A stretch of 64,000 bases of DNA from Pararhodobacter aggregans. Its GTDB lineage: Bacteria > Pseudomonadota > Alphaproteobacteria > Rhodobacterales > Rhodobacteraceae. How positions within the stretch are numbered: position 1 is the first letter of the stretch; each line of letters opens with the position of its first letter. The notes beneath the pieces were generated by a model. The model saw only the letters and a program-made list of their open reading frames with translations, did no database searches and was not told the origin of the DNA. Where the stretch lies: positions 62,001-126,000 of the forward strand of contig NZ_QDDR01000001.1 of NCBI RefSeq assembly GCF_003075525.1, given 5' to 3'. Below, piece by piece: positions 1 to 64,000 of this stretch. The translations under genes and the position numbers were made by a program.

Positions 1-625
1 GCTCGCGGTAGAACAGATGCGAGCCGAACTGGGCGGTGCGGTGAAAGCTCTGCGCCCAGCGGGGCCGCACGCCGGTGGTGTGGAAATGCGTGGCGCCATC
101 GGTCAGTTCGCGCGGCGCGCCCGAGAGCATGATCTGGGCGATGGCATTGGCCAGACGGCGGGCCGAGGGTTCGACCATCTCGCGCGAGCGGCCGTTGCAG
201 GCATAGGAGAACTGGCAGGCGTTCAGATGCTCGGCGTTCTGGTGGACCACGCCGCAGACGCTGTCGGGATAATTCGGCAGGTCGACGCGGTTCAGGATCA
301 CCTCGGCCACGGCGAACTGGCCATAGACATCCTCGCCGCGGGCCTCGTGATAGATCGCCTCGGCCAGGCATTGCACCGGGGTGTCGTTCGACTGCGGCAT
401 CTCCATCAGATAGCTGGCGTCGTAGCGCAGGATATCGGCGGGGTTGTCGAAGGGCGTGGTCGCCCGGCTGACCAGCGAGGAGCTGACCCCGCGCATCGCC
501 TCGCGTTCGGCGCTGAAGGCCAGCGCGAGCGACTGCTCGAGCGGCAGGTCGGCGGCGGCGCTCTGCGCCGCAAGGGTCAGGGCAAGCGCGGTCCCGAAGG
601 CCGCGAGCCGGTTCACGATTCCCAT
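1..625 (-). CDS. SleB-type cell wall hydrolase (3' end cut by window edge)
   Basis: The minus-strand reading frame starts MGIVNRLAAFGTALALTLAA, a clear signal peptide with an AxA-type end near residue 25, so the product is exported. About 60 residues of linker follow, then a segment containing CLAEAIYHEARGEDVYGQ, AEVILNRV, YPDSVCGVV and CQFSYACNG. These are the signature blocks of the Hydrolase_2/SleB-CwlJ fold, including the putative catalytic Glu in the EAIYHEARGE block. Family members are peptidoglycan hydrolases or lytic transglycosylases. About 208 residues are visible and the C-terminus lies left of the window. ATG at 625 was chosen because an AGGA sits about 9 bases upstream; an in-frame ATG at 634 is possible. 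In Gram-negative alphaproteobacteria a housekeeping wall-remodelling role is more likely than germination. Confidence 0.85.
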   Translation of the reverse strand, partial: MGIVNRLAAFGTALALTLAAQSAAADLPLEQSLALAFSAEREAMRGVSSSLVSRATTPFDNPADILRYDASYLMEMPQSNDTPVQCLAEAIYHEARGEDVYGQFAVAEVILNRVDLPNYPDSVCGVVHQNAEHLNACQFSYACNGRSREMVEPSARRLANAIAQIMLSGAPRELTDGATHFHTTGVRPRWAQSFHRTAQFGSHLFYRE

Positions 626-928
626 ACCGTCCATCCTATGTCAGCCGAGGGCAGCACGAAGGCCATGCCAAAGGCGTCCGGTGTGCCGCCAGGATGCGGC
701 ATCTTCTGTGTCGTTTTATGTCGTTTTCGCGACGAAGGCGGCCCGGTGTCCCCCCCTGGCACGCCGTTCATCTGCCCATCGATTAGCGCAAAACGCGCTC
801 CAAGTCCACAATATGACTGGGTTTTCCCCGGGTGCCCCCCGGCGGCCGATGCCGCGCCGCCGCATGGCGGGGTCACCCCCGCCCGAGTCGCGGCGAATTT
901 CCCGCAAGATTCAACGGCTGAACGTCAG
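626..928. other. Intergenic region between the wall hydrolase and the PPDK-like gene
   Basis: This stretch of about 300 bases lies between the start of the hydrolase gene and the stop of the dikinase gene, both on the minus strand. It must carry the hydrolase promoter, but no convincing -35/-10 pair could be assigned. Visible structure: TGTCGTTTT occurs twice within about 20 bases near 708-728, and AGCGC-aaaac-GCGCT forms a small dyad at 785-799. An ORF on the minus strand (613-876) has no recognisable motif and is not believed. Confidence 0.5.
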
Positions 929-3496
<2,568 letters not shown>

Positions 3497-3622
3497 GGGG
3501 CCCTCCGTTCGCGGCGCAGGATAGTCCTGTCGCGCCACCGTGCAAGCGCAGAAATCCGGGCGGTGGGCGGCAAGCCTCGTGCGCGACTGGGCGGCAATCC
3601 GCCGCCGGTCGGCCGCCGCGGC

Positions 3623-3647
3623 GGAACCGGGGCCGGGCTGGGGGGTT
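3623..3647 (+). promoter_or_regulatory. Candidate EcfG-type promoter for the DUF1236 gene
   Basis: GGAAC at 3623-3627 is followed after 16 bases by GGTT at 3644-3647. The EcfG consensus is GGAAC-N16/17-CGTT, so this matches the -35 fully and the -10 at three of four bases. It lies 54 bases upstream of the gene start, and stronger versions of the motif sit upstream of neighbouring genes. Confidence 0.45.
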
Positions 3648-3701
3648 TCCCTGCCAGACCGGCGGGCGAAAGCGACCCGCCCAAGGAAGTTGGAGAAGAC
3701 C

Positions 3702-4358
3702 ATGAATGCCAAGATGCTGACCCTCGCCACCGTATCGGTTGCCGCCCTTGCCGCCTCGTCCATGGGCGCCGCCGCGGCGACTGCCGCCGCCTCGGCCGAC
3801 CTGAACCTGCGCGCGGGCCCGGGGCCCGAGTTCCGCATCCTGAGTGTCATCCAGAACGGCGAGAGCGTCACCGTCGACGGCTGCCTCGCCACGCAGGAAT
3901 GGTGCGAAGTGCAGACCGCTTCGGGCACCGGCTGGGCCTATGCGCCCTATCTGATGTTCGACGAAGCGGGCGAGCGGAAGCCGCTGGCGCAGGTCACCTC
4001 GCAGACCGTGACGGTGATCGAGGACACCAGCCCCCGTGACGAGGCGACGCTGATCGCCGGCGGCATCGGCGCCGTGGCGGGCGCGCTGATCGCCGGCCCG
4101 ATCGGCGCCATCGCCGGTGGCATGGCGACCGGGATCGCGGCCAATGCCTCGGTCGACCCCGAGGTCGAGGTCTATGTGCGCAACAACCCCGTGCAGCCGG
4201 TCTTCCTGTCGGGCGAAGCGGTGGTCGGCGCTCAGGTGCCGGCGGATGTGACGATCTATGAAGTGCCCGACAACCAGAACGTCGCCTATCTGAACATCAA
4301 CGGCGACACCGTGCTGGTCGACCGTTCCGACATGCGCGTGATCGGCGTCATGCGCTGA
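3702..4358 (+). CDS. Exported SH3/DUF1236 domain protein
   Basis: 218 residues. A signal peptide ends near residue 25 (ATVSVAALAASSMGAAAA). A bacterial SH3 domain follows (ADLNLRAGPGPEFRILSVI through GTGWAYAPYL), then a glycine-zipper hydrophobic stretch (LIAGGIGAVAGALIAGPIGA), and a C-terminal DUF1236-type module (YEVPDNQNVAYLNINGDTVL ... RSDMRVIGVMR). SH3 domains of this kind bind wall or protein ligands, so a periplasmic role is inferred; no enzymatic function is visible. ATG 3702 was chosen because GGAG lies 6-10 bases upstream and the signal peptide begins there. An EcfG-like promoter lies upstream and a strong hairpin downstream, so it appears monocistronic and stress-regulated. Confidence 0.8.
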   Translation: MNAKMLTLATVSVAALAASSMGAAAATAAASADLNLRAGPGPEFRILSVIQNGESVTVDGCLATQEWCEVQTASGTGWAYAPYLMFDEAGERKPLAQVTSQTVTVIEDTSPRDEATLIAGGIGAVAGALIAGPIGAIAGGMATGIAANASVDPEVEVYVRNNPVQPVFLSGEAVVGAQVPADVTIYEVPDNQNVAYLNINGDTVLVDRSDMRVIGVMR

Positions 4359-4390
4359 TCCCAGAGCCTGCAGGACCCGGAATCCGGTCC

Positions 4391-4420
4391 GGGCGCGGCC
4401 CCCTTTGCGGGGTCGCGCCC
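4391..4420 (+). terminator. Terminator-like hairpin after the DUF1236 gene
   Basis: GGGCGCGGCCCC (4391-4402) pairs with GGGGTCGCGCCC (4409-4420): a 12-bp stem with one G-T pair and a 6-base loop. It lacks a proper T-run, so efficiency is uncertain. Confidence 0.55.
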
Positions 4421-4466
4421 TTCCGGCATTGTCGCAACAAGTATTTGATTTCAAAAAAATATTCTG

Positions 4467-4499
4467 CCGATTTTTTGCCCCGTCGCGATAAAAAATCGG
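4467..4499. repeat. AT-rich inverted repeat upstream of the PRC-barrel gene
   Basis: CCGATTTTTT (4467-4476) and AAAAAATCGG (4490-4499) are perfect 10-bp inverted arms around 13 bases. It is strikingly AT-rich for this genome. The last two bases of the right arm are the GG of the EcfG -35 element GGAAC (4498-4502), so the dyad abuts and slightly overlaps the promoter. Confidence 0.6.
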
Positions 4500-4522
4500 A
4501 ACCGAACCTGCCGCGGGACGTT
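4498..4522 (+). promoter_or_regulatory. EcfG-type promoter of the PRC-barrel gene
   Basis: GGAAC (4498-4502), 16 bases, CGTT (4519-4522): a full match to the alphaproteobacterial general stress sigma factor consensus, 45 bases upstream of the start codon. The cognate sigma gene ecfG lies about 4 kb downstream. Confidence 0.75.
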
Positions 4523-4567
4523 TTCCTCCCAGAGACGCACCAAGCGTCACAACGACAGGAGATGACG

Positions 4568-5317
4568 ATGCAGATGCAACCGAAAAAACTCTTCCCGTTC
4601 ATGCTGGCCCTGGCGGTGACCGCCGGTTCGACCGCGGTCTATGCGCAATCGGCCACCGTGGGCGGCACCGTCGATGGCGCCACCAGCGCCGTGACCGATG
4701 CGACCGGCGGCGCGACCGCCGATGCGACCGGCAGCGCCAACACCCAAGCCTGTGCGGCGGGCGCCGATTGCGCTGATGCCGATGCCTCGGCCCAGGCCGA
4801 TGCCACGATGGAGAGCGGTTCGACCATGCCGATGGGCGATGCCTCGGCCACGGCCTCGGGCGACACGACCCTGCCGATGGGCGATTCCTCGGCCACCGCC
4901 TCGGGCGACACGACCATGCCGATGGGTGATTCCTCGGCCACCGCTTCGGGCGAAAGCACCATGCCGATGGGCGATGCCGATCCCGCGGCCACCGCGTCGA
5001 GCGATCTGACCGACGAGGGTGAAACGCTGGTCGATGTGGCCTCGGTTGCTGAACTCGACACGCTGATCGGTGCGCGTGCCTATGACGCGAATGCCGAATG
5101 GGTCGGCGAAATCAGCGCCGTGCTCCCGGCTGACGCCGAAGGCAACGAAGAGCGCTTCGTGATCGACGTCGGCGGCTTCCTCGGCATCGGTGAAAAGCCG
5201 GTGGCCCTGACGGCCGATGACCTGCGGGTCGCGGTGGATGCGGAAGGCGACGTGGAACATGTCGTCGTGGCCCGCACCCAGGCCGAGCTCGAGGCCATGC
5301 CGGAAGTCGAAATGTAA
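4568..5317 (+). CDS. Exported PRC-barrel protein with 15-residue repeats
   Basis: 249 residues. Signal peptide ending VYAQS near residue 25, then a low-complexity Ala/Thr/Asp-rich spacer, then three tandem copies of a 15-residue unit of the type MPMGDSSATASGDTT plus a partial fourth (residues about 87-136). The C-terminal third is a PRC-barrel (LIGARAYDANAEWVGEISAV ... RFVIDVGGFLGIGEKPVAL). PRC-barrels occur in RNA-processing and photosynthetic reaction-centre proteins and in many stress-induced envelope proteins; here an envelope stress role is inferred from export and the EcfG-type promoter. ATG 4568 was preferred to 4562 because AGGAG (4557-4561) is correctly spaced only from 4568. The acidic repeat probably works as a flexible linker. 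Confidence 0.85.
   Translation: MQMQPKKLFPFMLALAVTAGSTAVYAQSATVGGTVDGATSAVTDATGGATADATGSANTQACAAGADCADADASAQADATMESGSTMPMGDASATASGDTTLPMGDSSATASGDTTMPMGDSSATASGESTMPMGDADPAATASSDLTDEGETLVDVASVAELDTLIGARAYDANAEWVGEISAVLPADAEGNEERFVIDVGGFLGIGEKPVALTADDLRVAVDAEGDVEHVVVARTQAELEAMPEVEM
4826..4975 (+). repeat. 45-bp in-frame tandem repeat
   Basis: Units start at 4826, 4871, 4916 and 4961 (last one partial). Each encodes M/L-P-M-G-D followed by a Ser/Ala/Thr/Gly/Asp run. The copies are nearly identical at DNA level, as expected of a recently amplified, length-variable coding repeat. Confidence 0.85.
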
Positions 5318-5340
5318 TCCGGTCTATCACCGACCTTGCG

Positions 5341-5365
5341 CGGGGCCCTTCGGGGCCCCGTCTTT
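5341..5365 (+). terminator. Terminator after the PRC-barrel gene
   Basis: CGGGGCCC-TTCG-GGGCCCCG forms an 8-bp stem with a UUCG tetraloop, followed by TCTTT. Position and form fit an intrinsic terminator. Confidence 0.75.
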
Positions 5366-5413
5366 CGTATATGCTGGCGATTCTCCTCTCTCTTTTTTCC
5401 TGGCCCCATCAGC

Positions 5414-5447
5414 CCGCCAATCCTTAACCCCCGCCAATCCTTAACCC
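5414..5447. repeat. 17-bp perfect tandem duplication
   Basis: CCGCCAATCCTTAACCC occurs at 5414-5430 and again at 5431-5447 with no gap, ending 13 bases before the transporter start codon. It may be a slippage duplication in the leader; no known operator was recognised. Confidence 0.8.
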
Positions 5448-5460
5448 CGAGGTCCGGACC

Positions 5461-6498
5461 ATGACGGAATTTCTGCGCAACCGCTGGCCCGAGACGGTCC
5501 TCGCCGTGCTGGCCCTCGCCTGGGCCCTGAAAGTGGCCGAGGCGGTGATGGCGCCCTTGGTGCTGGCTTTCGTCACCGCGCTGGTGCTGACGCCGATCAT
5601 GAATGTGCAAAAACGCCTCGGTCTGCGCCCCTCGATCGCGGCCACGATCACGCTGCTGCTGACGCTGGGTTTCGTCGCGGCCATCGTGCTGACGCTGCAG
5701 CCCTGGGTGGTCGAGATCGTCGACGCCTGGCCGCGGGTCGCGCGCGAGCTGCGCTCGGCCATGCTGGATGTGCGCTACAGCCTCAGCGGGCTGATCGACG
5801 CGCAGCGCGAGGTGATCGAGGCGATCGCCCCCGAGGCCGGGGCCGGTTCGGGGGGCAGCGCCGCCGAGGGCGCGGCGGCGGCGCTGCCGTCGCTGGCCGA
5901 TGCGGCCTGGATGGCGCCGGCGCTGGGGGCGCAGATCCTGATCTTCCTGGGCGGGCTGTTCTTCTTCCTGATGGGCAAGGACCGGGTCTATGACTGGGCG
6001 CAGATCGCGGGCTTCCGGCCGGGCGATTTCCGCCGGGCCGAGGCGCGCGTCGCCAGCTATTTCGGCGCGGTGACGCTGATAAACGTCGCGCTGGCCACGG
6101 CGGTAGGGCTGGCGCTGGCCGCCTATGGACTGCCCGGCGCGCCGGTCTGGGGCGTGGTGGCGGGGATGGCGAATTTCGTCATCTACCTGGGGCCGGCGGT
6201 GACCGCGGCGATGCTGCTGCTGGCCGGGACGGTGGCTTTCGACGGGGTGGCGGCGGTGGCGCCGATGCTGATCTATCTGGGCATCAACCTGATGGAGGCG
6301 CAATTCGTCACGCCGATGGTGATCGGCCAGCGCATGCGGCTCGATCCCTTGCTGGTCTTCCTGTCGCTGACGCTGTGGTTGTGGCTCTGGGGGCCGATCG
6401 GCGGCATCGTCGCCATCCCGCTGGTGCTGTGGGTGCAATCGCTGTGGAACGACGCCATGGCCCATGCCAGGCAGGAACCCCACCGCCTGCTGGTCTGA
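5461..6498 (+). CDS. AI-2E family (PerM/TqsA-type) membrane permease
   Basis: 345 residues with several hydrophobic segments: paired helices at the N-terminus (about 10-85), a soluble middle region with VEIVDAWPRVARELRSAML, and a C-terminal helical bundle from about residue 155. Conserved family features include the PSIAATITLLLTLGFVAAIV helix and the C-terminal TPMVIGQRMRLDPLLVFLSL segment followed by WGPIGGIVAIPLVLW. Members export or import small molecules (TqsA affects AI-2; others act as Na+/H+ antiporters), so the substrate cannot be named. It is monocistronic and convergent with the stress kinase gene, sharing a terminator. Confidence 0.85.
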   Translation: MTEFLRNRWPETVLAVLALAWALKVAEAVMAPLVLAFVTALVLTPIMNVQKRLGLRPSIAATITLLLTLGFVAAIVLTLQPWVVEIVDAWPRVARELRSAMLDVRYSLSGLIDAQREVIEAIAPEAGAGSGGSAAEGAAAALPSLADAAWMAPALGAQILIFLGGLFFFLMGKDRVYDWAQIAGFRPGDFRRAEARVASYFGAVTLINVALATAVGLALAAYGLPGAPVWGVVAGMANFVIYLGPAVTAAMLLLAGTVAFDGVAAVAPMLIYLGINLMEAQFVTPMVIGQRMRLDPLLVFLSLTLWLWLWGPIGGIVAIPLVLWVQSLWNDAMAHARQEPHRLLV

Positions 6499-6532
6499 GG
6501 GCGGCCGCGCCTGGCCTTTCCCGCAACGAAAA

Positions 6533-6566
6533 GGGCCGCGCGGTTGATCGCCGCGCGGCCCTTTTT
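6533..6566. terminator. Terminator between convergent transporter and kinase genes
   Basis: GGGCCGCGCGG (6533-6543) and CCGCGCGGCCC (6551-6561) form a perfect 11-bp stem with a 7-base loop, followed on the plus strand by five Ts (6562-6566). The minus-strand T-run is short (AA at 6531-6532), so it acts best for the transporter gene. Confidence 0.85.
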
Positions 6567-6582
6567 CCGTGTCGTCCGCTGC

Positions 6583-8361
6583 TTACCCGGCCGGTTTCGG
6601 CGCGCTGCCCTCGGCCTCGACATCGTGCAGATTCGCGTCCTGGGACTGGGGGTTGAAGGTGTCCGCTTCGAAGGTCAGGCGGAAATCGTACCAATCCTCG
6701 CTGACATCGGTGACCACCGTGCCGCCGATCTGCGTGGCGAAGCCCGCGATCAGCGACCGCCCCAGCCCCGAGCCCGAGACCTGATCGGGCGCCAGGAAGG
6801 GGGTGCCCCGGGTGTTGGCGATGCGCAGCACGGCGGTGTTCTGGCCGCTCGCGTTCAGGCCCTCGGCGGTCAGGGCGATGTCGAGCGTCGCCTCGCCATT
6901 CTCCAGCCGCCCCATGTATTTGAGCGCGTTGGTCACCGCCTCCGAGGCCATCAGGAGCAGCGGCACCGCCTGGTCGGGATAGAGCTGGACCGGCGCGTAG
7001 CTCTGGTTGATGGTGATCAGCCGGTCATCGGTCAGCCCGGCCGAGATGGTCGAGGCGATGACCGAATTCAGCAGCTCGTCCGCCGCCACCTGACCGCTGG
7101 TCGGCCCGGAATAGAGCGCGCGGTGCACCGAGGCGATGGACATGACCCGCATCTGCACCTCTTTCAGGGTGCGGCGGGCCTCGGGCGTGGAGGCGCGGCG
7201 GATCTTCAGGTTCACGATCGAGGCGATGAGCTGAAGGTTGTTCTTCACCCGGTGGTGTACCTCCTTCAGCAGCACGTTCTTCTCGTGGACCATGTTCTCC
7301 AGTTCGGCCTCGTCCTGGACCAGCCGGTTGGCCAGGTCGGTCCAGACCTCGTCGATCTCGGCCAGTTCCTGCGACAGGCGGCCGCTCGGGGCCAGCGTCT
7401 CGATCCGGCGCGAGGTGGAGAATTCGGTCATGTTGCGCCGCAGGTGGCGGATGTGGCGGATGACCAGCGCATTGACCGCGCCCATCGCCACCACCAGCCC
7501 GACCATCAGCATCAGCACCGGGAACAGGATGGGCGACAGGCGCGTCCAGCCCAGCGTCGGCCGTGGCCAGCTGCCCAGCGCATGCACCACGCCGGGGATG
7601 ATCGGCACCACGGCAAAGATCCGCTGCTCGCCCGAGGCGGTGCGGCCGCTGAAGGAATACTGCCGGTTGGTGACCAGCGACGGCAGGGTACGCCCGACCG
7701 GCACCATCTCGGCGACATCGCCGAAATCGCCGCCGGTCGACAGGACCTCGCCCTCGGCGTTGAAGGTCAGCACGTCGAGATTGGCCTCAAGGGTCGAGCT
7801 GCCGGGAATGCCGAAGATGCGCGAATGCGGGACCGACACCAGGACGAAGCCCGCGTAAGCGCCGTTGATCTGCACCGGCGCCGCCGAGACGATCACCGAG
7901 GTGCCGCTGATCGCGCCGAAGCCCGAGGCCATGACCACCGGCTGACGGTCACGGTTGATGACCGGATAGAGCAGACCCTCGGTCATGTCGCGCCCGACAT
8001 CGGCCGAGGCGCAGCGCAGGATCCCGTCGGCATCGGCATAGCCGGCGAAGGAGAATTGCGGCGTGGCGCGGACCACGTTGACGAACATCTCCGAACAGCC
8101 GTCCGCCGCGCCGCCATCGGCCGCGACATGCGCCGCCAGCGTCGCCACCGCGCCCCCCGCGGCCGAGATGGCCAGGGCCTCGCCCGCCGCCGCTTCGGCG
8201 GTCGAGGTCAGCAGCGCAGCCTCGACGCGGCGTTGTTCATCCGCGCCGATCTGCACCGCCTGATAGACGGCAATGGCCCCGATCGGCATCAGCGCGATGG
8301 CCAGAGTCCCCGCCACCCGGGCCGCGAGCCCGCGGAACGGCCACCACGACCCGCCGCTCAC
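6583..8361 (-). CDS. HisKA_2-type sensor histidine kinase of the general stress response
   Basis: 592 residues. A transmembrane helix (about 12-34), a periplasmic sensor region of about 240 residues, a second helix (about 278-303), a linker with helical signalling region, then the HisKA_2 dimerisation domain with EVHHRVKNNLQLIASIVNLK (phosphoacceptor His369/370). The ATPase domain follows (MASEAVTNALKYMG N-box, SGSGLGRSLI G-box). Kinases with HRxxN-type boxes of this family phosphorylate PhyR. The GTG start overlaps the ecfG stop by four bases (GTGA), so it is translationally coupled to ecfG and most likely feeds the PhyR encoded divergently at 9193. The stimulus is not deducible: the periplasmic region is Cache-like in size but has no motif recognised with certainty. 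Confidence 0.88.
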   Translation of the reverse strand: MSGGSWWPFRGLAARVAGTLAIALMPIGAIAVYQAVQIGADEQRRVEAALLTSTAEAAAGEALAISAAGGAVATLAAHVAADGGAADGCSEMFVNVVRATPQFSFAGYADADGILRCASADVGRDMTEGLLYPVINRDRQPVVMASGFGAISGTSVIVSAAPVQINGAYAGFVLVSVPHSRIFGIPGSSTLEANLDVLTFNAEGEVLSTGGDFGDVAEMVPVGRTLPSLVTNRQYSFSGRTASGEQRIFAVVPIIPGVVHALGSWPRPTLGWTRLSPILFPVLMLMVGLVVAMGAVNALVIRHIRHLRRNMTEFSTSRRIETLAPSGRLSQELAEIDEVWTDLANRLVQDEAELENMVHEKNVLLKEVHHRVKNNLQLIASIVNLKIRRASTPEARRTLKEVQMRVMSIASVHRALYSGPTSGQVAADELLNSVIASTISAGLTDDRLITINQSYAPVQLYPDQAVPLLLMASEAVTNALKYMGRLENGEATLDIALTAEGLNASGQNTAVLRIANTRGTPFLAPDQVSGSGLGRSLIAGFATQIGGTVVTDVSEDWYDFRLTFEADTFNPQSQDANLHDVEAEGSAPKPAG

Positions 8362-8936
8362 GCCGAGAGGCGTCCCTGCGCGCCGGCATTGACGATGGCC
8401 GCCGTCACACGGTCGGTCATGTCAGCATAGCCGGTCTCGCCCGGATGCAGCAGTTCTACCAGCCTGGCCCGGCCACGGTTGGCGCGGCTCTTGATCGTGC
8501 CGACCGCGACGCCGCACATATTGGCCGCTTCCTCGTAGGAAAAGCCCGAGGCGCCGACCAGCGCCAGCGCTTCGCGCTGTTCGACCGGCAGCTGGGCAAA
8601 GGCGTCGAGGAACTCGGCCAGTTGCAGCCGCCCGTCATGCGCGGGCTTGACCGACATCTGCCCGGCGACGATGCCGTCGGGGTCGGCCACCTCGCGCGAG
8701 CGTTTCCGGCGGATGGAATAGAAGGTGTTGCGCAGGATGGTAAAGAGCCAGGCCTGCATGTTGGTGCCGGACTGGAAACTCTCGATGTTCTTCCAGGCCT
8801 TCACCAGGGATTCCTGCACCAGATCGTCCGCTTCCGCGCCGTTTCGGGTGAGCGACAGCGCAAAGGCGCGCATCGGACCCAGATGCGTGACAAGCTCGTC
8901 CCGCGGGTCCTGACTGACGGCAGGGTCAGCTGTCAT
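8358..8936 (-). CDS. ecfG: General stress ECF sigma factor EcfG
   Basis: 192 residues with sigma region 2 (RAFALSLTRNGAEADDLVQE, ESLVKAWKNIESFQSGTNMQ, AWLFTILRNTFYSIRRKRSR) and region 4 (LPVEQREALALVGASGFSYE, VGTIKSRANRGRARL). Length and sequence match the EcfG/sigma-T class that directs RNA polymerase to GGAAC-N16/17-CGTT promoters, several of which lie within 9 kb. Its start overlaps the nepR stop by 11 bases and its stop overlaps the kinase start, giving a coupled nepR-ecfG-kinase operon. Activity is normally held off by NepR and released when phosphorylated PhyR sequesters NepR. ATG 8936 matches known EcfG N-termini. Confidence 0.93.
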   Translation of the reverse strand: MTADPAVSQDPRDELVTHLGPMRAFALSLTRNGAEADDLVQESLVKAWKNIESFQSGTNMQAWLFTILRNTFYSIRRKRSREVADPDGIVAGQMSVKPAHDGRLQLAEFLDAFAQLPVEQREALALVGASGFSYEEAANMCGVAVGTIKSRANRGRARLVELLHPGETGYADMTDRVTAAIVNAGAQGRLSA

Positions 8937-9081
8937 GATGTGTCTCGTCCTGGGTCCTCAACTGGCGGAGCAGATCGAGAAAGCGGTCAGGCACCTTCTC
9001 GCTGGCGCGTTCCTGGAAGGCGCGCCGAAGGTTGTCCGCGATCTGGTCTTCCAGGGCGCTCGATGGTTGTTCATTGTGCAT
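8926..9081 (-). CDS. nepR: NepR anti-sigma factor
   Basis: 51 residues, beginning MHNEQPSSALEDQIADNLRR and containing the family signature KVPDRFLDLLRQL. NepR binds and inhibits EcfG and is captured by phosphorylated PhyR. It is too short for automatic calling and is embedded in a longer open frame; ATG 9081 is the only start giving a normal NepR length. The 3' end overlaps the ecfG start by 11 bases, so translation of inhibitor and sigma factor is coupled. It is transcribed divergently from phyR, from a shared promoter dyad. Confidence 0.9.
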   Translation of the reverse strand: MHNEQPSSALEDQIADNLRRAFQERASEKVPDRFLDLLRQLRTQDETHHDS

Positions 9082-9131
9082 GGGCTTCTCAGGCAACGCG
9101 CCTTCCACTTGCAGATTTTTCACAGACGTTC

Positions 9132-9163
9132 GGAACCAAACACCACACAGCGCGTTTGGTTCC
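9132..9163. promoter_or_regulatory. Palindromic divergent EcfG promoter between nepR and phyR
   Basis: Plus strand: GGAAC (9132-9136)-N16-CGTT (9153-9156), a perfect EcfG promoter toward phyR. Minus strand: GGAAC (9163-9159) with TGTT at 16-base spacing (9142-9139) toward nepR. The two -35 elements lie in a perfect dyad: GGAACCAAAC (9132-9141) and GTTTGGTTCC (9154-9163), so the promoters fully overlap on opposite strands. Confidence 0.85.
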
Positions 9164-9192
9164 AAGAATTTCGCGAAAAGGACTGAAAAAAA

Positions 9193-10005
9193 ATGCCGAC
9201 TGCCCAGAAGGAACAGTTCCTGTCCGTCATCGTCGCCGATCTGCTGCCCTTCCTGCGCCGCTATGCCCGGGCGCTGAGTGGAAGCCAGGCGACCGGTGAC
9301 CGGTACGCGGCGACCACTCTGGAGGCGCTGCTGCTCGACCGGTCGGTCTTTGACGGCGACTATTCCCACAAGGTCGCGCTGTTCAAGGCGTTCCACGCCA
9401 TCTGGTCGTCCTCGGGCGCCCTGACCGAAGGGGCCGAGGACGGGATCACCGCCCGGGCGCAGCGCCATCTGGCGCGTCTGGCGCCGAACACGCGCGAGGT
9501 CCTGCTGCTCAGGACCATCGAGGAATTCACCGATGACGAGATCGCCATCATCATGGACACCACCCCTGATGAGGTGAACGAGCTTTACCGCATCGCGCTG
9601 CGCGACATGGAGGACAGCGTCGCCGGACGGGTGCTTATCATCGAGGACGAGGCGATCATCGCCCTCGATCTGCAATCCATCGTCGCCGACATGGGCCACC
9701 GGATCACCGGCGTGGCGCCCACCCACCGCGCCGCCGTCGATCTGTTCGGCCGCGAGCGTCCCGACCTGATCCTGTCGGACATCCAGCTGGCCGACGGCTC
9801 CTCGGGGATCGAGGCGGTCAACGAGATCCTGAAAAGCGCGGGCGACGTGCCGGTGATCTTCATCACCGCCTTCCCCGAACGCCTGCTGACCGGCGAACGG
9901 CCCGAACCGGCCTTCGTCATCACCAAACCCTATACCGAAGAGCAGGTCCGCTCGGCCGTGAGCCAGGCGATGTTCTTCTCCTCGACCGAGACGCTGCGCG
10001 TCTGA
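9193..10005 (+). CDS. phyR: PhyR, sigma-mimicking stress response regulator
   Basis: 270 residues. The N-terminal half (1-140) imitates ECF sigma regions 2 and 4 (FLRRYARALSGSQATGDRYA; LAPNTREVLLLRTIEEFTDD) without promoter-binding function. The C-terminal half is a receiver domain (RVLIIEDEAIIALDLQSIVA; phospho-Asp196 in LILSDIQLADG; switch Thr in FITAF; Lys in TKPY). When phosphorylated, PhyR binds NepR and frees EcfG. AGGA about 11 bases upstream supports ATG 9193. It is divergent from nepR-ecfG-kinase, sharing the EcfG promoter dyad, which makes the circuit positively autoregulated. Confidence 0.95.
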   Translation: MPTAQKEQFLSVIVADLLPFLRRYARALSGSQATGDRYAATTLEALLLDRSVFDGDYSHKVALFKAFHAIWSSSGALTEGAEDGITARAQRHLARLAPNTREVLLLRTIEEFTDDEIAIIMDTTPDEVNELYRIALRDMEDSVAGRVLIIEDEAIIALDLQSIVADMGHRITGVAPTHRAAVDLFGRERPDLILSDIQLADGSSGIEAVNEILKSAGDVPVIFITAFPERLLTGERPEPAFVITKPYTEEQVRSAVSQAMFFSSTETLRV

Positions 10006-10030
10006 GGACATTTCACGGTTCCCTCGCCTG

Positions 10031-10059
10031 GGCGGCGTCCTTCGGGGCGCCGCCTTTTT
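10031..10059 (+). terminator. phyR terminator
   Basis: GGCGGCGTCC (10031-10040), TTCG loop, GGGCGCCGCC (10045-10054), then TTTTT: a textbook intrinsic terminator 26 bases after the stop. Confidence 0.88.
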
Positions 10060-10090
10060 CGGTTGCTGGCCCGGCCCCGGGGCAGGGACG

Positions 10091-10119
10091 AAAAGACCCC
10101 GCGCCCGGGGAGCGCGGGG
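10091..10119 (-). terminator. dps terminator
   Basis: CCCCGCGC (10097-10104) pairs with GCGCGGGG (10112-10119). Read on the minus strand the stem is followed by TCTTTT, giving an intrinsic terminator for dps about 40 bases after its stop. Confidence 0.75.
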
Positions 10120-10156
10120 CCAGGCCGGACGGGCAGGGCCGGTCAGGGGGCCCGGA

Positions 10157-10651
10157 TCAGCCCGCGGCCATCGAGCGCAGCATCCAGGCCGCTTTCTCAT
10201 GCGCGGCGGACCGGGCCGTCAGCATGTCGGCGGTCACCGGATCGCCGCTGTCCTCGGCCAGGGTGATCCCCTCGTGGCAGGCGCGCGACAGCGCCTCGTG
10301 GCGGTCCTTCAGCGCGGTGATCATGGCGGCGGCACCGGCCTTGGCCTTGGTGCCCTTGGCATCGGTGTCGAGCAGGGCGCCCGGCGTCGCGGGGGCCAGA
10401 TGGCCCAGGGCGCGGATCCGCTCGGCCAGCTCGTCGGTGGCGGCGAAGAGTTCGCCGTATTGCGTCTCGGTCAGCATGTGGACGCCGTAGAACATCGGAC
10501 CTTCGATGTTCCAATGCACCTCATGCGTGCGGATCAAGAGGTCATAGGTGCCGCTCAGGATCTCGGCGAGTTTCTCGGCGACGGCTTCGGGGGCCTCGAC
10601 GCCGGTCTTCACCTTGACGGCGCCGGGGGTGACGGTTCGCAGGTCTTTCAT
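10157..10651 (-). CDS. dps: Dps-family DNA-protecting ferritin
   Basis: 164 residues with the ferritin-like four-helix bundle of Dps. The dinuclear ferroxidase residues are visible in RTHEVHWNIEGPMFYGVHML and ELFAATDELAERIRALG, and the helix ending ERIRALGHLAPATP is typical. Dps forms dodecamers that oxidise Fe(II) with peroxide and may coat DNA, protecting stationary or stressed cells. It stands 92 bases downstream of the DUF1328 gene on the same strand, with AAGGAGAA just upstream of its start. No separate EcfG motif was seen, so it may be read from the upstream promoter near 10975-10999. Confidence 0.92.
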   Translation of the reverse strand: MKDLRTVTPGAVKVKTGVEAPEAVAEKLAEILSGTYDLLIRTHEVHWNIEGPMFYGVHMLTETQYGELFAATDELAERIRALGHLAPATPGALLDTDAKGTKAKAGAAAMITALKDRHEALSRACHEGITLAEDSGDPVTADMLTARSAAHEKAAWMLRSMAAG

Positions 10652-10743
10652 GGCAATTCTCCTTGTTCTGTGGGGGTCAGCCGGACACCGGGCGGCGCGG
10701 GAAGGGCGGCGCCGCCCGGGTCAAAGGGGCCGGGTCAGGTCGG

Positions 10744-10917
10744 TCAGACCGGGGGGCTGCCGCGCAGCGCCCGCGCCAGAAGCGCGATGACGAACAGGGC
10801 CAGGAACACGAAGAACAGGATCTTGGCGATCCCGGCCGAAGCCGCGGCGATACCACCGAAACCGAAGACGGCGGCGATGATGGCGATGACAAGAAAAGTC
10901 AGGGCCCATCCAAGCAT
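10744..10917 (-). CDS. DUF1328 small membrane protein
   Basis: 57 residues, beginning [20 protein letters not shown], with two hydrophobic helices joined by [15 protein letters not shown] and a short basic tail. This is the whole of a DUF1328 (YtjA-like) protein; the function is unknown, but the family is often stress-induced. AGGAGACC lies upstream of the start. It is first in a likely DUF1328-dps unit, divergent from the DUF883 gene, with a two-way EcfG-like promoter between them. Confidence 0.85.
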
Positions 10918-10974
10918 GGCAGGTCTCCTTCTGCGATTGGGGGCCGGCGTGATTGCTCGGCCTTCGCAGGGTCA

Positions 10975-11038
10975 ACCGGAGTCCGTCGCGGATGGTTCCC
11001 GAAATAATTGCGGGAACCGGGGCCGGGGGCGGGGCGTT
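10975..11038. promoter_or_regulatory. Divergent EcfG-type promoters between DUF1328 and DUF883 genes
   Basis: Plus strand: GGAAC (11013-11017)-N17-CGTT (11035-11038), a full consensus match toward the DUF883 gene. Minus strand: GGAAC (10999-10995) with CGGTT about 16 bases on (10978-10974), a weaker match toward DUF1328. The -35 boxes lie in a dyad, GGTTCCCG (10994-11001) and CGGGAACC (11011-11018), echoing the nepR/phyR layout. Confidence 0.7.
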
Positions 11039-11085
11039 GTCTGGGCGAGAGATAAATTCCCTTCCACCCAGTCGAGGAGATGATG

Positions 11086-11463
11086 ATGGCCCGCGCAACG
11101 CAACCGAGCACCGCCGATCTGAAGCGCGATTTCGACGCGCTGAAGGCGGATCTGGGCAACCTGACGAAAGAACTGCGCGCCTTCGCGCAGGCACAGGAAC
11201 GCAGCCTGTCGCAGCGCGCGACCGAAACCGCGCAGGCCGCGGCGAATGGCGTTGTCGGCACGGCGCAAGCCGCCGCCAACGGCTTCCTCGGCGCGACCGA
11301 GGGGCTGCGCGAGACCGGCGCCCAGCAGGCGCAGAACCTGCGCAGCCTGGCCGAGCAGGCGACCTCGGGCGCCGAGGAGCTGGTGCGCGAGCATCCGGCG
11401 GGCACCGTGGCGGGTGCCGCGGCGATCGGCTTCCTGGTGGGCGCGCTGGCGGCGCGGCGCTGA
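11086..11463 (+). CDS. DUF883 (ElaB/YqjD-like) membrane-anchored protein
   Basis: 125 residues from the third of three consecutive ATGs; GAGGAG (11074-11079) is correctly spaced only from 11086. The body is an amphipathic, Ala/Gln-rich helical region with repeated TAQAAANG units (two near residues 50-65). The C-terminus EHPAGTVAGAAAIGFLVGAL is the single transmembrane helix typical of DUF883. YqjD/ElaB proteins are tail-anchored inner-membrane proteins that associate with ribosomes in stationary phase; a similar stress role is inferred here from the EcfG promoter. Confidence 0.85.
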   Translation: MARATQPSTADLKRDFDALKADLGNLTKELRAFAQAQERSLSQRATETAQAAANGVVGTAQAAANGFLGATEGLRETGAQQAQNLRSLAEQATSGAEELVREHPAGTVAGAAAIGFLVGALAARR

Positions 11464-11465
11464 TC

Positions 11466-11762
11466 GTGGCGCGGCGGCTGGCCCTGCGCAGCGTCTTCGG
11501 CGCGCTGGCCCTCGTGCTGATGGGCGCGGGGGCGGTGCTGTTGCTGCGCGCGCTCTGGCTGGCGATCTGGCCGCTGCTGGGGCCGGTGGGCACCGCGGCG
11601 GCGATGGGGGGCGGGCTGTTCTTCGTCGGCGCCGTGATCCTGGCGGTGGCCTTGCGCCCCCGCGCGGTTCCCCCGCCGCCGCCCGCGCCCAACCCGCTGG
11701 CCGCCGTCGTCGCAGCCTTCGCGCAGGGGTACGGGGCCGGTCAGGCGATCAAGCGGCGATGA
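11466..11762 (+). CDS. Small two-helix membrane protein, holin-superfamily/YqjE-like
   Basis: 98 residues from GTG 11466, two bases after the DUF883 stop. There are two hydrophobic segments (about 8-34 and 40-63), then a proline-rich stretch and a short basic end (GYGAGQAIKRR). In enterobacteria elaB/yqjD-type genes neighbour yqjE, a two-helix holin-superfamily protein; position and topology here are the same, but sequence identity was not tested. It is cotranscribed with the DUF883 gene and ends at a strong terminator. Confidence 0.7.
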   Translation: MARRLALRSVFGALALVLMGAGAVLLLRALWLAIWPLLGPVGTAAAMGGGLFFVGAVILAVALRPRAVPPPPPAPNPLAAVVAAFAQGYGAGQAIKRR

Positions 11763-11763
11763 G

Positions 11764-11789
11764 AAAAGGGGCCTTCGGGCCCCTTTTTC
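11764..11789 (+). terminator. Terminator of the DUF883 operon
   Basis: AAAAGGGGCC (11764-11773), TTCG loop, GGCCCCTTTT (11778-11787) and further T: perfect 10-bp stem, intrinsic terminator directly after the stop codon. Confidence 0.9.
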
Positions 11790-11806
11790 GTCGCGCCGGT
11801 TCGGGG

Positions 11807-12080
11807 GGATGAAATCCCACCCTACAGGGCGTTGTGGCATTTCGTGCCCGCGGAGAAGGGCCCGCCCGGCGGCACGCCGGGCAGCGCCCGCACCGCCCCC
11901 CCGGGGCGGGCGCTTCTCGCCCACCCCGGCGGCACGGGCGCTGCCCTAATCGCGGGAGACGCGACGGGGGACGGAGCGTGCAAAGTCGCGGATGGTGCGT
12001 GCGAGCACGCACCCTACGAGGGGCGGCCTGTGCGGTAGGGTGCGTGCTTGCACGCACCGCTGTAGGGTGGGATTTCATCC
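11807..12080. repeat. Cluster of palindromic intergenic repeats
   Basis: The gene-free stretch 11790-12092 is bounded by a 21-base perfect inverted pair: GGATGAAATCCCACCCTACAG (11807-11827) and its complement at 12060-12080. Inside are two palindromes built on GGTGCGTGC/GCACGCACC (11994-12013 and 12035-12058), each flanked by CCTAC or GTAGG, in opposite orientation. GGGATGAAATCCC is itself nearly self-complementary. This is the look of dispersed REP-like elements rather than a gene; no ORF here is credible. Confidence 0.7.
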
Positions 12081-12092
12081 CACCCCTGCCGC

Positions 12093-14366
12093 TCACCCCT
12101 CCAACTTCGTCAGATCCGCCACGCCGGCGCAGGTCGTGCGGATGCGGTGCAAGAGGTTCAGCCGGTTGCGGCGGACGATCTGGTTGTCGGTGTTGATCTG
12201 CACCGCGGTGAAGAACGCGTCGATGGGGGCGCGCAGCGCGGCCATCGCCGACATGGCGGCGGCGAAATCCTCGGCCGCCATCGCCGGGGCGATCTGCGCC
12301 TCGGCCTGGTCGAGCGCGGCGAAGAGGGCGCGTTCCTCGTCCGTCTCGGCGAATTTCGCTTCGGCCCCGAAGGAATATTCCACCCCGTCCTTGGCCTCGG
12401 CCTGGGTCAGGATGTTGTTGGCCCGCTTGAAGCCCTGCAACAGGTTCTCGCCGTCGTCGGTTTTCAGGAAGGCGCTGAGCGCCTCGGCCCGCTTGACCAG
12501 CAACGTAAGGTCGTCGTTGCCGGGCATGGCGAGGCAGGCGTCGATCACGTCGTGGCGGATGCCCTGATCCTTGAGGAAGACTTTCAGGCGGTCGTGGAAG
12601 AAGGCGAGGAGGTCGGCGGCACGAACTACTGCTTCGCTGACTTCGGCAAGGAGCAGATCGTTGTGATCTTTCATCCGCACCAAATCACCTTTCTTCGCGA
12701 CCATTGCGGCCTCTGCGGCAGCGGGGAACTGCTCAACAAGACCGCGTTCCGCTTCTGCGTGGATCCGATTGCTGTCGGAAAGAACGCGGTCGTATTCTGC
12801 TTGCATTGCTTCAATGCTGGCAAGCGTTTGCCCAGTGCGATGCAGGAAGATATGGTTTGCGAGATTGCTCGTCAGCGGAAGGCTTGCGTCTCGCTCCAAC
12901 ACCAACCGAATAACCCCCAACGCCGCCCGCCGCAGCGCAAACGGGTCTTTCGACCCGGTGGGTTTCTCGTCAATCGCCCAGAAGCCGGTCAGCGTGTCGA
13001 TCTTGTCGGCCAGCGCCACGGCCACGGACACCGGCTCGGAGGGCACCTCGTCAGACGGCCCCAGAGGCTGGTAATGCGCCTTGCAGGCGTTGGCCACAGC
13101 CTCGGGCAGGCCTGCCGCCTTGGCGTAATAGACCCCCATCGTGCCCTGCAACTCCGGGAATTCGCCGACCATGGACGAGCGCAGGTCGGCCTTCGCCACC
13201 CGCGCCGCTTCCTCAGCCAGATCGGGCGAGGCGCCGACCAGCGGCGCGATCTCGCGCGCCAGGGCGGCAATCCGGTCGATCCGGGCCTTCTGCGAGCCGA
13301 GCTTGTTGTGGAAGGTGACGTTGGCCAGCCCCTCGGCCATGCCGGTCAGGCCCTCGTTCCGCACGACCCGCAGGTCGTTTTCCCAGAAGAACTTGGCGTC
13401 CGACAGCCGCGCGGTCAGCACCTTCTGGTTGCCCTTCAGGATCGTGGCGCCGTTGTCGGCCGTTTCGCGGTTCGCGACCGTGACGAAGCGCACGATCCGC
13501 CCCGAGGCATCCTTCAGCGAGAAGAATTTCTGGTGCTCGCGCATCGAAGTTTGCAGCACCTCGGGCGGAAGGTCCAGGAACTCGGCCCCGATCTCGCCCA
13601 TCAGCACCACCGGCCATTCGACCAGCCCCGCGACCTCGGCCAGCAGGCCCTTGTCCTCGATGGGCTCCAGCCCCAGCGCGAAGGCGCGGTTCTTCACCTC
13701 ATGCTCGATCATGTCGGCGCGTTCGGCCGCGTCCAGCACCACGAAGGCGCGTTTCAGCTTGGCCGCGTAATCCTCGAAGGAGGAGACGGTGAAGGCGCCG
13801 GGCGCCATGAAGCGGTGGCCGCGGGTGGTGTTGCCGGCGGTGATGCCGTCGATATCGAGAGGCACGACCTCGGCGCCGGCCTCGGTCACCATCAGGGCGA
13901 TGATCGAATGCAGCGGCCGCACCCAGCGCAAAGCGCCCGAGCCCCAGCGCATCGACTTGGGCCAGGGGAAGCTGCGGATGGTCTTTTCCAGCACCTCGGC
14001 CAGGATCGCCGCCGCCGGGCGCCCGGGTTTCTGGAAATGCGCGACGTAGAAGGCGCCTTTCTTGTCCTCATGGACGTGGAGTTGCTCCATCGTCAGCCCG
14101 GTCGAACGCAGGAAGCCGTCCAAAGCCTGCTGCGGGGCGCCGACTTTCGGGCCCTTGCGGTCCTCCCGCAGGGTCGGGCTTTCGGCGCTGAGCCCTTCCA
14201 GCGCCAGCACCAGACGGCGCGGCGTCGAGAAGGCGCGGGCATGGGCATAGCTGAGCCCGGCCTCGACCAGACCGTCCGTCACCAGCTTGCGCAGATCCTC
14301 GGCGGCGCGGGTCTGCATCCGGGCGGGGATTTCCTCGGAGAAGAGTTCGATCAGGACGTCGGGCAT
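12093..14366 (-). CDS. glyS: Glycyl-tRNA synthetase beta subunit
   Basis: 757 residues from ATG 14366 (MPDVLIELFSEEIPARMQTR). This is the beta subunit of the heterotetrameric bacterial GlyRS, which supplies tRNA binding and the C-terminal anticodon-binding region. Family blocks include FSEEIPARMQ, WPKSMRWG, RPLHSI, EHQKFF, MGVYYAKAAG, ADKIDTLTGFW and DPFALRRAALGVIRL. Residues about 480-582 (bases 12620-12925) are AT-richer, with codon use unlike the flanks, yet the frame is intact. This maps to the variable helical insert before DLLAFFHDRLKVF. It is the last gene of glyQ-membrane gene-glyS. Confidence 0.95.
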   Translation of the reverse strand: MPDVLIELFSEEIPARMQTRAAEDLRKLVTDGLVEAGLSYAHARAFSTPRRLVLALEGLSAESPTLREDRKGPKVGAPQQALDGFLRSTGLTMEQLHVHEDKKGAFYVAHFQKPGRPAAAILAEVLEKTIRSFPWPKSMRWGSGALRWVRPLHSIIALMVTEAGAEVVPLDIDGITAGNTTRGHRFMAPGAFTVSSFEDYAAKLKRAFVVLDAAERADMIEHEVKNRAFALGLEPIEDKGLLAEVAGLVEWPVVLMGEIGAEFLDLPPEVLQTSMREHQKFFSLKDASGRIVRFVTVANRETADNGATILKGNQKVLTARLSDAKFFWENDLRVVRNEGLTGMAEGLANVTFHNKLGSQKARIDRIAALAREIAPLVGASPDLAEEAARVAKADLRSSMVGEFPELQGTMGVYYAKAAGLPEAVANACKAHYQPLGPSDEVPSEPVSVAVALADKIDTLTGFWAIDEKPTGSKDPFALRRAALGVIRLVLERDASLPLTSNLANHIFLHRTGQTLASIEAMQAEYDRVLSDSNRIHAEAERGLVEQFPAAAEAAMVAKKGDLVRMKDHNDLLLAEVSEAVVRAADLLAFFHDRLKVFLKDQGIRHDVIDACLAMPGNDDLTLLVKRAEALSAFLKTDDGENLLQGFKRANNILTQAEAKDGVEYSFGAEAKFAETDEERALFAALDQAEAQIAPAMAAEDFAAAMSAMAALRAPIDAFFTAVQINTDNQIVRRNRLNLLHRIRTTCAGVADLTKLEG

Positions 14367-14392
14367 GGCGGAAACTCTGTTAAGTCGCGAGG

Positions 14393-14896
14393 TTATTGCG
14401 CGGGCGGGGGCGGGCAATCGGCCGGCACCGGATCGCCGTCGAAGGCCTTTTCGCCGCAATGGTTGATCTGCGGCCAGACATAGGCGCGCCCGTCGGGATA
14501 AAGCGCCATCACGCGGTCAAAGCCCCAGGGCGCGTTTTCCTCGACCATCACGGCGCGGGCCTGGCCGGTGGTCAGATCCTCGCCGATCTCGGCGGCGTTG
14601 AAGCAGTCGAACCAGCCGGGGGCGTTCAGGGGTTCGGTATGCGGCCGGTCGACCAGTTCCGGCAGGCCGCCGATGATCTGGAAGCAGGCGCGATACCGCA
14701 GGGGCGAGGACGTGCTGTCGATGCCCTGGAAATCGGCGATCTCCAGCCGGGCGGTGCCGCCGTCGGGCGTGGCGACCTGATAGCCGATCTGCGGCTCCAG
14801 TTCGTCATAATAGCCGTAGACCTGCAGGTAATACATGGCGATGCCCGCGACGGCGGCGCAGACAACGATCATGATCGCGGCGATGCGGCCGGTCAT
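14393..14896 (-). CDS. Small membrane protein between glyQ and glyS (DUF6446-like)
   Basis: 167 residues: one N-terminal transmembrane helix ([20 protein letters not shown]), then a soluble, presumably periplasmic domain with [38 protein letters not shown] and [20 protein letters not shown], and four Cys residues. I believe it is the DUF6446 family, which sits between glyQ and glyS in Rhodobacterales. Its ATG overlaps the glyQ stop by four bases and glyS follows after 26 bases, so all three are one operon. The function is unknown; there is no sign of a tRNA synthetase role beyond position. Confidence 0.75.
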
Positions 14897-15849
14897 GATG
14901 CGGCGCTTTCGGGCACCCAGCCACCGGCCGTGGTGGTGACGAAGGCGTCGGCGCATTTCTTGGCCAGCGCCCGGACCCGGCCGATATAGGCTTGGCGCTC
15001 GGTGACCGAGATCACGCCGCGCGCGTCCAGCAGGTTGAACAGATGGCTGGCCTTGATGCATTGGTCATAGGCCGGATGGGCCATGACGATGCGCTTGCCG
15101 CTGTTGGGGTCCTGCGGCTCGAAGGCCAGCAGTTTCTCGCATTCGGCTTCGGCATCCTCGAAATGCCGCAGCAGCATCTCGGTCGTCGCGCCGTCGAAAT
15201 TGTGGCGCGAGTATTCCTGCTCGGTCTGGCGGAAGATGTCGCCATAGGTCAGCGGGATCGGCGACCCAGGGTCGTTGAAGGGCATGTCCATGACATGGTC
15301 GATGCCCAGCACATACATCGCCAGACGTTCCAGCCCGTAGGTCAGCTCGCCCGAGACGGGGCGGCAATCATGGCCGCCGACCTGCTGGAAATAGGTGAAT
15401 TGCGACACTTCCATGCCGTCGCACCAGACCTCCCAGCCCAGACCCCAGGCGCCGAGGGTGGGGGATTCCCAATCGTCCTCGACAAAGCGGATGTCATGCA
15501 GCGACGTGTCGATGCCGATCGCGTCGAGCGAGCCGAGATACAGCTCCTGCAGATCGGGCGGGCTTGGCTTGATGAGGACCTGGTATTGATAATAGTGCTG
15601 CAGCCGGTTCGGGTTCTCGCCATAGCGGCCGTCGGTCGGGCGGCGCGAGGGCTGGACATAGGCCGCGGCCCAGGGCTGCGAGCCGAGCGAGCGCAGCGTC
15701 GTCGCCGGGTGGAAGGTTCCGGCGCCCACTTCCATGTCATAGGGCTGCAGGATGGCGCAGCCCTTCGCGGCCCAATAGGCCTGAAGGCGCAGGATCACCT
15801 CCTGAAAGCTGCGGGGCCTGACGGGGCTGTTCTCGGCGCGGGCGGACAT
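14893..15849 (-). CDS. glyQ: Glycyl-tRNA synthetase alpha subunit
   Basis: 318 residues from ATG 15849. This is the catalytic class II core of GlyRS, which makes glycyl-AMP and charges tRNA-Gly. Highly conserved blocks are all present: [96 protein letters not shown] and [12 protein letters not shown]. Length is normal for GlyQ. It leads the glyQ-membrane gene-glyS operon; the intergenic region to 16062 contains the divergent promoters. Confidence 0.97.
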
Positions 15850-16004
15850 CGGCGGACCTCGGCTGGACGGGTTCAGCGCCTCAATAGGCGCAGGGCCTGT
15901 CGGGGTCAACGGCAGCCCCGAAAGCCCGGCGGCGCCCATCGCGGAAAAAATGACACGGGCGGGGCCCGGAGGCCTGACCTAACCTATTTTTTATCGGTAT
16001 ATGC

Positions 16005-16025
16005 TTGACGACCCTGCTAGGGTCG
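16005..16025 (+). promoter_or_regulatory. Promoter -35 with overlapping 17-bp palindrome
   Basis: TTGACG (16005-16010) is a good -35 for the plus-strand gene at 16063. It overlaps a perfect palindrome, CGACCCT-GCT-AGGGTCG (16009-16025), placed where a repressor would block the promoter. No regulator was assigned. Confidence 0.45.
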
Positions 16026-16062
16026 CCGGAATCAACACGATCAAACGAGATTTGGAACGACC

Positions 16063-17919
16063 GTGACCGACCGACTAGCCAAAGCCATTTTTGCAGCCCT
16101 GCTGGCGATTGTTTTCGCCCCGGTTGCCGCCCTCGCCCAGGCAACCCATTGGGTGCAGATCGAGGCCCACGCCACGCTCAGGACCGCCGAGGAATTCGCC
16201 ACCCGCTACGAACAGCGCATCGGCCAGATCGCGGGTTTCCGCATCGCCGGCGGCTGGTACGCGCTGGCGGTCGGTCCCTTCGCGACGGCCGACGCCGCCG
16301 AGGCCCGCCGCAGCGAGCTGATCGCCGCGCGTGAGATCCGCGAGGACAGCTACGTCACCGACAACACGATCTATGGCCAGCAGTTCTGGCCGGTCGGCGG
16401 TCAGGCTCCCAGCGCCCCGGTGACGGCGGCAGGGCGGGACGCGGCCCAGACGCCGGCGCCGGTGATCGAGGTGCCCACGGCCGAGACGCCGGTCACCGAG
16501 CCCATCGTCGCGCCCGAGCCCGCGCCCGCCGAGCCCGAGGTCATCGCGACCCCCGCCGCCCCGGCGCAGCCCGCGCTGGCCGATCTGCCGGATGAACCCC
16601 TGGCCGAGGCCCGGCGTCTGGAGGCTCAGCTCAGCCGCGACGAGCGGGCCGAGATCCAGGTGGCGCTGCAATGGTACGGCTTCTACCGCGGCGGCATTGA
16701 TGCCGCGTTCGGGCCCGGCACCCGCGGCGCGATCCAGAACTGGCAGCGCGCCAACAATTTCGAGCCCACCGGCTTCCTGTCGACCCGCGCCCGGGCGACG
16801 CTGATCCGCGGCTATGAATCGGCCGTGGCCCGCTATGCCTTCGGCCCGTTCCGCGACGAGGCCGCCGGGATCGAGATCACCCTGCCGCTGGGCATGGTGG
16901 AATTCGACCATCACGAGACCCCCTTCGCGCATTTCCGCTCGATCAACGACAGCGGCATGCGCGTGCTGCTCATCAGCCAGGAAGGCACGCAGAGCACCTT
17001 CTACGGGCTCTACGAGATCCTGCAGACGCTGGAAGTGATCCCGCTGGAAGGCGAGCGTGACCGCAGCCGCACCAGCTTTACCATCGACGGCCGCAGCGCC
17101 ACGCAGCGCGCCCATGTCGAGGCCCGGCTGAACGACGGCCAGATCAAGGGCTGGATCCTGCTCTGGGGGCCCTCGGCCGATGCCGACGCCGAGGTCATCA
17201 TGGCGACGATGCGCGACAGCTTCCGTCCGATCGCCGGTGTCCTGCCGTCGAGCGCCGGGGCCACCGCCTCGACCGTCGCCCGCCGCGATCTGGTCTCGGG
17301 GCTGGAAGTGCGCCGCCCTGAACGCTCGCGCTCGGGCTTCTTCGTGGATTCGACCGGCACGGTCGTGACCACCGCCGAGGCCGTGGCGATGTGCGACCGC
17401 GTGACCATCGACGAGGCGTATCGCGCCCGCGTCGCCGCGGTGGACGAGGCGCTGGGCGTCGCGGTGCTGACGCCCGAGGATCCGCTGGTGCCCCTGGCCT
17501 TCGCGCAATTCGCCGCCGCCTCGCCCGCGCCGGGCAGCGAGATCCGCGTCTCGGGCTTCAGCTATCAGGACACGCTGACCCGGCCGATCGTCAGCTTCGG
17601 CAGCCTGAGCGAGATGACCGGTCTGAACGGCGAGGCCGAGCTGCGCCGCCTGACGCTGGCGGCCGAGCCGGGCGATACCGGTGGTCCGGTCTTCGACCCG
17701 AACGGCGCCGTCATGGGCATGCTGCTGCCCCGCCCCGAGACCCCCGGCCGCATCCTGCCCGACGACGTGAACTTCGCCGTCAGCAGCGAGGCCATCCAGT
17801 CGGTGCTGACCGGCGCCGGGACCCGGCCCAGCGTCAGCCGCAATGCCTCGCCGGTTTCGGCCGAGATGCTGACGCGGATGTCGGGTGACCTGACGGTCCT
17901 CGTCTCCTGCTGGAACTGA
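16063..17919 (+). CDS. Exported SPOR/PG-binding protein with a degenerate trypsin-like domain
   Basis: 618 residues, GTG start at 16063. Signal peptide (FAALLAIVFAPVAALAQA), a SPOR-like repeat (about 27-105), a Pro/Glu linker, and a peptidoglycan-binding domain (about 190-250; LQWYGFYRGGIDAAFGPGTR). A trypsin/HtrA-like domain follows (about 415-600). In the trypsin fold each catalytic position appears replaced: VVTTAEAV has Glu439 where TNxHVV has His, ALGVAVL has Gly465 where DLAVL has Asp, and PGDTGGPV has Thr539 where GNSGGP has Ser. It is therefore likely a structural or binding pseudoprotease at the cell wall. Single gene, divergent from glyQ. Confidence 0.8.
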   Translation: MTDRLAKAIFAALLAIVFAPVAALAQATHWVQIEAHATLRTAEEFATRYEQRIGQIAGFRIAGGWYALAVGPFATADAAEARRSELIAAREIREDSYVTDNTIYGQQFWPVGGQAPSAPVTAAGRDAAQTPAPVIEVPTAETPVTEPIVAPEPAPAEPEVIATPAAPAQPALADLPDEPLAEARRLEAQLSRDERAEIQVALQWYGFYRGGIDAAFGPGTRGAIQNWQRANNFEPTGFLSTRARATLIRGYESAVARYAFGPFRDEAAGIEITLPLGMVEFDHHETPFAHFRSINDSGMRVLLISQEGTQSTFYGLYEILQTLEVIPLEGERDRSRTSFTIDGRSATQRAHVEARLNDGQIKGWILLWGPSADADAEVIMATMRDSFRPIAGVLPSSAGATASTVARRDLVSGLEVRRPERSRSGFFVDSTGTVVTTAEAVAMCDRVTIDEAYRARVAAVDEALGVAVLTPEDPLVPLAFAQFAAASPAPGSEIRVSGFSYQDTLTRPIVSFGSLSEMTGLNGEAELRRLTLAAEPGDTGGPVFDPNGAVMGMLLPRPETPGRILPDDVNFAVSSEAIQSVLTGAGTRPSVSRNASPVSAEMLTRMSGDLTVLVSCWN

Positions 17920-17972
17920 GCAAAGGGGGAGCGGGCGCAGGCTCGCTCCCGCCCGCCCACCCCGCTCGCCTG

Positions 17973-17994
17973 CGCCCGCCCTTCAAGGCGGGCG
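17973..17994. terminator. Hairpin between convergent genes
   Basis: CGCCCGCC (17973-17980), six-base loop, GGCGGGCG (17987-17994). It sits between two convergent stops; the lack of a T-run makes it a weak terminator call. Confidence 0.4.
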
Positions 17995-18003
17995 TCTCGC
18001 GTT

Positions 18004-18912
18004 CTAGCGCCGCAGGGCCAGGCGGCTGATGGCCAGCCCGCCCAGGATCAGCCCCAGCGCCAGCAGGAATTGCGGCGGCAGCGGTTCGGACAGGATCAGC
18101 ATGCCGAAGATCACCGACCAGACCGGCACCTGATAATTGGTCTGCGTCAGGAAGGTCGGCCCCGCCGTGCGGATCACATGCACCATCAAGAGCGAGGCCA
18201 GCGCGGTGGGCAGCAGCCCGACATAGCCCAGCGCCAGCGCCGGGCGCAGCCCGGGCCAGGCAGGCAGCCCCTCCAGCGTCAGGGTCAGCGGCAGCATCGC
18301 CGCGCAGGCCATGATGACAGACGCGGCGGTATAGGCGATGGGATCGACCCGCGGGCTGCGCCGGGCGATGATCGAGCCGATGGCATAGCACAGCGTCACC
18401 GCCACGCAGGCCAGCCGCGGCAGCACCTGCGGCGCGCCCTCGCCCAGCGACACGCCCTCGGTCCCGATCAGCATGACGACGCCGACCAGCCCCAAAGCGA
18501 AACCGGCGATGCGGGGCAGGGTCAGTTTCTCATCCGGCAGGAAGACATGCGCCAGCACCAGCGTGAACAGCGGCACCAGCGCCATGGTCACGCCGACGAA
18601 GCTGGATTGCACATGCTGCTGGGCCCAGGCCATCAGCATGAAGGGCAGCGCGTTCGAGAAGAAGGCAAAGCCCGCGACATGCGCCCAGATCCGGCGTTCG
18701 GACAAGGGTGGCAGCGGGATCCTGAGCACCGCCAGCAGCAGCGCCAGCGTCAGCGCCGCCACGCTCACCCGGCCGGTCGCCACCCAGGCGGGCGCGATCC
18801 CCTCCAGCGCAATGCGGACGGCCAGGAACCCCGCCCCCCAGATCACGCCGAGCGCGACGACTTCGGCCCAGCTTGTCAGGCCGGGGCGGTAGGGGGTCTG
18901 GGGCTCGGACAT
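18004..18912 (-). CDS. EamA/DMT-family permease
   Basis: 302 residues with about ten hydrophobic helices in two EamA repeats. The first repeat begins WAEVVALGVIWGAGFLAVRI and contains FFSNALPFMLMAWAQQHVQS; the second starts near LPRLACVAVTLCYAIGSIIA. Family members export amino acids or other metabolites, so the substrate is unknown. ATG 18912 (MSEPQTPYRPG) places the first helix correctly; longer upstream frames lack support. It is divergent from paaX, with about 100 bases between starts, so coregulation is possible but unproven. Confidence 0.85.
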   Translation of the reverse strand: MSEPQTPYRPGLTSWAEVVALGVIWGAGFLAVRIALEGIAPAWVATGRVSVAALTLALLLAVLRIPLPPLSERRIWAHVAGFAFFSNALPFMLMAWAQQHVQSSFVGVTMALVPLFTLVLAHVFLPDEKLTLPRIAGFALGLVGVVMLIGTEGVSLGEGAPQVLPRLACVAVTLCYAIGSIIARRSPRVDPIAYTAASVIMACAAMLPLTLTLEGLPAWPGLRPALALGYVGLLPTALASLLMVHVIRTAGPTFLTQTNYQVPVWSVIFGMLILSEPLPPQFLLALGLILGGLAISRLALRR

Positions 18913-19015
18913 CGGGGCCTCGCGCGGTCGGGTTCCGAGGCGTCGCATGGATGGTGAACTTGTGCAAGGCTCTGCCCCTCTCGCCACGGGCGGCGGCGCG
19001 TGGCAGGATGGGGAC

Positions 19016-19891
19016 ATGCCGGATCCCCGTTTCGCCCCCCGATTGACCCAGATTGCCGAGGCGCTGCCGCTGCGCGCCGCCGCCTTCATCGTCACGCTTT
19101 ACGGTGATGCGGTGGTGCCCCGGGGCGGCGAGGTCTGGATCGGCACGATCATCGAGACCTGCGCCACCGTCGGGATCTCGGAAACGCTGGTGCGCACCGC
19201 CGTCTCGCGGCTGGTCGCGGCCGGGCAGCTGGAGGGCTGGCGGCGCGGGCGGCGCAGTTTCTACCGCCTGTCCGAGGCGGCGCTGGCCGAATACGAGGCC
19301 GCGGCGCGCATCATCTATGGCCCGGCCGAGGAAGGCCCGGGCCGCTGGCGTTTCGTGCATCTGCCCGAAACGGGCGGCGAGGCGCTGATGGCCGGGCTTG
19401 AGCGGCGGGGCTATGCGCGTCTGCGGCCGCTGCTGGCGGTCGGTCCGGCGCGGGGGCCGGTGCCGAAAGGATGCCTGTCGTTCGAGGCCGAGCCCGAAGG
19501 CCCGCTGCTGGCCGAATTCGCCGCGCAATCCTGGGACCTTGCACCCCATGCCGCGGCCTATCGCGCCTTTGTCGAGCGTTTCGGCGCGCTGGAGGGCGCC
19601 GCGCCCGCCTCGGGGGCCGAGGCCTTGGCGGCACGGCTGCTGCTGGTCCATTCCTGGCGTCAGGCCCTGTTGCGCGATCCCCGCTTGCCGCTGGCGGCGC
19701 TGCCCGCCGACTGGCCCGGGCAGGCGGCGCGGGCGCTGTTCCACCGGCTCTACCGGGCGCTGTCACCCGCGGCCGATTCGCATATCGGCGCGCGGTTCGA
19801 AGGGGCGCAGGGGCTTTTGCCTGCCGCGGCGCCGGCGGGGATTTCCGAGGCGGGGCAAGGGATTGGCGGAGGGCTGCGGCAAACGGCCTGA
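19016..19891 (+). CDS. paaX: PaaX-family phenylacetyl-CoA-responsive repressor
   Basis: 291 residues from ATG 19016, preceded by AGGATGGGG; an ATG at 18947 lacks this. The N-terminal winged-helix domain is AAAFIVTLYGDAVVPRGGEV, GISETLVRTAVSRLVAAGQL and RRGRRSFYRLS; the PaaX central domain follows (GRWRFVHLPE). PaaX represses paa operons and is released by phenylacetyl-CoA. It lies 216 bases upstream of paaA in the same direction, and the dyads in that gap are plausible targets. The C-terminal 80 residues are less conserved. Confidence 0.85.
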   Translation: MPDPRFAPRLTQIAEALPLRAAAFIVTLYGDAVVPRGGEVWIGTIIETCATVGISETLVRTAVSRLVAAGQLEGWRRGRRSFYRLSEAALAEYEAAARIIYGPAEEGPGRWRFVHLPETGGEALMAGLERRGYARLRPLLAVGPARGPVPKGCLSFEAEPEGPLLAEFAAQSWDLAPHAAAYRAFVERFGALEGAAPASGAEALAARLLLVHSWRQALLRDPRLPLAALPADWPGQAARALFHRLYRALSPAADSHIGARFEGAQGLLPAAAPAGISEAGQGIGGGLRQTA

Positions 19892-19893
19892 TC

Positions 19894-19961
19894 TGTCACA
19901 AACCAGAGCCATAAATTCGTTGATTTGTGACACGTCAGGGCTTATACAGTGACCGAACGGT
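19894..19961 (+). promoter_or_regulatory. paa operon promoter with two operator-like dyads
   Basis: TTGATT (19920-19925)-N17-TATACA (19943-19948) is a good housekeeping promoter. An inverted pair TGTCACAAA (19894-19902) and TTTGTGACA (19924-19932), perfect over 9 bases with arms 30 bases apart (about three helical turns), spans the -35. A second dyad ACCG-AA-CGGT (19952-19961) lies just after the -10 and overlaps GAACGGTCG (19955-19963), which recurs at 39526-39534. Candidate binders are PaaX and a TetR-type regulator. Confidence 0.6.
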
Positions 19962-19981
19962 CGGCGAATTGGGGGGAGCTG

Positions 19982-20092
19982 ATGTCCGAGACCTTCATCT
20001 GCGACGCATTGCGCTGGCCCATCGGGTGGTGCGGCTTTCGCGCCGGGCATCCCCTTGATCCTCACAGAACTCTGAACGTCCGCAAAACCTGA
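19982..20092 (+). pseudogene. Remnant of a thiolase gene (paaJ/pcaF-like 5' end)
   Basis: A 36-codon ORF behind a strong GGGGGGAG ribosome site begins MSETFICDALRWPIGWCGFR. This strongly resembles the start of 3-oxoadipyl-CoA thiolases (type FICDAxRTPIGRYGG), the last enzyme of phenylacetate degradation. Similarity stops after about 20 codons and the frame ends before paaA. The simplest reading is that a paaJ gene once led the operon and was deleted, leaving its promoter, ribosome site and first codons. It could now serve as a leader peptide. No intact thiolase is found elsewhere in the operon. Confidence 0.55.
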
Positions 20093-20107
20093 ACCCAGGA
20101 GGCTGTC

Positions 20108-21085
20108 ATGTATGCACAGATGGTGAAATCCGAGGCGAGCACCGACGATCCCGAACTGCTGGCCGCCTTCCAGGCCCGGATCGACGCGGGCGAGAAGATC
20201 GAGCCCAAGGAATGGATGCCCGAGGCCTATCGCAAGACGCTGATCCGCCAGATCGGCCAGCACGCGCATTCGGAAATCGTCGGTCAGCTGCCCGAGGGCA
20301 ACTGGATCACCCGCGCGCCGACGCTTGAGCGCAAGGCGATCCTACTGGCCAAGGTGCAGGACGAGGCGGGGCATGGCCTCTATCTGTATTGCGCCGCCGA
20401 GACGCTGGGTGTCAGCCGCGACGACCTGACCGAGCAGTTGCTCAACGGGCGGATGAAATATTCCTCCATCTTCAACTATCCGACGCTGACCTGGGCCGAT
20501 ATCGGCGCGGTCGGCTGGCTGGTCGATGGCGCGGCGATCATGAATCAGGTGCCGCTGCAACGGACCTCGTTCGGGCCCTATTCCCGCGCCATGATCCGCA
20601 TCTGCAAGGAAGAGAGCTTTCACCAGCGGCAGGGTTACGACCTGATGCGGGCCATGGCGACCGGCACCGCCGAGCAGAAGGCGATGGCGCAGGACGCGCT
20701 GAACCGCTTCTGGTATCCGGCGCTGATGATGTTCGGGCCCTCCGACAAGGAGTCGATCCATTCCACGCAGTCGATGGCCTGGCGGATCAAGATCAACACC
20801 AATGACGAGCTGCGGCAGAAATTCGTCGACCAGACGGTGCCTCAGGCGCAATACCTCGGGCTGACGATCCCCGACGAGAACCTGGTCTGGAACGACGAGA
20901 AGGGCGGCTGGGATTTCTCCGAGCCCGATTGGTCCGAGTTCTACGAGGTGTTGAAGGGCAACGGCCCCTGCAACACCGACCGGATGGAGGCCCGCCAGAA
21001 GGCCTGGCGCGACGGCGAATGGTTCCGCGAGGGGCTGATGGCGCATGCGCGCAAATCGGCCGCGCGGCGGGTGGCGGCGGAGTAA
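20108..21085 (+). CDS. paaA: Phenylacetyl-CoA epoxidase subunit A (catalytic)
   Basis: 325 residues. This is the catalytic ferritin-fold subunit of the multicomponent monooxygenase that converts phenylacetyl-CoA to the ring 1,2-epoxide. Iron-ligand motifs are visible: [20 protein letters not shown] (carboxylate plus ExxH) and [15 protein letters not shown] (second ExxH). The N-terminal [20 protein letters not shown] and C-terminal [17 protein letters not shown] blocks are characteristic of PaaA. AGGAGGCTGTC precedes ATG 20108. It is the first intact enzyme gene of the paaABCDE operon. Confidence 0.96.
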
Positions 21086-21108
21086 GCGGGGGGTTTTGCA
21101 CCCCCCGC
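21086..21108 (+). promoter_or_regulatory. Intercistronic hairpin between paaA and paaB
   Basis: GCGGGGGG (21086-21093), loop TTTTGCA, CCCCCCGC (21101-21108), immediately after the paaA stop. The operon must continue through it, so it is more likely an mRNA-stability or partial attenuation element than a full terminator. It is followed by CGTATTTTCAGCAGAATGAA, resembling the repeat family at 26845-26927. Confidence 0.5.
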
Positions 21109-21151
21109 ACCCCCCGCAGCGTATTTTCAGCAGAATGAAAGGGCTTTAGCC

Positions 21152-21436
21152 ATGTCCAGCGAATGGCCGCTTTGGGAAGTCTTCATCCGGGGTCAGCACG
21201 GCCTCAACCACCGTCACGTCGGCAGCCTGCACGCACCCGACGCCGAGCTGGCCATCCGCCATGCCCGCGACGTCTATACGCGGCGCAACGAGGGGGTCAG
21301 CATCTGGGTGGTGCCCTCCGCGCAGATCACCGCCTCGAGCCCGTCCGAGAAGGGGCCGCTCTTCGAGCCGGCCAATGACAAGGTCTACCGGCACCCGACA
21401 TTTTACGACATTCCCGATGAAGTGGGGCATATGTGA
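21152..21436 (+). CDS. paaB: Phenylacetyl-CoA epoxidase subunit B
   Basis: 94 residues, the small structural subunit that bridges PaaAC dimers in the epoxidase. Conserved N-terminus WPLWEVFIRGQHGLNHRHVG, then NEGVSIWVVPSAQITAS and a C-terminal HPTFYDIPDEVGHM. Length is normal. Its stop TGA (21434-21436) overlaps the paaC ATG by one base, so the two are coupled. About 65 bases with a hairpin separate it from paaA. Confidence 0.95.
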   Translation: MSSEWPLWEVFIRGQHGLNHRHVGSLHAPDAELAIRHARDVYTRRNEGVSIWVVPSAQITASSPSEKGPLFEPANDKVYRHPTFYDIPDEVGHM

Positions 21437-22284
21437 TGGCCCCCTCATTGTCTGACGTCATGACCCCGGATGCGGCGGCTCTGGCCGCGGCCTCGAAGGG
21501 CGAGGGGCGGGCGCCGCTGGCGGCGGGCTCGGCCGAGCATGACCTCTTCACCGGGCTGACAAGACTGGGCGATACCACCTTGATTCTGGGGCATCGCGTG
21601 TCCGAATGGTGCGGCCACGCGCCGATCCTGGAGGAGGACATCGCGCTGGCCAATATGGCGCTCGATCTGATCGGGCAGACCCAGCTCTGGCTGGGGCTGG
21701 CGGGCGAGGTCGAGGGGCGCGGACGCGATGCCGATGCGCTGGCCTTCCGCCGCGACGCCTGGGACTTTCACAACCTTCTGCTGGTCGAGCGTCCGAATGG
21801 CGATTTCGGCGTGACCCTGATGCGGCAGTTCCTGTTCGATGCGTATCACCTTCCGCTTCTGAAGGCGCTGGAGGGGTCCACCGATGCCCGCATCGCCGCC
21901 ATCGCGCAGAAGGCGGGCAAGGAGGTGGCCTATCACCTGGAGCGCTCGGCCGATCTGGTGATCCGGCTGGGCGACGGGACCGAGGAAAGCCACCGGCGGA
22001 TGCAGGGCGCGCTGGACGCGCTCTGGGGCTATGCCGGCGAGATGTTCCTGGGCGATGCGGTCGATGAGCGGCTGGCGGCGGCGGGGATCATGCCCACGCC
22101 CGAGAGCCTGCGGGCCGAGTGGGACCGGACCATTGACACGGTGCTGGGTGAGGCGACGCTGGTGCGCCCGGCCTCCGACTTCGCGCATAAGGGCGGCAAG
22201 CAGGGGCGGCATTCCGAGCACATGGGGCATCTGCTGACCACGATGCAATGGCTGCAGCGCGCCTATCCGGACGCCAAGTGGTGA
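21436..22284 (+). CDS. paaC: Phenylacetyl-CoA epoxidase subunit C (structural)
   Basis: 282 residues. This ferritin-fold partner of PaaA is non-catalytic in characterised complexes. Motifs: TLILGHRVSEWCGHAPILEE, ALANMALDLIGQTQLWLGLA, DAWDFHNLLLVERPNGDFG, KEVAYHLERSADLVIRLGDG and GRHSEHMGHLLTTMQWLQRA. ATG 21436 gives a TGATG junction with paaB; an in-frame GTG three bases earlier is possible. The 3' end overlaps the paaD start (GTGA). Confidence 0.95.
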   Translation: MAPSLSDVMTPDAAALAAASKGEGRAPLAAGSAEHDLFTGLTRLGDTTLILGHRVSEWCGHAPILEEDIALANMALDLIGQTQLWLGLAGEVEGRGRDADALAFRRDAWDFHNLLLVERPNGDFGVTLMRQFLFDAYHLPLLKALEGSTDARIAAIAQKAGKEVAYHLERSADLVIRLGDGTEESHRRMQGALDALWGYAGEMFLGDAVDERLAAAGIMPTPESLRAEWDRTIDTVLGEATLVRPASDFAHKGGKQGRHSEHMGHLLTTMQWLQRAYPDAKW

Positions 22285-22790
22285 GACCGGCGCTGGAACA
22301 GGTCTGGTCCTGGCTGGGCGAGGTCCCGGACCCCGAGATCCCGGTCATCAGCCTGACCGACCTCGGGATCATCCGCGACGTCGCCTGGGAGGGCGAGACG
22401 CTGGTGGTGACGGTGACGCCGACCTATTCCGGCTGCCCGGCGACCAGCGTCATCAACCTGGAGATCGAGAAGCGGCTGGCCGAGGAGGGGGTCACCGACC
22501 TGCGCCTCAAGCGCCAGCTTTCGCCGCCCTGGACCACCGACTGGATCGCCCCCGCCGCCCGCAACGCCTTGAAAGCCTATGGCATCGCGCCGCCGATCGA
22601 CGGCACGGCGGCGGATGGCGTGCTGGCCGGGCGCATCGCCCGGCTGACCGGCGAGAATGCGGCGGTCGAATGCCCGCGCTGCGGCTCGACCCAGACCGAG
22701 ATGGTCAGCCGCTTCGGCTCCACCCCCTGCAAGGCGGCGTACCGATGCCGCGACTGCTTGGAACCCTTCGACTATTTCAAGTGTATCTGA
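22281..22790 (+). CDS. paaD: PaaD, Fe-S maturation factor for the epoxidase reductase
   Basis: 169 residues from GTG 22281, which overlaps the paaC stop by four bases. N-terminal MIP18/DUF59 domain (PDPEIPVISLTDLGIIRDVA, TPTYSGCPATSVINLEIE) and a C-terminal zinc ribbon (CPRCGSTQTE ... CRDCLEPF). PaaD is required for Fe-S assembly on the epoxidase reductase PaaE. An upstream ATG at 22248 would add 11 residues and overlap paaC further; GTG 22281 is preferred for coupling. Confidence 0.92.
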   Translation: MRPALEQVWSWLGEVPDPEIPVISLTDLGIIRDVAWEGETLVVTVTPTYSGCPATSVINLEIEKRLAEEGVTDLRLKRQLSPPWTTDWIAPAARNALKAYGIAPPIDGTAADGVLAGRIARLTGENAAVECPRCGSTQTEMVSRFGSTPCKAAYRCRDCLEPFDYFKCI

Positions 22791-22799
22791 GGTAAGGCC

Positions 22800-23873
22800 A
22801 TGGCCCGTTTCCTGCCCCTCGACGTGGTCGAGGTGAAGAAAGACACCCGTGACGCGGTCGTCGTCACGCTGCGTCCGCGCCCCGAGGATGCCGAGCGCTT
22901 CGCGTTCATCCAGGGCCAGTACCTGACCTTCCGCCGCGAGTTCGACGGCGAGGAGCTGCGCCGGTCCTATTCGATCTGCGCGGGGCTGGATGAGGGCCTG
23001 CTCAAGGTCGGCATCAAGCGCGTCGACGGCGGCGCGTTCAGCACCTGGGCCAACGAGAACCTGGCGCCCGGCGCGGTGCTGGAAGCCATGCCGCCGATGG
23101 GGAATTTCCACACCGCGCTGGATGCGGGGGCGGGCCGTCATTACCTCGGCTTCGCCGGGGGTTCGGGCATCACCCCGGTCCTGTCGATCCTGAAGACGGT
23201 GCTGGCGCGCGAGCCGAAAAGCCGCTTCACGCTGGTCTATGCCAACCGGCAGATCAACTCGATCATGTTCCGCGAGGATCTGGAGGACTTGAAGAATTCC
23301 TACCTCGGGCGGCTGTCGGTGGTGCATGTGCTGGAGGCAGAAGGTCAGGAAATCGACCTGTTCACAGGCCGGGTCGATGCCGAGAAAATGTCTGCCCTTT
23401 TCACCCATTGGGTCGATCCGGCAAGCGTGGACACCGCCTTCATCTGCGGCCCCGAGCCGATGATGCTGACCATTGCCGCCAGCCTCAAGGAACACGGGCT
23501 GAGCGACGGGCAGATCAAGTTCGAGCTCTTTGCCTCGGGCCAGCCGGGGCGCGCGCGCAAGAAGGCGGTGAGCCAGGTCGCCGACAGCGGCGAAGCCTGC
23601 GAGGCGACGGTGACGCTGGACGGCGCGACCCGCACCTTCCGGATGCCCAAGTCGGGCGAAAGCCTGCTCGATGCGGCGCTGGGGGCCAATCTGGACGCGC
23701 CCTATGCCTGCAAGGCCGGGGTCTGTTCGACCTGCCGCGCCAAGGTGCTGGAGGGCGAGGTCGAGATGATGACCAACCACGCGCTCGAGGATTACGAGGT
23801 CAACCAGGGCTATGTGCTGACCTGCCAATGCTATCCGCTGAGCGACCGCGTCGTCGTCAGCTACGATCAGTGA
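22800..23873 (+). CDS. paaE: Phenylacetyl-CoA epoxidase reductase subunit E
   Basis: 357 residues. FAD-binding ferredoxin reductase domain (RRSYSICAG for flavin; GFAGGSGITPVLSILK for NADPH; FICGPEPMM) followed by a plant-type 2Fe-2S ferredoxin domain at about 270-357 with CKAGVCSTCRAKV and LTCQCYPLS cysteines. It passes electrons from NADPH to the PaaA di-iron site. It starts 9 bases after paaD, with GAGGTAAGGCC as ribosome site. Confidence 0.95.
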   Translation: MARFLPLDVVEVKKDTRDAVVVTLRPRPEDAERFAFIQGQYLTFRREFDGEELRRSYSICAGLDEGLLKVGIKRVDGGAFSTWANENLAPGAVLEAMPPMGNFHTALDAGAGRHYLGFAGGSGITPVLSILKTVLAREPKSRFTLVYANRQINSIMFREDLEDLKNSYLGRLSVVHVLEAEGQEIDLFTGRVDAEKMSALFTHWVDPASVDTAFICGPEPMMLTIAASLKEHGLSDGQIKFELFASGQPGRARKKAVSQVADSGEACEATVTLDGATRTFRMPKSGESLLDAALGANLDAPYACKAGVCSTCRAKVLEGEVEMMTNHALEDYEVNQGYVLTCQCYPLSDRVVVSYDQ

Positions 23874-23880
23874 GGACGCC

Positions 23881-24630
23881 ATGACCGAGATGAGCATCGA
23901 GGACTATCTGGCCCATGGCGGCAAGCTGACCTCGCCCGGGAACGTGCCCGCCCGCTACCGGGGGGAACTCCTGCGGCTGATGGCGTCGTTTGTGGACAGC
24001 GAACTGGCGGCCTCGGCCGGGTTCGCGGATTCGATCAACGACGCGCCGGGGATCAAGAGCCGCATTGCCGCGGCCAAGATCACGCTGGAAAAGGCCGATC
24101 ATGCGGAGCGCGTGCTGCGGCTGATGGCCGAGTTCGGCGTCGATACCGACCGCTACGAGGGCGTGCATCCCTGGGCCGACCGCCTGCCCCGGGACGCCGA
24201 TATCGGCGCGACCCGGCGCGACGGCGACATGCGGCTCTCGGTTTTCCACTACCCGTTGCAGGGCTGGATCGACGCGGTGGTGATGAACGTGCTGCAGGGC
24301 TTGGCGGCCAAGGTGCAGCTGACGGAACTGTCGCAGGTCAGCTACCAGCCGCTGGCCGAGGTGTTCCGCGCCATTGCGCCCGTCGAGGCCCGCCACGCAG
24401 AACTCGGCATCGAGGGCCTGACACAGATCACCCGCACCGAGGGCGGGCGCGCGGCGGCCGAAGCCTCGCTCGCCTATTGGCTGCCGCGGGTGGCGGCAGG
24501 GTTCGGGGCGGCCAATTCGGCGCGCTTCGAACGCCTCAGCCGTCTGGGGCTCCGGCACCGGACCAATGCCGCGATGCTGGCGGAATGGGAGGCCGAGATC
24601 GCCGCCCTCCGCACCGACCTCACGCTCTGA
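23881..24630 (+). CDS. PaaA/PaaC-like ferritin-fold protein of the paa operon
   Basis: 249 residues, assigned to the phenylacetic acid catabolic (PaaA_PaaC) superfamily from its helical bundle and motifs SELAASAGFADSIN, AAKITLEKADHAERVLRLMA (ExxH-type), VLQGLAAKVQLTELSQVSYQ and APVEARHAELGIEGL (second ExxH). It carries more potential iron ligands than PaaC, so it may be catalytic or bind metal. It lies between paaE and paaZ with gaps of 7 and 11 bases, clearly part of the operon. Such an extra subunit is not part of the E. coli paa operon; its function is unknown. Confidence 0.75.
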   Translation: MTEMSIEDYLAHGGKLTSPGNVPARYRGELLRLMASFVDSELAASAGFADSINDAPGIKSRIAAAKITLEKADHAERVLRLMAEFGVDTDRYEGVHPWADRLPRDADIGATRRDGDMRLSVFHYPLQGWIDAVVMNVLQGLAAKVQLTELSQVSYQPLAEVFRAIAPVEARHAELGIEGLTQITRTEGGRAAAEASLAYWLPRVAAGFGAANSARFERLSRLGLRHRTNAAMLAEWEAEIAALRTDLTL

Positions 24631-24641
24631 AAGGACCCGTC

Positions 24642-26690
24642 ATGACGGATCAGACCCCCCTCCGGCTGAAAAGCTACATCTGCGGTGAATGGAAAGCCGG
24701 ATCGCGGGATGGCCAATTGCTGCGGGACGCGGGCACCGGGTCGCCGGTGGCGCTGATCGACGCCTCAGGCCTCGATATGGCGGGGGCGCTGGATTACGGG
24801 CGCAAATCCGGCAGGGCTTTGCGCGCGATGACCTTCCACCAGCGGGCCGAGATGCTGAAGGCGCTGGGCAAGGCGCTGACCGAGCGGAAGGCCGAGTTCC
24901 ACGCGCTGTCCTTGGCGACCGGCGCCACGCCGCGCGACGGGATGGTGGATATCGAGGGCGGGTTTCACACGCTGTTCAGCTATTCCGGGCAAGGTCGGCG
25001 CGAATTGCCGAACACCCGCGTGCTGACCGAGGGCGCGGTCGAAGGCCTGTCCAAGGACGGCAGCTTCAGCGCCCAGCATATCCTGACGCCGTTGCAGGGT
25101 GTTGCGGTGCATATCAACGCCTTCAACTTCCCGGTCTGGGGCATGCTGGAGAAACTGGCGCCGACCCTGCTGGCCGGGATGCCCGCCATTATCAAACCGG
25201 CCTCGCAGACCGCCTATCTGACCGAACTGGTGGTCCGCCGCATCGTCGAGTCGGGCATCCTGCCCGAGGGGGCGCTGCAACTGATCTGCGGCTCGACCGG
25301 CGACCTCTTGGACCATGTGACGGGGCAGGACGTGGTGACCTTCACCGGCTCGGCCAATACCGGGCGGATGCTGCGGACCTCGAAGGCCATTGTCGAGAAT
25401 TCGGTGCGTTTCACCATGGAAGCCGACAGCCTCAATGCGGCGGTGCTGGGGCCGGATGCGGGGCCCGGGACGCCGGAATTCGACCTCTTCGTCAAGGAAG
25501 TGGTGCGCGAGATGACGGTGAAGGCCGGGCAGAAATGCACCGCCATCCGCCGCGTCCTGGTGCCCCGCGCGCAGGTTCAGGCGGTGACCGAGGCACTGGC
25601 TGCGGCGCTGGCCAAGATGGGCGTCGGCCTGCCGGGCGACGAGGCCACGCGGATGGGGGCGCTCGCCTCGATGGCGCAGCGCGACGAGGTCCGGGCCCGG
25701 ATCCGCGACCTGCAGGGCGATGCCGAGATCGTGGTCGGCAACCCCGATGCGGTGACGCTCACTTCGGGCGATCCCGACGCGGGCGCCTTCCTCAACCCCG
25801 TGGTGCTCTATTGCGACCGGCCGGGCGATGCCCGCGCCGTGCATGACGTGGAGGCTTTCGGCCCCGTCTCGACCCTCATGCCCTATGACGATCTGGAGGA
25901 GGCCGTGGCGCTGACCCAGCGCGGCAAGGGCTCGCTGGCGGCCTCGGTCTTCACCGACTCGCCCGAGGTCGCCGAACAGGCCGTTCTGGGCATGGCCCCC
26001 TTCCACGGCCGCATCCTGCTGGGCAACCGCGCCTCGGCCAAGACCTCGACCGGCCACGGCGCGCCCCTGCCCAATCTGGTGCATGGCGGCCCCGGCCGGG
26101 CGGGCGGCGGCGAGGAAATGGGCGGCATCCGCGGCGTGAAACACTTCATGCAGCGCAGCGCGGTGCAGGGGACGCCCAAGCTCCTCAGCGCCGTCACCGG
26201 CCGCTGGATCCCCGGCGCGCCGACCCGCGAGGACATCCACCCGTTCCGCAAATCGCTGGCGGACCTCAAGGTGGGTGACCGGATCGTCACCGCCACGCGC
26301 GAGGTGACGCTTGCGGACATCGAGCATTTCGCCACGTTTACCGGCGACACCTTCTACGCCCATATGGACGAGGAAGCCGCCCGCGCGAACCCGTTCTTCG
26401 ACGGCCGCGTGGCGCATGGCTACCTGATCGTCAGCTTCGCCGCGGGCCTCTTCGTGCAGCCCGATCCGGGCCCGGTCCTGGCCAATTACGGCGTCGACAA
26501 TCTGCGCTTCCTGACCCCGGTCAACCCGGGCGACGTGCTGGGGGTCGAACTGACCTGCAAGGAGATCAACCCCCGCGAAAACGCCGACCATGGCGAGGTC
26601 CGCTGGGATTGCCGCGTCACCAACCAGACCGGCGCCGTGGTCGCGCAATACGATGTGCTGACGATGGTGGCGAAGACCTGGCCGCAGTAA
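24642..26690 (+). CDS. paaZ: PaaZ bifunctional oxepin-CoA hydrolase / semialdehyde dehydrogenase
   Basis: 682 residues, full-length fusion. The aldehyde dehydrogenase domain (1-520) has INAFNFPVWGMLEKLAPTLL, VTFTGSANTGRMLR, MEADSLNAAV (general-base Glu) and GQKCTAIRR (catalytic Cys). The C-terminal MaoC hotdog domain (about 550-682) has FATFTGDTFYAHMDEEAARA and FDGRVAHGYLIVSFAAGLF. PaaZ opens the oxepin ring and oxidises the resulting semialdehyde to 3-oxo-5,6-dehydrosuberyl-CoA. ATG 24642 follows AAAGGACCCGTC. It is last in the operon; the later beta-oxidation genes (paaF, G, H, J) and paaK are not here. Confidence 0.96.
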   Translation: MTDQTPLRLKSYICGEWKAGSRDGQLLRDAGTGSPVALIDASGLDMAGALDYGRKSGRALRAMTFHQRAEMLKALGKALTERKAEFHALSLATGATPRDGMVDIEGGFHTLFSYSGQGRRELPNTRVLTEGAVEGLSKDGSFSAQHILTPLQGVAVHINAFNFPVWGMLEKLAPTLLAGMPAIIKPASQTAYLTELVVRRIVESGILPEGALQLICGSTGDLLDHVTGQDVVTFTGSANTGRMLRTSKAIVENSVRFTMEADSLNAAVLGPDAGPGTPEFDLFVKEVVREMTVKAGQKCTAIRRVLVPRAQVQAVTEALAAALAKMGVGLPGDEATRMGALASMAQRDEVRARIRDLQGDAEIVVGNPDAVTLTSGDPDAGAFLNPVVLYCDRPGDARAVHDVEAFGPVSTLMPYDDLEEAVALTQRGKGSLAASVFTDSPEVAEQAVLGMAPFHGRILLGNRASAKTSTGHGAPLPNLVHGGPGRAGGGEEMGGIRGVKHFMQRSAVQGTPKLLSAVTGRWIPGAPTREDIHPFRKSLADLKVGDRIVTATREVTLADIEHFATFTGDTFYAHMDEEAARANPFFDGRVAHGYLIVSFAAGLFVQPDPGPVLANYGVDNLRFLTPVNPGDVLGVELTCKEINPRENADHGEVRWDCRVTNQTGAVVAQYDVLTMVAKTWPQ

Positions 26691-26813
26691 CCCGCGGCGA
26701 GGTCGGGCGGAAGCGGGGGGCCAGCCCCCTCGACTCCCAGCCGCGCCACGGGCGCGGCGTTCGCGGCGAGAGGCGCGCCACTGGCGCGTTTCCGAGACAC
26801 CGCTCACCCCCAG

Positions 26814-26841
26814 CCAAAGGGGACCCTCGGGCCCCCTTTGG
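26814..26841. terminator. Hairpin downstream of paaZ
   Basis: CCAAAGGGG (26814-26822) and CCCCTTTGG (26833-26841) form a 9-bp stem with a 10-base loop about 125 bases after the paaZ stop. Probable operon end, though without a long T-run. Confidence 0.5.
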
Positions 26842-26844
26842 AAA

Positions 26845-26927
26845 CCCCCGAGGATATTTAGAGAACAAAGATGAAGGTTAAGAGGGCGTTAAGCCGCCTT
26901 CTTTGTTCCTCAAATATCCTCGGGGGG
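26845..26927. repeat. Long inverted repeat between convergent paaZ and panE
   Basis: CCCCCGAGGATATTTAGAGA (start of the left arm, 26845-26871) is repeated inverted at 26900-26927, with only a few mismatches over about 27 bases and a 28-base loop. The gene-free stretch 26691-27047 also carries TTGGCCC-TT-GGGCCAA (26933-26948) and GGGGGGC-AGAAA-GCCCCCC just after it. Together these form a hairpin-rich bidirectional end region. No ORF here is convincing. Confidence 0.7.
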
Positions 26928-27047
26928 TGAATTGGCCCTTGGGCCAAGAGGGGGGCAGAAAGCCCCCCTTTCTTCGGCGCGGCGGCACGCCGCGCCGCCG
27001 GTCGCCCGAGGCGCCCGCGGCAGCGGGCAACGAGGGCGAAACCCCTC

Positions 27048-27935
27048 TCAGCGCTCTTCCAGCAGGTCCACCATCATCGCCAGCGCCCGGTTGAGCGGCG
27101 CGGGCACGCCAAGCGCCGCGCCGCGGCGGGCGATTTCGCCGTTGAGCTGGGCGATCTCGGTCCGCTTGCCCGCCATCACGTCCTGCGCCGTCGAGGACAG
27201 CTGCCCGGGCATGGTCGTCGTCAGCGCCAGCACCCGGTCCAGCATGTCGGCGGGCAGCGTCACGCCACTGGCGCTCGCCACCGCGCGGCATTCCTCGACC
27301 AGCGCGGTGAAGGTGGCCAGCGCCTCGGGGCGGCGGGCGATGGTGCCGTAATCGCGCAGCGTCAGCGCCGAGATCGCGTTCAGCGCGCAATTGAGCGTGA
27401 GCTTGGTCCAGAGCGCGGCCTCGGCCTGGGCCGAGACCTCGGCCGGGACCTGCACCGCTCGGAACCGCGCCGCCGCCGCCTGGGCGCCGGGGCCTTCGCC
27501 CAGCACCAGATCGCCCCGGCCGCGGTGCAGCACATGGCCGGGTCCGGCCATCGCCGCCGCGACATAGACCACCACGGGCAGCACCGGGCGGTCCAGGATC
27601 TCGGCCAGGATTTCGGCATTGCCGATGCCGTTCTGCAGGCTCATCACCGTGGTGCCGGGGGCGAGGTGGCGGCGGATCGCCTTGCCCGCCGTCGCCGTAT
27701 CGGGCGATTTCACGCAGACCAGCACCAGCCCGGCGCCCTGGACCGCCTCGGGGTCGGTCGTCGCCTCGACCTGCAGCACCTCGGTCTGGCCGTCCTTCTC
27801 CAGGATGAGCCCGTGCTCGGTCACCGCCTCGACCAGCGAGGGGCGGCCGATCAGGGTGACCGGCGTGCCCGCGCGGGCGAACATGGCGCCGAAATAGCAG
27901 CCGACGGCGCCCGCGCCGAAGATCGCGACCCTCAT
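27048..27935 (-). CDS. panE: Ketopantoate reductase family protein
   Basis: 295 residues. N-terminal Rossmann domain with [20 protein letters not shown] (GxGxxG for NADP), [10 protein letters not shown] and [13 protein letters not shown]. The C-terminal helical domain has [20 protein letters not shown] (catalytic Lys region) and [15 protein letters not shown]. PanE reduces 2-dehydropantoate to pantoate for coenzyme A synthesis, but paralogues act on other 2-keto acids, so the symbol is provisional. The start overlaps the gcvP stop by four bases (ATGA), making it the last gene of the glycine-riboswitch operon, an unexpected position for a pantothenate gene. Confidence 0.8.
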
Positions 27936-30772
27936 TCTGCGGCCTGGGCGTAATCGGTCAGCGGCGGGCAGACGCAGAACAGGTTGCGGTCGCCATAGAC
28001 GTTGTCGACCCGGCCCACCGGCGGCCAGTATTTGTCGACCCGGAAGCTGCCGGGCGGGAAGCAGCCCTGCTCGCGCGAATATTCGCGGTCCCAGTCGGCC
28101 ACCAGATCCTCGACCGTATGCGGCGCGTGGCGGAGCGGCGAGGCTTCGGCGCTGATCTCGCCCGCCTCGACCGCCCTGATCTCCTCGCGGATCGCCAGCA
28201 GCGCGGTGATGAAGCGGTCGATCTCGGCCTTGGTTTCGGATTCCGTGGGCTCGACCATCAGCGTCCCGGCCACTGGCCAGCTCATCGTCGGCGCATGGAA
28301 GCCGTTGTCGATCAGGCGCTTGGCGATGTCCTCGACCGTGACGCCAGCCTCGGCAAAGGGGCGGGTGTCGAGGATGCATTCATGCGCGACGCGGCCCTTG
28401 TTGCCCATGAACAGCACCTTGTAGGCGCCGGTCAGCCGGGCGGCGATGTAATTGGCGTTCAGGATCGCCACGCGGGTCGCCTGGGTCAGGCCCGGGCCGC
28501 CCATCATCAGGCAATAGGCCCAGGAAATCAGCAGGATGGAGGCCGATCCATAGGGCGCGGCGGACACCGGCCCTTCGCTGCCGCCGGTTTCCGGGTGGCC
28601 GGGCAGGTGGGGCGCCAGATGCGCCTTGACGCCAATCGGGCCCATGCCGGGGCCGCCGCCGCCATGCGGAATGGCGAAGGTCTTGTGCAGGTTCAGGTGG
28701 CTGACATCGCCGCCGATCTCGCCGGGTTTCACCAGCCCGACCATGGCGTTCATGTTGGCGCCGTCGATATAGACCTGCCCGCCGTGCTGGTGGGTGATGC
28801 GGCAGACCTCGCGCACGGTTTCCTCGAACACGCCATGGGTCGAGGGGTAGGTAATCATGCAGGCCGCCAGCTTGTCGCCGGCCTTCGCCGCCTTGTCGCG
28901 GAAATCCTCGACATCAATGTCGCCATTGGGCGAGGATTGGACGACCACCACCTCCATCCCCGCCATCTGGGCCGAGGCCGGGTTGGTGCCATGCGCCGAC
29001 ATCGGGATCAGGCAGATCTTGCGGTCATGCGCGCCCTGCGCCTTGTGATAGGCGAGGATGGTCAGGAGCCCGGCGTATTCGCCCTGCGCGCCCGAATTGG
29101 GCTGCATCGACATGGCGTCATAGCCGGTGATCTCACACAGTTTCGCGCCCAGATCCGCGATCACCTCGGCATAGCCCTGCGCCTGATCGGGCGGGCAGAA
29201 GGGATGCAGCGAGCCGAATTCGGGCCAGGTGATCGGCATCATCTCGGCCGCGGCGTTCAGCTTCATGGTGCAAGAGCCCAGCGGGATCATCGCCCGGTCC
29301 AAGGCCAGATCGCGGTCCGACAGGCGGCGCATGTAGCGCATCATCTCGGATTCGGCGCGGTTCATGTGGAAGATCGGGTGGGTCAGATAGGCGCTTTCGC
29401 GGGCCATCGCCTCGGGGAAGCCGAGTTTAGCGCGATGCGGCGGGGCGGCGTCGATGCCGAAGGCTTTCAGCACGCGGTGCAGGACGTTCTCGTCCGTCGT
29501 CTCGTCCAGCGCGATGCCGACATGGCGGGTGCCGATCTTGCGGAAATTGAGCCCCTCATGCCGGGCGGCGGCGAGGATGCCGGTCTGGCCCACGCCCACT
29601 TCCACGGTGATCGTGTCGAAGAAGGCCTCGGGCTCCACCCGGGCCCCGGCGGCTTTCAGCGCCCGGGCAAGCCGTTCGGTCATGAAATGCACCCGTTCGG
29701 CGATGGCGCGCAGGCCCATGGGCCCGTGGAACACGGCGTACATCGAGGCCATGACCGCCAGCAGCGCCTGCGCGGTGCAGACGTTGGAGGTGGCTTTCTC
29801 TCGCCGGATATGCTGCTCGCGGGTTTGCAGCGCCAGCCGGTACGCCTTGTTGCCGCGCGAATCGACCGAGACGCCGACCAGCCGCCCGGGCATCTGCCGC
29901 TTGTGGGCATCGGCGCAGGACAGGAAGGCGGCATGCGGGCCACCGTAGCCCATCGGCACGCCGAAGCGCTGGGCCGAACCCACGGCAATATCGGCGCCCA
30001 TCGCGCCCGGCTCCTTGATGAGGCAGAGCGCCAGCAGGTCGGTGGCCACGATCGCCACGGCCTTGGTGCCGTGCAGCGCGGCGATGCTGTCGGTCAGGTC
30101 GCGGACATGGCCATGCGTGCCGGGATACTGGAAGATCGCGCCGAAGACCTGCGCGGGGTCCAGATCCTCGGGTTGGCCGGTCAGGATCTCGATGCCGAGG
30201 GGCGCCGCGCGGGTCTGCATGACGGCGATGTTCTGGGGGTGGCAATTGGCGTCGATGAAGAAGGCCTTGGCCTTCGACTTGGCGACGCGCTGGGCCATGA
30301 CCATCGCCTCGGCGCAGGCGGTCGATTCATCGAGCAGCGAGGCATTGGCGACCGGCAGGCCGGTCAGATCCGCGACCATGGTCTGGAAGTTGAGCAGCGC
30401 CTCCAGCCGCCCCTGGGCGATTTCGGGCTGATAGGGGGTATAGGCGGTGTACCAGGCGGGGTTCTCCAGGATGTTGCGCTGGATCGCCGGGGGGGTGATC
30501 GTGCCGTAATAGCCCTGACCGATCAGCGAGGTCATGACTTTGTTCTTCGCCCCCACCTCGCGCATTTTCGCCAAGAGGCCGCCTTCGGACAAGGGCGCCC
30601 AGCCCAGCGGCTGGTCCTGCCGGATCGAGGGCGGGATGGTCTCGTCGATCAGCTGGTCCAGCGTCTGGCAACCGGTCGCGGCCAGCATCTCGGCCATCTC
30701 GGCGGGCGAGGGGCCGATGTGGCGGCGGTTGGCGAAATCATAGGGGTCATAGGCGGTGGGGGAATAGGTCAT
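27932..30772 (-). CDS. gcvP: Glycine dehydrogenase (decarboxylating), P protein
   Basis: 946 residues, single-chain P protein. It decarboxylates glycine with PLP and passes the aminomethyl group to the lipoyl arm of GcvH. N-terminal block [58 protein letters not shown]-lysine block [21 protein letters not shown]-terminal [17 protein letters not shown] 30772 overlaps the SRPBCC gene stop and the gcvP stop overlaps the panE start, so translation is coupled along the operon. Confidence 0.97.
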
Positions 30773-31251
30773 GACAGCTCCGTCAGGCGGGCGAGATTGT
30801 CGAGCGACGAGGCAAGCCCCGTCGCGTGTTGATCGGGGTCGATGCCGGGCGGGACGCGGCTGGCCTCGACCCGGGCGCGGGTGCCGGAGCCCTCGGGCGA
30901 AAAGCGCCAGTCCATCCGCATCGTGCCGGCAAAGGCCGGGTCGAGGCTGGGGAAATCCACGTCCAGCACCACGCGGCCGGGCGGGTCGAGCGTGACGAAA
31001 CGGGCGCGGACCACGTCGTGATGCGCCCCCGCCTTGCCCTTCGCGCCATCGGTGAAGCGCAGCACCATGCGCAGCGCGCCGCCGGGCACGGGGTCGAGCG
31101 CGTCGATCCGGCCCTCGGCGCCTTCGGGCGGCAGCCAGCGGACCAGATCCCCGGGCGTCGTCCAGGCGGCGAACAGGCGCTCGGGCGGGGCGGCGATGAA
31201 CCGCTCGGCCCGGTCGATGCGGCCGGGGTCATAGGCGGGCGGGTCAATCAT
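30769..31251 (-). CDS. SRPBCC/AHSA1-domain protein in the gcv operon
   Basis: 160 residues with the AHSA1-type START fold: [64 protein letters not shown], and a C-terminal helix [11 protein letters not shown]. Proteins of this fold bind hydrophobic ligands or coactivate partners; no ligand is predictable. It is coupled by overlap to both neighbours (8 bases with the VOC gene, 4 with gcvP), so it must be made with the glycine cleavage enzymes. Confidence 0.82.
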
Positions 31252-31609
31252 CGCCGCCCTCGGTGTGATGGGCCACGTTCACGAGGTTGCCCTCGGGGTC
31301 GCGCAGGTAGAACCGGCGGATGCCCCAGGGTTCGGTGACGGGGCCGTAGACGGGCTCGGCCCCGGTCGCGCGCAGGGCGGCAAGCGCCGCGTCGAGGTCA
31401 TCGACCAGCACGGAAATCGCCGGCAGCTCGGTGCCCGAGCCGCCTTCGGCCGCCAGTTGCAGCCGGGCCCGGGCCGTGGCGGGGGCGCCGAGGAAGGCGA
31501 TCCAGCCCATCTCGAAATCCACGGTCAGGCCCAGGACCTGCCGGTAGAATTCGGCCAGCCCGACGGGGTCGCGGGCGGGCAGGTTGGGAACGATGGACAG
31601 GACCGCCAT
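31244..31609 (-). CDS. VOC (glyoxalase/bleomycin-resistance fold) protein
   Basis: 121 residues: SIVPNLPARDPVGLAEFYRQ, VDFEMGWIAFLG, ELPAISVLVDDLDAALAALR and EPWGIRRFYLRDPEGNLVNV. This is the two-beta-alpha-beta-repeat VOC fold. The Glu and His of the last strand (DPEGNLVNVAHHTEGG) could help bind metal. The substrate is unknown; similar proteins include glyoxalases and dioxygenases. It starts four bases after the gcvH stop and overlaps the next gene by eight bases. Confidence 0.85.
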   Translation of the reverse strand: MAVLSIVPNLPARDPVGLAEFYRQVLGLTVDFEMGWIAFLGAPATARARLQLAAEGGSGTELPAISVLVDDLDAALAALRATGAEPVYGPVTEPWGIRRFYLRDPEGNLVNVAHHTEGGDD

Positions 31610-31613
31610 GGGA

Positions 31614-31973
31614 TCAGCCGATGAAGTCCTTGTACTCGTCCTCGGTCATGTAATCGTCGAGGGCGCTCATGTCGTCGATCTTCATCTTGAAGAACCAGGC
31701 CTCGCCCAGCGGGTCCTCGTTCACCAGACCGGGGTTGTCGACGATGGCGCCGTTCACCTCGACGATCTCGCCGTCCAAAGGCGCCAGGATGTCGGACGCG
31801 GCCTTGACGGATTCGATCACGCTGACCTCGTCGCCCTTGGCGACCTGCGTTTCCGGTTCGGGCAGTTCCACGAACACCACATCGCCCAGTTGTTCGGCGG
31901 CGTGTTCGGTGATGCCGACGACGATCAGATCGCCGTCGACGCGCAGCCATTCGTGTTCTTCGGTGAATTTCAT
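31614..31973 (-). CDS. gcvH: Glycine cleavage H protein
   Basis: 119 residues, the lipoyl carrier of the glycine cleavage system. [20 protein letters not shown] at the start, lipoylated Lys57 within [15 protein letters not shown], then [20 protein letters not shown]. Length is slightly below the 125-130 usual but complete. It starts 10 bases after gcvT and is under the tandem glycine riboswitch. Confidence 0.96.
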
Positions 31974-31983
31974 CGCGATTGCC

Positions 31984-33072
31984 TCATGTGCGATAGGTGG
32001 AGGGACGGAAAGGGGTTTTGGCGACCCGGACGGGCAGGCGCTTGCCGCGCACCTCGCCCCAGAGCCTGGTGCCCGGTTCGGCCAGCGCCGTGGGAACATA
32101 GCCCATGGCGATGGGGGCCTGCAGCGAGGGGCCGAAGCCGCCCGAGGTGATGGTGCCGACGGGCGCCTCGGCCGTCTCGCTGTCGAACAGCGCGGTGCCG
32201 TCGCGCATCGGCGCCCGGCCCTCGGGCAGGAGGCCCACGCGCTTTCGGGACGGCCCCTCGGCCAGTTCGCGCTGGATGCGGTCGGCGCCGGGGAAGCCGC
32301 CTTCGGTCCGGCGGCGTTTCTGGATGGCCCAGGTAAGGCCGGCCTCGACGGGCGAGGTCTCGGTGTCGATGTCGTGGCCATAGAGGCAGAGCCCGGCCTC
32401 GAGCCTGAGCGAATCGCGGGCGCCGAGGCCGATGGGCGCCACCTCCTCCATCGCCAGCAGGGCGCGGGCGAAGGCCTCGGCGCGGTCCTCGGGCAGGGAG
32501 ATCTCATAGCCATCATCGCCGGTGTAGCCGGAGCGCGAGATCCAGAGCGCCGCACCCTCCCAATCCAGCACTGCCACATCCATGAATTTCATCGCCGCGA
32601 CGCCGGGGATCAGCCGGGCCAGCGCCGTCTCGGCCAAGGGGCCCTGCAGGGCCAGCAGGGCGCGGTCCGTCACCGGCTCCACCCCCGGCAGATGGGCCTG
32701 CAGGTGGGCGATGTCGGCCTCCTTGCAGGCGGCGTTGACCACCAGGAACAGGTGATCGCCGCGGTTGGCGATCATCAGGTCGTCAAGGATGCCGCCGGCC
32801 GCGTTGGTGAACATGGCATAGCGCTGGCGCCCCTCGGCCAGGCCCTGCACATCGACCGGCACCAGCGCCTCAAGCGCCTGAGCGGGGGCGCGCAGGATCA
32901 CCTGCCCCATGTGCGAGACGTCGAAGAGCCCGGCCTGCGCGCGGGAATGCAGATGCTCGCCCATCACCCCCATCGGGTATTGCACGGGCATCTCATAGCC
33001 CGCGAAGGGCACCATCTTGGCCCCCAGTTCGCGTTGAAGATCGTAAAGGCAGGTACGCCTCAGGTCGGTCAT
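31984..33072 (-). CDS. gcvT: Aminomethyltransferase, glycine cleavage T protein
   Basis: 362 residues from ATG 33072. The T protein transfers the one-carbon unit from lipoyl-GcvH to tetrahydrofolate and releases ammonia. Folate-binding fold blocks: [70 protein letters not shown] and the C-terminal [28 protein letters not shown] lies a few bases upstream of the start. The open frame extends far upstream, but that stretch is the riboswitch. First gene of gcvT-gcvH-VOC-SRPBCC-gcvP-panE. Confidence 0.96.
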
Positions 33073-33132
33073 GCCGAAGTCTCCCTCCGGTCGTGCGACC
33101 GGCACCAGAAGGGCGCGATCCCGCGCCGGTTG

Positions 33133-33328
33133 GTGCCCCCTCTGTCCCTGCCCGTGACCGATACGGCCGTGAGCGCCTGAGATCGTTATCCCTTCGGCGG
33201 GCGCCGGAACGCCACTCTCCAGAGTTCCAATGTGAACGCGGTCCCTTGCGCCTGAGAGTTTACCGGGGCGGTTGCTCCTTCGGCACCGGCGGGTTTGGAG
33301 GCCGCCGGATTCTCCCGTGTTCACGACA
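33133..33328 (-). promoter_or_regulatory. Tandem glycine riboswitch upstream of gcvT
   Basis: Read on the minus strand the leader contains two glycine aptamers. Aptamer 1: ACGGGAGAATCC, GCCGAAGGAGCAACCGCC, AAACTCTCAGGCGCAAGGGA. Aptamer 2: CTCTGGAGAGTGGCG, GCCGAAGGGATAACGATC, TCTCAGGCGC, GGGACAGAGGGGGC. The GCCGAAGG-AACCGC and CTCAGGC-AAGGGAC cores are diagnostic. Between the second aptamer and gcvT a hairpin CCGGTC-GCAC-GACCGG (33087-33102) sits against the GGAGGGAG ribosome site. This suggests translational control: glycine binding should favour gcv expression so that excess glycine is degraded. Confidence 0.92.
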
Positions 33329-33432
33329 CCTTGGATAGCAAGAGCGACATGGCGATGGCAAGGGGGCGTGGCCATGGGCTTGCACCTTGCACCGGCATTG
33401 GGCAAGCCTTGGGCAAAACGCGGGAGAGCGCT

Positions 33433-33993
33433 GTGTCCGAACCCTTCTTCTTTGGCTATGGCTCGCTGGTGAACCGCCAGACCCATGTCTACACCCCGGC
33501 CTATCGCGCGCGGCTGACCGGCTGGCGGCGGGCGTGGAAGCACACCGTGGGGCGGGTCACGCCGTTTCTGACCGGGGTGCCCGACCCGGGCTCGGTCATC
33601 GACGGGCTGGTGGCGCATGTGCCGGGCGGCGACTGGGCGGCGCTCGACCTGAGGGAAGAGGGCTATGACCGCCACGCCATCCCCTCGGGCCTGACGGTCG
33701 AGGGCGACGTGGGCGTCGCGGCGCAGGTCTATGCGGTGCCGGTGGTGACCATGGTGGTGCAGGACGATCCGGCACCCATTCTGCTGAGTTACCTCGATGT
33801 GGTGGTGCAGGGCTATCTGCGCGAATTCGGCGAGGCCGGCGCGCATGACTTCTTCGCCACCACGGACGGCTGGGAGGTGCCGGTGCTGGATGACCGCGCC
33901 GAGCCCCGTTATCCCCGCGCGCAGGTGCTGAGCGCGGGCGAGACGGCATTCGTGGACGCGAAGCTCAGGGAATACGGGGTGCGGGTGGTCTGA
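33433..33993 (+). CDS. Gamma-glutamylcyclotransferase-like (GGCT fold) protein
   Basis: 186 residues from GTG 33433 (CGGGAGAGC upstream). The N-terminal FFFGYGSLVNRQTH is the substrate-binding YGSL signature of the GGCT/AIG2 fold; LDLREEGYDRHAIP carries the expected catalytic Glu position (E in REEGY). Family members release 5-oxoproline from gamma-glutamyl peptides or glutathione. Exact substrate unknown. It overlaps the next gene by one base (TGATG) and is divergent from the gcv riboswitch, whose transcript starts about 100 bases away. Confidence 0.78.
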   Translation: MSEPFFFGYGSLVNRQTHVYTPAYRARLTGWRRAWKHTVGRVTPFLTGVPDPGSVIDGLVAHVPGGDWAALDLREEGYDRHAIPSGLTVEGDVGVAAQVYAVPVVTMVVQDDPAPILLSYLDVVVQGYLREFGEAGAHDFFATTDGWEVPVLDDRAEPRYPRAQVLSAGETAFVDAKLREYGVRVV

Positions 33994-34790
33994 TGCGCCT
34001 CCTTTGCCTCAACGCCTGGGGCGGGGTCCTGCACGAGGCGCTGATGCCCTGGATCGCCGGGGTGGGCGCGGATGTGCTCTGCCTGCAGGAGGTGGTGCAT
34101 ACGCCGGGCGCCGGGAAGGACTGGCTGGAATACCGCGACGGCGCCCATGTCCTGCCGCAGCGCGCCCGGATGCTGGACGAATTGCGGGCGGTCCTGCCCG
34201 GCCATGCCGTGCTGTTCAGCCCGGCGGGAAGCGGTCTGTTGTGGGAGGGCGATCAGGCGGTGCCCTCGCATTTCGGGCTGGCCTGTTTCGTGCGGGAAAC
34301 GATCCCGGTGATCGGGCAGGCCACGGGTTTCGTGCATGGCGCCTATTCTGATCACGATTACGGCGCCCATCCCCGGCCGCGCAACGCCATGGTGCTCAGG
34401 CTCTGGGCCGAGGGGCGACCTTGGGTCGTGGCGCAGATGCATGGCCTCAGGGACAAGGCGGCGGGCAAGGCCGACACGCCCGAACGGGCCGCACAGGCCG
34501 AGCGGTTCGCGGCGCTGATCGACGGGCTGGCCGAACCCGGGGATGCGGTCGTGGCCTGCGGGGATTTCAACGTGCGGCCGGACAGCCAGACGCTGCGGCG
34601 GCTGGAACGGCTGGGCCTCAGCGATCTGGTCACGGGCGGCGGCTTCGCCGGGACGCGGACCGCGCGCTACACCAAGCCCGACCGCTTCGCCGATTACCTG
34701 ATGGTCAACGCGCAGGTGCCGGTCCGCCGGTTCGAGGTGATCCGCGCGCCCGAGGTCAGCGACCATTGCCCGCTGTGGCTGGAGGCATGA
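33993..34790 (+). CDS. Endonuclease/exonuclease/phosphatase (EEP) family hydrolase
   Basis: 265 residues with EEP metal-site blocks: MRLLCLNAWGG (Asn), VLCLQEV (Glu), VVAQMHGL (His replacing the more usual THL), VVACGDFNVRP (GDFN), FADYLMVN (D-YL) and EVSDHCPLW (SDH). Members hydrolyse phosphodiesters or phosphomonoesters in nucleic acids or lipids. The set is complete, so activity is likely. It is translationally coupled to the GGCT-like gene; a functional link is not obvious. Confidence 0.83.
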   Translation: MRLLCLNAWGGVLHEALMPWIAGVGADVLCLQEVVHTPGAGKDWLEYRDGAHVLPQRARMLDELRAVLPGHAVLFSPAGSGLLWEGDQAVPSHFGLACFVRETIPVIGQATGFVHGAYSDHDYGAHPRPRNAMVLRLWAEGRPWVVAQMHGLRDKAAGKADTPERAAQAERFAALIDGLAEPGDAVVACGDFNVRPDSQTLRRLERLGLSDLVTGGGFAGTRTARYTKPDRFADYLMVNAQVPVRRFEVIRAPEVSDHCPLWLEA

Positions 34791-34792
34791 AA

Positions 34793-34816
34793 AAACCGGG
34801 CGCGGACGCCCGGTTT
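34793..34816. terminator. Terminator between EEP and degP genes
   Basis: AAACCGGGCG (34793-34802), loop CGGA, CGCCCGGTTT (34807-34816): a perfect 10-bp stem with A/T flanks on both sides, serving the plus-strand gene and probably the convergent degP. Confidence 0.82.
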
Positions 34817-34848
34817 CGAGGTTTCGAGGTATCGCCTCTGCCGGGCGG

Positions 34849-36339
34849 TTATTCGATGGCCAGCGCCACGAAGCGCGGGTCGCCGCCCGAGCGGACCATC
34901 AGCAACAGGGTCCGGCGGCCGGCGTCGCGGGCGGCCTGAAGGGCGGCGTTGAAGCTCTCGATCGAGGTGACCGGCTGCTGGCCGGCCTCGGTCACGATGT
35001 CCCCGGCGCGCAGGCCCTTCGACTCCGCGTCCGAACCGCTTTCCACGTCGCGGACCACCAGCCCCTCGACGCCGGGCGCGATGCCCATGTCGGCGCGCAT
35101 CTGGTCGCTCAGCGGCACCAGATCCAGACCCAGGATCATCGTCGGTTCAGCCGGGGCCTGCGGCGCATTGCTGCCCGCGGCCGGGGTCAGGCGTTCCTCG
35201 TCGCGCTGGGCGAGGGTGACATGCAGCGTCTCTTCCGCACCGTTGCGGAACACCACGACCTCGACGTCGCGGCCGACGCCGGCATCCGCCACGCGGCGCA
35301 CCAGATCCCTTGTATCGGCAACCTGCACCCCGTCGAAGCTGAGGATCACGTCGCCGGTCTCCACGCCCGCGGCCTTGGACGGGCCGTCCATGACCTCGGT
35401 CACCAGCGCGCCCTCGGGCCGTTCCAGACCCAGCGCCTCGGCCACGTCCGAGGTCACGTCCTGGATGCGCACGCCCAGCCAGCCGCGGCGGGTCTCGCCG
35501 AATTCCTGCAGCTGGAACACCACGCGTTCCACCACATGCGAGGACATGGCAAAGCCGATGCCGATCGAGCCGCCGTTGGGCGACAGGATCGCCGTGTTCA
35601 CGCCGATCACCTGCCCGCCCATGTTGAACAGCGGACCGCCCGAGTTGCCGCGGTTGATGGCGGCGTCGGTCTGGATGAAATCGTCGTAATTGCCCTGCAG
35701 CGCGCGGCCGCGGGCCGAGATGATGCCCGCGCTGACCGAGAAGCCCTGACCCAGCGGGTTGCCGACGGCCAGCACCCAGTCACCCACGCGGGCCTCTTCG
35801 GAATTGCCGAAGGGCACGAAGGGCAGGTCGCTGTCGGCCTCGACCTTCAGCAGCGCGATGTCGGTGGCGGTATCGGTGCCGACCAGCGTCGCGTCCAGAC
35901 GGCGGCCGTCGAAGAATTCGACCTCGATCTCGTCGGCGCCCTCGATGACGTGGTTGTTGGTGACGATATAGCCGTCCGCCGAAATGACGAAGCCCGAGCC
36001 CAGAGCCTGGCTCTGACGCGGGCGCGGCTGCTGGCGGCCGTTGCGGTTGAAGAAGTCGTTGAAGAAGTCCTGGAAGGGCGCGCCTTCGGGCAGGTTCGGC
36101 ATGGTCTGGTCGAGGTTCGCGGCCACGGTCGTCGAGGTGGTGATGTTCACCACCGCCGGGCTGACCTGATCGGCGAGATCGGCGAAGCTGACCGGGCGGT
36201 CCTGCGCGTGCAAGGGCAGCGCCATCGCGGCTGCCAGCAGCATTACACCCAGGATATTCAGCCAGCGCAGAGCGACCCAGCCCCGGGTCGGACGCGCAAT
36301 TGCCAGGGCGCCCGCGGCGCGTACCTGGTGATGCGTCAT
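34849..36339 (-). CDS. DegP/HtrA-type periplasmic serine endoprotease
   Basis: 496 residues. Signal/anchor segment near residues 25-47 (ILGVMLLAAAMALPLHA), then the trypsin-like domain with an intact triad: TNNHVIEG (His), DTATDIALLKV (Asp), NRGNSGGPLFN (Ser). Two PDZ domains follow (RRGWLGVRIQDVTSDVAEAL; LGLDLVPLSDQMRADMGIAP). An N-terminal Gln/Arg/Asn-rich linker (NDFFNRNGRQQPRPRQS) matches the HtrA LA loop. It degrades or refolds misfolded envelope proteins. AAGGGGAAATC precedes ATG 36339. Single gene. Confidence 0.93.
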   Translation of the reverse strand: MTHHQVRAAGALAIARPTRGWVALRWLNILGVMLLAAAMALPLHAQDRPVSFADLADQVSPAVVNITTSTTVAANLDQTMPNLPEGAPFQDFFNDFFNRNGRQQPRPRQSQALGSGFVISADGYIVTNNHVIEGADEIEVEFFDGRRLDATLVGTDTATDIALLKVEADSDLPFVPFGNSEEARVGDWVLAVGNPLGQGFSVSAGIISARGRALQGNYDDFIQTDAAINRGNSGGPLFNMGGQVIGVNTAILSPNGGSIGIGFAMSSHVVERVVFQLQEFGETRRGWLGVRIQDVTSDVAEALGLERPEGALVTEVMDGPSKAAGVETGDVILSFDGVQVADTRDLVRRVADAGVGRDVEVVVFRNGAEETLHVTLAQRDEERLTPAAGSNAPQAPAEPTMILGLDLVPLSDQMRADMGIAPGVEGLVVRDVESGSDAESKGLRAGDIVTEAGQQPVTSIESFNAALQAARDAGRRTLLLMVRSGGDPRFVALAIE

Positions 36340-36507
36340 GATGATTTCCCCTTGGTCATTCTGAAGTCCCCGGGTTTCCCTCGCCCGGATACGGTCCCGA
36401 ATTTATGCCCATTGCCGCAGAGTGCAAACACGCATTCAGGGTTTCAAGCGAAGGTGAAAGCGCCGTGAATGGCCGTGTGCGTTGCGCAACGGGCCCGGGG
36501 AGGGGGC

Positions 36508-37383
36508 TCAGCGGGGAAGCGCCCGCCACCAACCGGCGATCTCGGCCAGCGAGGTGTCGGTCTGGGGCAGGGCCTCGAACACCTGGAAATGATGGCACAT
36601 GCCGGGGTGGATGCGCAGGGTGACGCGGCCCTCCGGCCGTGCGGCCAGCGCCCGGGAATCGTCAAGCGTGATGTCGGCGCCGCCCGCGTGGATCAGCAGC
36701 GGCGGCAGGCTGTGCAGACCGGCAAAGAGCGGCGAGACGGCGGGATCCTCGGGCGCGGGGCCGCTGCGGCCGAGGTAGCTGCGCGCCATGGCGGCCAGTT
36801 GCGCGGGTTTCGAGAACGGGTCTTCGCCCGCCAGATCCCGGTAGCTGGCGCCCGACAGCGACAGGTCGAGCCAGGGTGAGAGCAGGATCAGCGCCCGGGG
36901 CAGCGGCAGGCCCGCGTCCCGCGCCCGGATCGCCGCGCCGAGCGCCAGCCCCCCGCCTGCGGAATCGCCCAGCATCGCCACCGGCGCCTCGCCCGCCGCC
37001 TGCAGGGCGCGCAGCACGGCCAGCGCATCGTCGCTGGCGGAGGGATAGCGGTGCTCGGGCGCCAGCCGGTAGGCGGGCAGCAGCAGCCGCAGCCCCAGCG
37101 CCTGCGCCAGCCGCGCCACCAGCCCGGCATGCGAGGCGATGCCGCCGATCTGAAAGCCGCCGCCGTGCAGATAGAGCCCGGGCTTTGCGGCGGGATCGCC
37201 GATCCAGACGGCCTCCAGCCCCGCGACCACCGCGGGGCGGGGCTGGGCGAGGGCCGCGCCCCGGGGGCCGACATCGGCCAGGAAGGCCGCGAAATCGGTG
37301 CGGATCGCGGGCAGGTCCATCGCCCCCCAGCCCGCCACCCGCGCCGCCAACCCGGCGCGGATCGGGGCCAGCGGGTCGCTCAT
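36508..37383 (-). CDS. Alpha/beta hydrolase, HSL-type carboxylesterase
   Basis: 291 residues. The oxyanion-hole motif LYLHGGGFQIGG, nucleophile elbow MLGDSAGGGLALGAA (Ser) and C-terminal His in HPGMCHHFQVF mark the hormone-sensitive-lipase family of esterases; LLPAYRLAPEHRYPS is also typical. Its start overlaps the stop of the CoA-ligase gene by four bases, so both are cotranscribed. In this context it may cut an ester or lactone in the catabolic route, but the substrate is unknown. Confidence 0.85.
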   Translation of the reverse strand: MSDPLAPIRAGLAARVAGWGAMDLPAIRTDFAAFLADVGPRGAALAQPRPAVVAGLEAVWIGDPAAKPGLYLHGGGFQIGGIASHAGLVARLAQALGLRLLLPAYRLAPEHRYPSASDDALAVLRALQAAGEAPVAMLGDSAGGGLALGAAIRARDAGLPLPRALILLSPWLDLSLSGASYRDLAGEDPFSKPAQLAAMARSYLGRSGPAPEDPAVSPLFAGLHSLPPLLIHAGGADITLDDSRALAARPEGRVTLRIHPGMCHHFQVFEALPQTDTSLAEIAGWWRALPR

Positions 37384-38699
37384 GCCTCGGCCCGGTGCAG
37401 GACGCGGACCGCCTTGGCCTCGTAGCGGGGCAGGGTTCCCTCGGGGTGGCATTCGACGCGGATCGACATGCCGAGCCGCGCATGCACCTCGCGGCAGATC
37501 TGTTCCTCGATCTGCGCGGCGGGGCGGGCGTCGCGGCTGGTGGCCTCGACCGCGACGGTCAGGTTGCCGATGGTCACCCGCTCCTTGTCGATGTAGATCT
37601 GCCAGGCTTCCTTGACGACGCCCGGGACGCCGGTGATGACGTCCTCGATCTGCGAGGGGAAGACCATCACGCCCTTGAACTTTATCATGTCGTCCGAGCG
37701 GCCGATGATCCGCCCGATCTTGCGCATCCCCCGCCGCCCCGAGGGGCAATCGTAGGGCCGGGGCGAGAGCCGCACCAGATCGCGGGTCCGCCAGCGGACC
37801 ACGGGCGAGGCCTGTTTGGCGATGGTGGTGATGACGATTTCCCCGACCTCCCCCTCGGAGACGGGTTTCAGCGTCACCGGGTCGAGGATCTCGGTGATGA
37901 TCGTGTCTTCGTTCAGCAGGTGCAGCTCGTCATCGGCATGGGTGTAGGGGGTCGAGATGGCCAACACCGGCCCGCCCGCCTCGGTCGTGCCGTAGATGTT
38001 GTGCGACTGGAAGCCTTCGGGCATTTCGGCCTCCAGCTGCGCCCGGAACTCGGCCGAGACGGATTGCCCACCCAGAATCGCGGTCGTCAGCGCCCAGTCG
38101 GTTTTCGGGTCGATCCCCTGCGCGCGGGCCGCCTGCACCAGGCTCATCAGCCACAGGGGCGACATGGAGGCCACGTCATAGGCATGGTCCTTCAGCCAGC
38201 GCGCCGCCAGATCGCCGCGGCCCGGGCCGATGGGGAAGCTGGTGCAGCCCAGTTCCCGGAACCCCTGATCCAGCGCCGGCCCGCCGATCCAGAGACCATA
38301 GCCATAGCCCTGATAGGCGCGGCTGCCGGGTTTCACACCCGCGGCGGTCAGCAGCCGGGCCATCTGCGCGGGCAGCAGCGTCTCGAAATCCGCCCGCGTC
38401 ATGCCGAAGAGGACCGGCAAGCCGGTGGTGCCCGAGGTGGCGACGAAGCGCAGCACCTCGTCCATCGGCACGGTCAGGAAGGGGAAGGGGTAATGGTCGC
38501 GCAGATCCGACTTTTCCAGAAAGGGGGTGTTTTCCAGCCCGTCGGGCGCCGCCAGATCCTCGGGCCGCATGCCCGCCTTGGCGAAATGGGCGCGCCAGGT
38601 CTCGGATTGCGCCAGATGGCGGCCGAAACCTGCCAGCCGCTCGCGTTGCAGGGCCAGGATCCCGTCGCGGTCCAGCGATTCGATGGGGGCATGGTGCAT
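37380..38699 (-). CDS. AMP-forming CoA ligase of the phenylacetate-CoA ligase (PaaK) family
   Basis: 439 residues, the normal PaaK length. Adenylation motifs: FVATSGTTGLPVLFGMTRAD (P-loop), QSHNIYGTTEAGGPVLAIS, VVRWRTRDLVRL and GRSDDMIKFKGVMVFPSQIE; C-terminal domain ending TLPRYEAKAVRVLHRAEA. It activates an aromatic or other carboxylic acid to its CoA thioester. It lies 11 kb from the paa operon and next to a different set of catabolic genes, so phenylacetate need not be the substrate and no symbol is given. The start at 38699 is 60 bases from an operator-like dyad shared with the divergent TetR gene. Confidence 0.85.
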   Translation of the reverse strand: MHHAPIESLDRDGILALQRERLAGFGRHLAQSETWRAHFAKAGMRPEDLAAPDGLENTPFLEKSDLRDHYPFPFLTVPMDEVLRFVATSGTTGLPVLFGMTRADFETLLPAQMARLLTAAGVKPGSRAYQGYGYGLWIGGPALDQGFRELGCTSFPIGPGRGDLAARWLKDHAYDVASMSPLWLMSLVQAARAQGIDPKTDWALTTAILGGQSVSAEFRAQLEAEMPEGFQSHNIYGTTEAGGPVLAISTPYTHADDELHLLNEDTIITEILDPVTLKPVSEGEVGEIVITTIAKQASPVVRWRTRDLVRLSPRPYDCPSGRRGMRKIGRIIGRSDDMIKFKGVMVFPSQIEDVITGVPGVVKEAWQIYIDKERVTIGNLTVAVEATSRDARPAAQIEEQICREVHARLGMSIRVECHPEGTLPRYEAKAVRVLHRAEA

Positions 38700-38759
38700 C
38701 GGTGTCGTCCTCCTCCTCCTCCGGCGGGACTCGGGGTCGCCGTCGCTCTGGGTCTTTAA

Positions 38760-38779
38760 TAGTCCGAACGATTGGACTA
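38760..38779. promoter_or_regulatory. Operator-like dyad between CoA ligase and tetR
   Basis: TAGTCC-GAACGATT-GGACTA: perfect 6-bp arms with 8 bases between, in the divergent promoter region. The GAACGA core resembles the dyad at 39519-39539, suggesting one regulator, most simply the TetR protein encoded next to it. Confidence 0.5.
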
Positions 38780-38892
38780 ATCAAATCAAGAATCATCCCG
38801 GATACCTCTTTTCCCGCGGGATGCTGGCGGTTGGCAGCGGGGCGCTGAGCGCTTATACCTCGAACGGACATACTCATTTTCGGAGGCGCCCC

Positions 38893-39498
38893 GTGGCCAG
38901 GACCCGATCCGCGGATTACGACAATATCCACGACACGATCATCGACCGCGCCGCCTCGGTCTTTGCCCGGCGCGGTTTTGCCGCCACCTCGATCGGCGAT
39001 ATCGCCGAGGCCTGCGATTGCTCCAAGTCGCGGCTTTATCATTACTTCGACGGCAAGGAAGCGATCCTGCGCGAGATGCTGGAAACGCATGTCGATGCGC
39101 TGCTGGATCGCCTGCGGCCGGTACTCTACCGCGAGCTGGACCCCAAGCAGCGGTTCACCCAGATGGTGAAGCTGTTTCTCGAGGTCTATTCCGTGTCTCG
39201 CGACCGCCATGTCGTGCTGCTCACTTGTCTCGACGCCCTGCCAGAAGAGCAGCGGCAGAGCATCGTCGCCAAGGAGCGCCAGCTCATCGCCTATGTGCGC
39301 GACGCGCTGTTGCAGATCCGCCCGGATATCGCCGAGGACCGGGTGATCTCGCAGATTGATACGATGCTGTTCTTCGGCATGATAAATTTCACCTACACCT
39401 GGTACAGGGCCGAGGGGCCTGTCGGCCCCGAGGAACTGGCCGACAGGGTGGTGGCGCTGTTCCTCGGCGGGTATGGCGCGCTGCCGTCTCGAGGCTGA
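38893..39498 (+). CDS. TetR/AcrR-family transcriptional regulator
   Basis: 201 residues from GTG 38893, preceded by CGGAGGCGCCCC. The N-terminal HTH is DRAASVFARRGFAATSIGDI and CDCSKSRLYHYFDGKEAILR, typical TetR; the C-terminal ligand domain has MINFTYTWYRAEGPVGPEEL. Regulators of this type beside CoA ligases usually sense acyl-CoA intermediates. It lies between the divergent CoA-ligase/esterase operon and the thiolase pair, with dyads at 38760 and 39519 as likely sites, so it probably represses both directions. Confidence 0.88.
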   Translation: MARTRSADYDNIHDTIIDRAASVFARRGFAATSIGDIAEACDCSKSRLYHYFDGKEAILREMLETHVDALLDRLRPVLYRELDPKQRFTQMVKLFLEVYSVSRDRHVVLLTCLDALPEEQRQSIVAKERQLIAYVRDALLQIRPDIAEDRVISQIDTMLFFGMINFTYTWYRAEGPVGPEELADRVVALFLGGYGALPSRG

Positions 39499-39518
39499 GC
39501 GGGCCGCGGTCGGAAATT

Positions 39519-39539
39519 AGTTGAACGACCGTTCCAACT
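39519..39539 (+). promoter_or_regulatory. Operator-like dyad upstream of the KAS-III fusion gene
   Basis: AGTTG-aACGacCGTtc-CAACT is an imperfect 21-base palindrome with 5-bp perfect ends. It overlaps a possible promoter (TTGAAC at 39521, TATTATATCC beyond). It contains CGACCGTTC, the complement of GAACGGTCG found after the paa -10 element. Confidence 0.5.
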
Positions 39540-39589
39540 ATTATATCCCCGCCTGAGGCGCCTGTCACGGCGCGGCAGGGGAGGGGGCC

Positions 39590-40984
39590 ATGGCCAATAT
39601 CATCCGGATCGGTTCTTGCCTGCCCCGGCTGAGGCTGGAGCGGCGGGCGATGGCGCAGGCGATGGGCTGGCTGGTGCCGGGCGCGGGCGCCGGGCGCGGC
39701 ACGCGCACGCTGGCCTTCTGGGACGAGGACAGCGTCACCCTCGCGGTGGCGGCGGCGCAGGAGGCGCTGGGCGGGGACAGCGCAGACAGCCTGACCTTCG
39801 CCACCACGACGCCCCCCTTCGCCGAGCCGCAGAACGCCGCCCTGATCCGCGCCGCGCTGCGCCTGCCCGCGCTCTGCCGGACACAGGACGCGACCGGCAC
39901 GCCGCGCGCCACGCTGCTGGCGCTGCAGGCGGCGCTGGAAGGGGGCGAGCCCGCGCTGATCGCCGCCGCCGACCGGCCGGTCGCCCAAGCGGGCAGCACG
40001 GCGGAATCGCGGATGGGTGACGGCGGCGCGGCGGTGCTGACCGGGCCGGGCGCGGGGCTTTTCGCCTATCTCGGCGGCGCCAGCCTCAGCGCGCCCTTCC
40101 TGCACCGGACCCGGGCCAGCGGCGCCGAGACCGCGCTCGACTGGGAGGAACGCTGGCAGCGCGAGGCTGGCTATCAGGCGCAGGTCCCGCCCGCCATCGC
40201 CGCGGCGCTGGACCGGGCGGGGGTGGCGGCCGGGGCGGTCGATCACCTGATCCTGCCCTGTCCGATCCCCGGCACCGCCGCTGCAATCGCCCGCCTCTCC
40301 GGCCTGACCAAGGCGACGCTGGCCGGGGATCTGGCCGAGACCACCGGCGACACCGGCGCCGCGCATCCGCTTCTGATGCTGGCCGCGGCAATGCCGCGCA
40401 TCGCCCCGGGCCAGATCGTCGTGCTGGCGCAATTCGGGCAGGGGGCGACGGCGCTGGTCCTGAAAGCGGGGGCGGGAGTGGTGGATCACCCCGGTCTGCC
40501 CGCGCTGGATCACGGCATCCCTGAAAGCAATTACCTGAAACTTCTGGCTTTTCAGGAACGGCTGGACTGGGACCGCGGGTTGCGCGGCCGCTTCATCGTG
40601 CAGGAAGCCCAGAGCACCGCCTATCGCAATGCCGAGGCGCTGCTGGGCTTCGTCGCCCGGCGCGAGGCCGAGACCGGCCTGATCCGCTTCCCGCCCCGCC
40701 TTGACCTGCCGGGCGAGGATTGGCCGCTGGCGGATCGGGGCGGGACCGTTGCCACGGCGACCGCCGACCGGCTGGCCCATTCCCGCCATCCGCCGAATTG
40801 CTACGGGCTGGTGGATCTGCGGGGCGGCGGGCGGCTGATGATGGATTTCACCGACCCCGGGGCGGCCGATCTGGCCCCCGGCGATCCGGTGCGCTTCGTC
40901 TTCCGGGTCAAGGATATCGACGAGACCAGCGGCTACCGGCGCTATTTCTGGAAAGCCGTGCGCGACACGGGAAGGGGGCTCTGA
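39590..40984 (+). CDS. KAS-III/HMG-CoA-synthase-like protein fused to an OB-fold (DUF35) domain
   Basis: 464 residues. Residues 1-330 have the thiolase-fold layout of HMG-CoA synthase/KAS III relatives: IIRIGSCLPRLRLERRAMAQ, LTFATTTPPFAEPQNAALIR, GDGGAAVLTGPGAG. The usual nucleophile block reads ALCRTQDATGTPRAT. The C-terminal 110 residues are a DUF35 OB-fold (YGLVDLRGGGRLMMDFTDPG, GDPVRFVFRVKDID), but the zinc ribbon that normally precedes it has lost its cysteines (ETGLIRFPPRLDLPGEDWPL). DUF35 proteins serve as partners of non-decarboxylating thiolases, and a thiolase gene follows with one-base overlap, so a joint thiolytic complex is inferred. Confidence 0.75.
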   Translation: MANIIRIGSCLPRLRLERRAMAQAMGWLVPGAGAGRGTRTLAFWDEDSVTLAVAAAQEALGGDSADSLTFATTTPPFAEPQNAALIRAALRLPALCRTQDATGTPRATLLALQAALEGGEPALIAAADRPVAQAGSTAESRMGDGGAAVLTGPGAGLFAYLGGASLSAPFLHRTRASGAETALDWEERWQREAGYQAQVPPAIAAALDRAGVAAGAVDHLILPCPIPGTAAAIARLSGLTKATLAGDLAETTGDTGAAHPLLMLAAAMPRIAPGQIVVLAQFGQGATALVLKAGAGVVDHPGLPALDHGIPESNYLKLLAFQERLDWDRGLRGRFIVQEAQSTAYRNAEALLGFVARREAETGLIRFPPRLDLPGEDWPLADRGGTVATATADRLAHSRHPPNCYGLVDLRGGGRLMMDFTDPGAADLAPGDPVRFVFRVKDIDETSGYRRYFWKAVRDTGRGL

Positions 40985-42174
40985 TGGCCAGCGGCATCAT
41001 GGACAAGGTGGCGATCCTGTCGATGGGCTGCTCGCGTTTCGGCGAGCGCTGGGACATCGGTCAGGAGGAACTGATGCGCGAAGCCTATGCCGAGGCGCTG
41101 ACCCGGGCGGGGATCGAGGCGTCGGCGATCGGCGCCGCCTGGTATTCCTCGCATTACGACGACATCGGCGCGGGCAAGTCGGGCGTGCCGATGGCCATGG
41201 CGCTGGGCCTGCCGGATATCGGCGTGACCCGGGTCGAGAATTTCTGTGCGGGCGGGACAGAGGCGTTTCGCGGCGCGGTCTTCGCCGTGGCCTCGGGCTC
41301 CGTGGATATCGCGCTGGCGATGGGGGTGGAAAAGCTGAAGGACACCGGGTTCGCGGGGCTGCCGACCGCCACGCGCGGGACGCTGGCGCCGATGTATCTG
41401 CCGACCCATACCAACCCCGGGAATTTCGCCCAGCTGGCCCGCGCCTATGAGGCGGTGCATGGCATCGCGCGTCAGGACCTGAAGCGTGCCATGGCGCATA
41501 CCTCGATGAAAAGCCACGCCAATGCGGTGCGGAACGACAAGGCCCATCTGCGCAAGCCGATCACGATAGAGCAGGCGCTGCAGGCGCCGCTGGTGGCCGA
41601 TCCGCTGGGGCTCTTCGATTGCTGCCCGGTCTCGGACGGGGCGGCCTGCGCGCTGGTCACCACGCCCGAGATCGCCCGCGCCTTGGGTCAGGCCGAGCCG
41701 GTGCTGGTCAAGGCGGTGCAGATCGTCGCCTCGACCGGCTGGGAGGCGCAGCAGCAGGGCTGGAACGGCGCCTATGTCCACACCACGCGGCAGGCGGCCA
41801 AGGCGGCCTATGCCGAGGCCGGGATCGCCGATCCCCGCCAGATCAGCCTGACGGAGCTGCATGATTGCTTCTCGATCACCGAACTGGTGACGCTGGAGGA
41901 TCTGGGTCTGGCCGAGCCCGGCACCGGCTGGCGGGCGATGCTGGACGGGCGTTTCGATGCCGATGGCGCGCAGCCCTGCCAGATCGACGGCGGGCTGAAA
42001 TGCTTCGGCCATCCGGTCGGGGCCTCGGGGCTGAGGATGCTCTATGAGGGCTGGTTGCAGCTCACCGGGCAGGCGGGCGCCCGGCAGCTGGGGGCGCCAC
42101 ATTCGGCGCTCACGCATAATCTGGGCGGGGCACCGGCGCAGAACGTCTGTTCGGTGACGATCCTCGGGCTTTGA
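40984..42174 (+). CDS. SCP2-type thiolase family protein
   Basis: 396 residues. Nucleophile Cys88 in VENFCAGGTEAFRGAVFAV; the His/Cys blocks are LTELHDCFSITELVTLEDLG and GGLKCFGHPVGASGLRMLYE, as in SCP2/BbsB-like thiolases. These cleave 3-oxoacyl-CoAs and often need a DUF35 partner, here supplied by the preceding fusion (TGATG junction). It is the expected last step of a beta-oxidation-like route in this island. The natural acyl chain is unknown. Confidence 0.85.
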   Translation: MASGIMDKVAILSMGCSRFGERWDIGQEELMREAYAEALTRAGIEASAIGAAWYSSHYDDIGAGKSGVPMAMALGLPDIGVTRVENFCAGGTEAFRGAVFAVASGSVDIALAMGVEKLKDTGFAGLPTATRGTLAPMYLPTHTNPGNFAQLARAYEAVHGIARQDLKRAMAHTSMKSHANAVRNDKAHLRKPITIEQALQAPLVADPLGLFDCCPVSDGAACALVTTPEIARALGQAEPVLVKAVQIVASTGWEAQQQGWNGAYVHTTRQAAKAAYAEAGIADPRQISLTELHDCFSITELVTLEDLGLAEPGTGWRAMLDGRFDADGAQPCQIDGGLKCFGHPVGASGLRMLYEGWLQLTGQAGARQLGAPHSALTHNLGGAPAQNVCSVTILGL

Positions 42175-43029
42175 TCAGCGGGCGCCGCCGCGCCGACCGG
42201 TCGCGGGGGCGCTGACCTGTCTGCGATAACCCAGATCGGCCGACAGGCGGCGGGTGAAATCGAGCGTGGCGCGGACCACGGGGCTGTCGGGGCTCAGGTC
42301 GATCTGCTGCGTCGGGCCGATCACCGTCACCGCCAGCTTCATCTCGCCGGTATAATCGCAGATCGGGGCGCAGACGGCCGAGACGCCGGGGATCGGCAGG
42401 TCGGTCGTCGTCTCCCAGCCGCGGTCGCGGACCCGGGCAACCTGGGCGCGATAGGCGGCCTCGTCGAAGGCGAAGCGCGGATCGGCCGAGGCGCGCTCGG
42501 CCAGTTCGGCGCGGATCTGCGGCTCGGTCACCGCCTCGGGCAGGTAGGCCACGAACAGCCGCCCCGTCGCGGTCGAGGTCAGGGCGAAACCGCCGCCCGC
42601 CCGGACGTTGGCATGGATCCGGGCGATCATCTCGCGCACATGGACGATGGTGGCGCCATGCGGGCCCCAGACGGTCAGCGCGACCATCAGGCGGGTTTCC
42701 TCGGCCAGCGACTCGATGCGCAGGATCGCCTCGTGATAGGCGTCCTGCGCCCGGAGCCGGGCCAGCCCCACCTCCAGCGCGAAGGGGCCGAGGCCATAGA
42801 GGCCCGAGGCCGTCTGCTCGACCATACGCATGCCGCGCAGGCTGACGAGATAGGGGTGCAATTGCGCCGGCGCGACCTCGACCGCCTCGGCCAGATCGCG
42901 CAGTTTCATCGGCCCGCCCGCCTCGGCCATGGCCTGAAGGATCGCGCCCGCCGTCTCCAGCGAGCGGATGCCGCGTTGCGCCTTGGCCGGTTTCTCGGCT
43001 TCTTCCTCCACCCCGTGTCCCCGTGTCAC
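42175..43029 (-). CDS. IclR-family transcriptional regulator
   Basis: 284 residues from GTG 43029. N-terminal winged helix (GIRSLETAGAILQAMAEAGG, MKLRDLAEAVEVAPAQLHPY) and IclR effector domain (LMVALTVWGPHGATIVHVRE, FALTSTATGRLFVAYLP, GVSAVCAPICDYTGEMKLAV). IclR proteins commonly control aromatic and organic acid catabolism. The start overlaps the EamA permease stop by four bases, so it is cotranscribed with SDR-FAD protein-permease and may regulate that operon and the divergent TRAP genes. Confidence 0.88.
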   Translation of the reverse strand: MTRGHGVEEEAEKPAKAQRGIRSLETAGAILQAMAEAGGPMKLRDLAEAVEVAPAQLHPYLVSLRGMRMVEQTASGLYGLGPFALEVGLARLRAQDAYHEAILRIESLAEETRLMVALTVWGPHGATIVHVREMIARIHANVRAGGGFALTSTATGRLFVAYLPEAVTEPQIRAELAERASADPRFAFDEAAYRAQVARVRDRGWETTTDLPIPGVSAVCAPICDYTGEMKLAVTVIGPTQQIDLSPDSPVVRATLDFTRRLSADLGYRRQVSAPATGRRGGAR

Positions 43030-43943
43030 GCTGTCCCCCGACCCCTGCTACAAGCTTGCTGCCCCTCGGGCAATCCGCGCCGGAGGTCGAGCGAGATCAT
43101 CAGCCCCAGCGTGGTGACCGCGACACCGGCCCATTGCGTGGCGTTCGGCCATTGTCCGGCCAGAGGGATCGCCAGCAGCACCGCCGACCCCGGCACCAGC
43201 GCCGAGAAAAGCGCGGCGCGCCCGGCGCCCAGCCGGATCACCGCGGCGGCGAAGATGACGAAAGCGAGGCACCCGCCGACCGCGCCCTGATAGAAGACCT
43301 GCTCGGCCCAGAGGGCGGGGGCCATCGCGGGCCAGCCCCAGATCCACAGATAGAGGGGCAGATAGACCAGTGTCGCCAGCGTGGCGATGGCGGCGGTGGT
43401 TTCGACCGCGGGCAGCTTCCAGCGGCCCATGGTGAAGACATAGACGCCCCAGAGCGAACCCGAGAGGACGAAGAACAGATCCCCCGCCAGCACCGAGCCA
43501 CGGCCCGCCCGCGCCGCGGGCGCGTCCGAGGCGATGATGAGAAGCCCGCCGATCAGCACCGCGATGCCCAGAAACCGCCGCCAGCCCAGCCGCTGCCCGC
43601 CGGTCCAGCGGTCCAGCAGGTTCGCGACCAGCATCGACATGCCCGGCCCGATGACCACCGCATGCGAGAGGGGCGCGCGCTGGAAGCCCTCGTTGAAGGC
43701 CAGCGCGAAAAGGGGGCCGACCATCAGCGCCAGCACCGCCACCCGCCGCAGGGGCGGCAGGCGGTGGCGGGCCAGAAACAGCAGCGGCGCCATCAGCAGC
43801 GCCGCGCCGCCATAGCGCAGGAGCGCCAGATCGGCCGGGCGGAAGCCGCTGGCCTGCCCGATCTCGGCGCCGACGTTGTAGACCCCCCAGCTGAGCGCCG
43901 CGAGGAACCCCAGCGCGACGCCCTGTGCCTGACGGTCAGTCAT
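43026..43943 (-). CDS. EamA/DMT-family permease of the catabolic island
   Basis: 305 residues, about ten helices in two EamA repeats (GVALGFLAALSWGVYNVGAE; GDLFFVLSGSLWGVYVFTMG). Substrate unknown; it may exchange an intermediate. It overlaps both neighbours (8 bases with the FAD protein, 4 with the IclR gene), so it is part of the minus-strand operon that starts at the SDR gene. Confidence 0.83.
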   Translation of the reverse strand: MTDRQAQGVALGFLAALSWGVYNVGAEIGQASGFRPADLALLRYGGAALLMAPLLFLARHRLPPLRRVAVLALMVGPLFALAFNEGFQRAPLSHAVVIGPGMSMLVANLLDRWTGGQRLGWRRFLGIAVLIGGLLIIASDAPAARAGRGSVLAGDLFFVLSGSLWGVYVFTMGRWKLPAVETTAAIATLATLVYLPLYLWIWGWPAMAPALWAEQVFYQGAVGGCLAFVIFAAAVIRLGAGRAALFSALVPGSAVLLAIPLAGQWPNATQWAGVAVTTLGLMISLDLRRGLPEGQQACSRGRGTA

Positions 43944-45645
43944 TGCCGCCGGCCATATGCCGCGCGGCGATATAGCCAAAGGTGATCGCCGGGCCGAGGG
44001 TGATCCCGCCACCCGGGTAATTGCCGCCCATGATCGAGGCCGCGTCATTGCCCACCGAATAGAGGCCTTCCAGCGGGCGGCCCTCTTCGTCCAGCACCTG
44101 CGCATTGGCGTTGGTCTTCAGCCCGGCGAAGGTGCCGAGGTCGCCGACATAGAGCCGGACGGCATAGAAGGGCCCGTCCTTGATCGGCGCGAGGCAAGGG
44201 TTCGGTCCGTGCTCGGGGTCGCCCAGCGAACGGTTGTAGCTGGTCGTGCCCTTGCCGAAGGCCGGATCCTCGCCGCGGGCGGCGTGGGTGTTGAACTCGG
44301 CCACCGTGCGTTCCAGCTGCTCGCCATCGGCGCCGAATTGCGCGGCCAGTTCCCTCAGCGTCCGGCCTTGCAGCAGATAGCCGTCCCGGATCAGCGCCTT
44401 GTACGGCACCGGAGCGGGTTTGGCGAAGCCGAGCCCGTATTTGCGGAAGGCGCGGTGGTCGGTGATGAACCAGGCGGCGGGCTCCGCCCCTTCGCCCGCT
44501 TCCTCGCGGTTGCGGGCGACCATGGCCTGGCAGAAATCGTGGTACGAGTTCGATTCGTTGACGAAGCGGCGGCCCGAGCGGGTCACGGCGATGACCCCGG
44601 GTTTGGAGCGGTCGACGAAATGCGGGAAGGTGCCGAGCGTGCCGTCGGCCCGGACCGGGCGCGAGATCGGCACCCAGGCGGCGGCATGCGGCAGCGAGGT
44701 GTCGACCGTGGCGCCGACCGATTCGCCCAGCCGGAGCCCGTCGCCGGTGTTGCCGGGCGGGGCGGGGGTGACGTGTTCATAGCCATTGGGCGCATGCGGC
44801 ATCAGCGCCTTGCGGCGGGCGATGTCCTGCGGGAAGCCGCCCGCGGCCAGCACCACGCCTTTGCGTGCGATCACCTCGACCGGGCCGTCGCGGCGATCGA
44901 TGCGGGCGCCGATCACCCGGCCCTGATCGTCACGGATCAGGCTGCGCACCGGCGCATGGGTCCAGATCGGCACGCCCTTGTCGAAGGCCGATTTCGCCAG
45001 CCGCCCGGCCAGCGCATTGCCGTTCATCAGCCGCATCGGGCGGCCGTGGAAGGCCATGTCGCGGACGAATTTCAGGAACAGCTTGCCGACGTAGAAAGCC
45101 GAGACGGGCGAGCGCATCACGTTGAAGAAATGCAGCAGTTCCTTGCCCGAGCCGATCATCATGCCCAGGAAGGTGATTTCCTGCAGCGGCGGGCGCAGGC
45201 GGCGGATCTCGGGGCCGAGTTCCCGCCCGTCGAAGGGCCGCGCAACGATCGAGCGCCCGCCGTCCATGCCACCCGGCGCGTCGGGGTGGTAATCGGCGAA
45301 GAACGGGCCGAGGTCGAATTGCAGCGCCGTGTTCTCTTCGAAGAACTGCACCGCCTTCGGTCCGGCCTCCAGGAAGGCATCGACCCGCTCGGCGTCGAAA
45401 TGCGCGCCCGCTTCGTGTTGCAGATAGATCCGCGCCTTCTCGGCGTTGTCCTCGATGCCCGCGCGCAGTTCCGGCCCGTTGCCGGGGATCCACATCCAGC
45501 CGCCCGAGCGCGCGGTGGTGCCGCCGAAGACCGGCTCCTTCTCGACCACCAGCACCTTGAGGCGCCGGTGCGCCGCGGCGACGGCGCTGGACAGGCCGCC
45601 CGCGCCCGATCCGACGACCAGGACATCAACTTCTTGTCGTTCCAT
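43936..45645 (-). CDS. FAD-dependent dehydrogenase, fumarate reductase/ketosteroid dehydrogenase type
   Basis: 569 residues from ATG 45645, with AGGGAAG at the right spacing; a GTG at 45663 would instead overlap the SDR stop. N-terminal FAD site VDVLVVGSGAGGLSSAVAAA and EKEPVFGGTTARSGG; flavin-fold KGVVLAAGGFPQDIARRKAL; RFVNESNSYHDFCQAM; C-terminal GLYSVGNDAASIMGGNYPGG and GITLGPAITFGYIAA. This is the superfamily of soluble fumarate reductases and 3-ketosteroid delta1-dehydrogenases, and the YPGGG end is typical of the latter. It likely introduces or removes a C=C bond in the unknown substrate. Confidence 0.83.
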   Translation of the reverse strand: MERQEVDVLVVGSGAGGLSSAVAAAHRRLKVLVVEKEPVFGGTTARSGGWMWIPGNGPELRAGIEDNAEKARIYLQHEAGAHFDAERVDAFLEAGPKAVQFFEENTALQFDLGPFFADYHPDAPGGMDGGRSIVARPFDGRELGPEIRRLRPPLQEITFLGMMIGSGKELLHFFNVMRSPVSAFYVGKLFLKFVRDMAFHGRPMRLMNGNALAGRLAKSAFDKGVPIWTHAPVRSLIRDDQGRVIGARIDRRDGPVEVIARKGVVLAAGGFPQDIARRKALMPHAPNGYEHVTPAPPGNTGDGLRLGESVGATVDTSLPHAAAWVPISRPVRADGTLGTFPHFVDRSKPGVIAVTRSGRRFVNESNSYHDFCQAMVARNREEAGEGAEPAAWFITDHRAFRKYGLGFAKPAPVPYKALIRDGYLLQGRTLRELAAQFGADGEQLERTVAEFNTHAARGEDPAFGKGTTSYNRSLGDPEHGPNPCLAPIKDGPFYAVRLYVGDLGTFAGLKTNANAQVLDEEGRPLEGLYSVGNDAASIMGGNYPGGGITLGPAITFGYIAARHMAGGND

Positions 45646-45659
45646 GACTTTCTTCCCTG

Positions 45660-46412
45660 TCACGCGGCCAGATAGCCGCCGTCGACGGGCAGCAGCGCGC
45701 CCGTCATGTAGCTTGACGCCTCGGAGGCGAGGAACAGCACCGGACCGACCAGCTCTTCGGGGCGGCCGGGGCGGCGCATCGGCGTATGGGCCATGAAGCG
45801 GCCGATGGCCTCGGGGTCGGCGCGGGTGACCTCGGTCATCGGCGTCTCGATCACGCCGGGCGCGATGGCGTTGACCCGGATCCCGTCGGGCGCGAGGTCA
45901 TGCGCCAGCACCTTGGTCAACTGCAGCACCGCCCCCTTGGAGGCGGCATAGGCGGCCAGCCCGGGACCCGCCGTCACCGACATGATCGAGCCCAGGTTGA
46001 CGATCCGGCCCTTCGTCTGGCGCAGCTGCGGCAGGAAGGCGCGGATCATCTGCATGGTGCCGGTGGCGTTCACGCGGATCACCGCGTCCCAGTCCTGCGC
46101 GAAGCTTTCCGCGTCGGGCAGGGTGCGGCGGATGATGCCCGCGTTGTTCACGAGGATGGTGGCCGCGCCCAACCGCGCGGCCACCGCGTCGGCGGCAGAG
46201 GCGCAATCCGCGGCCTCCGTTACGTCGAGCCTGAGCCCGATCGCCTTTCCCCCCGATTCGCTGATCTCTCGGGCCAGACCTTCGACCTGATCGCCCTGAA
46301 GATCGCAGCAGGCGACCCGGGCCCCCGCTGCCGCCAGCCCCAGCGCGATGGCGCGTCCGTTGCCCTGCGCGGCCCCCGTGACCACGGCCACGGCGCCTTT
46401 CACTCCCTGCAT
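45660..46412 (-). CDS. Short-chain dehydrogenase/reductase
   Basis: 250 residues from ATG 46412 (GGGAGGACAGG upstream); the longer frame to 46487 lacks a ribosome site. NAD(P) motif VVTGAAQGNGRAIALGLAAA, LVNNAGIIRRTLPDAESF, catalytic Ser in LGSIMSVTAGPG and YAASKGAVLQLTK, and SDR C-terminus RPGRPEELVGPVLFLASEAS. It oxidises a hydroxyl or reduces a ketone; a 3-hydroxyacyl-CoA dehydrogenase-like step before the thiolase is one possibility. It is the first gene of the SDR-FAD-EamA-IclR operon, divergent from the TRAP genes. Confidence 0.9.
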   Translation of the reverse strand: MQGVKGAVAVVTGAAQGNGRAIALGLAAAGARVACCDLQGDQVEGLAREISESGGKAIGLRLDVTEAADCASAADAVAARLGAATILVNNAGIIRRTLPDAESFAQDWDAVIRVNATGTMQMIRAFLPQLRQTKGRIVNLGSIMSVTAGPGLAAYAASKGAVLQLTKVLAHDLAPDGIRVNAIAPGVIETPMTEVTRADPEAIGRFMAHTPMRRPGRPEELVGPVLFLASEASSYMTGALLPVDGGYLAA

Positions 46413-46483
46413 CCTGTCCTCCCGACCTGTGACGTCCGGCGCCGGTCCTGCGATCGGTCCGGCGCGCTCTTTTTTCGTCTGGC

Positions 46484-46529
46484 ACAAAATTTGTCAGTTG
46501 CAAATAGATTTGTTGATGGCTAACAAAAT
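46484..46529. promoter_or_regulatory. AT-rich operator region between SDR and TRAP operons
   Basis: Palindrome ACAAA-A-TTTGT at 46484-46494 and, 13 bases on, ATTTGTT-gatggct-AACAAAAT at 46508-46529. Both lie in the divergent promoter region and are much more AT-rich than the surroundings, as expected for regulator binding sites; the IclR protein of the same cluster is the natural candidate. Confidence 0.5.
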
Positions 46530-46605
46530 GGCAGGCGCAGATAGATCAATCGGCGCTCAAGGGGAGGCGCCGCTTGCCGCGGCGCATCATTTGGGAGGAT
46601 TCTTG

Positions 46606-47649
46606 ATGAGCAACTTCAACAAGTTGCGCGGGTTCACCGCTGTCGCGCTGGTGCTGGCTGCGACCGGTGCCGCCCAGGCGCAAAGCTTTGACCTGCAAAG
46701 CGTGTTTGGCCTGAACGTGCCCTCGATCGGGCCGAGCCCGCAGCTCTGGGCTGACCGCGTGCACGAAATGACCGACGGCGCGGTGACCATCAACGTGCAT
46801 GGCGCGGGCGATTTCGTCCCCGGTTTCGAAGTCTTCGGCGCCGTCAGCTCGGGCGCGCTGCCGATGGGTTTCGACTGGATCGGCTACTGGGCGCAGCAGA
46901 TCCCGGTCGCGAACCTCGTGGGCTCGATGCCCTTCGGCCCCTCGCCGGACGTGGCGCTGGGCTGGATGTTCCAGGGCGGCGGTCTGGAGATCATCCAGCG
47001 CGCCTATGACCCGTTCAACGTCAAGGTCCTGCCCTGCCATCTGGTCGGCGCCGAGGCTGGCGGCTGGTTCAACCGCGAGATCAACACGCCTGCCGACCTG
47101 CAGGGCCTGAACATGCGGATCGCCGGTCTGGGCGGCATGGCCATGGCGCGTCTGGGCGCGAACACCCAGCTGGTTCCCGCGGGCGAGATCTTCCTCAGCC
47201 TCGAGACCGGGCGCATCGAGGCGGCCGAATTCTCGGCGCCGCAGCTCGACGTCGGCCTCGGCTTCCAGCGCGTGACGCAATACTACTACTTCCCCGGCTG
47301 GCATCAGCCGTCGAGCTGGGACAGCATCATCATCAACATGGATGTCTGGAACAGCTTCGACGAGCGCACCCAGAACATCATGACCGAAGCCTGCCAGGCG
47401 AATATCGCCTATAACCTGGGCGACCAGATCAACAGCCAGGCCGCCGCCATCGCCACGATCCGCGAAGCGGGCACCGAAGTGCGCCGTTTCCCCGACGAGG
47501 TGCTGCTGGCCCTGCGCGAGGCTTCGGACGCGGTGCTGGACGAACAGGCCGCGCAGGATCCGATCTTCGCCGAGGCGCTGACCTCGCTGCGCGCCTATAT
47601 GGACAGCGTCGGCGAATGGAGCACCCTGCAAGCGCTTCCGGCGCGCTGA
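46606..47649 (+). CDS. TRAP transporter solute-binding protein (DctP type)
   Basis: 347 residues from ATG 46606, behind TTGGGAGGATTCTTG. Signal peptide RGFTAVALVLAATGAAQAQS, then a DctP-type periplasmic domain: GPSPQLWADRVHEMTDGAVT, LNMRIAGLGGMAMARLGANT (substrate Arg in the MRIAG block), LSLETGRIEAAEFSAPQLDV, YYYFPGWHQPSSWDSIIINM. The sequence is of the type found in mandelate/lactate/2-oxoacid TRAP systems, so an organic acid is expected. A 9-bp hairpin after the gene probably raises its expression relative to dctQM. Confidence 0.9.
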   Translation: MSNFNKLRGFTAVALVLAATGAAQAQSFDLQSVFGLNVPSIGPSPQLWADRVHEMTDGAVTINVHGAGDFVPGFEVFGAVSSGALPMGFDWIGYWAQQIPVANLVGSMPFGPSPDVALGWMFQGGGLEIIQRAYDPFNVKVLPCHLVGAEAGGWFNREINTPADLQGLNMRIAGLGGMAMARLGANTQLVPAGEIFLSLETGRIEAAEFSAPQLDVGLGFQRVTQYYYFPGWHQPSSWDSIIINMDVWNSFDERTQNIMTEACQANIAYNLGDQINSQAAAIATIREAGTEVRRFPDEVLLALREASDAVLDEQAAQDPIFAEALTSLRAYMDSVGEWSTLQALPAR

Positions 47650-47709
47650 GGGACGCACTCTGTCGACAGCCGTGTTTTGTCCACAGGCATCCGCTGTTGA
47701 CAGGTTCAC

Positions 47710-47732
47710 GGGGGGCGGCGAAACCGCCCCCC
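47710..47732 (+). promoter_or_regulatory. Intercistronic hairpin between dctP- and dctQ-type genes
   Basis: GGGGGGCGG (47710-47718), loop CGAAA, CCGCCCCCC (47724-47732). Just upstream is a near-perfect dyad CTGTCGACAGC (47660-47670) / GCTGTTGACAG (47693-47703). Such elements commonly protect the binding-protein mRNA or reduce read-through to the membrane genes. Confidence 0.55.
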
Positions 47733-47760
47733 GAAACCCTGCCGGGCCCGAGGAGATTCC

Positions 47761-48324
47761 ATGCCGCGCATCCTGAAACGCCTTCTGGCGCTCCTGTGCC
47801 TGCCGGGGGCCTGGGCGAGCTGGCTCACCCTTCCCCTGATCGCCACGATCCTGATCTCGGTGATCTGGGCCAAGATGGGCATGAACACCCTGATCGGCTG
47901 GGAGGGGCAGGTGCCGGTCCTGGGCCGGGCGCTGACGGTGAACAGCCTTTACGACATGCAATGGTACATCTTCGCGCTGCTGGTCCTCTTCGGGGGGATC
48001 TGGGCGCTGAGGGACGACCGCCATGTCTCGGTCGATTTCCTGTCCCTGATGATGAGCCCGCGCCAGCGGCTCTGGGTGCGGATGATCGGCGATCTGATCT
48101 TCCTGCTGCCGTTCTGCGCCATCATCGCCTGGTACGGTTTCGCCTTTGCCGAAGTCGCCTTCCGCACCGCCGAGGGCTCGACCCAGGGCGGGCTGAACGC
48201 ACGCTGGCTCATCAAGGCGATGCTGCCCCTGTCCTTCGCCCTGCTGGGGCTGATGGGCATCCTGCGGGCGCTGGGCACCGCGATCCAACTCGCCCGTGGC
48301 GACCTGTCCGAGGACATCCAATGA
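47761..48324 (+). CDS. TRAP transporter small membrane subunit (DctQ type)
   Basis: 187 residues with four hydrophobic helices: LLALLCLPGAWASWLTLPL, LYDMQWYIFALLVLFGGIWA, LIFLLPFCAIIAWYGFAFA and AMLPLSFALLGLMGILRAL; VRVD-like DRHVSVDFLS is the usual DctQ block. It forms the membrane complex with DctM. GAGGAGATTCC precedes ATG 47761 and its stop overlaps the dctM start (ATGA). Confidence 0.88.
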   Translation: MPRILKRLLALLCLPGAWASWLTLPLIATILISVIWAKMGMNTLIGWEGQVPVLGRALTVNSLYDMQWYIFALLVLFGGIWALRDDRHVSVDFLSLMMSPRQRLWVRMIGDLIFLLPFCAIIAWYGFAFAEVAFRTAEGSTQGGLNARWLIKAMLPLSFALLGLMGILRALGTAIQLARGDLSEDIQ

Positions 48325-49655
48325 TCGACCACCTCGGCCCTGAACTCATGCTCCTCGGCCTGATCGCCGGGATCTTCTCGGGCTATCCCGTCGCCTTCGT
48401 GCTGGCGGGCATCGGCATCCTGTTCGCGGTGGCGAACGGTATTCCGATGCTGTTCCTGTCGATGGGCGTGCAGCGGATCTATTCCGGCACGCTGACCAAC
48501 TGGCTGCTGGTCGCCATCCCGCTTTTCGTCTTCATGGGGCTGATGCTGGAACGCTCGGGCATCGCCGAACGGCTGATGCGCTCGCTCGCCTCGCTGTTTC
48601 AGCGCACGCCGGGGGGCTATGCCTTTTCGGTGATGATTATCGGCGTCATCATGGCCGCCTCGACCGGCATCATCGGCGCCTCGGTGGTGATGATGGGGAT
48701 GATGTCGCTGCCCGCGATGCGCGAGGCGAAATACGACATGCAACTGGCCTCGGGGCTCATCGCCTCGTCGGGCACCTTGGGGATCCTGCTGCCGCCCTCG
48801 ATCATGCTGATTATCCTCGGCGACCAGCTGCGGGTTTCCGTGGGCGACCTCTTCATGGGGGCCATCGTGCCGGGGCTGGTGCTGTCGGGGCTCTATTTCC
48901 TCTATCTCGGCGCCGTGGCGATCTTCCAGCCGCACCGGGTGCCCGCGCCCGAGGTGATCGAGCGCCGCAGCATGGCCGAGACCGCCTGGGCCCTGACCCG
49001 CGACCTGCTGGCGCCGATGGCGTTGATCCTTTCCGTGCTGGGCACGATCATCGCCGGCATCGCCACGCCCACCGAATCCGCCGCCATCGGCGCGACCGGG
49101 GCGCTGCTCCTGGCGCTCTTGTCGCGCAAGCTGACGCTGGGCGCGCTCAGGGGCGCGCTGCACGAGACGACGAAGACCACGGCCATGATCGTCTTCGTGA
49201 TGATCGGCGCCTCGATCTTCTCGGTGGTGTTCCGGCGGCTGGGCGGGGATGCGATGATCCTCGATCTGTTCAACATCCATGAGACGAGCCCCTACACCGT
49301 CCTCTTCATCATCATGGCGCTGGTGTTCCTCTTGGGCTTCTTCCTCGATTGGGTCGAGATCACCGCCGTCGTGGTGCCGATCGTCGCGCCCATCGTCGCG
49401 CAGCTTGATTTCGGGCTGCCGGGGGACCAGGTGATGATCTGGTTCGCCATCGCGCTGGCGGTGAACCTGCAGACCTCGTTCCTGACGCCGCCCTTCGGCT
49501 ATGCTCTGTTCTACCTGCGCGGCATCGCGCCCGAGCTGCCGATCCGCACCATCTATCGCGGTGTCATTCCCTTCGTGCTGATCCAGATCACCGCGCTGTT
49601 GCTGGTGATCATCTTCCCGGCCGTCGCGCTCTGGCTTCCCATCGCCCAGCGCTGA
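48321..49655 (+). CDS. TRAP transporter large permease (DctM type)
   Basis: 444 residues with about 12-13 helices. DctM features: IFSGYPVAFVLAGIGILFAV, WLLVAIPLFVFMGLMLERSG, GIIGASVVMMGMMSLPAM, LLPPSIMLIILGDQLRVSVG, ATPTESAAIGATGALLLALL, LNLQTSF-type block VNLQTSFLTPPFGYALFYLR. It performs Na+-coupled organic acid import with the binding protein. The longer upstream frame is spurious; ATG 48321 overlaps the dctQ stop. Confidence 0.92.
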   Translation: MIDHLGPELMLLGLIAGIFSGYPVAFVLAGIGILFAVANGIPMLFLSMGVQRIYSGTLTNWLLVAIPLFVFMGLMLERSGIAERLMRSLASLFQRTPGGYAFSVMIIGVIMAASTGIIGASVVMMGMMSLPAMREAKYDMQLASGLIASSGTLGILLPPSIMLIILGDQLRVSVGDLFMGAIVPGLVLSGLYFLYLGAVAIFQPHRVPAPEVIERRSMAETAWALTRDLLAPMALILSVLGTIIAGIATPTESAAIGATGALLLALLSRKLTLGALRGALHETTKTTAMIVFVMIGASIFSVVFRRLGGDAMILDLFNIHETSPYTVLFIIMALVFLLGFFLDWVEITAVVVPIVAPIVAQLDFGLPGDQVMIWFAIALAVNLQTSFLTPPFGYALFYLRGIAPELPIRTIYRGVIPFVLIQITALLLVIIFPAVALWLPIAQR

Positions 49656-49680
49656 GCCGCTTTCTGACTGGAGTATTCCC

Positions 49681-50631
49681 ATGGCCAAGGCCTTTGCCTC
49701 GCAAGGCGACATGACCGAGAAAAAGACGTCCTTCACGCAGGTGGGCGAGGGCCTTTACGCCTTCACCGCCGAGGGCGATCCGAACACCGGCGTCATCATC
49801 GGCGACGACAGCGTGATGATCGTCGAGGCGCAGGCAACGCCCCGCTTGGCGCGCAAGGTGATGGAATGCGTCCGCAGCGTCACCGACAAGCCGATCTCGC
49901 ATCTGGTCCTGACCCATTACCACGCGGTCCGCGTGCTGGGCGCCAGCGCCTATGGCGCGCGGGAAATCATCATGTCCGACGTCGCCCGCGCCATGGTCGT
50001 GGAACGCGGGCAGGAGGATTGGGACAGCGAATTCGGCCGCTTCCCGCGCCTGTTCCAGGGACACGAGGAAATCCCCGGCCTGACCTGGCCGACCACCACC
50101 TTCTCGGATTCCATGACCGTCTACCTCGGCAACCGCCGGGTCGACATCCTGCACCTCGGCCGGGCCCATACGGCCGGTGACGCCGTGGTCTGGGTCCCGG
50201 ATCAGGAGGTGATGTTCACCGGCGACATCGTCGAATACCACTCGGCCTGCTATTGCGGCGACGGGCATTTCAGCGACTGGGAAGACACGCTGATGAACAT
50301 CGCGGCCTATGAGCCGAAGGCGATCGCGCCGGGCCGCGGCGACGCGCTGGTCGGTGAAGAGATGGTGGCCAAGGCCCTGGAAAACACCGCCGATTTCGTC
50401 CGCTCGACCTATCGCCCGGTGCAGAAAGTGGCGGCCCGGGGCGGTTCGCTGAAGGAAGCCTGGGACGCGGTGCGCGCCGAATGCGACCCCAAGTTCAAGG
50501 AGTATGCGATCTACGAACATTGCCTGCCCTTCAACGTGGCGCGGGCCTATGACGAAGCCCGCGGCCTCGACACCCCCCGCATCTGGACCGCCGAGCGCGA
50601 TCAGCAGATGTGGGCCGATCTGCAGGGCTGA
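49681..50631 (+). CDS. MBL-fold protein with incomplete metal site
   Basis: 316 residues. The metallo-beta-lactamase fold is clear (VGEGLYAFTAEGDPNTGVII, GRAHTAGDAVVWVPDQEVMF, FTGDIVEYHS). The HxHxDH motif reads HYHAVR: His79 and His81 are kept, but the Asp and third His are Val83 and Arg84. The distal His motif appears as APGRGD. One metal may still bind through His79, His81 and the later His, but the second site is lost. It is the last gene of the TRAP operon (25-base gap, GGAGTATTCCC upstream). A thioesterase or lactonase function has been kept in some MBL relatives; here the activity is uncertain. Confidence 0.8.
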   Translation: MAKAFASQGDMTEKKTSFTQVGEGLYAFTAEGDPNTGVIIGDDSVMIVEAQATPRLARKVMECVRSVTDKPISHLVLTHYHAVRVLGASAYGAREIIMSDVARAMVVERGQEDWDSEFGRFPRLFQGHEEIPGLTWPTTTFSDSMTVYLGNRRVDILHLGRAHTAGDAVVWVPDQEVMFTGDIVEYHSACYCGDGHFSDWEDTLMNIAAYEPKAIAPGRGDALVGEEMVAKALENTADFVRSTYRPVQKVAARGGSLKEAWDAVRAECDPKFKEYAIYEHCLPFNVARAYDEARGLDTPRIWTAERDQQMWADLQG

Positions 50632-50655
50632 AGGCCCAGGCCAGCTTCCCCGATG

Positions 50656-50683
50656 GCCCCGGCGTTCGCGCGCCGGGGCTTTC
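50656..50683 (+). terminator. Terminator of the TRAP operon
   Basis: GCCCCGGCG (50656-50664) and CGCCGGGGC (50671-50679) with a 6-base loop, followed by TTTC, 25 bases after the MBL stop. Confidence 0.75.
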
Positions 50684-50735
50684 GCATGGGGCGGATCGGC
50701 GGGGCAGGGGGGACTCGACTTCGGCCCTTCGCGCG

Positions 50736-50750
50736 CTTCATGTAGGTTTC
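50736..50750 (+). promoter_or_regulatory. Degenerate SOS-box-like element before imuA
   Basis: CTTC-ATGTAGG-TTTC matches six of eight fixed positions of the alphaproteobacterial LexA box GTTC-N7-GTTC, 26 bases before the imuA start. imuA-imuB-dnaE2 cassettes are usually LexA-controlled; no perfect box was seen in the gap. Confidence 0.35.
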
Positions 50751-50775
50751 GACCCTGACCCAGCCGGAGCCGCCC

Positions 50776-51327
50776 GTGCCCTCGTCCAGCCTGACCGCCT
50801 ATCCCCTCCGCCCCGCGCGCGTGCACGAGGCCTGCGGCCCCTCGGCCGCGAGTTTCGCGCTCTGGACGGCGGCGTTGACCGGGGGCGACGTGATCTGGGT
50901 GCGCGAGGGCTGGCGGTCCGAACAGCTTAATCCCCTGGGCTTTCAGGGGCTCGATCCGGCGCGGCTGATCCTGGCGCAGACCGGGGACCAGAACGACACG
51001 CTCGCCGTCGGCGAAGAGGCGCTGCGCGATGGCGCCGCCCCCTTCGTGGTGCTGGAACTGACGGCGCCGATCGGCCTGACCACCGGGCGCCGCTTGCAGC
51101 TGGCGGCGCGGGCCGGGGGGACGACCGGGCTGTGCCTGATCCCCGAGGGCATGGGCTCGAACGCGGCCGAGACGCGCTGGCATTGCAACCCGGTCTTCGA
51201 CGCGCAGGACTCGACTCGTCAGCGCTGGAGCCTTATTAAGAACAAATCAGGAACATGTGAGGCCTGGAATGTTCGATGGGACCCAGAGGCGCATCGTGTC
51301 GCTGTGGTTTCCCCGGTTCGCGAGTGA
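50776..51327 (+). CDS. imuA: ImuA-family SOS mutasome protein
   Basis: 183 residues from GTG 50776. RecA/SulA-like ImuA of alphaproteobacteria: VHEACGPSAASFALWTAALT, VIWVREGWRSEQLNPLGF, GLDPARLILAQTGDQNDTLA, LTTGRRLQLAARAGGTTGLC and RWHCNPVFDAQDSTRQRWSL. It acts with ImuB and DnaE2 in damage-induced translesion synthesis. No Walker A loop is visible, in keeping with short alphaproteobacterial ImuA. The 3' end overlaps imuB by about 60-70 bases in a different frame, suggesting tight coupling. Confidence 0.82.
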   Translation: MPSSSLTAYPLRPARVHEACGPSAASFALWTAALTGGDVIWVREGWRSEQLNPLGFQGLDPARLILAQTGDQNDTLAVGEEALRDGAAPFVVLELTAPIGLTTGRRLQLAARAGGTTGLCLIPEGMGSNAAETRWHCNPVFDAQDSTRQRWSLIKNKSGTCEAWNVRWDPEAHRVAVVSPVRE

Positions 51328-52723
51328 CCGGGTTCTGCGCGCGCACCCGCAGGAGGGACCGTTTGTCCTGACCCTGCAGCAGGGCAATGCCAACCGGGTC
51401 CATTGCCTGAACGAGGCCGCGCAGGCCCGGGGGTTGCAGCGCGGCATGGCCTTTGCCGATGCCCGGGCCTTCTGCCCGGATCTGTCCAGCCGCCCGGCCG
51501 ATCCGGCCGAGGATCAGCGCTTCCTGGCCCTGCTGCGCCGCTGGGCGACGCGCTGGTGCCCCTGGGTCGGCTTCGAGGGGCCGGACGGGCTGGTCCTCGA
51601 CATCACCGGCTCGGCGCATCTGTTCGGCGGCGAGGCGGCGATGATCGCCAGCCTCACCGCGCGGCTGACCCGGGCGGGGCTGGCGGTCGAGGCCGGGACC
51701 GGCGGCACGCGGGGCGCTGCCTGGGCCCGGGCGCGCTATGGCGCCGGGGGGCCGCTGGACAGCCTGCCCATCGCTGCGCTGCGCCTCGACCCCGAGACGG
51801 TGACCGGCCTGCAGCGCATGGGGCTGCGCAGCATCGGCCAGGTGGCGGCCAGTCCGCGCGCGCCGCTGGCCCGCCGCTTTGGCGCCGAGCTGCTGTTGCG
51901 GCTGGATCAGGCGCTGGGCACCCGGCCCGAGCAGATCTCGCCCGAGGCCGAGCCACCGCATTACGCCGTGCGCCTGACCCTGCCCGAACCGATCGGGCGG
52001 ACCGCCGATGTCATGGCCGGGACCGCGCGGCTGCTGGAGCGGCTCTGCGGCAAGCTCACCGATCACCAGACCGGGGCGCGGGTGCTGTGCCTGAGCCTGC
52101 GCCGGGTGGATGGCGATTTCCGCGCCGTGGAATTGCGTCTGGCCCGGCCCCTGCGCGATCCGGCCCGCATCCTGCCGCTTTTCGAGCGCGGCGTGGACGA
52201 GGTGGATGCAGGGTTCGGCATCGACCAGATGCGGCTCGAGGCGGTGACGGTCGAGCCCCTGCCGGTCGAGCAGATCGCCCAGACCGGGACCCGCGATCCC
52301 GGGCGGCTGGATGATCTCATCACCCGCATCGGCACGCGGATCGGGCTGGAGAACGTGATCCGCTACCTGCCCGCCGACAGCCATATCCCCGAACAGGCCT
52401 TCACCATCGCCCCGGCGGCCTTTTCCAGCCCCGGGAACGGCTGGGCCAGTCCGCGCCCGCGCCCGGTCTGGCTGTTCCCGCCCGAGCCTCTGGCCGTCAC
52501 CGGCCCGCGTCCGCCCCGGCAGTTCGTCTGGCGCCGGATGACCCTGACCACCGGCCGCGCCACCGGTCCCGAGCGGATCTCGCCGGAATGGTGGCTGATC
52601 GACGAGGCCTGGCAGAGCGGCATGCGCGATTACTGGCAGGTCGAGACGGTGCAGGGGCGGCGGCTGTGGCTGTTCTACACGCCGCAGAACCCGGGCTGGT
52701 TCGTGCAGGGGGAATTCGCATGA
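51257..52723 (+). CDS. imuB: ImuB, Y-family polymerase-like mutasome protein
   Basis: 488 residues from GTG 51257 (CAGGAACAT upstream); ATG 51269 is an alternative. Y-family polymerase fold lacking catalytic acids: the N-terminal block, normally with a DxDxFFA motif, reads IVSLWFPRFASDRVLRAHP. Fingers/palm and little-finger regions are recognisable (LVLDITGSAHLFGGEAAM, LQRMGLRSIGQVAASPRAPL, LLRLDQALGTRPEQI). ImuB is an adaptor that binds the beta clamp and recruits DnaE2. It overlaps imuA at the start and dnaE2 at the end (ATGA). Confidence 0.9.
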   Translation: MRPGMFDGTQRRIVSLWFPRFASDRVLRAHPQEGPFVLTLQQGNANRVHCLNEAAQARGLQRGMAFADARAFCPDLSSRPADPAEDQRFLALLRRWATRWCPWVGFEGPDGLVLDITGSAHLFGGEAAMIASLTARLTRAGLAVEAGTGGTRGAAWARARYGAGGPLDSLPIAALRLDPETVTGLQRMGLRSIGQVAASPRAPLARRFGAELLLRLDQALGTRPEQISPEAEPPHYAVRLTLPEPIGRTADVMAGTARLLERLCGKLTDHQTGARVLCLSLRRVDGDFRAVELRLARPLRDPARILPLFERGVDEVDAGFGIDQMRLEAVTVEPLPVEQIAQTGTRDPGRLDDLITRIGTRIGLENVIRYLPADSHIPEQAFTIAPAAFSSPGNGWASPRPRPVWLFPPEPLAVTGPRPPRQFVWRRMTLTTGRATGPERISPEWWLIDEAWQSGMRDYWQVETVQGRRLWLFYTPQNPGWFVQGEFA

Positions 52724-55700
52724 GCCCCCGGCCCGGCTATGCCGAATTATGCGTGACCTCGAATTTCACCTTCCTCACCGGGGCCTCGCATCCCGAGGAG
52801 CTGGTGACGCGCGCCGCCGAGCTGGGGCTCGAGGCCATCGCCATCACCGACCGCAATTCGCTGGCGGGCGTGGTGCGGGCCTATCGCGCGCTGCAGATCC
52901 TGCGGGAGGCGGCGGAGAAAAGCGTCGCGATCCGCTCGCAGCACCGGGTGGATTCCTGCTCGCGCCAGGAGATCGGCGAGCCCGAGGATCTGCCCCGCCC
53001 CGAGGGGGCGCCTCTGCCCAAGCTGATCGTCGGCGCCCGGCTGGTGCTGCGCGACAGCCCGGTCGAATGGATCGCCCTGCCGACCGATCTGGCCGCCTAT
53101 CAGCGGCTGACCCGGCTGTTGACGCTGGGCAAGCGGCGGGCGGGGAAGGGGGAATGCCATCTGGACCGCGCCGATCTGCTGGAAGGGGGCGAGGGGCTGA
53201 TCCTGATCGCGCTGGCCCGGGATCTGCAGGCGGCGGCGGCGGACCTCCAGACCTTCCGCCGCCGCTTTCCGGGGCAGGTCCATCTGGGCGCCGCGCCGCG
53301 CTATGACGGCTCGGACCAGGCCTGGCTTGCGGCCTGCGCCCGGCTGGCGCTGCGCTGCGCCACGCCGATGGTGGCGGTCGGCGATGTGCTGATGCATCGC
53401 GCGGCGCGGCGGCAGCTGGCCGATGTGCTGACCTGCCTGCGCGAGGGCTGCACCATCGACGCCATCGGCACCAGGGCGCTGGCCAATGCCGAGCGGCGCC
53501 TGAAGGGCGCGGCGGACATGCAGCGGCTGTTTCACGCCCATCCCGCCGCCCTGCGCCGCACGCTGGAGATCGCCACCCGCTGCACTTTCGATCTGTCGCA
53601 ATTGCGCTACCAATACCCCGACGAGATCGCCGAGGGCGGCGAGACGCCGATGGAACGCCTGACCCGGCTGGCCCACGAGGGGCTGGCGCGGCGCTATCCG
53701 CAGGGCGCGACCGACAAGGCCCGCACCCTGCTGGCCAAGGAACTGGCCGTGGTCGAGGAACTGAAATACCCGGCCTATTTCCTGACCGTCCACGACATCG
53801 TGCATTATGCGCGCGGGCAGGGGATCCTGTGCCAGGGGCGCGGCTCGGCGGCCAATTCGATCCTGTGCTACCTGCTGGGCATCACCGATGTGAAGCCCGA
53901 GATGATCGGCATGGTCTTCGAGCGTTTCATCTCGCGCCACCGCGGCGAGCCGCCCGATATCGACGTCGATTTCGAGCACGAGCGCCGCGAGGAGGTGATC
54001 CAGTGGATCTATCAGAAATACGGCCGCCACCGGGCCGGGCTCTGCGCCACGGTGATCCATTTCCGCTCGCGCGCGGCGATCCGCGAGGTGGGCAAGGTCA
54101 TGGGCCTCAGCCAGGATGTGACGGCCAATCTGTCGGGGCAGATCTGGGGCTATTCCAGCGAGGGGCCCAAGCTGGACCGCATCCGCGAGCTGGGGCTCGA
54201 CCCCGAGGACCGGCGCCTGGCCCAGACGATCCGCCTGATCCGCGAGATCATCGGCTTTCCCCGGCATCTGTCCCAGCATGTCGGCGGTTTCGTCATCACC
54301 CGGGGCCGGCTGGACGAGCTGGCGCCGATCGAGAATGCGGCGATGGAGGACCGCACGCTGATCGAATGGGACAAGGACGACATCGACACGCTGGGCATCC
54401 TCAAGGTCGATGTGCTGGCGCTGGGCATGCTGACCTGCATCCGCAAGGCCTTTGACCTGTTGCGCGACCATGACCGGCTGGCGCTGACGCTGGACAGCGT
54501 GCCCGCCGAAGACCCCCGGACCTATCGCATGCTGCAGGTCGCCGATGCGGTCGGCGTGTTCCAGGTCGAAAGCCGGGCGCAGATGAACTTCCTGCCACGG
54601 ATGAAGCCGCGCGAATTCTACGATCTGGTGATCGAGGTCGCCATCGTCCGCCCCGGTCCGATCCAGGGCGGCATGGTTCAGCCCTATATCCGCCGCCGTC
54701 AGGGGCTGGAGGCGGCCGAACCCTTCGGCCCGGCGCTGGAAGAGGTCACGCGCCGCACGCTGGGGGTGCCGCTGTTTCAGGAACAGGCCCTGCAGATCGC
54801 CGTGGTGGGCGCGGGCTACAGCGCCGAAGAGGCCGACCACCTGCGCCGCTCGCTGGCCAGTTTCCGCCGCATGGGCACCATCGGCGAGCATCGCGAGAAA
54901 TTCGTCAACGGCATGATGGCCCGCGGCTATGACGCCGAGGTCGCCGCCCGCTGCTTCGGCCAGATCGAGGGTTTCGCCGATTACGGTTTCCCCGAAAGCC
55001 ATGCGGCGGCCTTCGCACTGCTGGTCTATGTCTCGGCCTGGCTGAAATGCCATCACCCGGCGGTCTTCGCCTGTGCGCTGCTGAATTCCCAGCCGATGGG
55101 TTTCTACGCCCCCGCCCAGATCGTGCGCGACGCGCGCGAGCATCAGGTCGAGGTCCGGCCGATCTGCGTCAACCGCAGCGAGTGGGACAACACGCTGGAA
55201 CGCCGTCCCGATGGCGGGCTGGCGCTGCGGCTGGGGTTCCGGCAGATCAAGGGCTTCCGGCAGGAGGACGCGGCCTGGATCACGGCCTCGCGCGGCAACG
55301 GCTACCGCGATCCCGAAAGCCTCTGGCTGCGGGCCGGGGTGGCGCCCGCGGCGCTGGAGCGGCTGGCCGAGGCGGATGCCTTCTCCGCCATGGGGCTGAC
55401 GCGGCGCGATGCGCTCTGGCAGGTCCGCGCCATCCGCGCCCCGGCGCAGCTGCCGCTCTTCAAGGATCCGATCGACGGCGAGGTGATCCACGAGCCCGCC
55501 GTCAGCCTGCCGCAGATGCATCTGGGCGAGGAGGTGGTCGAGGATTACGTCGCCACCCGCCTCACGCTGCGCGCCCATCCGATGGAATTGCTGCGCCCGG
55601 CGATGCCCGGCCTGACCTGCCATGACGCGCTGCTCACCGCGCCGGTGCAGCGCACCACCGTCTGCGGCCTGGTCATCACCCGCCAGCGGCCCGGCACCGC

Positions 55701-56037
55701 CTCGGGGGTGATCTTCCTCACGCTCGAGGACGAGACCGGGGTGGCGAATGTCGTCGTCTGGCCCAAGGTCTATGATTCCTTCCGCCGGGCGGTGATGGGC
55801 GGGCGGCTTCTGCGGGTGACGGGCACGCTGCAGCGCGAGGGGATCGTGGTGCATCTGATCGCCCAGCAGATCGAGGATGTCTCGCACCGGCTGTCCTATC
55901 TGGGCCATCCGATGGACGACGCCATCGGCCAGACCACACCGCAGACCGACAACGCCCCGCGCCCCCGCCCGGCCCCCCGCGCCATGCATCCCCGCGACCA
56001 GGCCAAACGCCTGTTCCCGAGCCGGGATTTCCATTGA
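52720..56037 (+). CDS. dnaE2: Error-prone DNA polymerase DnaE2 (ImuC)
   Basis: 1105 residues, normal for DnaE2. N-terminal PHP domain (YAELCVTSNFTFLTGASHPE, AITDRNSLAGVVRAY), polymerase core with the catalytic acids in GEPPDIDVDFEHERREEVIQ, and GRGSAANSILCYLLGITDV, LIEWDKDDIDTLGILKVDVL, FPESHAAAFALLVYVSAWLK, and a C-terminal OB domain (TVCGLVITRQRPGTASGVIF). It is the translesion polymerase of the ImuABC mutasome, the source of damage-induced mutation. ATG 52720 overlaps the imuB stop. The mobile element begins downstream of its end. Confidence 0.95.
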   Translation: MSPRPGYAELCVTSNFTFLTGASHPEELVTRAAELGLEAIAITDRNSLAGVVRAYRALQILREAAEKSVAIRSQHRVDSCSRQEIGEPEDLPRPEGAPLPKLIVGARLVLRDSPVEWIALPTDLAAYQRLTRLLTLGKRRAGKGECHLDRADLLEGGEGLILIALARDLQAAAADLQTFRRRFPGQVHLGAAPRYDGSDQAWLAACARLALRCATPMVAVGDVLMHRAARRQLADVLTCLREGCTIDAIGTRALANAERRLKGAADMQRLFHAHPAALRRTLEIATRCTFDLSQLRYQYPDEIAEGGETPMERLTRLAHEGLARRYPQGATDKARTLLAKELAVVEELKYPAYFLTVHDIVHYARGQGILCQGRGSAANSILCYLLGITDVKPEMIGMVFERFISRHRGEPPDIDVDFEHERREEVIQWIYQKYGRHRAGLCATVIHFRSRAAIREVGKVMGLSQDVTANLSGQIWGYSSEGPKLDRIRELGLDPEDRRLAQTIRLIREIIGFPRHLSQHVGGFVITRGRLDELAPIENAAMEDRTLIEWDKDDIDTLGILKVDVLALGMLTCIRKAFDLLRDHDRLALTLDSVPAEDPRTYRMLQVADAVGVFQVESRAQMNFLPRMKPREFYDLVIEVAIVRPGPIQGGMVQPYIRRRQGLEAAEPFGPALEEVTRRTLGVPLFQEQALQIAVVGAGYSAEEADHLRRSLASFRRMGTIGEHREKFVNGMMARGYDAEVAARCFGQIEGFADYGFPESHAAAFALLVYVSAWLKCHHPAVFACALLNSQPMGFYAPAQIVRDAREHQVEVRPICVNRSEWDNTLERRPDGGLALRLGFRQIKGFRQEDAAWITASRGNGYRDPESLWLRAGVAPAALERLAEADAFSAMGLTRRDALWQVRAIRAPAQLPLFKDPIDGEVIHEPAVSLPQMHLGEEVVEDYVATRLTLRAHPMELLRPAMPGLTCHDALLTAPVQRTTVCGLVITRQRPGTASGVIFLTLEDETGVANVVVWPKVYDSFRRAVMGGRLLRVTGTLQREGIVVHLIAQQIEDVSHRLSYLGHPMDDAIGQTTPQTDNAPRPRPAPRAMHPRDQAKRLFPSRDFH

Positions 56038-56142
56038 GGGGGCAGGGGAGGGACAGGCACCCGCCGTCTGACGGACCCGTGCCGTCTGGAGGGGGGATGG
56101 TAGGCCCGGAGGTTCGGTCTTTTTCTAGCATTTTCAACGGCC

Positions 56143-56207
56143 AAAAGTGGCTAACAGCAGAAAAGTGGCCCATTGATATGAAACGAGAAAAAGTGTCACT
56201 GGCTAAC
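56143..56207 (+). repeat. Short direct repeats upstream of the first mobile-element gene
   Basis: AAAAGTGGC occurs at 56143-56151 and 56161-56169, with AAAAAGTGTCACTGGCTAAC just downstream; GGCTAAC follows the first and third copies. The stretch 56038-56227 is AT-richer than the upstream chromosome and probably holds the promoter and binding sites for the next gene, and the left boundary of the element. Confidence 0.5.
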
Positions 56208-56227
56208 CGCATGTTTGGGGGGTGGGC

Positions 56228-56794
56228 ATGGCCAGACCCCCAAAACTGAAGCCCGAGGAACTGATTGCCTGGATCAAGACGCGGATCGGCAGCAAGCCGA
56301 TTGAGCACGAGGGCCACACTTGGATGGCGATGGATCAGCCCGCCGACGCCGCCGAACTCGGGATTTCAGAGCGCACCCTGCGCACCATGATCAACGTCCC
56401 TCCCATCGTGAAGGCGCGCACGACCTACATGGATGGGACGCCCGTCGTGCTCCTGCGAGTCGGAACCCCGGAACCCGACAACGCGAGGATGATCGCCAGG
56501 AAGATGGCGAACATCTTTCGCAAGAGGACGGGGCTGGACACCGGTCAGCATGCGTTTGGTTGCCTGGTCGGCTTAGTCGAGATTTGGCCGAAGGGGCGAC
56601 AAGTAGACATCTTCCGCACTGTGATGGACGATTGGCCCGGCTTCATGGCGGGGGTGCAGTGTGCGGACATGGATGCCGAGCTTGCGGGGAAGGTGCTCGA
56701 CCCGGCGCTCAAGGAACGGTTCTACGGGAAGCCTGTGATCGCCCTGATCCGCAAGTATCCGGCTGTCGCGGTGGAACTCCACAACATGGCCTGA
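56228..56794 (+). CDS. Unidentified protein with HTH-like segment, flanked by repeats
   Basis: 188 residues; ATG 56228 follows GGGGGGTGGGC, with an in-frame GTG at 56222. I do not recognise the family. The N-terminal part has an HTH-like stretch (PADAAELGISERTLRTMINV), then a short beta region (TTYMDGTPVVLLRVG), a basic helix (NARMIARKMANIFRKRTGLD) and a C-terminal region with WPGFMAGVQCADMDAELAGK. Short repeats lie on both sides (56143-56207 and 56803-56871), the layout of a replication initiator or a regulator with its sites. Base composition and codon choice differ from the chromosome. A DNA-binding role is inferred only. Confidence 0.55.
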   Translation: MARPPKLKPEELIAWIKTRIGSKPIEHEGHTWMAMDQPADAAELGISERTLRTMINVPPIVKARTTYMDGTPVVLLRVGTPEPDNARMIARKMANIFRKRTGLDTGQHAFGCLVGLVEIWPKGRQVDIFRTVMDDWPGFMAGVQCADMDAELAGKVLDPALKERFYGKPVIALIRKYPAVAVELHNMA

Positions 56795-56802
56795 CTCGAC
56801 CC

Positions 56803-56956
56803 GTTGTTGCCGAATGGTCCGCATTCTTGCCGGATGCTACCACTTTCTGCCGGGTGGTCGAGTTGTTGCCGAATGCTTCTAGTCCCTATTACTAAAGGAA
56901 TAGATACTCTTAATAATCCTCTTATAGAATAGGGACTAGAACTTTCGGCAAGAATA
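56803..56956. repeat. Iteron-like repeats and large AT-rich dyad (origin-like)
   Basis: (T/C)TGCCG cores at 56807, 56827, 56847 and 56866 repeat with 20, 20 and 19 base spacing inside longer similar units (such as GTTGTTGCCGAATG). They are followed by TTCTAGTCCCTATT (56877-56890) and its perfect complement AATAGGGACTAGAA (56928-56941), enclosing 37 very AT-rich bases. Beyond the right arm an inverted copy of the repeat core, CGGCAA (56946-56951), completes the symmetry. Four phased repeats plus an AT-rich unwinding-like core is the layout of an iteron origin; it could also be a regulator array or a packaging/integration site. Confidence 0.6.
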
Positions 56957-57409
56957 AGAGGATCATAAAGAGTGCGACCCCGACGCTGCGCTCCGGGGAT
57001 CGCGAACAGACCCGACCAGGTTTCGAGCGGGTTTCGAGGGAGTTGGGAGGGGTTAACCCCGAAGAAGCTGAAAGTTGAACGCGGGCGCGCGCGAGCCGCA
57101 CTTTACGGGTTTGGGCCTGAGGGGATGATAGACAAACGCCGCCCCCAGGAAACCCAGGAGCGGCGTAAGGGCTGGGACCAGAAGACAGCGGTTGCGCCCT
57201 GTCGGGCATTCCATTGCTTACCAGCCGATCCCGCGTTTAGCCCCAGGGCACAAACCCGATCAACGGCGATTGTTTCAAATGCCCTTGCCCCAATTTTAAA
57301 ATCGTGCGACTCTGCCCGAGCTTTGATGACAGCCGGGGACAGCCCGGCATAGAGCATCGGACCCCCAGACCAGGGGGAAGCGCTTCCCGCAGCTTCACCT
57401 GGTCCCGCC
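56957..57409. other. Gene-poor leader of the phage structural module
   Basis: About 450 bases between the origin-like dyad and the portal start. It contains a hairpin from CGCCGC and GCGGCG around 57135-57165 (possible terminator) and locally AT-rich sequence near 57260-57310. A minus-strand ORF 57103-57357 (84 codons, MLYAGLSPAVIKARAESHDF at its start) has non-random-looking codons but no family match by eye; it is only a possibility. No terminase fragment was recognised. Confidence 0.4.
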
Positions 57410-58657
57410 GTGTCCTTCATAGCCCGCATCTTTGGCCGTCCTGACTCCGCCGCTGCCACGGCGGCGACCGCGACTGTCTCGGCCGAGGCCCGTTCGCTGG
57501 CCGATCCCGCGCCCTGGCTTCTGGACCTCTTCGGGGCCGTTCCTGCGTCTTCGGGCGTCACCGTCAGCCCGACCACCGCGATGCGCTGCACGCCCGTCCG
57601 TGCCGCCGTGGAAGCGATTGCCGAGGGGATCGGGGGCTTGCCCCTCCACGTCTACCGCCGAGGCCAGGACGGGGCGCGCGACCGTGCCAGCGATCACCCC
57701 GCCTATGCCCTCCTGCACGACCAGGCGAACGATTGGTCGCCGGCGCCCCAGTTTCGCGAACAGCTGACCCGTGATGCCCTCCTGCACGGCAACGGCTTTG
57801 CCCATATCGGCCGGGATGCCACCGGCACACCCCGTGAGCTGATCCGCCTCGACCCGGCCGTGATGATCGTGGAGCGCGACCAGGCTACCGGCGAACCCGT
57901 CTACCGCCTCGCCCAGGCCGTGGGGCAGCGTGCCCTCGACCGGCGCGACATCCTGCACATCGCCGCGCCCTCGCTCGACGGCATCAAGGGCACTTCTCCG
58001 GTCCAGCAATGCCGCGAGGCCATCGCGCTGGCCCTGGCGATGGAACGCTACGCCGCCGCGCTGTTCGGCAACGGGGGCCGTCCTTCGGGCATCTTGAGCT
58101 TCCCCGCCAAGCTGACTGCTGACGCCGCCAGCCGCATCAAGGCCTCCTGGCAGGCCGCCACCTCTGGCGCGAACACCGCCGGGACGGCAGTCCTGGAAGA
58201 GGGCGGCAGCTTCACGCCTCTGGCCTTCAGCTCGACCGATGCCCAGTTCCTGGAACTCTGGCAGCACGTCGTGACCGAGATTGCGCGCGTGTTCCGCGTC
58301 CCGCCGCACCTGATCTTCGAGCTGGGCCGAGCGACCTGGGGTAACGCAGGGGAAATGGGCGCGACCTTCCTGAGGTTCACGCTGATGCGCTGGATCAAGG
58401 CTTGGGAAGGCGAGGTGCGTCTCAAGCTCCTGACCCAGGAAGAGCGCGCTGACCATTACGCCGAATTTCTGGTGGATGACCTCCTGCGCGCCGACTTGGC
58501 CGCCCGTGCGACCGCCTACGCCCAGCTGATCGCCGCCCGCGTCCTCAATCCGAATGAGGTTCGGGCCATGGAGAACCGTGCGCCCTATGCCGGTGGCGAC
58601 GAGTTCCTGAACCCCAATACCACCTCGACCACCCCGAACCAGGAGGGCGAGGCATGA
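57410..58657 (+). CDS. HK97-family phage portal protein
   Basis: 415 residues, GTG 57410 start without a good ribosome site, so the true start is uncertain. HK97 portal features: VRAAVEAIAEGIGGLPLHVY, HPAYALLHDQANDWSPAPQF, LTRDALLHGNGFAHIGRDAT, DILHIAAPSLDGIKGTSPVQ, NGGRPSGILSFPAKLTADAA and FRVPPHLIFELGRATWGN. Portals form the dodecameric DNA entry ring of the capsid. It is the first gene of a tightly overlapping structural run; the stop overlaps the next start (ATGA). Normally a large terminase gene lies just upstream, but none is present here. Confidence 0.9.
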   Translation: MSFIARIFGRPDSAAATAATATVSAEARSLADPAPWLLDLFGAVPASSGVTVSPTTAMRCTPVRAAVEAIAEGIGGLPLHVYRRGQDGARDRASDHPAYALLHDQANDWSPAPQFREQLTRDALLHGNGFAHIGRDATGTPRELIRLDPAVMIVERDQATGEPVYRLAQAVGQRALDRRDILHIAAPSLDGIKGTSPVQQCREAIALALAMERYAAALFGNGGRPSGILSFPAKLTADAASRIKASWQAATSGANTAGTAVLEEGGSFTPLAFSSTDAQFLELWQHVVTEIARVFRVPPHLIFELGRATWGNAGEMGATFLRFTLMRWIKAWEGEVRLKLLTQEERADHYAEFLVDDLLRADLAARATAYAQLIAARVLNPNEVRAMENRAPYAGGDEFLNPNTTSTTPNQEGEA

Positions 58658-58995
58658 TCGGCACCCGTCAGTTCTTCGGTGATCGCGAGCGCGACTTCGC
58701 TCTGCCGCCCGCCCTGATCCTGGAACTGGAACGCCTGACCGGCCAGGGCATCGGCGGGCTGTCCCGCCGCTTGATGGCGGGGGATTTCAAACTGGCCGAC
58801 CTCCATCAGACCATCCGCCTGGGCCTGATCGGGGGTGGCGCTGAACCCCAGGAAGCCGCGGCGCTGATCGCCGCCTATGTCGAAACCCGCCCGGTGCTGG
58901 AAGCCTATGCGCTTGCAGTCACCGTCATCGACCATGTGATGACGGGCGGCCTTTCCCTCACCGAACCGAAGGAGAATGGCCGTGCTGACCCGTGA
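58654..58995 (+). CDS. GTA gp10/Phage_TAC_11-like tail chaperone-type protein
   Basis: 113 residues. RDFALPPALILELERLTGQG, GGLSRRLMAGDFKLADLHQT and IRLGLIGGGAEPQEAAALIA match the gene-transfer-agent family (Phage_TAC_11), thought to act in tail assembly. Finding it between portal and prohead protease rather than among tail genes is unusual. It overlaps the portal by four bases and the next gene by about 14. Confidence 0.72.
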   Translation: MIGTRQFFGDRERDFALPPALILELERLTGQGIGGLSRRLMAGDFKLADLHQTIRLGLIGGGAEPQEAAALIAAYVETRPVLEAYALAVTVIDHVMTGGLSLTEPKENGRADP

Positions 58996-59257
58996 ACAGC
59001 TCCACGATGCCGTAACGCATTACATGCGGGCAAACCGCAACCGCCAGATTTCTGGGGCCGAGATCGCGTGTGCGGTCTACCAGACCGATGCGCCCACGGG
59101 CTGGCAGAAGCTCCAAGCCACCCGCGCCGCTGCCCAGATCGGCCCGCGTCTCGGCCTTCGCTTCGTCCGGCGCGGCAACGTACCGACCTGGCTGCACCCG
59201 CTGGTCGCCGCGCAACGGTTCAACACCGTCATGCAGACGCTTGGGCTCCCGGCATGA
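58982..59257 (+). CDS. Unidentified small phage protein
   Basis: 91 residues from GTG 58982, for which AAGGAG (58969-58974) is properly spaced; an in-frame ATG at 58976 sits too close to it. No family recognised. It is helical and basic (LHDAVTHYMRANRNRQISGA, RAAAQIGPRLGLRFVRRGNV), possibly a small winged-helix or head-associated protein. It overlaps the chaperone-like gene upstream and the protease start downstream (ATGA), so it is surely part of the structural operon. Confidence 0.65.
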   Translation: MLTREQLHDAVTHYMRANRNRQISGAEIACAVYQTDAPTGWQKLQATRAAAQIGPRLGLRFVRRGNVPTWLHPLVAAQRFNTVMQTLGLPA

Positions 59258-59850
59258 AACCCGCAGAAAATTTGACATTGATTGCAAATTGGAAACGATC
59301 CGTTTCCCAAGTCGAGTTCCGCAGCGCGGCTCAAGCAGAACTCGCTGACGCTGAGGTGCGCTTCAGCCCCATTGCCGAAGATGGTTCCCTGGAAGGCTGG
59401 GCCACGCGGTTCAACACTCCCGACGCCTACCGCACCAGCTTTGACCCTGCCGCCTTCCAATGGGATGGGCAGCGGCTGCCGCTCCTGTGGTCGCATGATC
59501 CTTCCCAGGTGATTGGCAGCGTCCGCAGCGTGGCCACCGAGGCCGAGGGCCTGAAGATCACCGCCAAGCTGAACCTTGCCGTGCAGCGCGCCCAGGAAGT
59601 CCGCGCGATGCTCCTGGACGGGGACGTGTCCGGCCTGTCCATCGGCTTCCGTCGCCTTCGTGATGAGGCGCGCCAAGGCGGCATTCGCCACATCACCCAA
59701 GCCCGGCTGGTGGAAGTCAGCCTGGTTGCCGTCCCCGCCGTTCCTGGCAGCCGTGTGACCAGCACCCGCGCCATCCCCGGCACCAGCCTTGCAGCCTTCC
59801 TCGAAACCTGCCGCGCCGCCACCATCAGCCTGAAAGGCCAACGACCGTGA
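59254..59850 (+). CDS. HK97-type prohead protease
   Basis: 198 residues. Peptidase U35/S78 features: GSLEGWATRFNTPDAYRTSF, PLLWSHDPSQVIGSVRS (catalytic His), LLDGDVSGLSIGFRRLRDEA (catalytic Ser) and LVEVSLVAVPAVPGSRV. It trims scaffold and capsid proteins during prohead maturation. ATG 59254 overlaps the previous stop; its own stop overlaps the capsid gene start (GTGA), the classical protease-capsid coupling. Confidence 0.92.
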   Translation: MKPAENLTLIANWKRSVSQVEFRSAAQAELADAEVRFSPIAEDGSLEGWATRFNTPDAYRTSFDPAAFQWDGQRLPLLWSHDPSQVIGSVRSVATEAEGLKITAKLNLAVQRAQEVRAMLLDGDVSGLSIGFRRLRDEARQGGIRHITQARLVEVSLVAVPAVPGSRVTSTRAIPGTSLAAFLETCRAATISLKGQRP

Positions 59851-61025
59851 AGCACCTCCACCCCCTCGAAACCCGTTCGGCCCTGCCGGTGGACGCGCTG
59901 TCCATCGAAACCCGGAACGATCCCCCGCCCCAGGGCAATGACGCCGATCCGCTGGCCGAGGCCACCCGTGCCGTGACCGAGCTGCGCGCCGCCGCCGAGG
60001 CCCAGCAGGCCCGGCACCAGACCGAGCTGCGCACCCTGACCGAGCGTCTGGCCCAGCTCGAAACCCGCGCCAATCGCCCGACCTCGACCGAGACCACCGA
60101 GGAACCCAGCGCCGAGCGCCGGGCCTTTGCCCATTACCTCGCCAGCGGCCAGGTGACGGCCGAGGAACAGCGGGCGCTGACCCAATCCAGCGACGTGCAG
60201 GGCGGCTATCTGGCCCCGCCGGAACTCGCCTCCGAGATCATCCGCGACCTGGTGGAATACAGCCCCATCCGCAGCGTGGCGAGCGTGCGCACCACCTCCG
60301 CGCCTTCGGTGATCTATCCGACCCGCGGCGACCTCACCAACGCCCGCTGGCTGGGCGAGGGCGAGACCGTCACCGAAAGCACGATCACCTTCGGCCAGGC
60401 CGAGGTTCCGGTGCGCGAGCTGGCGACCTTCGTGGACATTTCCAACCGCCTTCTGGCCGACGCCCCGCAGGCCGAAACCGAAGTGCGCGCGGCGCTGGCC
60501 GAAGACTTCGGCAAGACCGAGGCCACCGCCTTCCTGTTCGGCACCGGTCCGCGCCAGCCCGCTGGCCTCATGCTGAATACCGCGATCCCCGACACCCCCA
60601 ATGGCCACGCCGCCAACCTCTCGGCCGATGCGCTGATCGCGCTCCTGTATGCCCTGCCTGCGACCTACCGCGCCGCCGGGGCCTGGGCGATGAACGGCAC
60701 CACGCTGGGTATCCTGCGCACGCTGAAGGACGGCCAAGGCAACTACCTGTGGCAACCCAGCTACCAAGCGGGCCAGCCTGAGACGATCCTCGGCCGCCCC
60801 GTGGTCGAAATGGTGGACATGCCCGCCATCGCTGCCGACGCTTTCCCGATCATCTACGGCGACTTCTCGGGATACCGGATCGTGGACCGGGTCGGGGTGG
60901 ACATCCTGGTCGATCCCTTCACCCGGCGCGGCAACGGTCTGACACGCATCCATGCCAACCGGCGCGTGGGCGGGGGCGTCCTGCAACCCGCCAAGTTCCG
61001 CAAGCTGCGCATGGCCGTCAGCTGA
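59847..61025 (+). CDS. HK97-fold major capsid protein
   Basis: 392 residues from GTG 59847. An N-terminal scaffold-like delta domain of about 95 residues (ATRAVTELRAAAEAQQARHQ coiled coil) is followed by the mature shell domain: SSDVQGGYLAPPELASEIIR, LVEYSPIRSVASVRTTSAPS, VRELATFVDISNRLLADAPQ, ALAEDFGKTEATAFLFGTGP, AAGAWAMNGTTLGILRTLKD and IYGDFSGYRIVDRVGVDILV. Protease cleavage near residue 95-110 is expected. The layout fits HK97-like siphophages and GTAs. Confidence 0.93.
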   Translation: MKHLHPLETRSALPVDALSIETRNDPPPQGNDADPLAEATRAVTELRAAAEAQQARHQTELRTLTERLAQLETRANRPTSTETTEEPSAERRAFAHYLASGQVTAEEQRALTQSSDVQGGYLAPPELASEIIRDLVEYSPIRSVASVRTTSAPSVIYPTRGDLTNARWLGEGETVTESTITFGQAEVPVRELATFVDISNRLLADAPQAETEVRAALAEDFGKTEATAFLFGTGPRQPAGLMLNTAIPDTPNGHAANLSADALIALLYALPATYRAAGAWAMNGTTLGILRTLKDGQGNYLWQPSYQAGQPETILGRPVVEMVDMPAIAADAFPIIYGDFSGYRIVDRVGVDILVDPFTRRGNGLTRIHANRRVGGGVLQPAKFRKLRMAVS

Positions 61026-61049
61026 TCCCCCAGAACCAGGAGCACCCTC

Positions 61050-61433
61050 ATGCGTGACCTTCATTCCAATATCGGCACGGTTCTGGCGCTGGCCCCGGCC
61101 GTCCAGACCGCCGCCGCCCAAGGCCCGGCCATCGACCTGCAAGGGTTCGAGTCCGTGGCTTTCGCCGTCAACACCGGGGCCATCGCCGGGTCGGGCGACT
61201 TCGGCCTCGCCCTTCAGGAAAGCGCCGATGGCGCGACCGGCTGGGCCAATGTCGCCGCCGACCAGGTGCAGACCAATGCCCCCGCGACCCTGGAAGCGGC
61301 CAGCACCTACCGGCTGGGCTACCTGGGCCATGAGCGCTTCGTGCGTCTGTCCCTGACCCGCGTCAGCGGCACGTCGATTGCCGCCGGGGCCACCGCCATC
61401 CTGGGCCGCGCGCATTCGCGCCCCGTCGCGTAA
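61050..61433 (+). CDS. Unidentified phage structural-type protein
   Basis: 127 residues, predicted mostly beta (IDLQGFESVAFAVNTGAIAG, GDFGLALQESADGATGWANV, FVRLSLTRVSGTSIAAGATA). No named family recognised. Position directly after the capsid gene, with AGGAGCACCCTC as ribosome site, suggests a head-decoration or head-tail protein. The AT/GC content matches the rest of the module. Confidence 0.65.
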   Translation: MRDLHSNIGTVLALAPAVQTAAAQGPAIDLQGFESVAFAVNTGAIAGSGDFGLALQESADGATGWANVAADQVQTNAPATLEAASTYRLGYLGHERFVRLSLTRVSGTSIAAGATAILGRAHSRPVA

Positions 61434-61445
61434 GGAGCTGACACC

Positions 61446-62195
61446 ATGTCGATCAACTCGACCGCAGGGGCCTTGGTGGACATCGGCCCGGCCACCACCA
61501 CCGCCGCCACCATGGCAGACTTCCAAGCCTATGGCCCCGCCGACTGGCTCGACATCGGGCTGGTGGAAGACCTTGGCGAACTGGGCGGGGAAGCGGAACA
61601 GCTCCTGTTCAAGGCCATCGGGGAAAAGGCCACCCGCCGCCTGAAGGGCACCCCGGACTATGGTTCGATGGAACTGGTGCTGGGGCGTGATCCCCTGAAC
61701 CGTGGCCAGCAGGAACTGCAAACCGCATTTCGTGACCATCGCCCCTATGCGTTCCGCGTCCGTCTGGAAGACGCGCCGGTCGGGGGCACTCCGAGCACGT
61801 TCTACTTCCGCGCGATGGTGAGTTCCTTCCGTCACCAGCTTGGTGCCGAAAACAACATCACCCGCACCAACGTCGCGCTGGGGATTGATGGCGAGGTGTT
61901 CGAGGTGCCCGCGGCCCTCGGCCTGAACTTCAGTCCCGTCATGGGTGCCTTGACCGCCGGGGAAGAGGGCACCGTGTATGCGGGCGTCACCATCGCGGCA
62001 ACGGGAGGCACTGGCACCGCCAGCTATGCCGTGACGGATGGCAACCTGCCGCCGGGCCTGAGCTTGAATGCCTCGACTGGGGCGATCAGCGGCACGCCCA
62101 CGACCGCGGGCACCTACAACTTCACGATCACTGCGACCTACTCGACCAGCGGGACGGGTGCGGCGGTCTACAGCATCACCGTCGATCCGGCTTGA
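61446..62195 (+). CDS. Phage tail-tube-like protein with C-terminal Ig-like domain
   Basis: 249 residues. Residues 1-165 look like a siphophage tail-tube/major tail protein (DWLDIGLVEDLGELGGEAEQ, FRVRLEDAPVGGTPSTFYFR, MVSSFRHQLGAENNITRTNV). The last 80 residues are a putative Ig (He_PIG/BIG-like) domain: YAVTDGNLPPGLSLNASTGA, ISGTPTTAGTYNFTITATY. Such domains decorate the tail tube and help attach to surfaces. It starts 12 bases after the previous stop, with AAGGAGCTGACACC upstream. Confidence 0.75.
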   Translation: MSINSTAGALVDIGPATTTAATMADFQAYGPADWLDIGLVEDLGELGGEAEQLLFKAIGEKATRRLKGTPDYGSMELVLGRDPLNRGQQELQTAFRDHRPYAFRVRLEDAPVGGTPSTFYFRAMVSSFRHQLGAENNITRTNVALGIDGEVFEVPAALGLNFSPVMGALTAGEEGTVYAGVTIAATGGTGTASYAVTDGNLPPGLSLNASTGAISGTPTTAGTYNFTITATYSTSGTGAAVYSITVDPA

Positions 62196-62205
62196 TGGTG
62201 ATAGG

Positions 62206-62787
62206 ATGCGCGCAGGTCAGGAAATCCGGCTGCACCTGAAGGGCCAGGGAGTCGTCCCCCTGCGTCCTAGCTTGCGCGCATCCTTCAATCTCTCCGACCG
62301 CCCCGGCGGCTTCCCCAAGCTGATCGCGGATTTGCAGGACGGCAGCCTGACCGCCGCCTGCGACATCATCAGCGCAGCGTCCCCTGATATTCCCGACCTG
62401 GAAGCGAAGGTACTGGCCACCGGCCTGGAAGCGCTATCCATTCGGCTCCTGTTCTTCGTGCTGGCCTGTTTGGGCCTCGCCCAGGAACAGCCCGACAATG
62501 CCGAACCGGCCACCGGCAAACAGGTCACGCTGACCGAGCACCTGGCCAGCCTCTACCGTTACGGCACCGGCTGGATGGGCTGGACCCCGGATCAGACGCT
62601 TGCCGCTACCCCCGCCGAGATCGTGGAAGCCGTCAAAGGCCGCACCGACATGCTGCGCGCGATCTTCGGCACCAGCGAGGCCGAGGACAAGCCGAAGGAG
62701 CCCGTGGACATCAAAGCCAAGTTCAGGGCCGCGTTCGGGATCATCGGCACCACCAAGGCCCCTTCGACCAACATGGGGGCCGCATGA
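62206..62787 (+). CDS. Tail assembly chaperone-like protein
   Basis: 193 residues. The N-terminal part (EIRLHLKGQGVVPLRPSLRA, FPKLIADLQDGSLTAACDII) resembles the GTA/TAC chaperone pattern. The C-terminal part (ASLYRYGTGWMGWTPDQTLA, ATPAEIVEAVKGRTDMLRAI) resembles the second region often produced by frameshifting in siphophages, here in one frame. ATG 62206 has only AGG adjacent. It ends with a four-base overlap with the XRE gene. A second chaperone-type gene lies at 58654. Confidence 0.6.
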   Translation: MRAGQEIRLHLKGQGVVPLRPSLRASFNLSDRPGGFPKLIADLQDGSLTAACDIISAASPDIPDLEAKVLATGLEALSIRLLFFVLACLGLAQEQPDNAEPATGKQVTLTEHLASLYRYGTGWMGWTPDQTLAATPAEIVEAVKGRTDMLRAIFGTSEAEDKPKEPVDIKAKFRAAFGIIGTTKAPSTNMGAA

Positions 62788-63017
62788 ACAGCCGTAGCGA
62801 ATTGGCCATCATCCTGGGCGACCTCCTGAAGGAACGAGGCATCGCGGCGCGTGCACTGGCACGCGACACTGACACGTCGCGCTCCACTCTGCGCGCCTTC
62901 CTGGCGGGGCAGCGATCCCCGCGCATCGACATCTTGGAAGCCTGGTTGAGCCACCTGGGCTACTCCCTGGAAGTGTTCACCCTCGACACCCGACACCACG
63001 ACACGGGGGCTGTGTGA
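62784..63017 (+). CDS. Small XRE-type HTH regulator
   Basis: 77 residues: LAIILGDLLKERGIAARALA, DTSRSTLRAFLAGQRSPRID and ILEAWLSHLGYSLEVF, a compact helix-turn-helix of the Cro/CI type. Embedded by overlap in the structural operon (ATGA with the upstream gene, TGATG with the HNH gene), which is an unusual place for a repressor; it may control late genes. Confidence 0.75.
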   Translation: MNSRSELAIILGDLLKERGIAARALARDTDTSRSTLRAFLAGQRSPRIDILEAWLSHLGYSLEVFTLDTRHHDTGAV

Positions 63018-63358
63018 TGCCCATCCGCGCCCCGTCCATCTGCCAATGCGGCCGAGCTGTCCAAAGCGGCAGCCGCTGCCCTTGCCGTGCCCAGGCCGAC
63101 CGGGAACGCAAGGCCCGGCACGACCAAGCCCGCCCCAGCGCCCAGGAGAGGGGCTACAACGGCAAGTGGCAGACGGCCCGCAAGGACTTCCTGGCCTCTC
63201 ATCCCACCTGCGCCATGTGCGGTGCTTCCTCCACCGTGGTCGATCACCGCATCCCGCACCGCGGCGACAAGAAGCTGTTCTGGTCTAGGAGCAATTGGCA
63301 GCCCCTCTGCACTTCCTGCCATTCCAGCCGGAAGCAATCCCAGGAGCGCCGCGCATGA
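63017..63358 (+). CDS. HNH endonuclease, phage packaging type
   Basis: 113 residues from ATG 63017 (GTG 63014 possible). Zinc and catalytic motifs: ICQCGRAVQSGSRCPC (N-terminal Cys cluster), SHPTCAMCGASSTVVDHRIP (CxxC then DH), NWQPLCTSCHSSRKQ (N and CxxCH). HNH proteins of this kind assist terminase in cleaving DNA during packaging and are normally encoded next to terS/terL, which suggests the terminase genes lie just beyond the right end of the window. Confidence 0.88.
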   Translation: MPIRAPSICQCGRAVQSGSRCPCRAQADRERKARHDQARPSAQERGYNGKWQTARKDFLASHPTCAMCGASSTVVDHRIPHRGDKKLFWSRSNWQPLCTSCHSSRKQSQERRA

Positions 63359-63954
63359 CCAAAAGGCTTTTCAAGTTCGAGGGCGCGCATCGCACCCTTT
63401 GGGAGATCGCCAGCATGGTGGGGGTGGCCCGTAGCACGCTCTTTGACCGTGTGACCCGACAGGGCCTCGACATTCACGAGGCGACCACGCGCCCCATTAC
63501 GCCGCCACACCTCAAGTTCAAGCCGAAGCCGCCCAAGGTGTTCGAGTTCCGGGGGCAGATGATGACGCTCAAGGAGATTGCAGCCGTCGTGGACAGGCAC
63601 CCCAATACCGTGCGCCGGCGCATCGTCAACGGGCATGTCCTGGACGGGCAAGAGCTGGTCGACCCCTACATGGAGCCCCATCCCCTTTGCCGGATGATCT
63701 TCTACCAAGGCGAGAACCTGTCCGTGGCCGACTGGGCCAAGCGCACCGGCATCGACCGCTTCACCATCTATTCCCGCTTCTACATGGGCTGGGACCCGAT
63801 CCGCGCCATCACCACCCCGATCAAGGCTACCTACCAGGCAAGGACCATCCGTGTCCGCAATCGCCGCACCATCACCCGCATGGTGATCCTCACCCGCAAC
63901 CGCCGGGCCATCAGGCGGATGGTGGGTGCCGCTTATTCAAGTGCGGTGTCGTGA
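63355..63954 (+). CDS. Multi-HTH phage protein of unknown function
   Basis: 199 residues. Three HTH-like segments in tandem: HRTLWEIASMVGVARSTLFD (about 12-31), MMTLKEIAAVVDRHPNTVRR (about 69-88) and NLSVADWAKRTGIDRFTIYS (about 122-141), each preceded by a short basic or aromatic turn (FKFEGA, FEFRGQ, IFYQGE). The C-terminus is rich in Arg (TIRVRNRRTITRMVILTRNR). It looks like a DNA-binding protein that contacts a repeated site; a small-terminase-like role is possible, given its place after the HNH gene, but unproven. ATG overlaps the HNH stop. Confidence 0.65.
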   Translation: MTKRLFKFEGAHRTLWEIASMVGVARSTLFDRVTRQGLDIHEATTRPITPPHLKFKPKPPKVFEFRGQMMTLKEIAAVVDRHPNTVRRRIVNGHVLDGQELVDPYMEPHPLCRMIFYQGENLSVADWAKRTGIDRFTIYSRFYMGWDPIRAITTPIKATYQARTIRVRNRRTITRMVILTRNRRAIRRMVGAAYSSAVS

Positions 63955-64000
63955 TGCCGTTATCGTGTCATCCACGAGGAACTGCGGCCACGCACAGCGG
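63955..64000. other. Right window edge
   Basis: Only 46 bases follow the last stop; no gene, repeat or tRNA end can be recognised. The mobile element evidently continues. Confidence 0.4.

Follow-up and report, generated by a model that had tools for sequence, protein, structure and literature searches.

A tRNA-integrated element with its own head and tail tube genes in Pararhodobacter aggregans, a probable phage satellite from an alphaproteobacterial family

Capsid-forming PICIs (cf-PICIs), reportedly described by Alqurainy and colleagues in 2023, follow the gene order HNH-terS-terL-portal-protease-capsid. In sections of two articles they appear as integrase-bearing islands of satellite size with their own capsid, protease, portal, connectors, HNH and terminase, which package in their own heads and rely on helpers for tails (PMC10690885, PMC11389934). 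The Streptomyces satellites MulchRoom and MiniFlayer resemble the element described here in encoding terminase, portal and capsid; they differ in their actinobacterial hosts and virulent helpers, and in the section that treats them no tail genes are detected in MulchRoom, while MiniFlayer has short tail fibres (PMC10690885). Among alphaproteobacterial siphophages, related portal, TerL, HNH, integrase and tape measure protein (TMP) domains occur in at least one of vB_MseS-P1, RcapNL and phi2LM21, but these genomes measure 40-47 kb and have tail-tip and other modules annotated. The gene transfer agent (GTA) of the RcGTA type shares a capsid (33% identity over 304 aa), portal similarity and the TAC_11 domain, but it is a separate locus in the source genome, with its own tail tip and no integrase noted there.

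The window (the whole 64,000-nucleotide stretch of P. aggregans DNA analysed) ends inside a mobile element. Positions 56098..64000 (plus strand) are the left 7.9 kb of an element of 17.34 kb, whose remainder occupies positions 10002-19451 of L004, the extended locus around the window (Table 1). The first-pass annotation had seen a structural island without integrase or terminase, an apparent lack that is due to the position of the window's end, since both are encoded just past 64000. Connectors, a tail completion protein, the TMP and an FRG-type defence candidate are also found there. The flanking direct repeats that had been sought were found as a 15-bp pair, and in a same-genus genome (G044) the repeat is present as a single copy (L291:2275), an empty site. 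Like a cf-PICI, the element has its own integrase and site, capsid, protease, portal, connectors, HNH and TerL. It is nevertheless not a canonical cf-PICI: those islands have no tail genes, whereas here a tube protein, TMP, tail completion protein and chaperone are present, and the gene order differs. The permuted layout noticed earlier, by comparison with the HNH-terS-terL-portal-protease-capsid order then given for ordinary siphophages, held for the portal, which comes first; once the element was extended, HNH fell mid-way and TerL late, immediately ahead of the TMP gene, an order common to most family members with these genes on the map. Genes were called in scripts with a simple GC-bias caller. 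The same genome holds a second element; a third DNA match, on contig C11, covers 70 bp only, and its surrounding called ORFs are host-like by eye.

Table 1. Features of the element and its attachment sites
Feature	Window position	L004 position	Strand	Evidence or remark
attL core TGGTAGGCCCGGAGG	56098..56112	2099		15-bp repeat
190-aa protein, candidate replication initiator	56222..56794		+	suggested by its place beside the repeat block
Small origin-like block	56803..56975			TTGCCGAATG-type repeat x3 direct plus inverted copies, AT-rich inverted repeats
Portal, HK97 type	57410..58657		+	PF04860 1.4e-101
Tail assembly chaperone, GTA-gp10/TAC_11 family	58654..58995		+	Phage_TAC_11 PF11836 3.8e-21
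93-aa protein	58976..59257		+	without PHROGs, Pfam or PADLOC match
Head maturation protease	59254..59850		+	phrog_80 3.4e-36
Major capsid protein, HK97 fold family	59847..61025		+	PF05065 6.8e-79
phrog_5707 protein, predicted beta-sandwich	61050..61433		+	AlphaFold2 mean pLDDT 92
Major tail (tube) protein, C-terminal Ig-like domain	61446..62195		+	phrog_158 2.6e-18, PF05345 1.2e-16
Second putative tail chaperone	62206..62787		+	phrog_7493 (function-less PHROG); cluster 17
XRE-type regulator	62784..63017		+	HTH_3 8.9e-9
HNH endonuclease	63014..63358		+	PF01844 2.5e-6
Three-HTH protein, C-terminal helices	63355..63954		+	HTH matches all below cut-off
Minus-strand gene end, moron	63960..64000	9961-10545 (whole gene)	-	
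TerL	66085-67740	12086-13741		just right of 64000
Tyrosine integrase	72299-73342	18300-19343		PF00589 8e-20
attR, second copy of the 15-bp repeat	73436-73450 (outside window)	19437-19451		3' end of tRNA-Met(CAT)
tRNA-Met(CAT)		19437-19512		adjoins integrase

Within the window, the block of eleven plus-strand genes (57410-63954) described in the first-pass annotation was confirmed, as was the origin-like block at its left edge, which adjoins an ORF without match in Pfam, PHROGs or PADLOC. Of the ten gene junctions, six are overlaps of 4 bases and one is an overlap of 20, and three are gaps of 10-24. Profiles bear out the proposed portal, first chaperone, protease, capsid, tail tube, XRE and HNH; the second chaperone matches only PHROGs without assigned function, so that its putative tail role derives from gene position, and its protein cluster is conserved in 37 of 150 family loci. 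The phrog_5707 protein is possibly a head decoration (cement) protein, as suggested by its predicted fold and by 3j4u_H and 8cjz_A, chains of phage capsid entries that Foldseek matches weakly (E 1e-3 to 6e-3) in a list that also holds many unrelated jellyrolls. The protein annotated earlier as multi-HTH does show such motifs, at sub-threshold scores, and is a candidate substitute for the small terminase. The element has HNH and TerL with no Terminase_4-type TerS, while the second element of the genome carries TerS PF05119; among 118 tabulated loci, 82 have a Terminase_4-type TerS, seven the three-HTH protein, none both and 29 neither. The structure model of the three-HTH protein (pTM 0.32) is too uncertain to make it an established TerS. 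The minus-strand moron occurs in seven family loci, one of them (L010) in the same genome.

The element is a member of an alphaproteobacterial family with its own head and often its own tail tube. Among 82 loci, 32 were judged by eye to be elements bounded by repeats; their length ranges from 14.1 to 19.1 kb, with a median of 17.36 kb (sd 1.0), and they sit at many different tRNAs. The other 50 loci have no accepted flanking repeats, so satellite status is not established for every TerL relative. Capsid relatives in IMG/VR number 68, of which 36 are on contigs of 14-21 kb; four contigs above 21 kb among the 68 were judged from gene maps alone. Of the 239 TerL relatives in GTDB the best 80 were kept; by their record titles, 77 belong to what we take to be alphaproteobacterial groups and three are given only as Proteobacteria. 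Members have an HK97-type head and packaging genes. In contrast to cf-PICIs, many also encode a tube protein, TMP, chaperones and tail completion proteins, and in some there is a first tip protein resembling Dit or lambda M. The TMP cluster was found in at least 39 of the 80 genome loci (clusters are single-linkage BLASTP, and per-locus counts are lower bounds, partly from truncated loci). The flank of locus L114 holds a chitinase-like ORF.

In none of 150 loci could a central tip protein be recognised: no query longer than 500 aa matched any of their 14,703 ORFs at E 1e-5; at E 1e-4 there was one marginal match, in locus L094. When 140 phage tip and lysis queries were compared with the 3813 ORFs of the 32 elements, only Dit-, M- and I-like proteins, 122-aa proteins and one marginal ORF appeared. 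In controls, 98 of the 140 queries were recovered from another genome (24 of 33 long ones, only two of seven for lysis); the search in which no lysis gene was recognised in the 32 elements is a weak one. The first-pass annotation regarded a full tail, lysis and integrase module to the right as the mark of an ordinary prophage; integrase, TerL and TMP do lie there, and no first tip gene (Dit- or M-type) was found and no central tip or lysis gene recognised in the window's element. A rival reading is an autonomous miniature siphophage that encodes its own tip, receptor binding and lysis in unfamiliar form. Integrase, terminase, head, tube and TMP are all present, several ORFs of the element have no assigned function, and the lysis controls were weak. 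In addition, in two scans, of 83 and of 75 family proteins, one protein each matches the tail fiber PHROG phrog_12296 (5e-15 and 5e-24) among the families listed, 25 out of 58 in the first scan and 25 out of 53 in the second; scanning 20 candidate proteins singly did not trace their source. These scans took in 158 of 196 listed proteins, the 38 omitted by eye being mostly likely antisense ORFs and also long TMP-like ORFs. We consider a miniature siphophage unlikely, because the unassigned ORFs of the window's element reach about 220 aa at most (own gene calls, ORFs antisense to structural genes excluded) against 633 aa for the tip protein Tal of 80alpha, as given in a section of its description (PMC7048315), and 2199 aa for that of the resident prophage, and because tip queries did pick up first-ring proteins in several elements yet no central tip protein among the 14,703 ORFs.

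The same absence of recognised tip and lysis genes, the modules shared with siphophages and the two copies in one genome would also suit defective prophages from which these modules have decayed away. We rate decay low because of the family-wide conservation of size and order, across many alphaproteobacterial genera and different tRNAs, and because the genes are open and under purifying selection: median dN/dS, calculated from at most 40 of the most similar (and non-independent) pairs per gene, is 0.225 for the TMP (21 pairs), 0.19 for MTP (37), 0.165 for the capsid (40) and 0.057 for TerL (39). The att repeats and the empty site also speak against it.

Equally improbable is that the tail genes serve interference, jamming or mis-measuring helper tails, and that satellite heads are completed with a helper tail, as those of cf-PICIs are. 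Satellite TMPs do partly resemble phage TMPs, and some members without TMP and tube clusters (e.g., L091 and L093) appear head-only and cf-PICI-like. That every member without the TMP cluster is head-only proved wrong, as L103, L118 and L125 hold other long coiled-coil ORFs, TMP-like by eye. The complete tube set retained (tube protein, completion proteins, chaperones and TMP) exceeds what a decoy needs, and some members keep first-ring proteins beside the TMP. Finally, an integrated phage-plasmid or a conserved GTA cluster, both raised in the first-pass annotation, is very improbable in spite of the origin-like block and the capsid similarity, given an element with its own integrase, integrated between repeats at a tRNA with an empty site known, which a vertically kept cluster without mobility genes would not be, given that the assembly holds the integrated form only, and given that the GTA of this genome lies elsewhere (contig C1, ~262-276 kb) and, besides portal and capsid, matches the elements weakly (TAC 4.7e-5, connector 2e-6).

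The reading that we favour, and think probable, is an integrated phage satellite of ~17.3 kb with its own head, packaging and tail tube, taking tip and lysis from a helper. A satellite had been proposed before on a mistaken basis, the missing integrase and terminase; what speaks for it now is the compact size, the conserved family, the own head, packaging and integrase, the lack of recognised central tip and lysis genes, and, in some of the genomes, the presence of full phages that match. The tyrosine integrase would mediate excision and reintegration at the 3' end of tRNA-Met, an HK97-type procapsid would be filled by the element's own HNH/TerL machinery, and a tail tube would be assembled around its own TMP. 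With no central tip or lysis genes recognised, a helper phage would provide tail tip and cell lysis. Excision, particles, chimeric tails and helper dependence are in this sense what we infer.

The elements were also compared with phages of the same genome. In the source genome resides a prophage (contig C6, ~263-296 kb) that has a lambda-type head, a tail tip and an amidase and matches the second element at the TMP C-terminus (64% identity, 247 aa) and Dit (59%, 215 aa); none of its head genes matches those of that element, and its tube protein has no match among element tube proteins. Such matches are confined to a minority of members' genomes: the TMP C-terminus strongly matches a same-genome prophage in five of 26 elements, and a sixth (L306) ranks first yet weakly. 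In a shuffle test, with 24 candidate TMP ORFs from 26 fetched loci (some perhaps incomplete phages), the observed value was reached in 0 of 10000 shuffles for the last 50 TMP residues and in 1941 of 10000 for the N-terminal 250. The middle is also in excess (16/10000), so the matching extends beyond the C-terminus. For six added elements alone the C-terminus test was not significant (1158/10000), and the signal disappears (3872/10000) once the five strongest genomes have their seven candidate TMPs removed. The first tip protein finds its best match in the same genome for four of seven elements, picked after viewing gene maps and compared with candidates L218 (which holds element-type genes) and L205 (a disrupted TMP) omitted. 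Against the resident prophage, the TMP end of the window's element ranks 9th of 30 and its middle 1st. No phage with a similar TMP end was found in INPHARED (best cover 51%) or in 63 IMG/VR loci, and its last 60 residues score 49 with the best other sequence against 301 with themselves. The GTA was rejected as helper, its TMP, Dit, hub and tip ORFs being without element matches (blastp, phmmer, E 1e-3).

The TMP-end matches may come from recombination between phages and satellites of the same host. In lambda the TMP C-terminus is located within the tip, which the gpM ring connects to the tube, according to part of one article (PMC10721106), and a section of another has 80alpha tails thought to initiate from Dit, Tal and TMP (PMC7048315). 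In the family, docking with a helper tip would fall to the TMP C-terminus, joined in some members by a single first-ring tip protein of Dit or lambda gpM type or by a gpI-like tip protein. We propose tentatively, as a possibility that could well fail, that these widespread alphaproteobacterial satellites steal the tip only. Head, neck, tube and tape measure would be of their own making, and an exchangeable module for docking, made up of the TMP C-terminus and a single Dit/M-type first-ring protein, would be acquired from, and matched to, the helper tip type. Full-text searches on satellites in the open PMC library gave no description of a tip-borrowing, tube-building satellite family, and an earlier publication is possible. 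If the proposal is true, a satellite family whose tube and tape measure are its own and whose tip alone is borrowed would shift the boundary between phage and satellite, and the TMP C-terminus together with the first tip protein would give a sequence rule by which helpers could be guessed from genomes.

The compact HK97-type block of eleven genes that the first-pass annotation had placed at 56038..64000, and read as a possible satellite, is the left part of an integrated element that extends beyond the right end of the window (G000:C1:62001-126000). All eleven genes are there and most belong to the expected families; the 93-aa gene had no family match in our family searches, and for the gene at 62206-62787 the matches are all to PHROGs without an assigned function, so that its reading as a second chaperone is putative. 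The near-universal overlaps of 1-4 bases apply to six of the ten junctions (4 bases each), the others being one overlap of 20 bases and three small gaps. The integrase and terminase thought to be missing lie right of 64000, where a minus-strand moron, a head-tail connector, an HK97-gp10-like protein, tail completion gp17, a head completion protein, the large terminase subunit (TerL) and the tape measure protein (TMP) are followed by a low-GC cargo pair, small ORFs and a tyrosine integrase; no tail tip or lysis genes were recognised in this extension. The protein cluster to which the moron belongs (k30) is found in seven family loci, including L078, L079, L099 and L122, one of the seven being the IMG/VR copy of the own genome.

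Flanking direct repeats were found as well. A 15-bp repeat occurs at L004:2099 and L004:19437 (L004 being the contig stretch in which window position equals L004 + 53999), the second copy forming the 3' end of a tRNA-Met(CAT), and the element measures 17,338 bp from repeat to repeat. In a genome of the same genus (G044), the tRNA and the right flank (90.6% over 1467 bp) come immediately after dnaE2 (83%), and the repeat is present once. This locus is an empty site; since G044 is a different species, it illustrates the unoccupied arrangement rather than movement in the own strain.

Features of the element, of its own genome and of same-genome pairs in relatives
Feature	Location	Strand	Evidence or remarks
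Moron gene inside structural operon	L004:9961-10545	minus	cluster k30
Head-tail connector	right of 64000		PF05135
TerL	right of 64000		PF20441, 1.4e-35
TMP, 789 aa	right of 64000		phrog_10574, 3e-124
Cargo pair: FRG protein and ribbon-helix-helix protein	L004:16157-17448	minus	49% GC; FRG = PF08867, PADLOC candidate system PDC-S15, 1e-102
Second element of same family	G000:C6 about 41.8-59.8 kb (L006:5797 to L009)		23-bp repeat, 17,934 bp, tRNA-Glu
Lambda-type prophage	G000:C6 about 263-296 kb (L169, L170)		GpA terminase, lambda portal, capsid E, tube protein, TMP, Dit, Amidase_2
RcGTA-type gene transfer agent cluster	G000:C1:262-276 kb (L165)		GTA_TIM tip protein
Strong TMP-end case, Martelella lutilitoris	L084/L204		rank 2; Martelella radicis phage L201 scores higher
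Strong TMP-end case, Salipiger pallidus	L115/L216-L217		last 50 residues 76% identical
Strong TMP-end case, Agrobacterium vitis	L117/L206-L207		
Strong TMP-end case, Thioclava	L140/L225		

Relatives are of similar size. The capsid search of IMG/VR gave 68 loci, 36 on contigs of 14-21 kb, 28 on shorter and four on longer ones (two of these four being weak relatives), although provirus ends there are set by prediction and hence weak as size evidence. From a TerL alignment search of GTDB (239 loci) the best 80 were kept. Flanking repeats were sought in 82 loci and accepted by eye in 32, which span 14.1-19.1 kb (median 17.36, sd 1.0); no repeat was accepted in the other 50, many of them close to the end of a contig or to the 10-kb limit on flanks, and these are no more than candidate satellites. 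Their repeats overlap or resemble tRNAs for Met, Glu, Arg, Pro, Thr, Gln, Leu, Val, Lys, Ser and Gly. The main-cluster TMP is present in 19 of the 32 and a TMP-like long ORF in three more (L096, L099, L149), while at least L091, L093, L110, L128 and L155 look head-only, as cf-PICIs (capsid-forming PICIs) do. Members L103, L118 and L125 have, in place of the usual TMP, other long coiled-coil ORFs, TMP-like by eye; the family may hence have swapped tail types on several occasions. Within the window's taxonomic family, TerL was detected at E 1e-100 in 10 of the 295 genomes, which represent 294 genera and include the own genome, a sparse occurrence as expected of mobile elements.

In these elements neither a central tip protein nor lysis genes were recognised. 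From 22 elements with tail genes, 158 non-core proteins were compared with PHROGs; the families listed (25 of 58 and 25 of 53) included no lysis family, and the tail families among them were lambda M-like (phrog_14), I-like (phrog_32 and relatives) and the tail fiber-named phrog_12296, with one matching protein in each of two scanned sets, whose source was not traced by scanning 20 proteins singly. A further 140 queries were taken from the regions for distal tail and lysis in 17 phage loci, in the resident prophage, in vB_MseS-P1 and phi2LM21 and in the GTA. Against 3813 ORFs of the 32 elements they matched only Dit (L006, L106), M-like proteins (L084, L089, L096, L149), a 122-aa protein (L084, L129), I-like proteins (L113, L135, L144) and one marginal ORF (L094). 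When all 150 loci (14,703 ORFs) were included, further proteins of the Dit and M-like types appeared, L141 had another tip gene next to its Dit, and there were a few other matches, among them a chitinase-like ORF in the L114 flank; no query above 500 aa matched at E 1e-5. As a control, queries from other genomes recovered 98 of the 140 (24 of 33 above 500 aa, 2 of 7 for lysis), making the tip negative fair and the lysis negative weak. In L113, L135 and L144 (Rhodopseudomonas, Bradyrhizobium) the lambda gpI-like protein (phrog_32) lies beside the portal, not after the TMP. The Neorhizobium element L141 has Dit and the next gene after its TMP (13478-14715), both close to phi2LM21 (1e-65, 3e-87), and thus carries one tip step more than other members.

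The TerL family profile has exactly two matches in the own genome, where an RcGTA-type cluster, two putative satellites and one prophage are found together. The second element encodes an AAA-domain helicase-like protein, portal, protease, capsid, a phrog_5707 protein, HNH, connectors, TerS, TerL, tube protein, TMP, Dit (phrog_1302, 1e-28), the TAC_18 tail assembly chaperone and an integrase. The prophage, a candidate helper, also has a D5_N-type primase-like protein and, besides Dit, a 220-aa gene, a DUF6950 gene and a 2199-aa tip protein; its tip proteins of 216, 220, 137 and 2199 aa each have relatives in tail regions of at least five other sources. Head and tube genes of both elements had no matches to it. 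The second element resembles it at the TMP C-terminus, with 64% identity over 247 aa, and in Dit, with 59% over 215 aa; the TMP of the window's element is 29% identical over 700 aa to that of the prophage.

A profile built from 39 TMPs was used to search 28 element-bearing genomes and 17 more (one of which looks identical to an earlier genome), giving 25 candidates (24 from the 26 loci fetched first plus the resident prophage's) and, with five added later, 30. Summed over the elements, the best same-genome scores of the last 50 residues came to 1138 vs a shuffled mean of 564 (sd 87.5; 0/5000; 20 elements, 25 TMPs), and 1313 vs 696 in the enlarged set (0/10000; 26 elements, 30 TMPs), host relatedness being ignored here as in the first-tip comparison. 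The TMP middle showed a same-genome excess (16/10000), the N-terminal 250 residues none (1941/10000). Five strong cases (scores 105-203), one being the second element with the resident prophage, carry the signal, which is gone without the candidates of these genomes (3872/10000). The six added elements alone gave 1158/10000; L306/L307 ranks first at a weak 64, other elements' cross-genome scores reaching 82, and a clear same-genome match is absent in the other 20 of 26 elements. Seven elements (L006, L084, L106, L115, L078, L081, L149) have a first tip protein (Dit- or M-like type) with a same-genome candidate, and four of them find their best match within the genome that carries them (Dit 59% and 39%, M-like 61% with 58% to L201, phrog_384 type 53%). 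Helpers need not be resident, as those of the cf-PICI EcCIEDL933 are described in a review as non-native to its strain (PMC11389934).

For the phrog_5707 protein encoded behind the capsid, structure prediction gives a confident beta-sandwich (pLDDT 92), whose weak fold matches mix unrelated jellyrolls with chains from two entries of phage capsids. The multi-HTH protein occurs in 7 and the Terminase_4-type TerS cluster in 82 of 118 loci, never together, with neither in 29; the former may stand in for TerS. Initiator and origin are possible roles for the left ORF and the repeat block, a position held in some relatives by O-like initiators, AAA helicase-like proteins or primase.

Published accounts describe the gpM ring of lambda as the link between tip and tube, with the C-terminal end of gpH resting on gpI inside the tip (PMC10721106), and have the last TMP residues of 80alpha bind Tal, assembly being thought to begin from Dit, Tal and TMP (PMC7048315). 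Distal parts of the satellites, where present, would then be parts of the tip-tube interface. We lean towards regarding the window's element as a satellite that forms its own capsid and tube. It would work much like a cf-PICI; however, cf-PICIs lack tail genes and have another gene order, and because it differs in both features we do not class it as one. That tip matching is a rule for the whole family is possible, though somewhat less likely than not. Host defence is a common satellite trait, and the FRG gene suggests that this element provides it as well.
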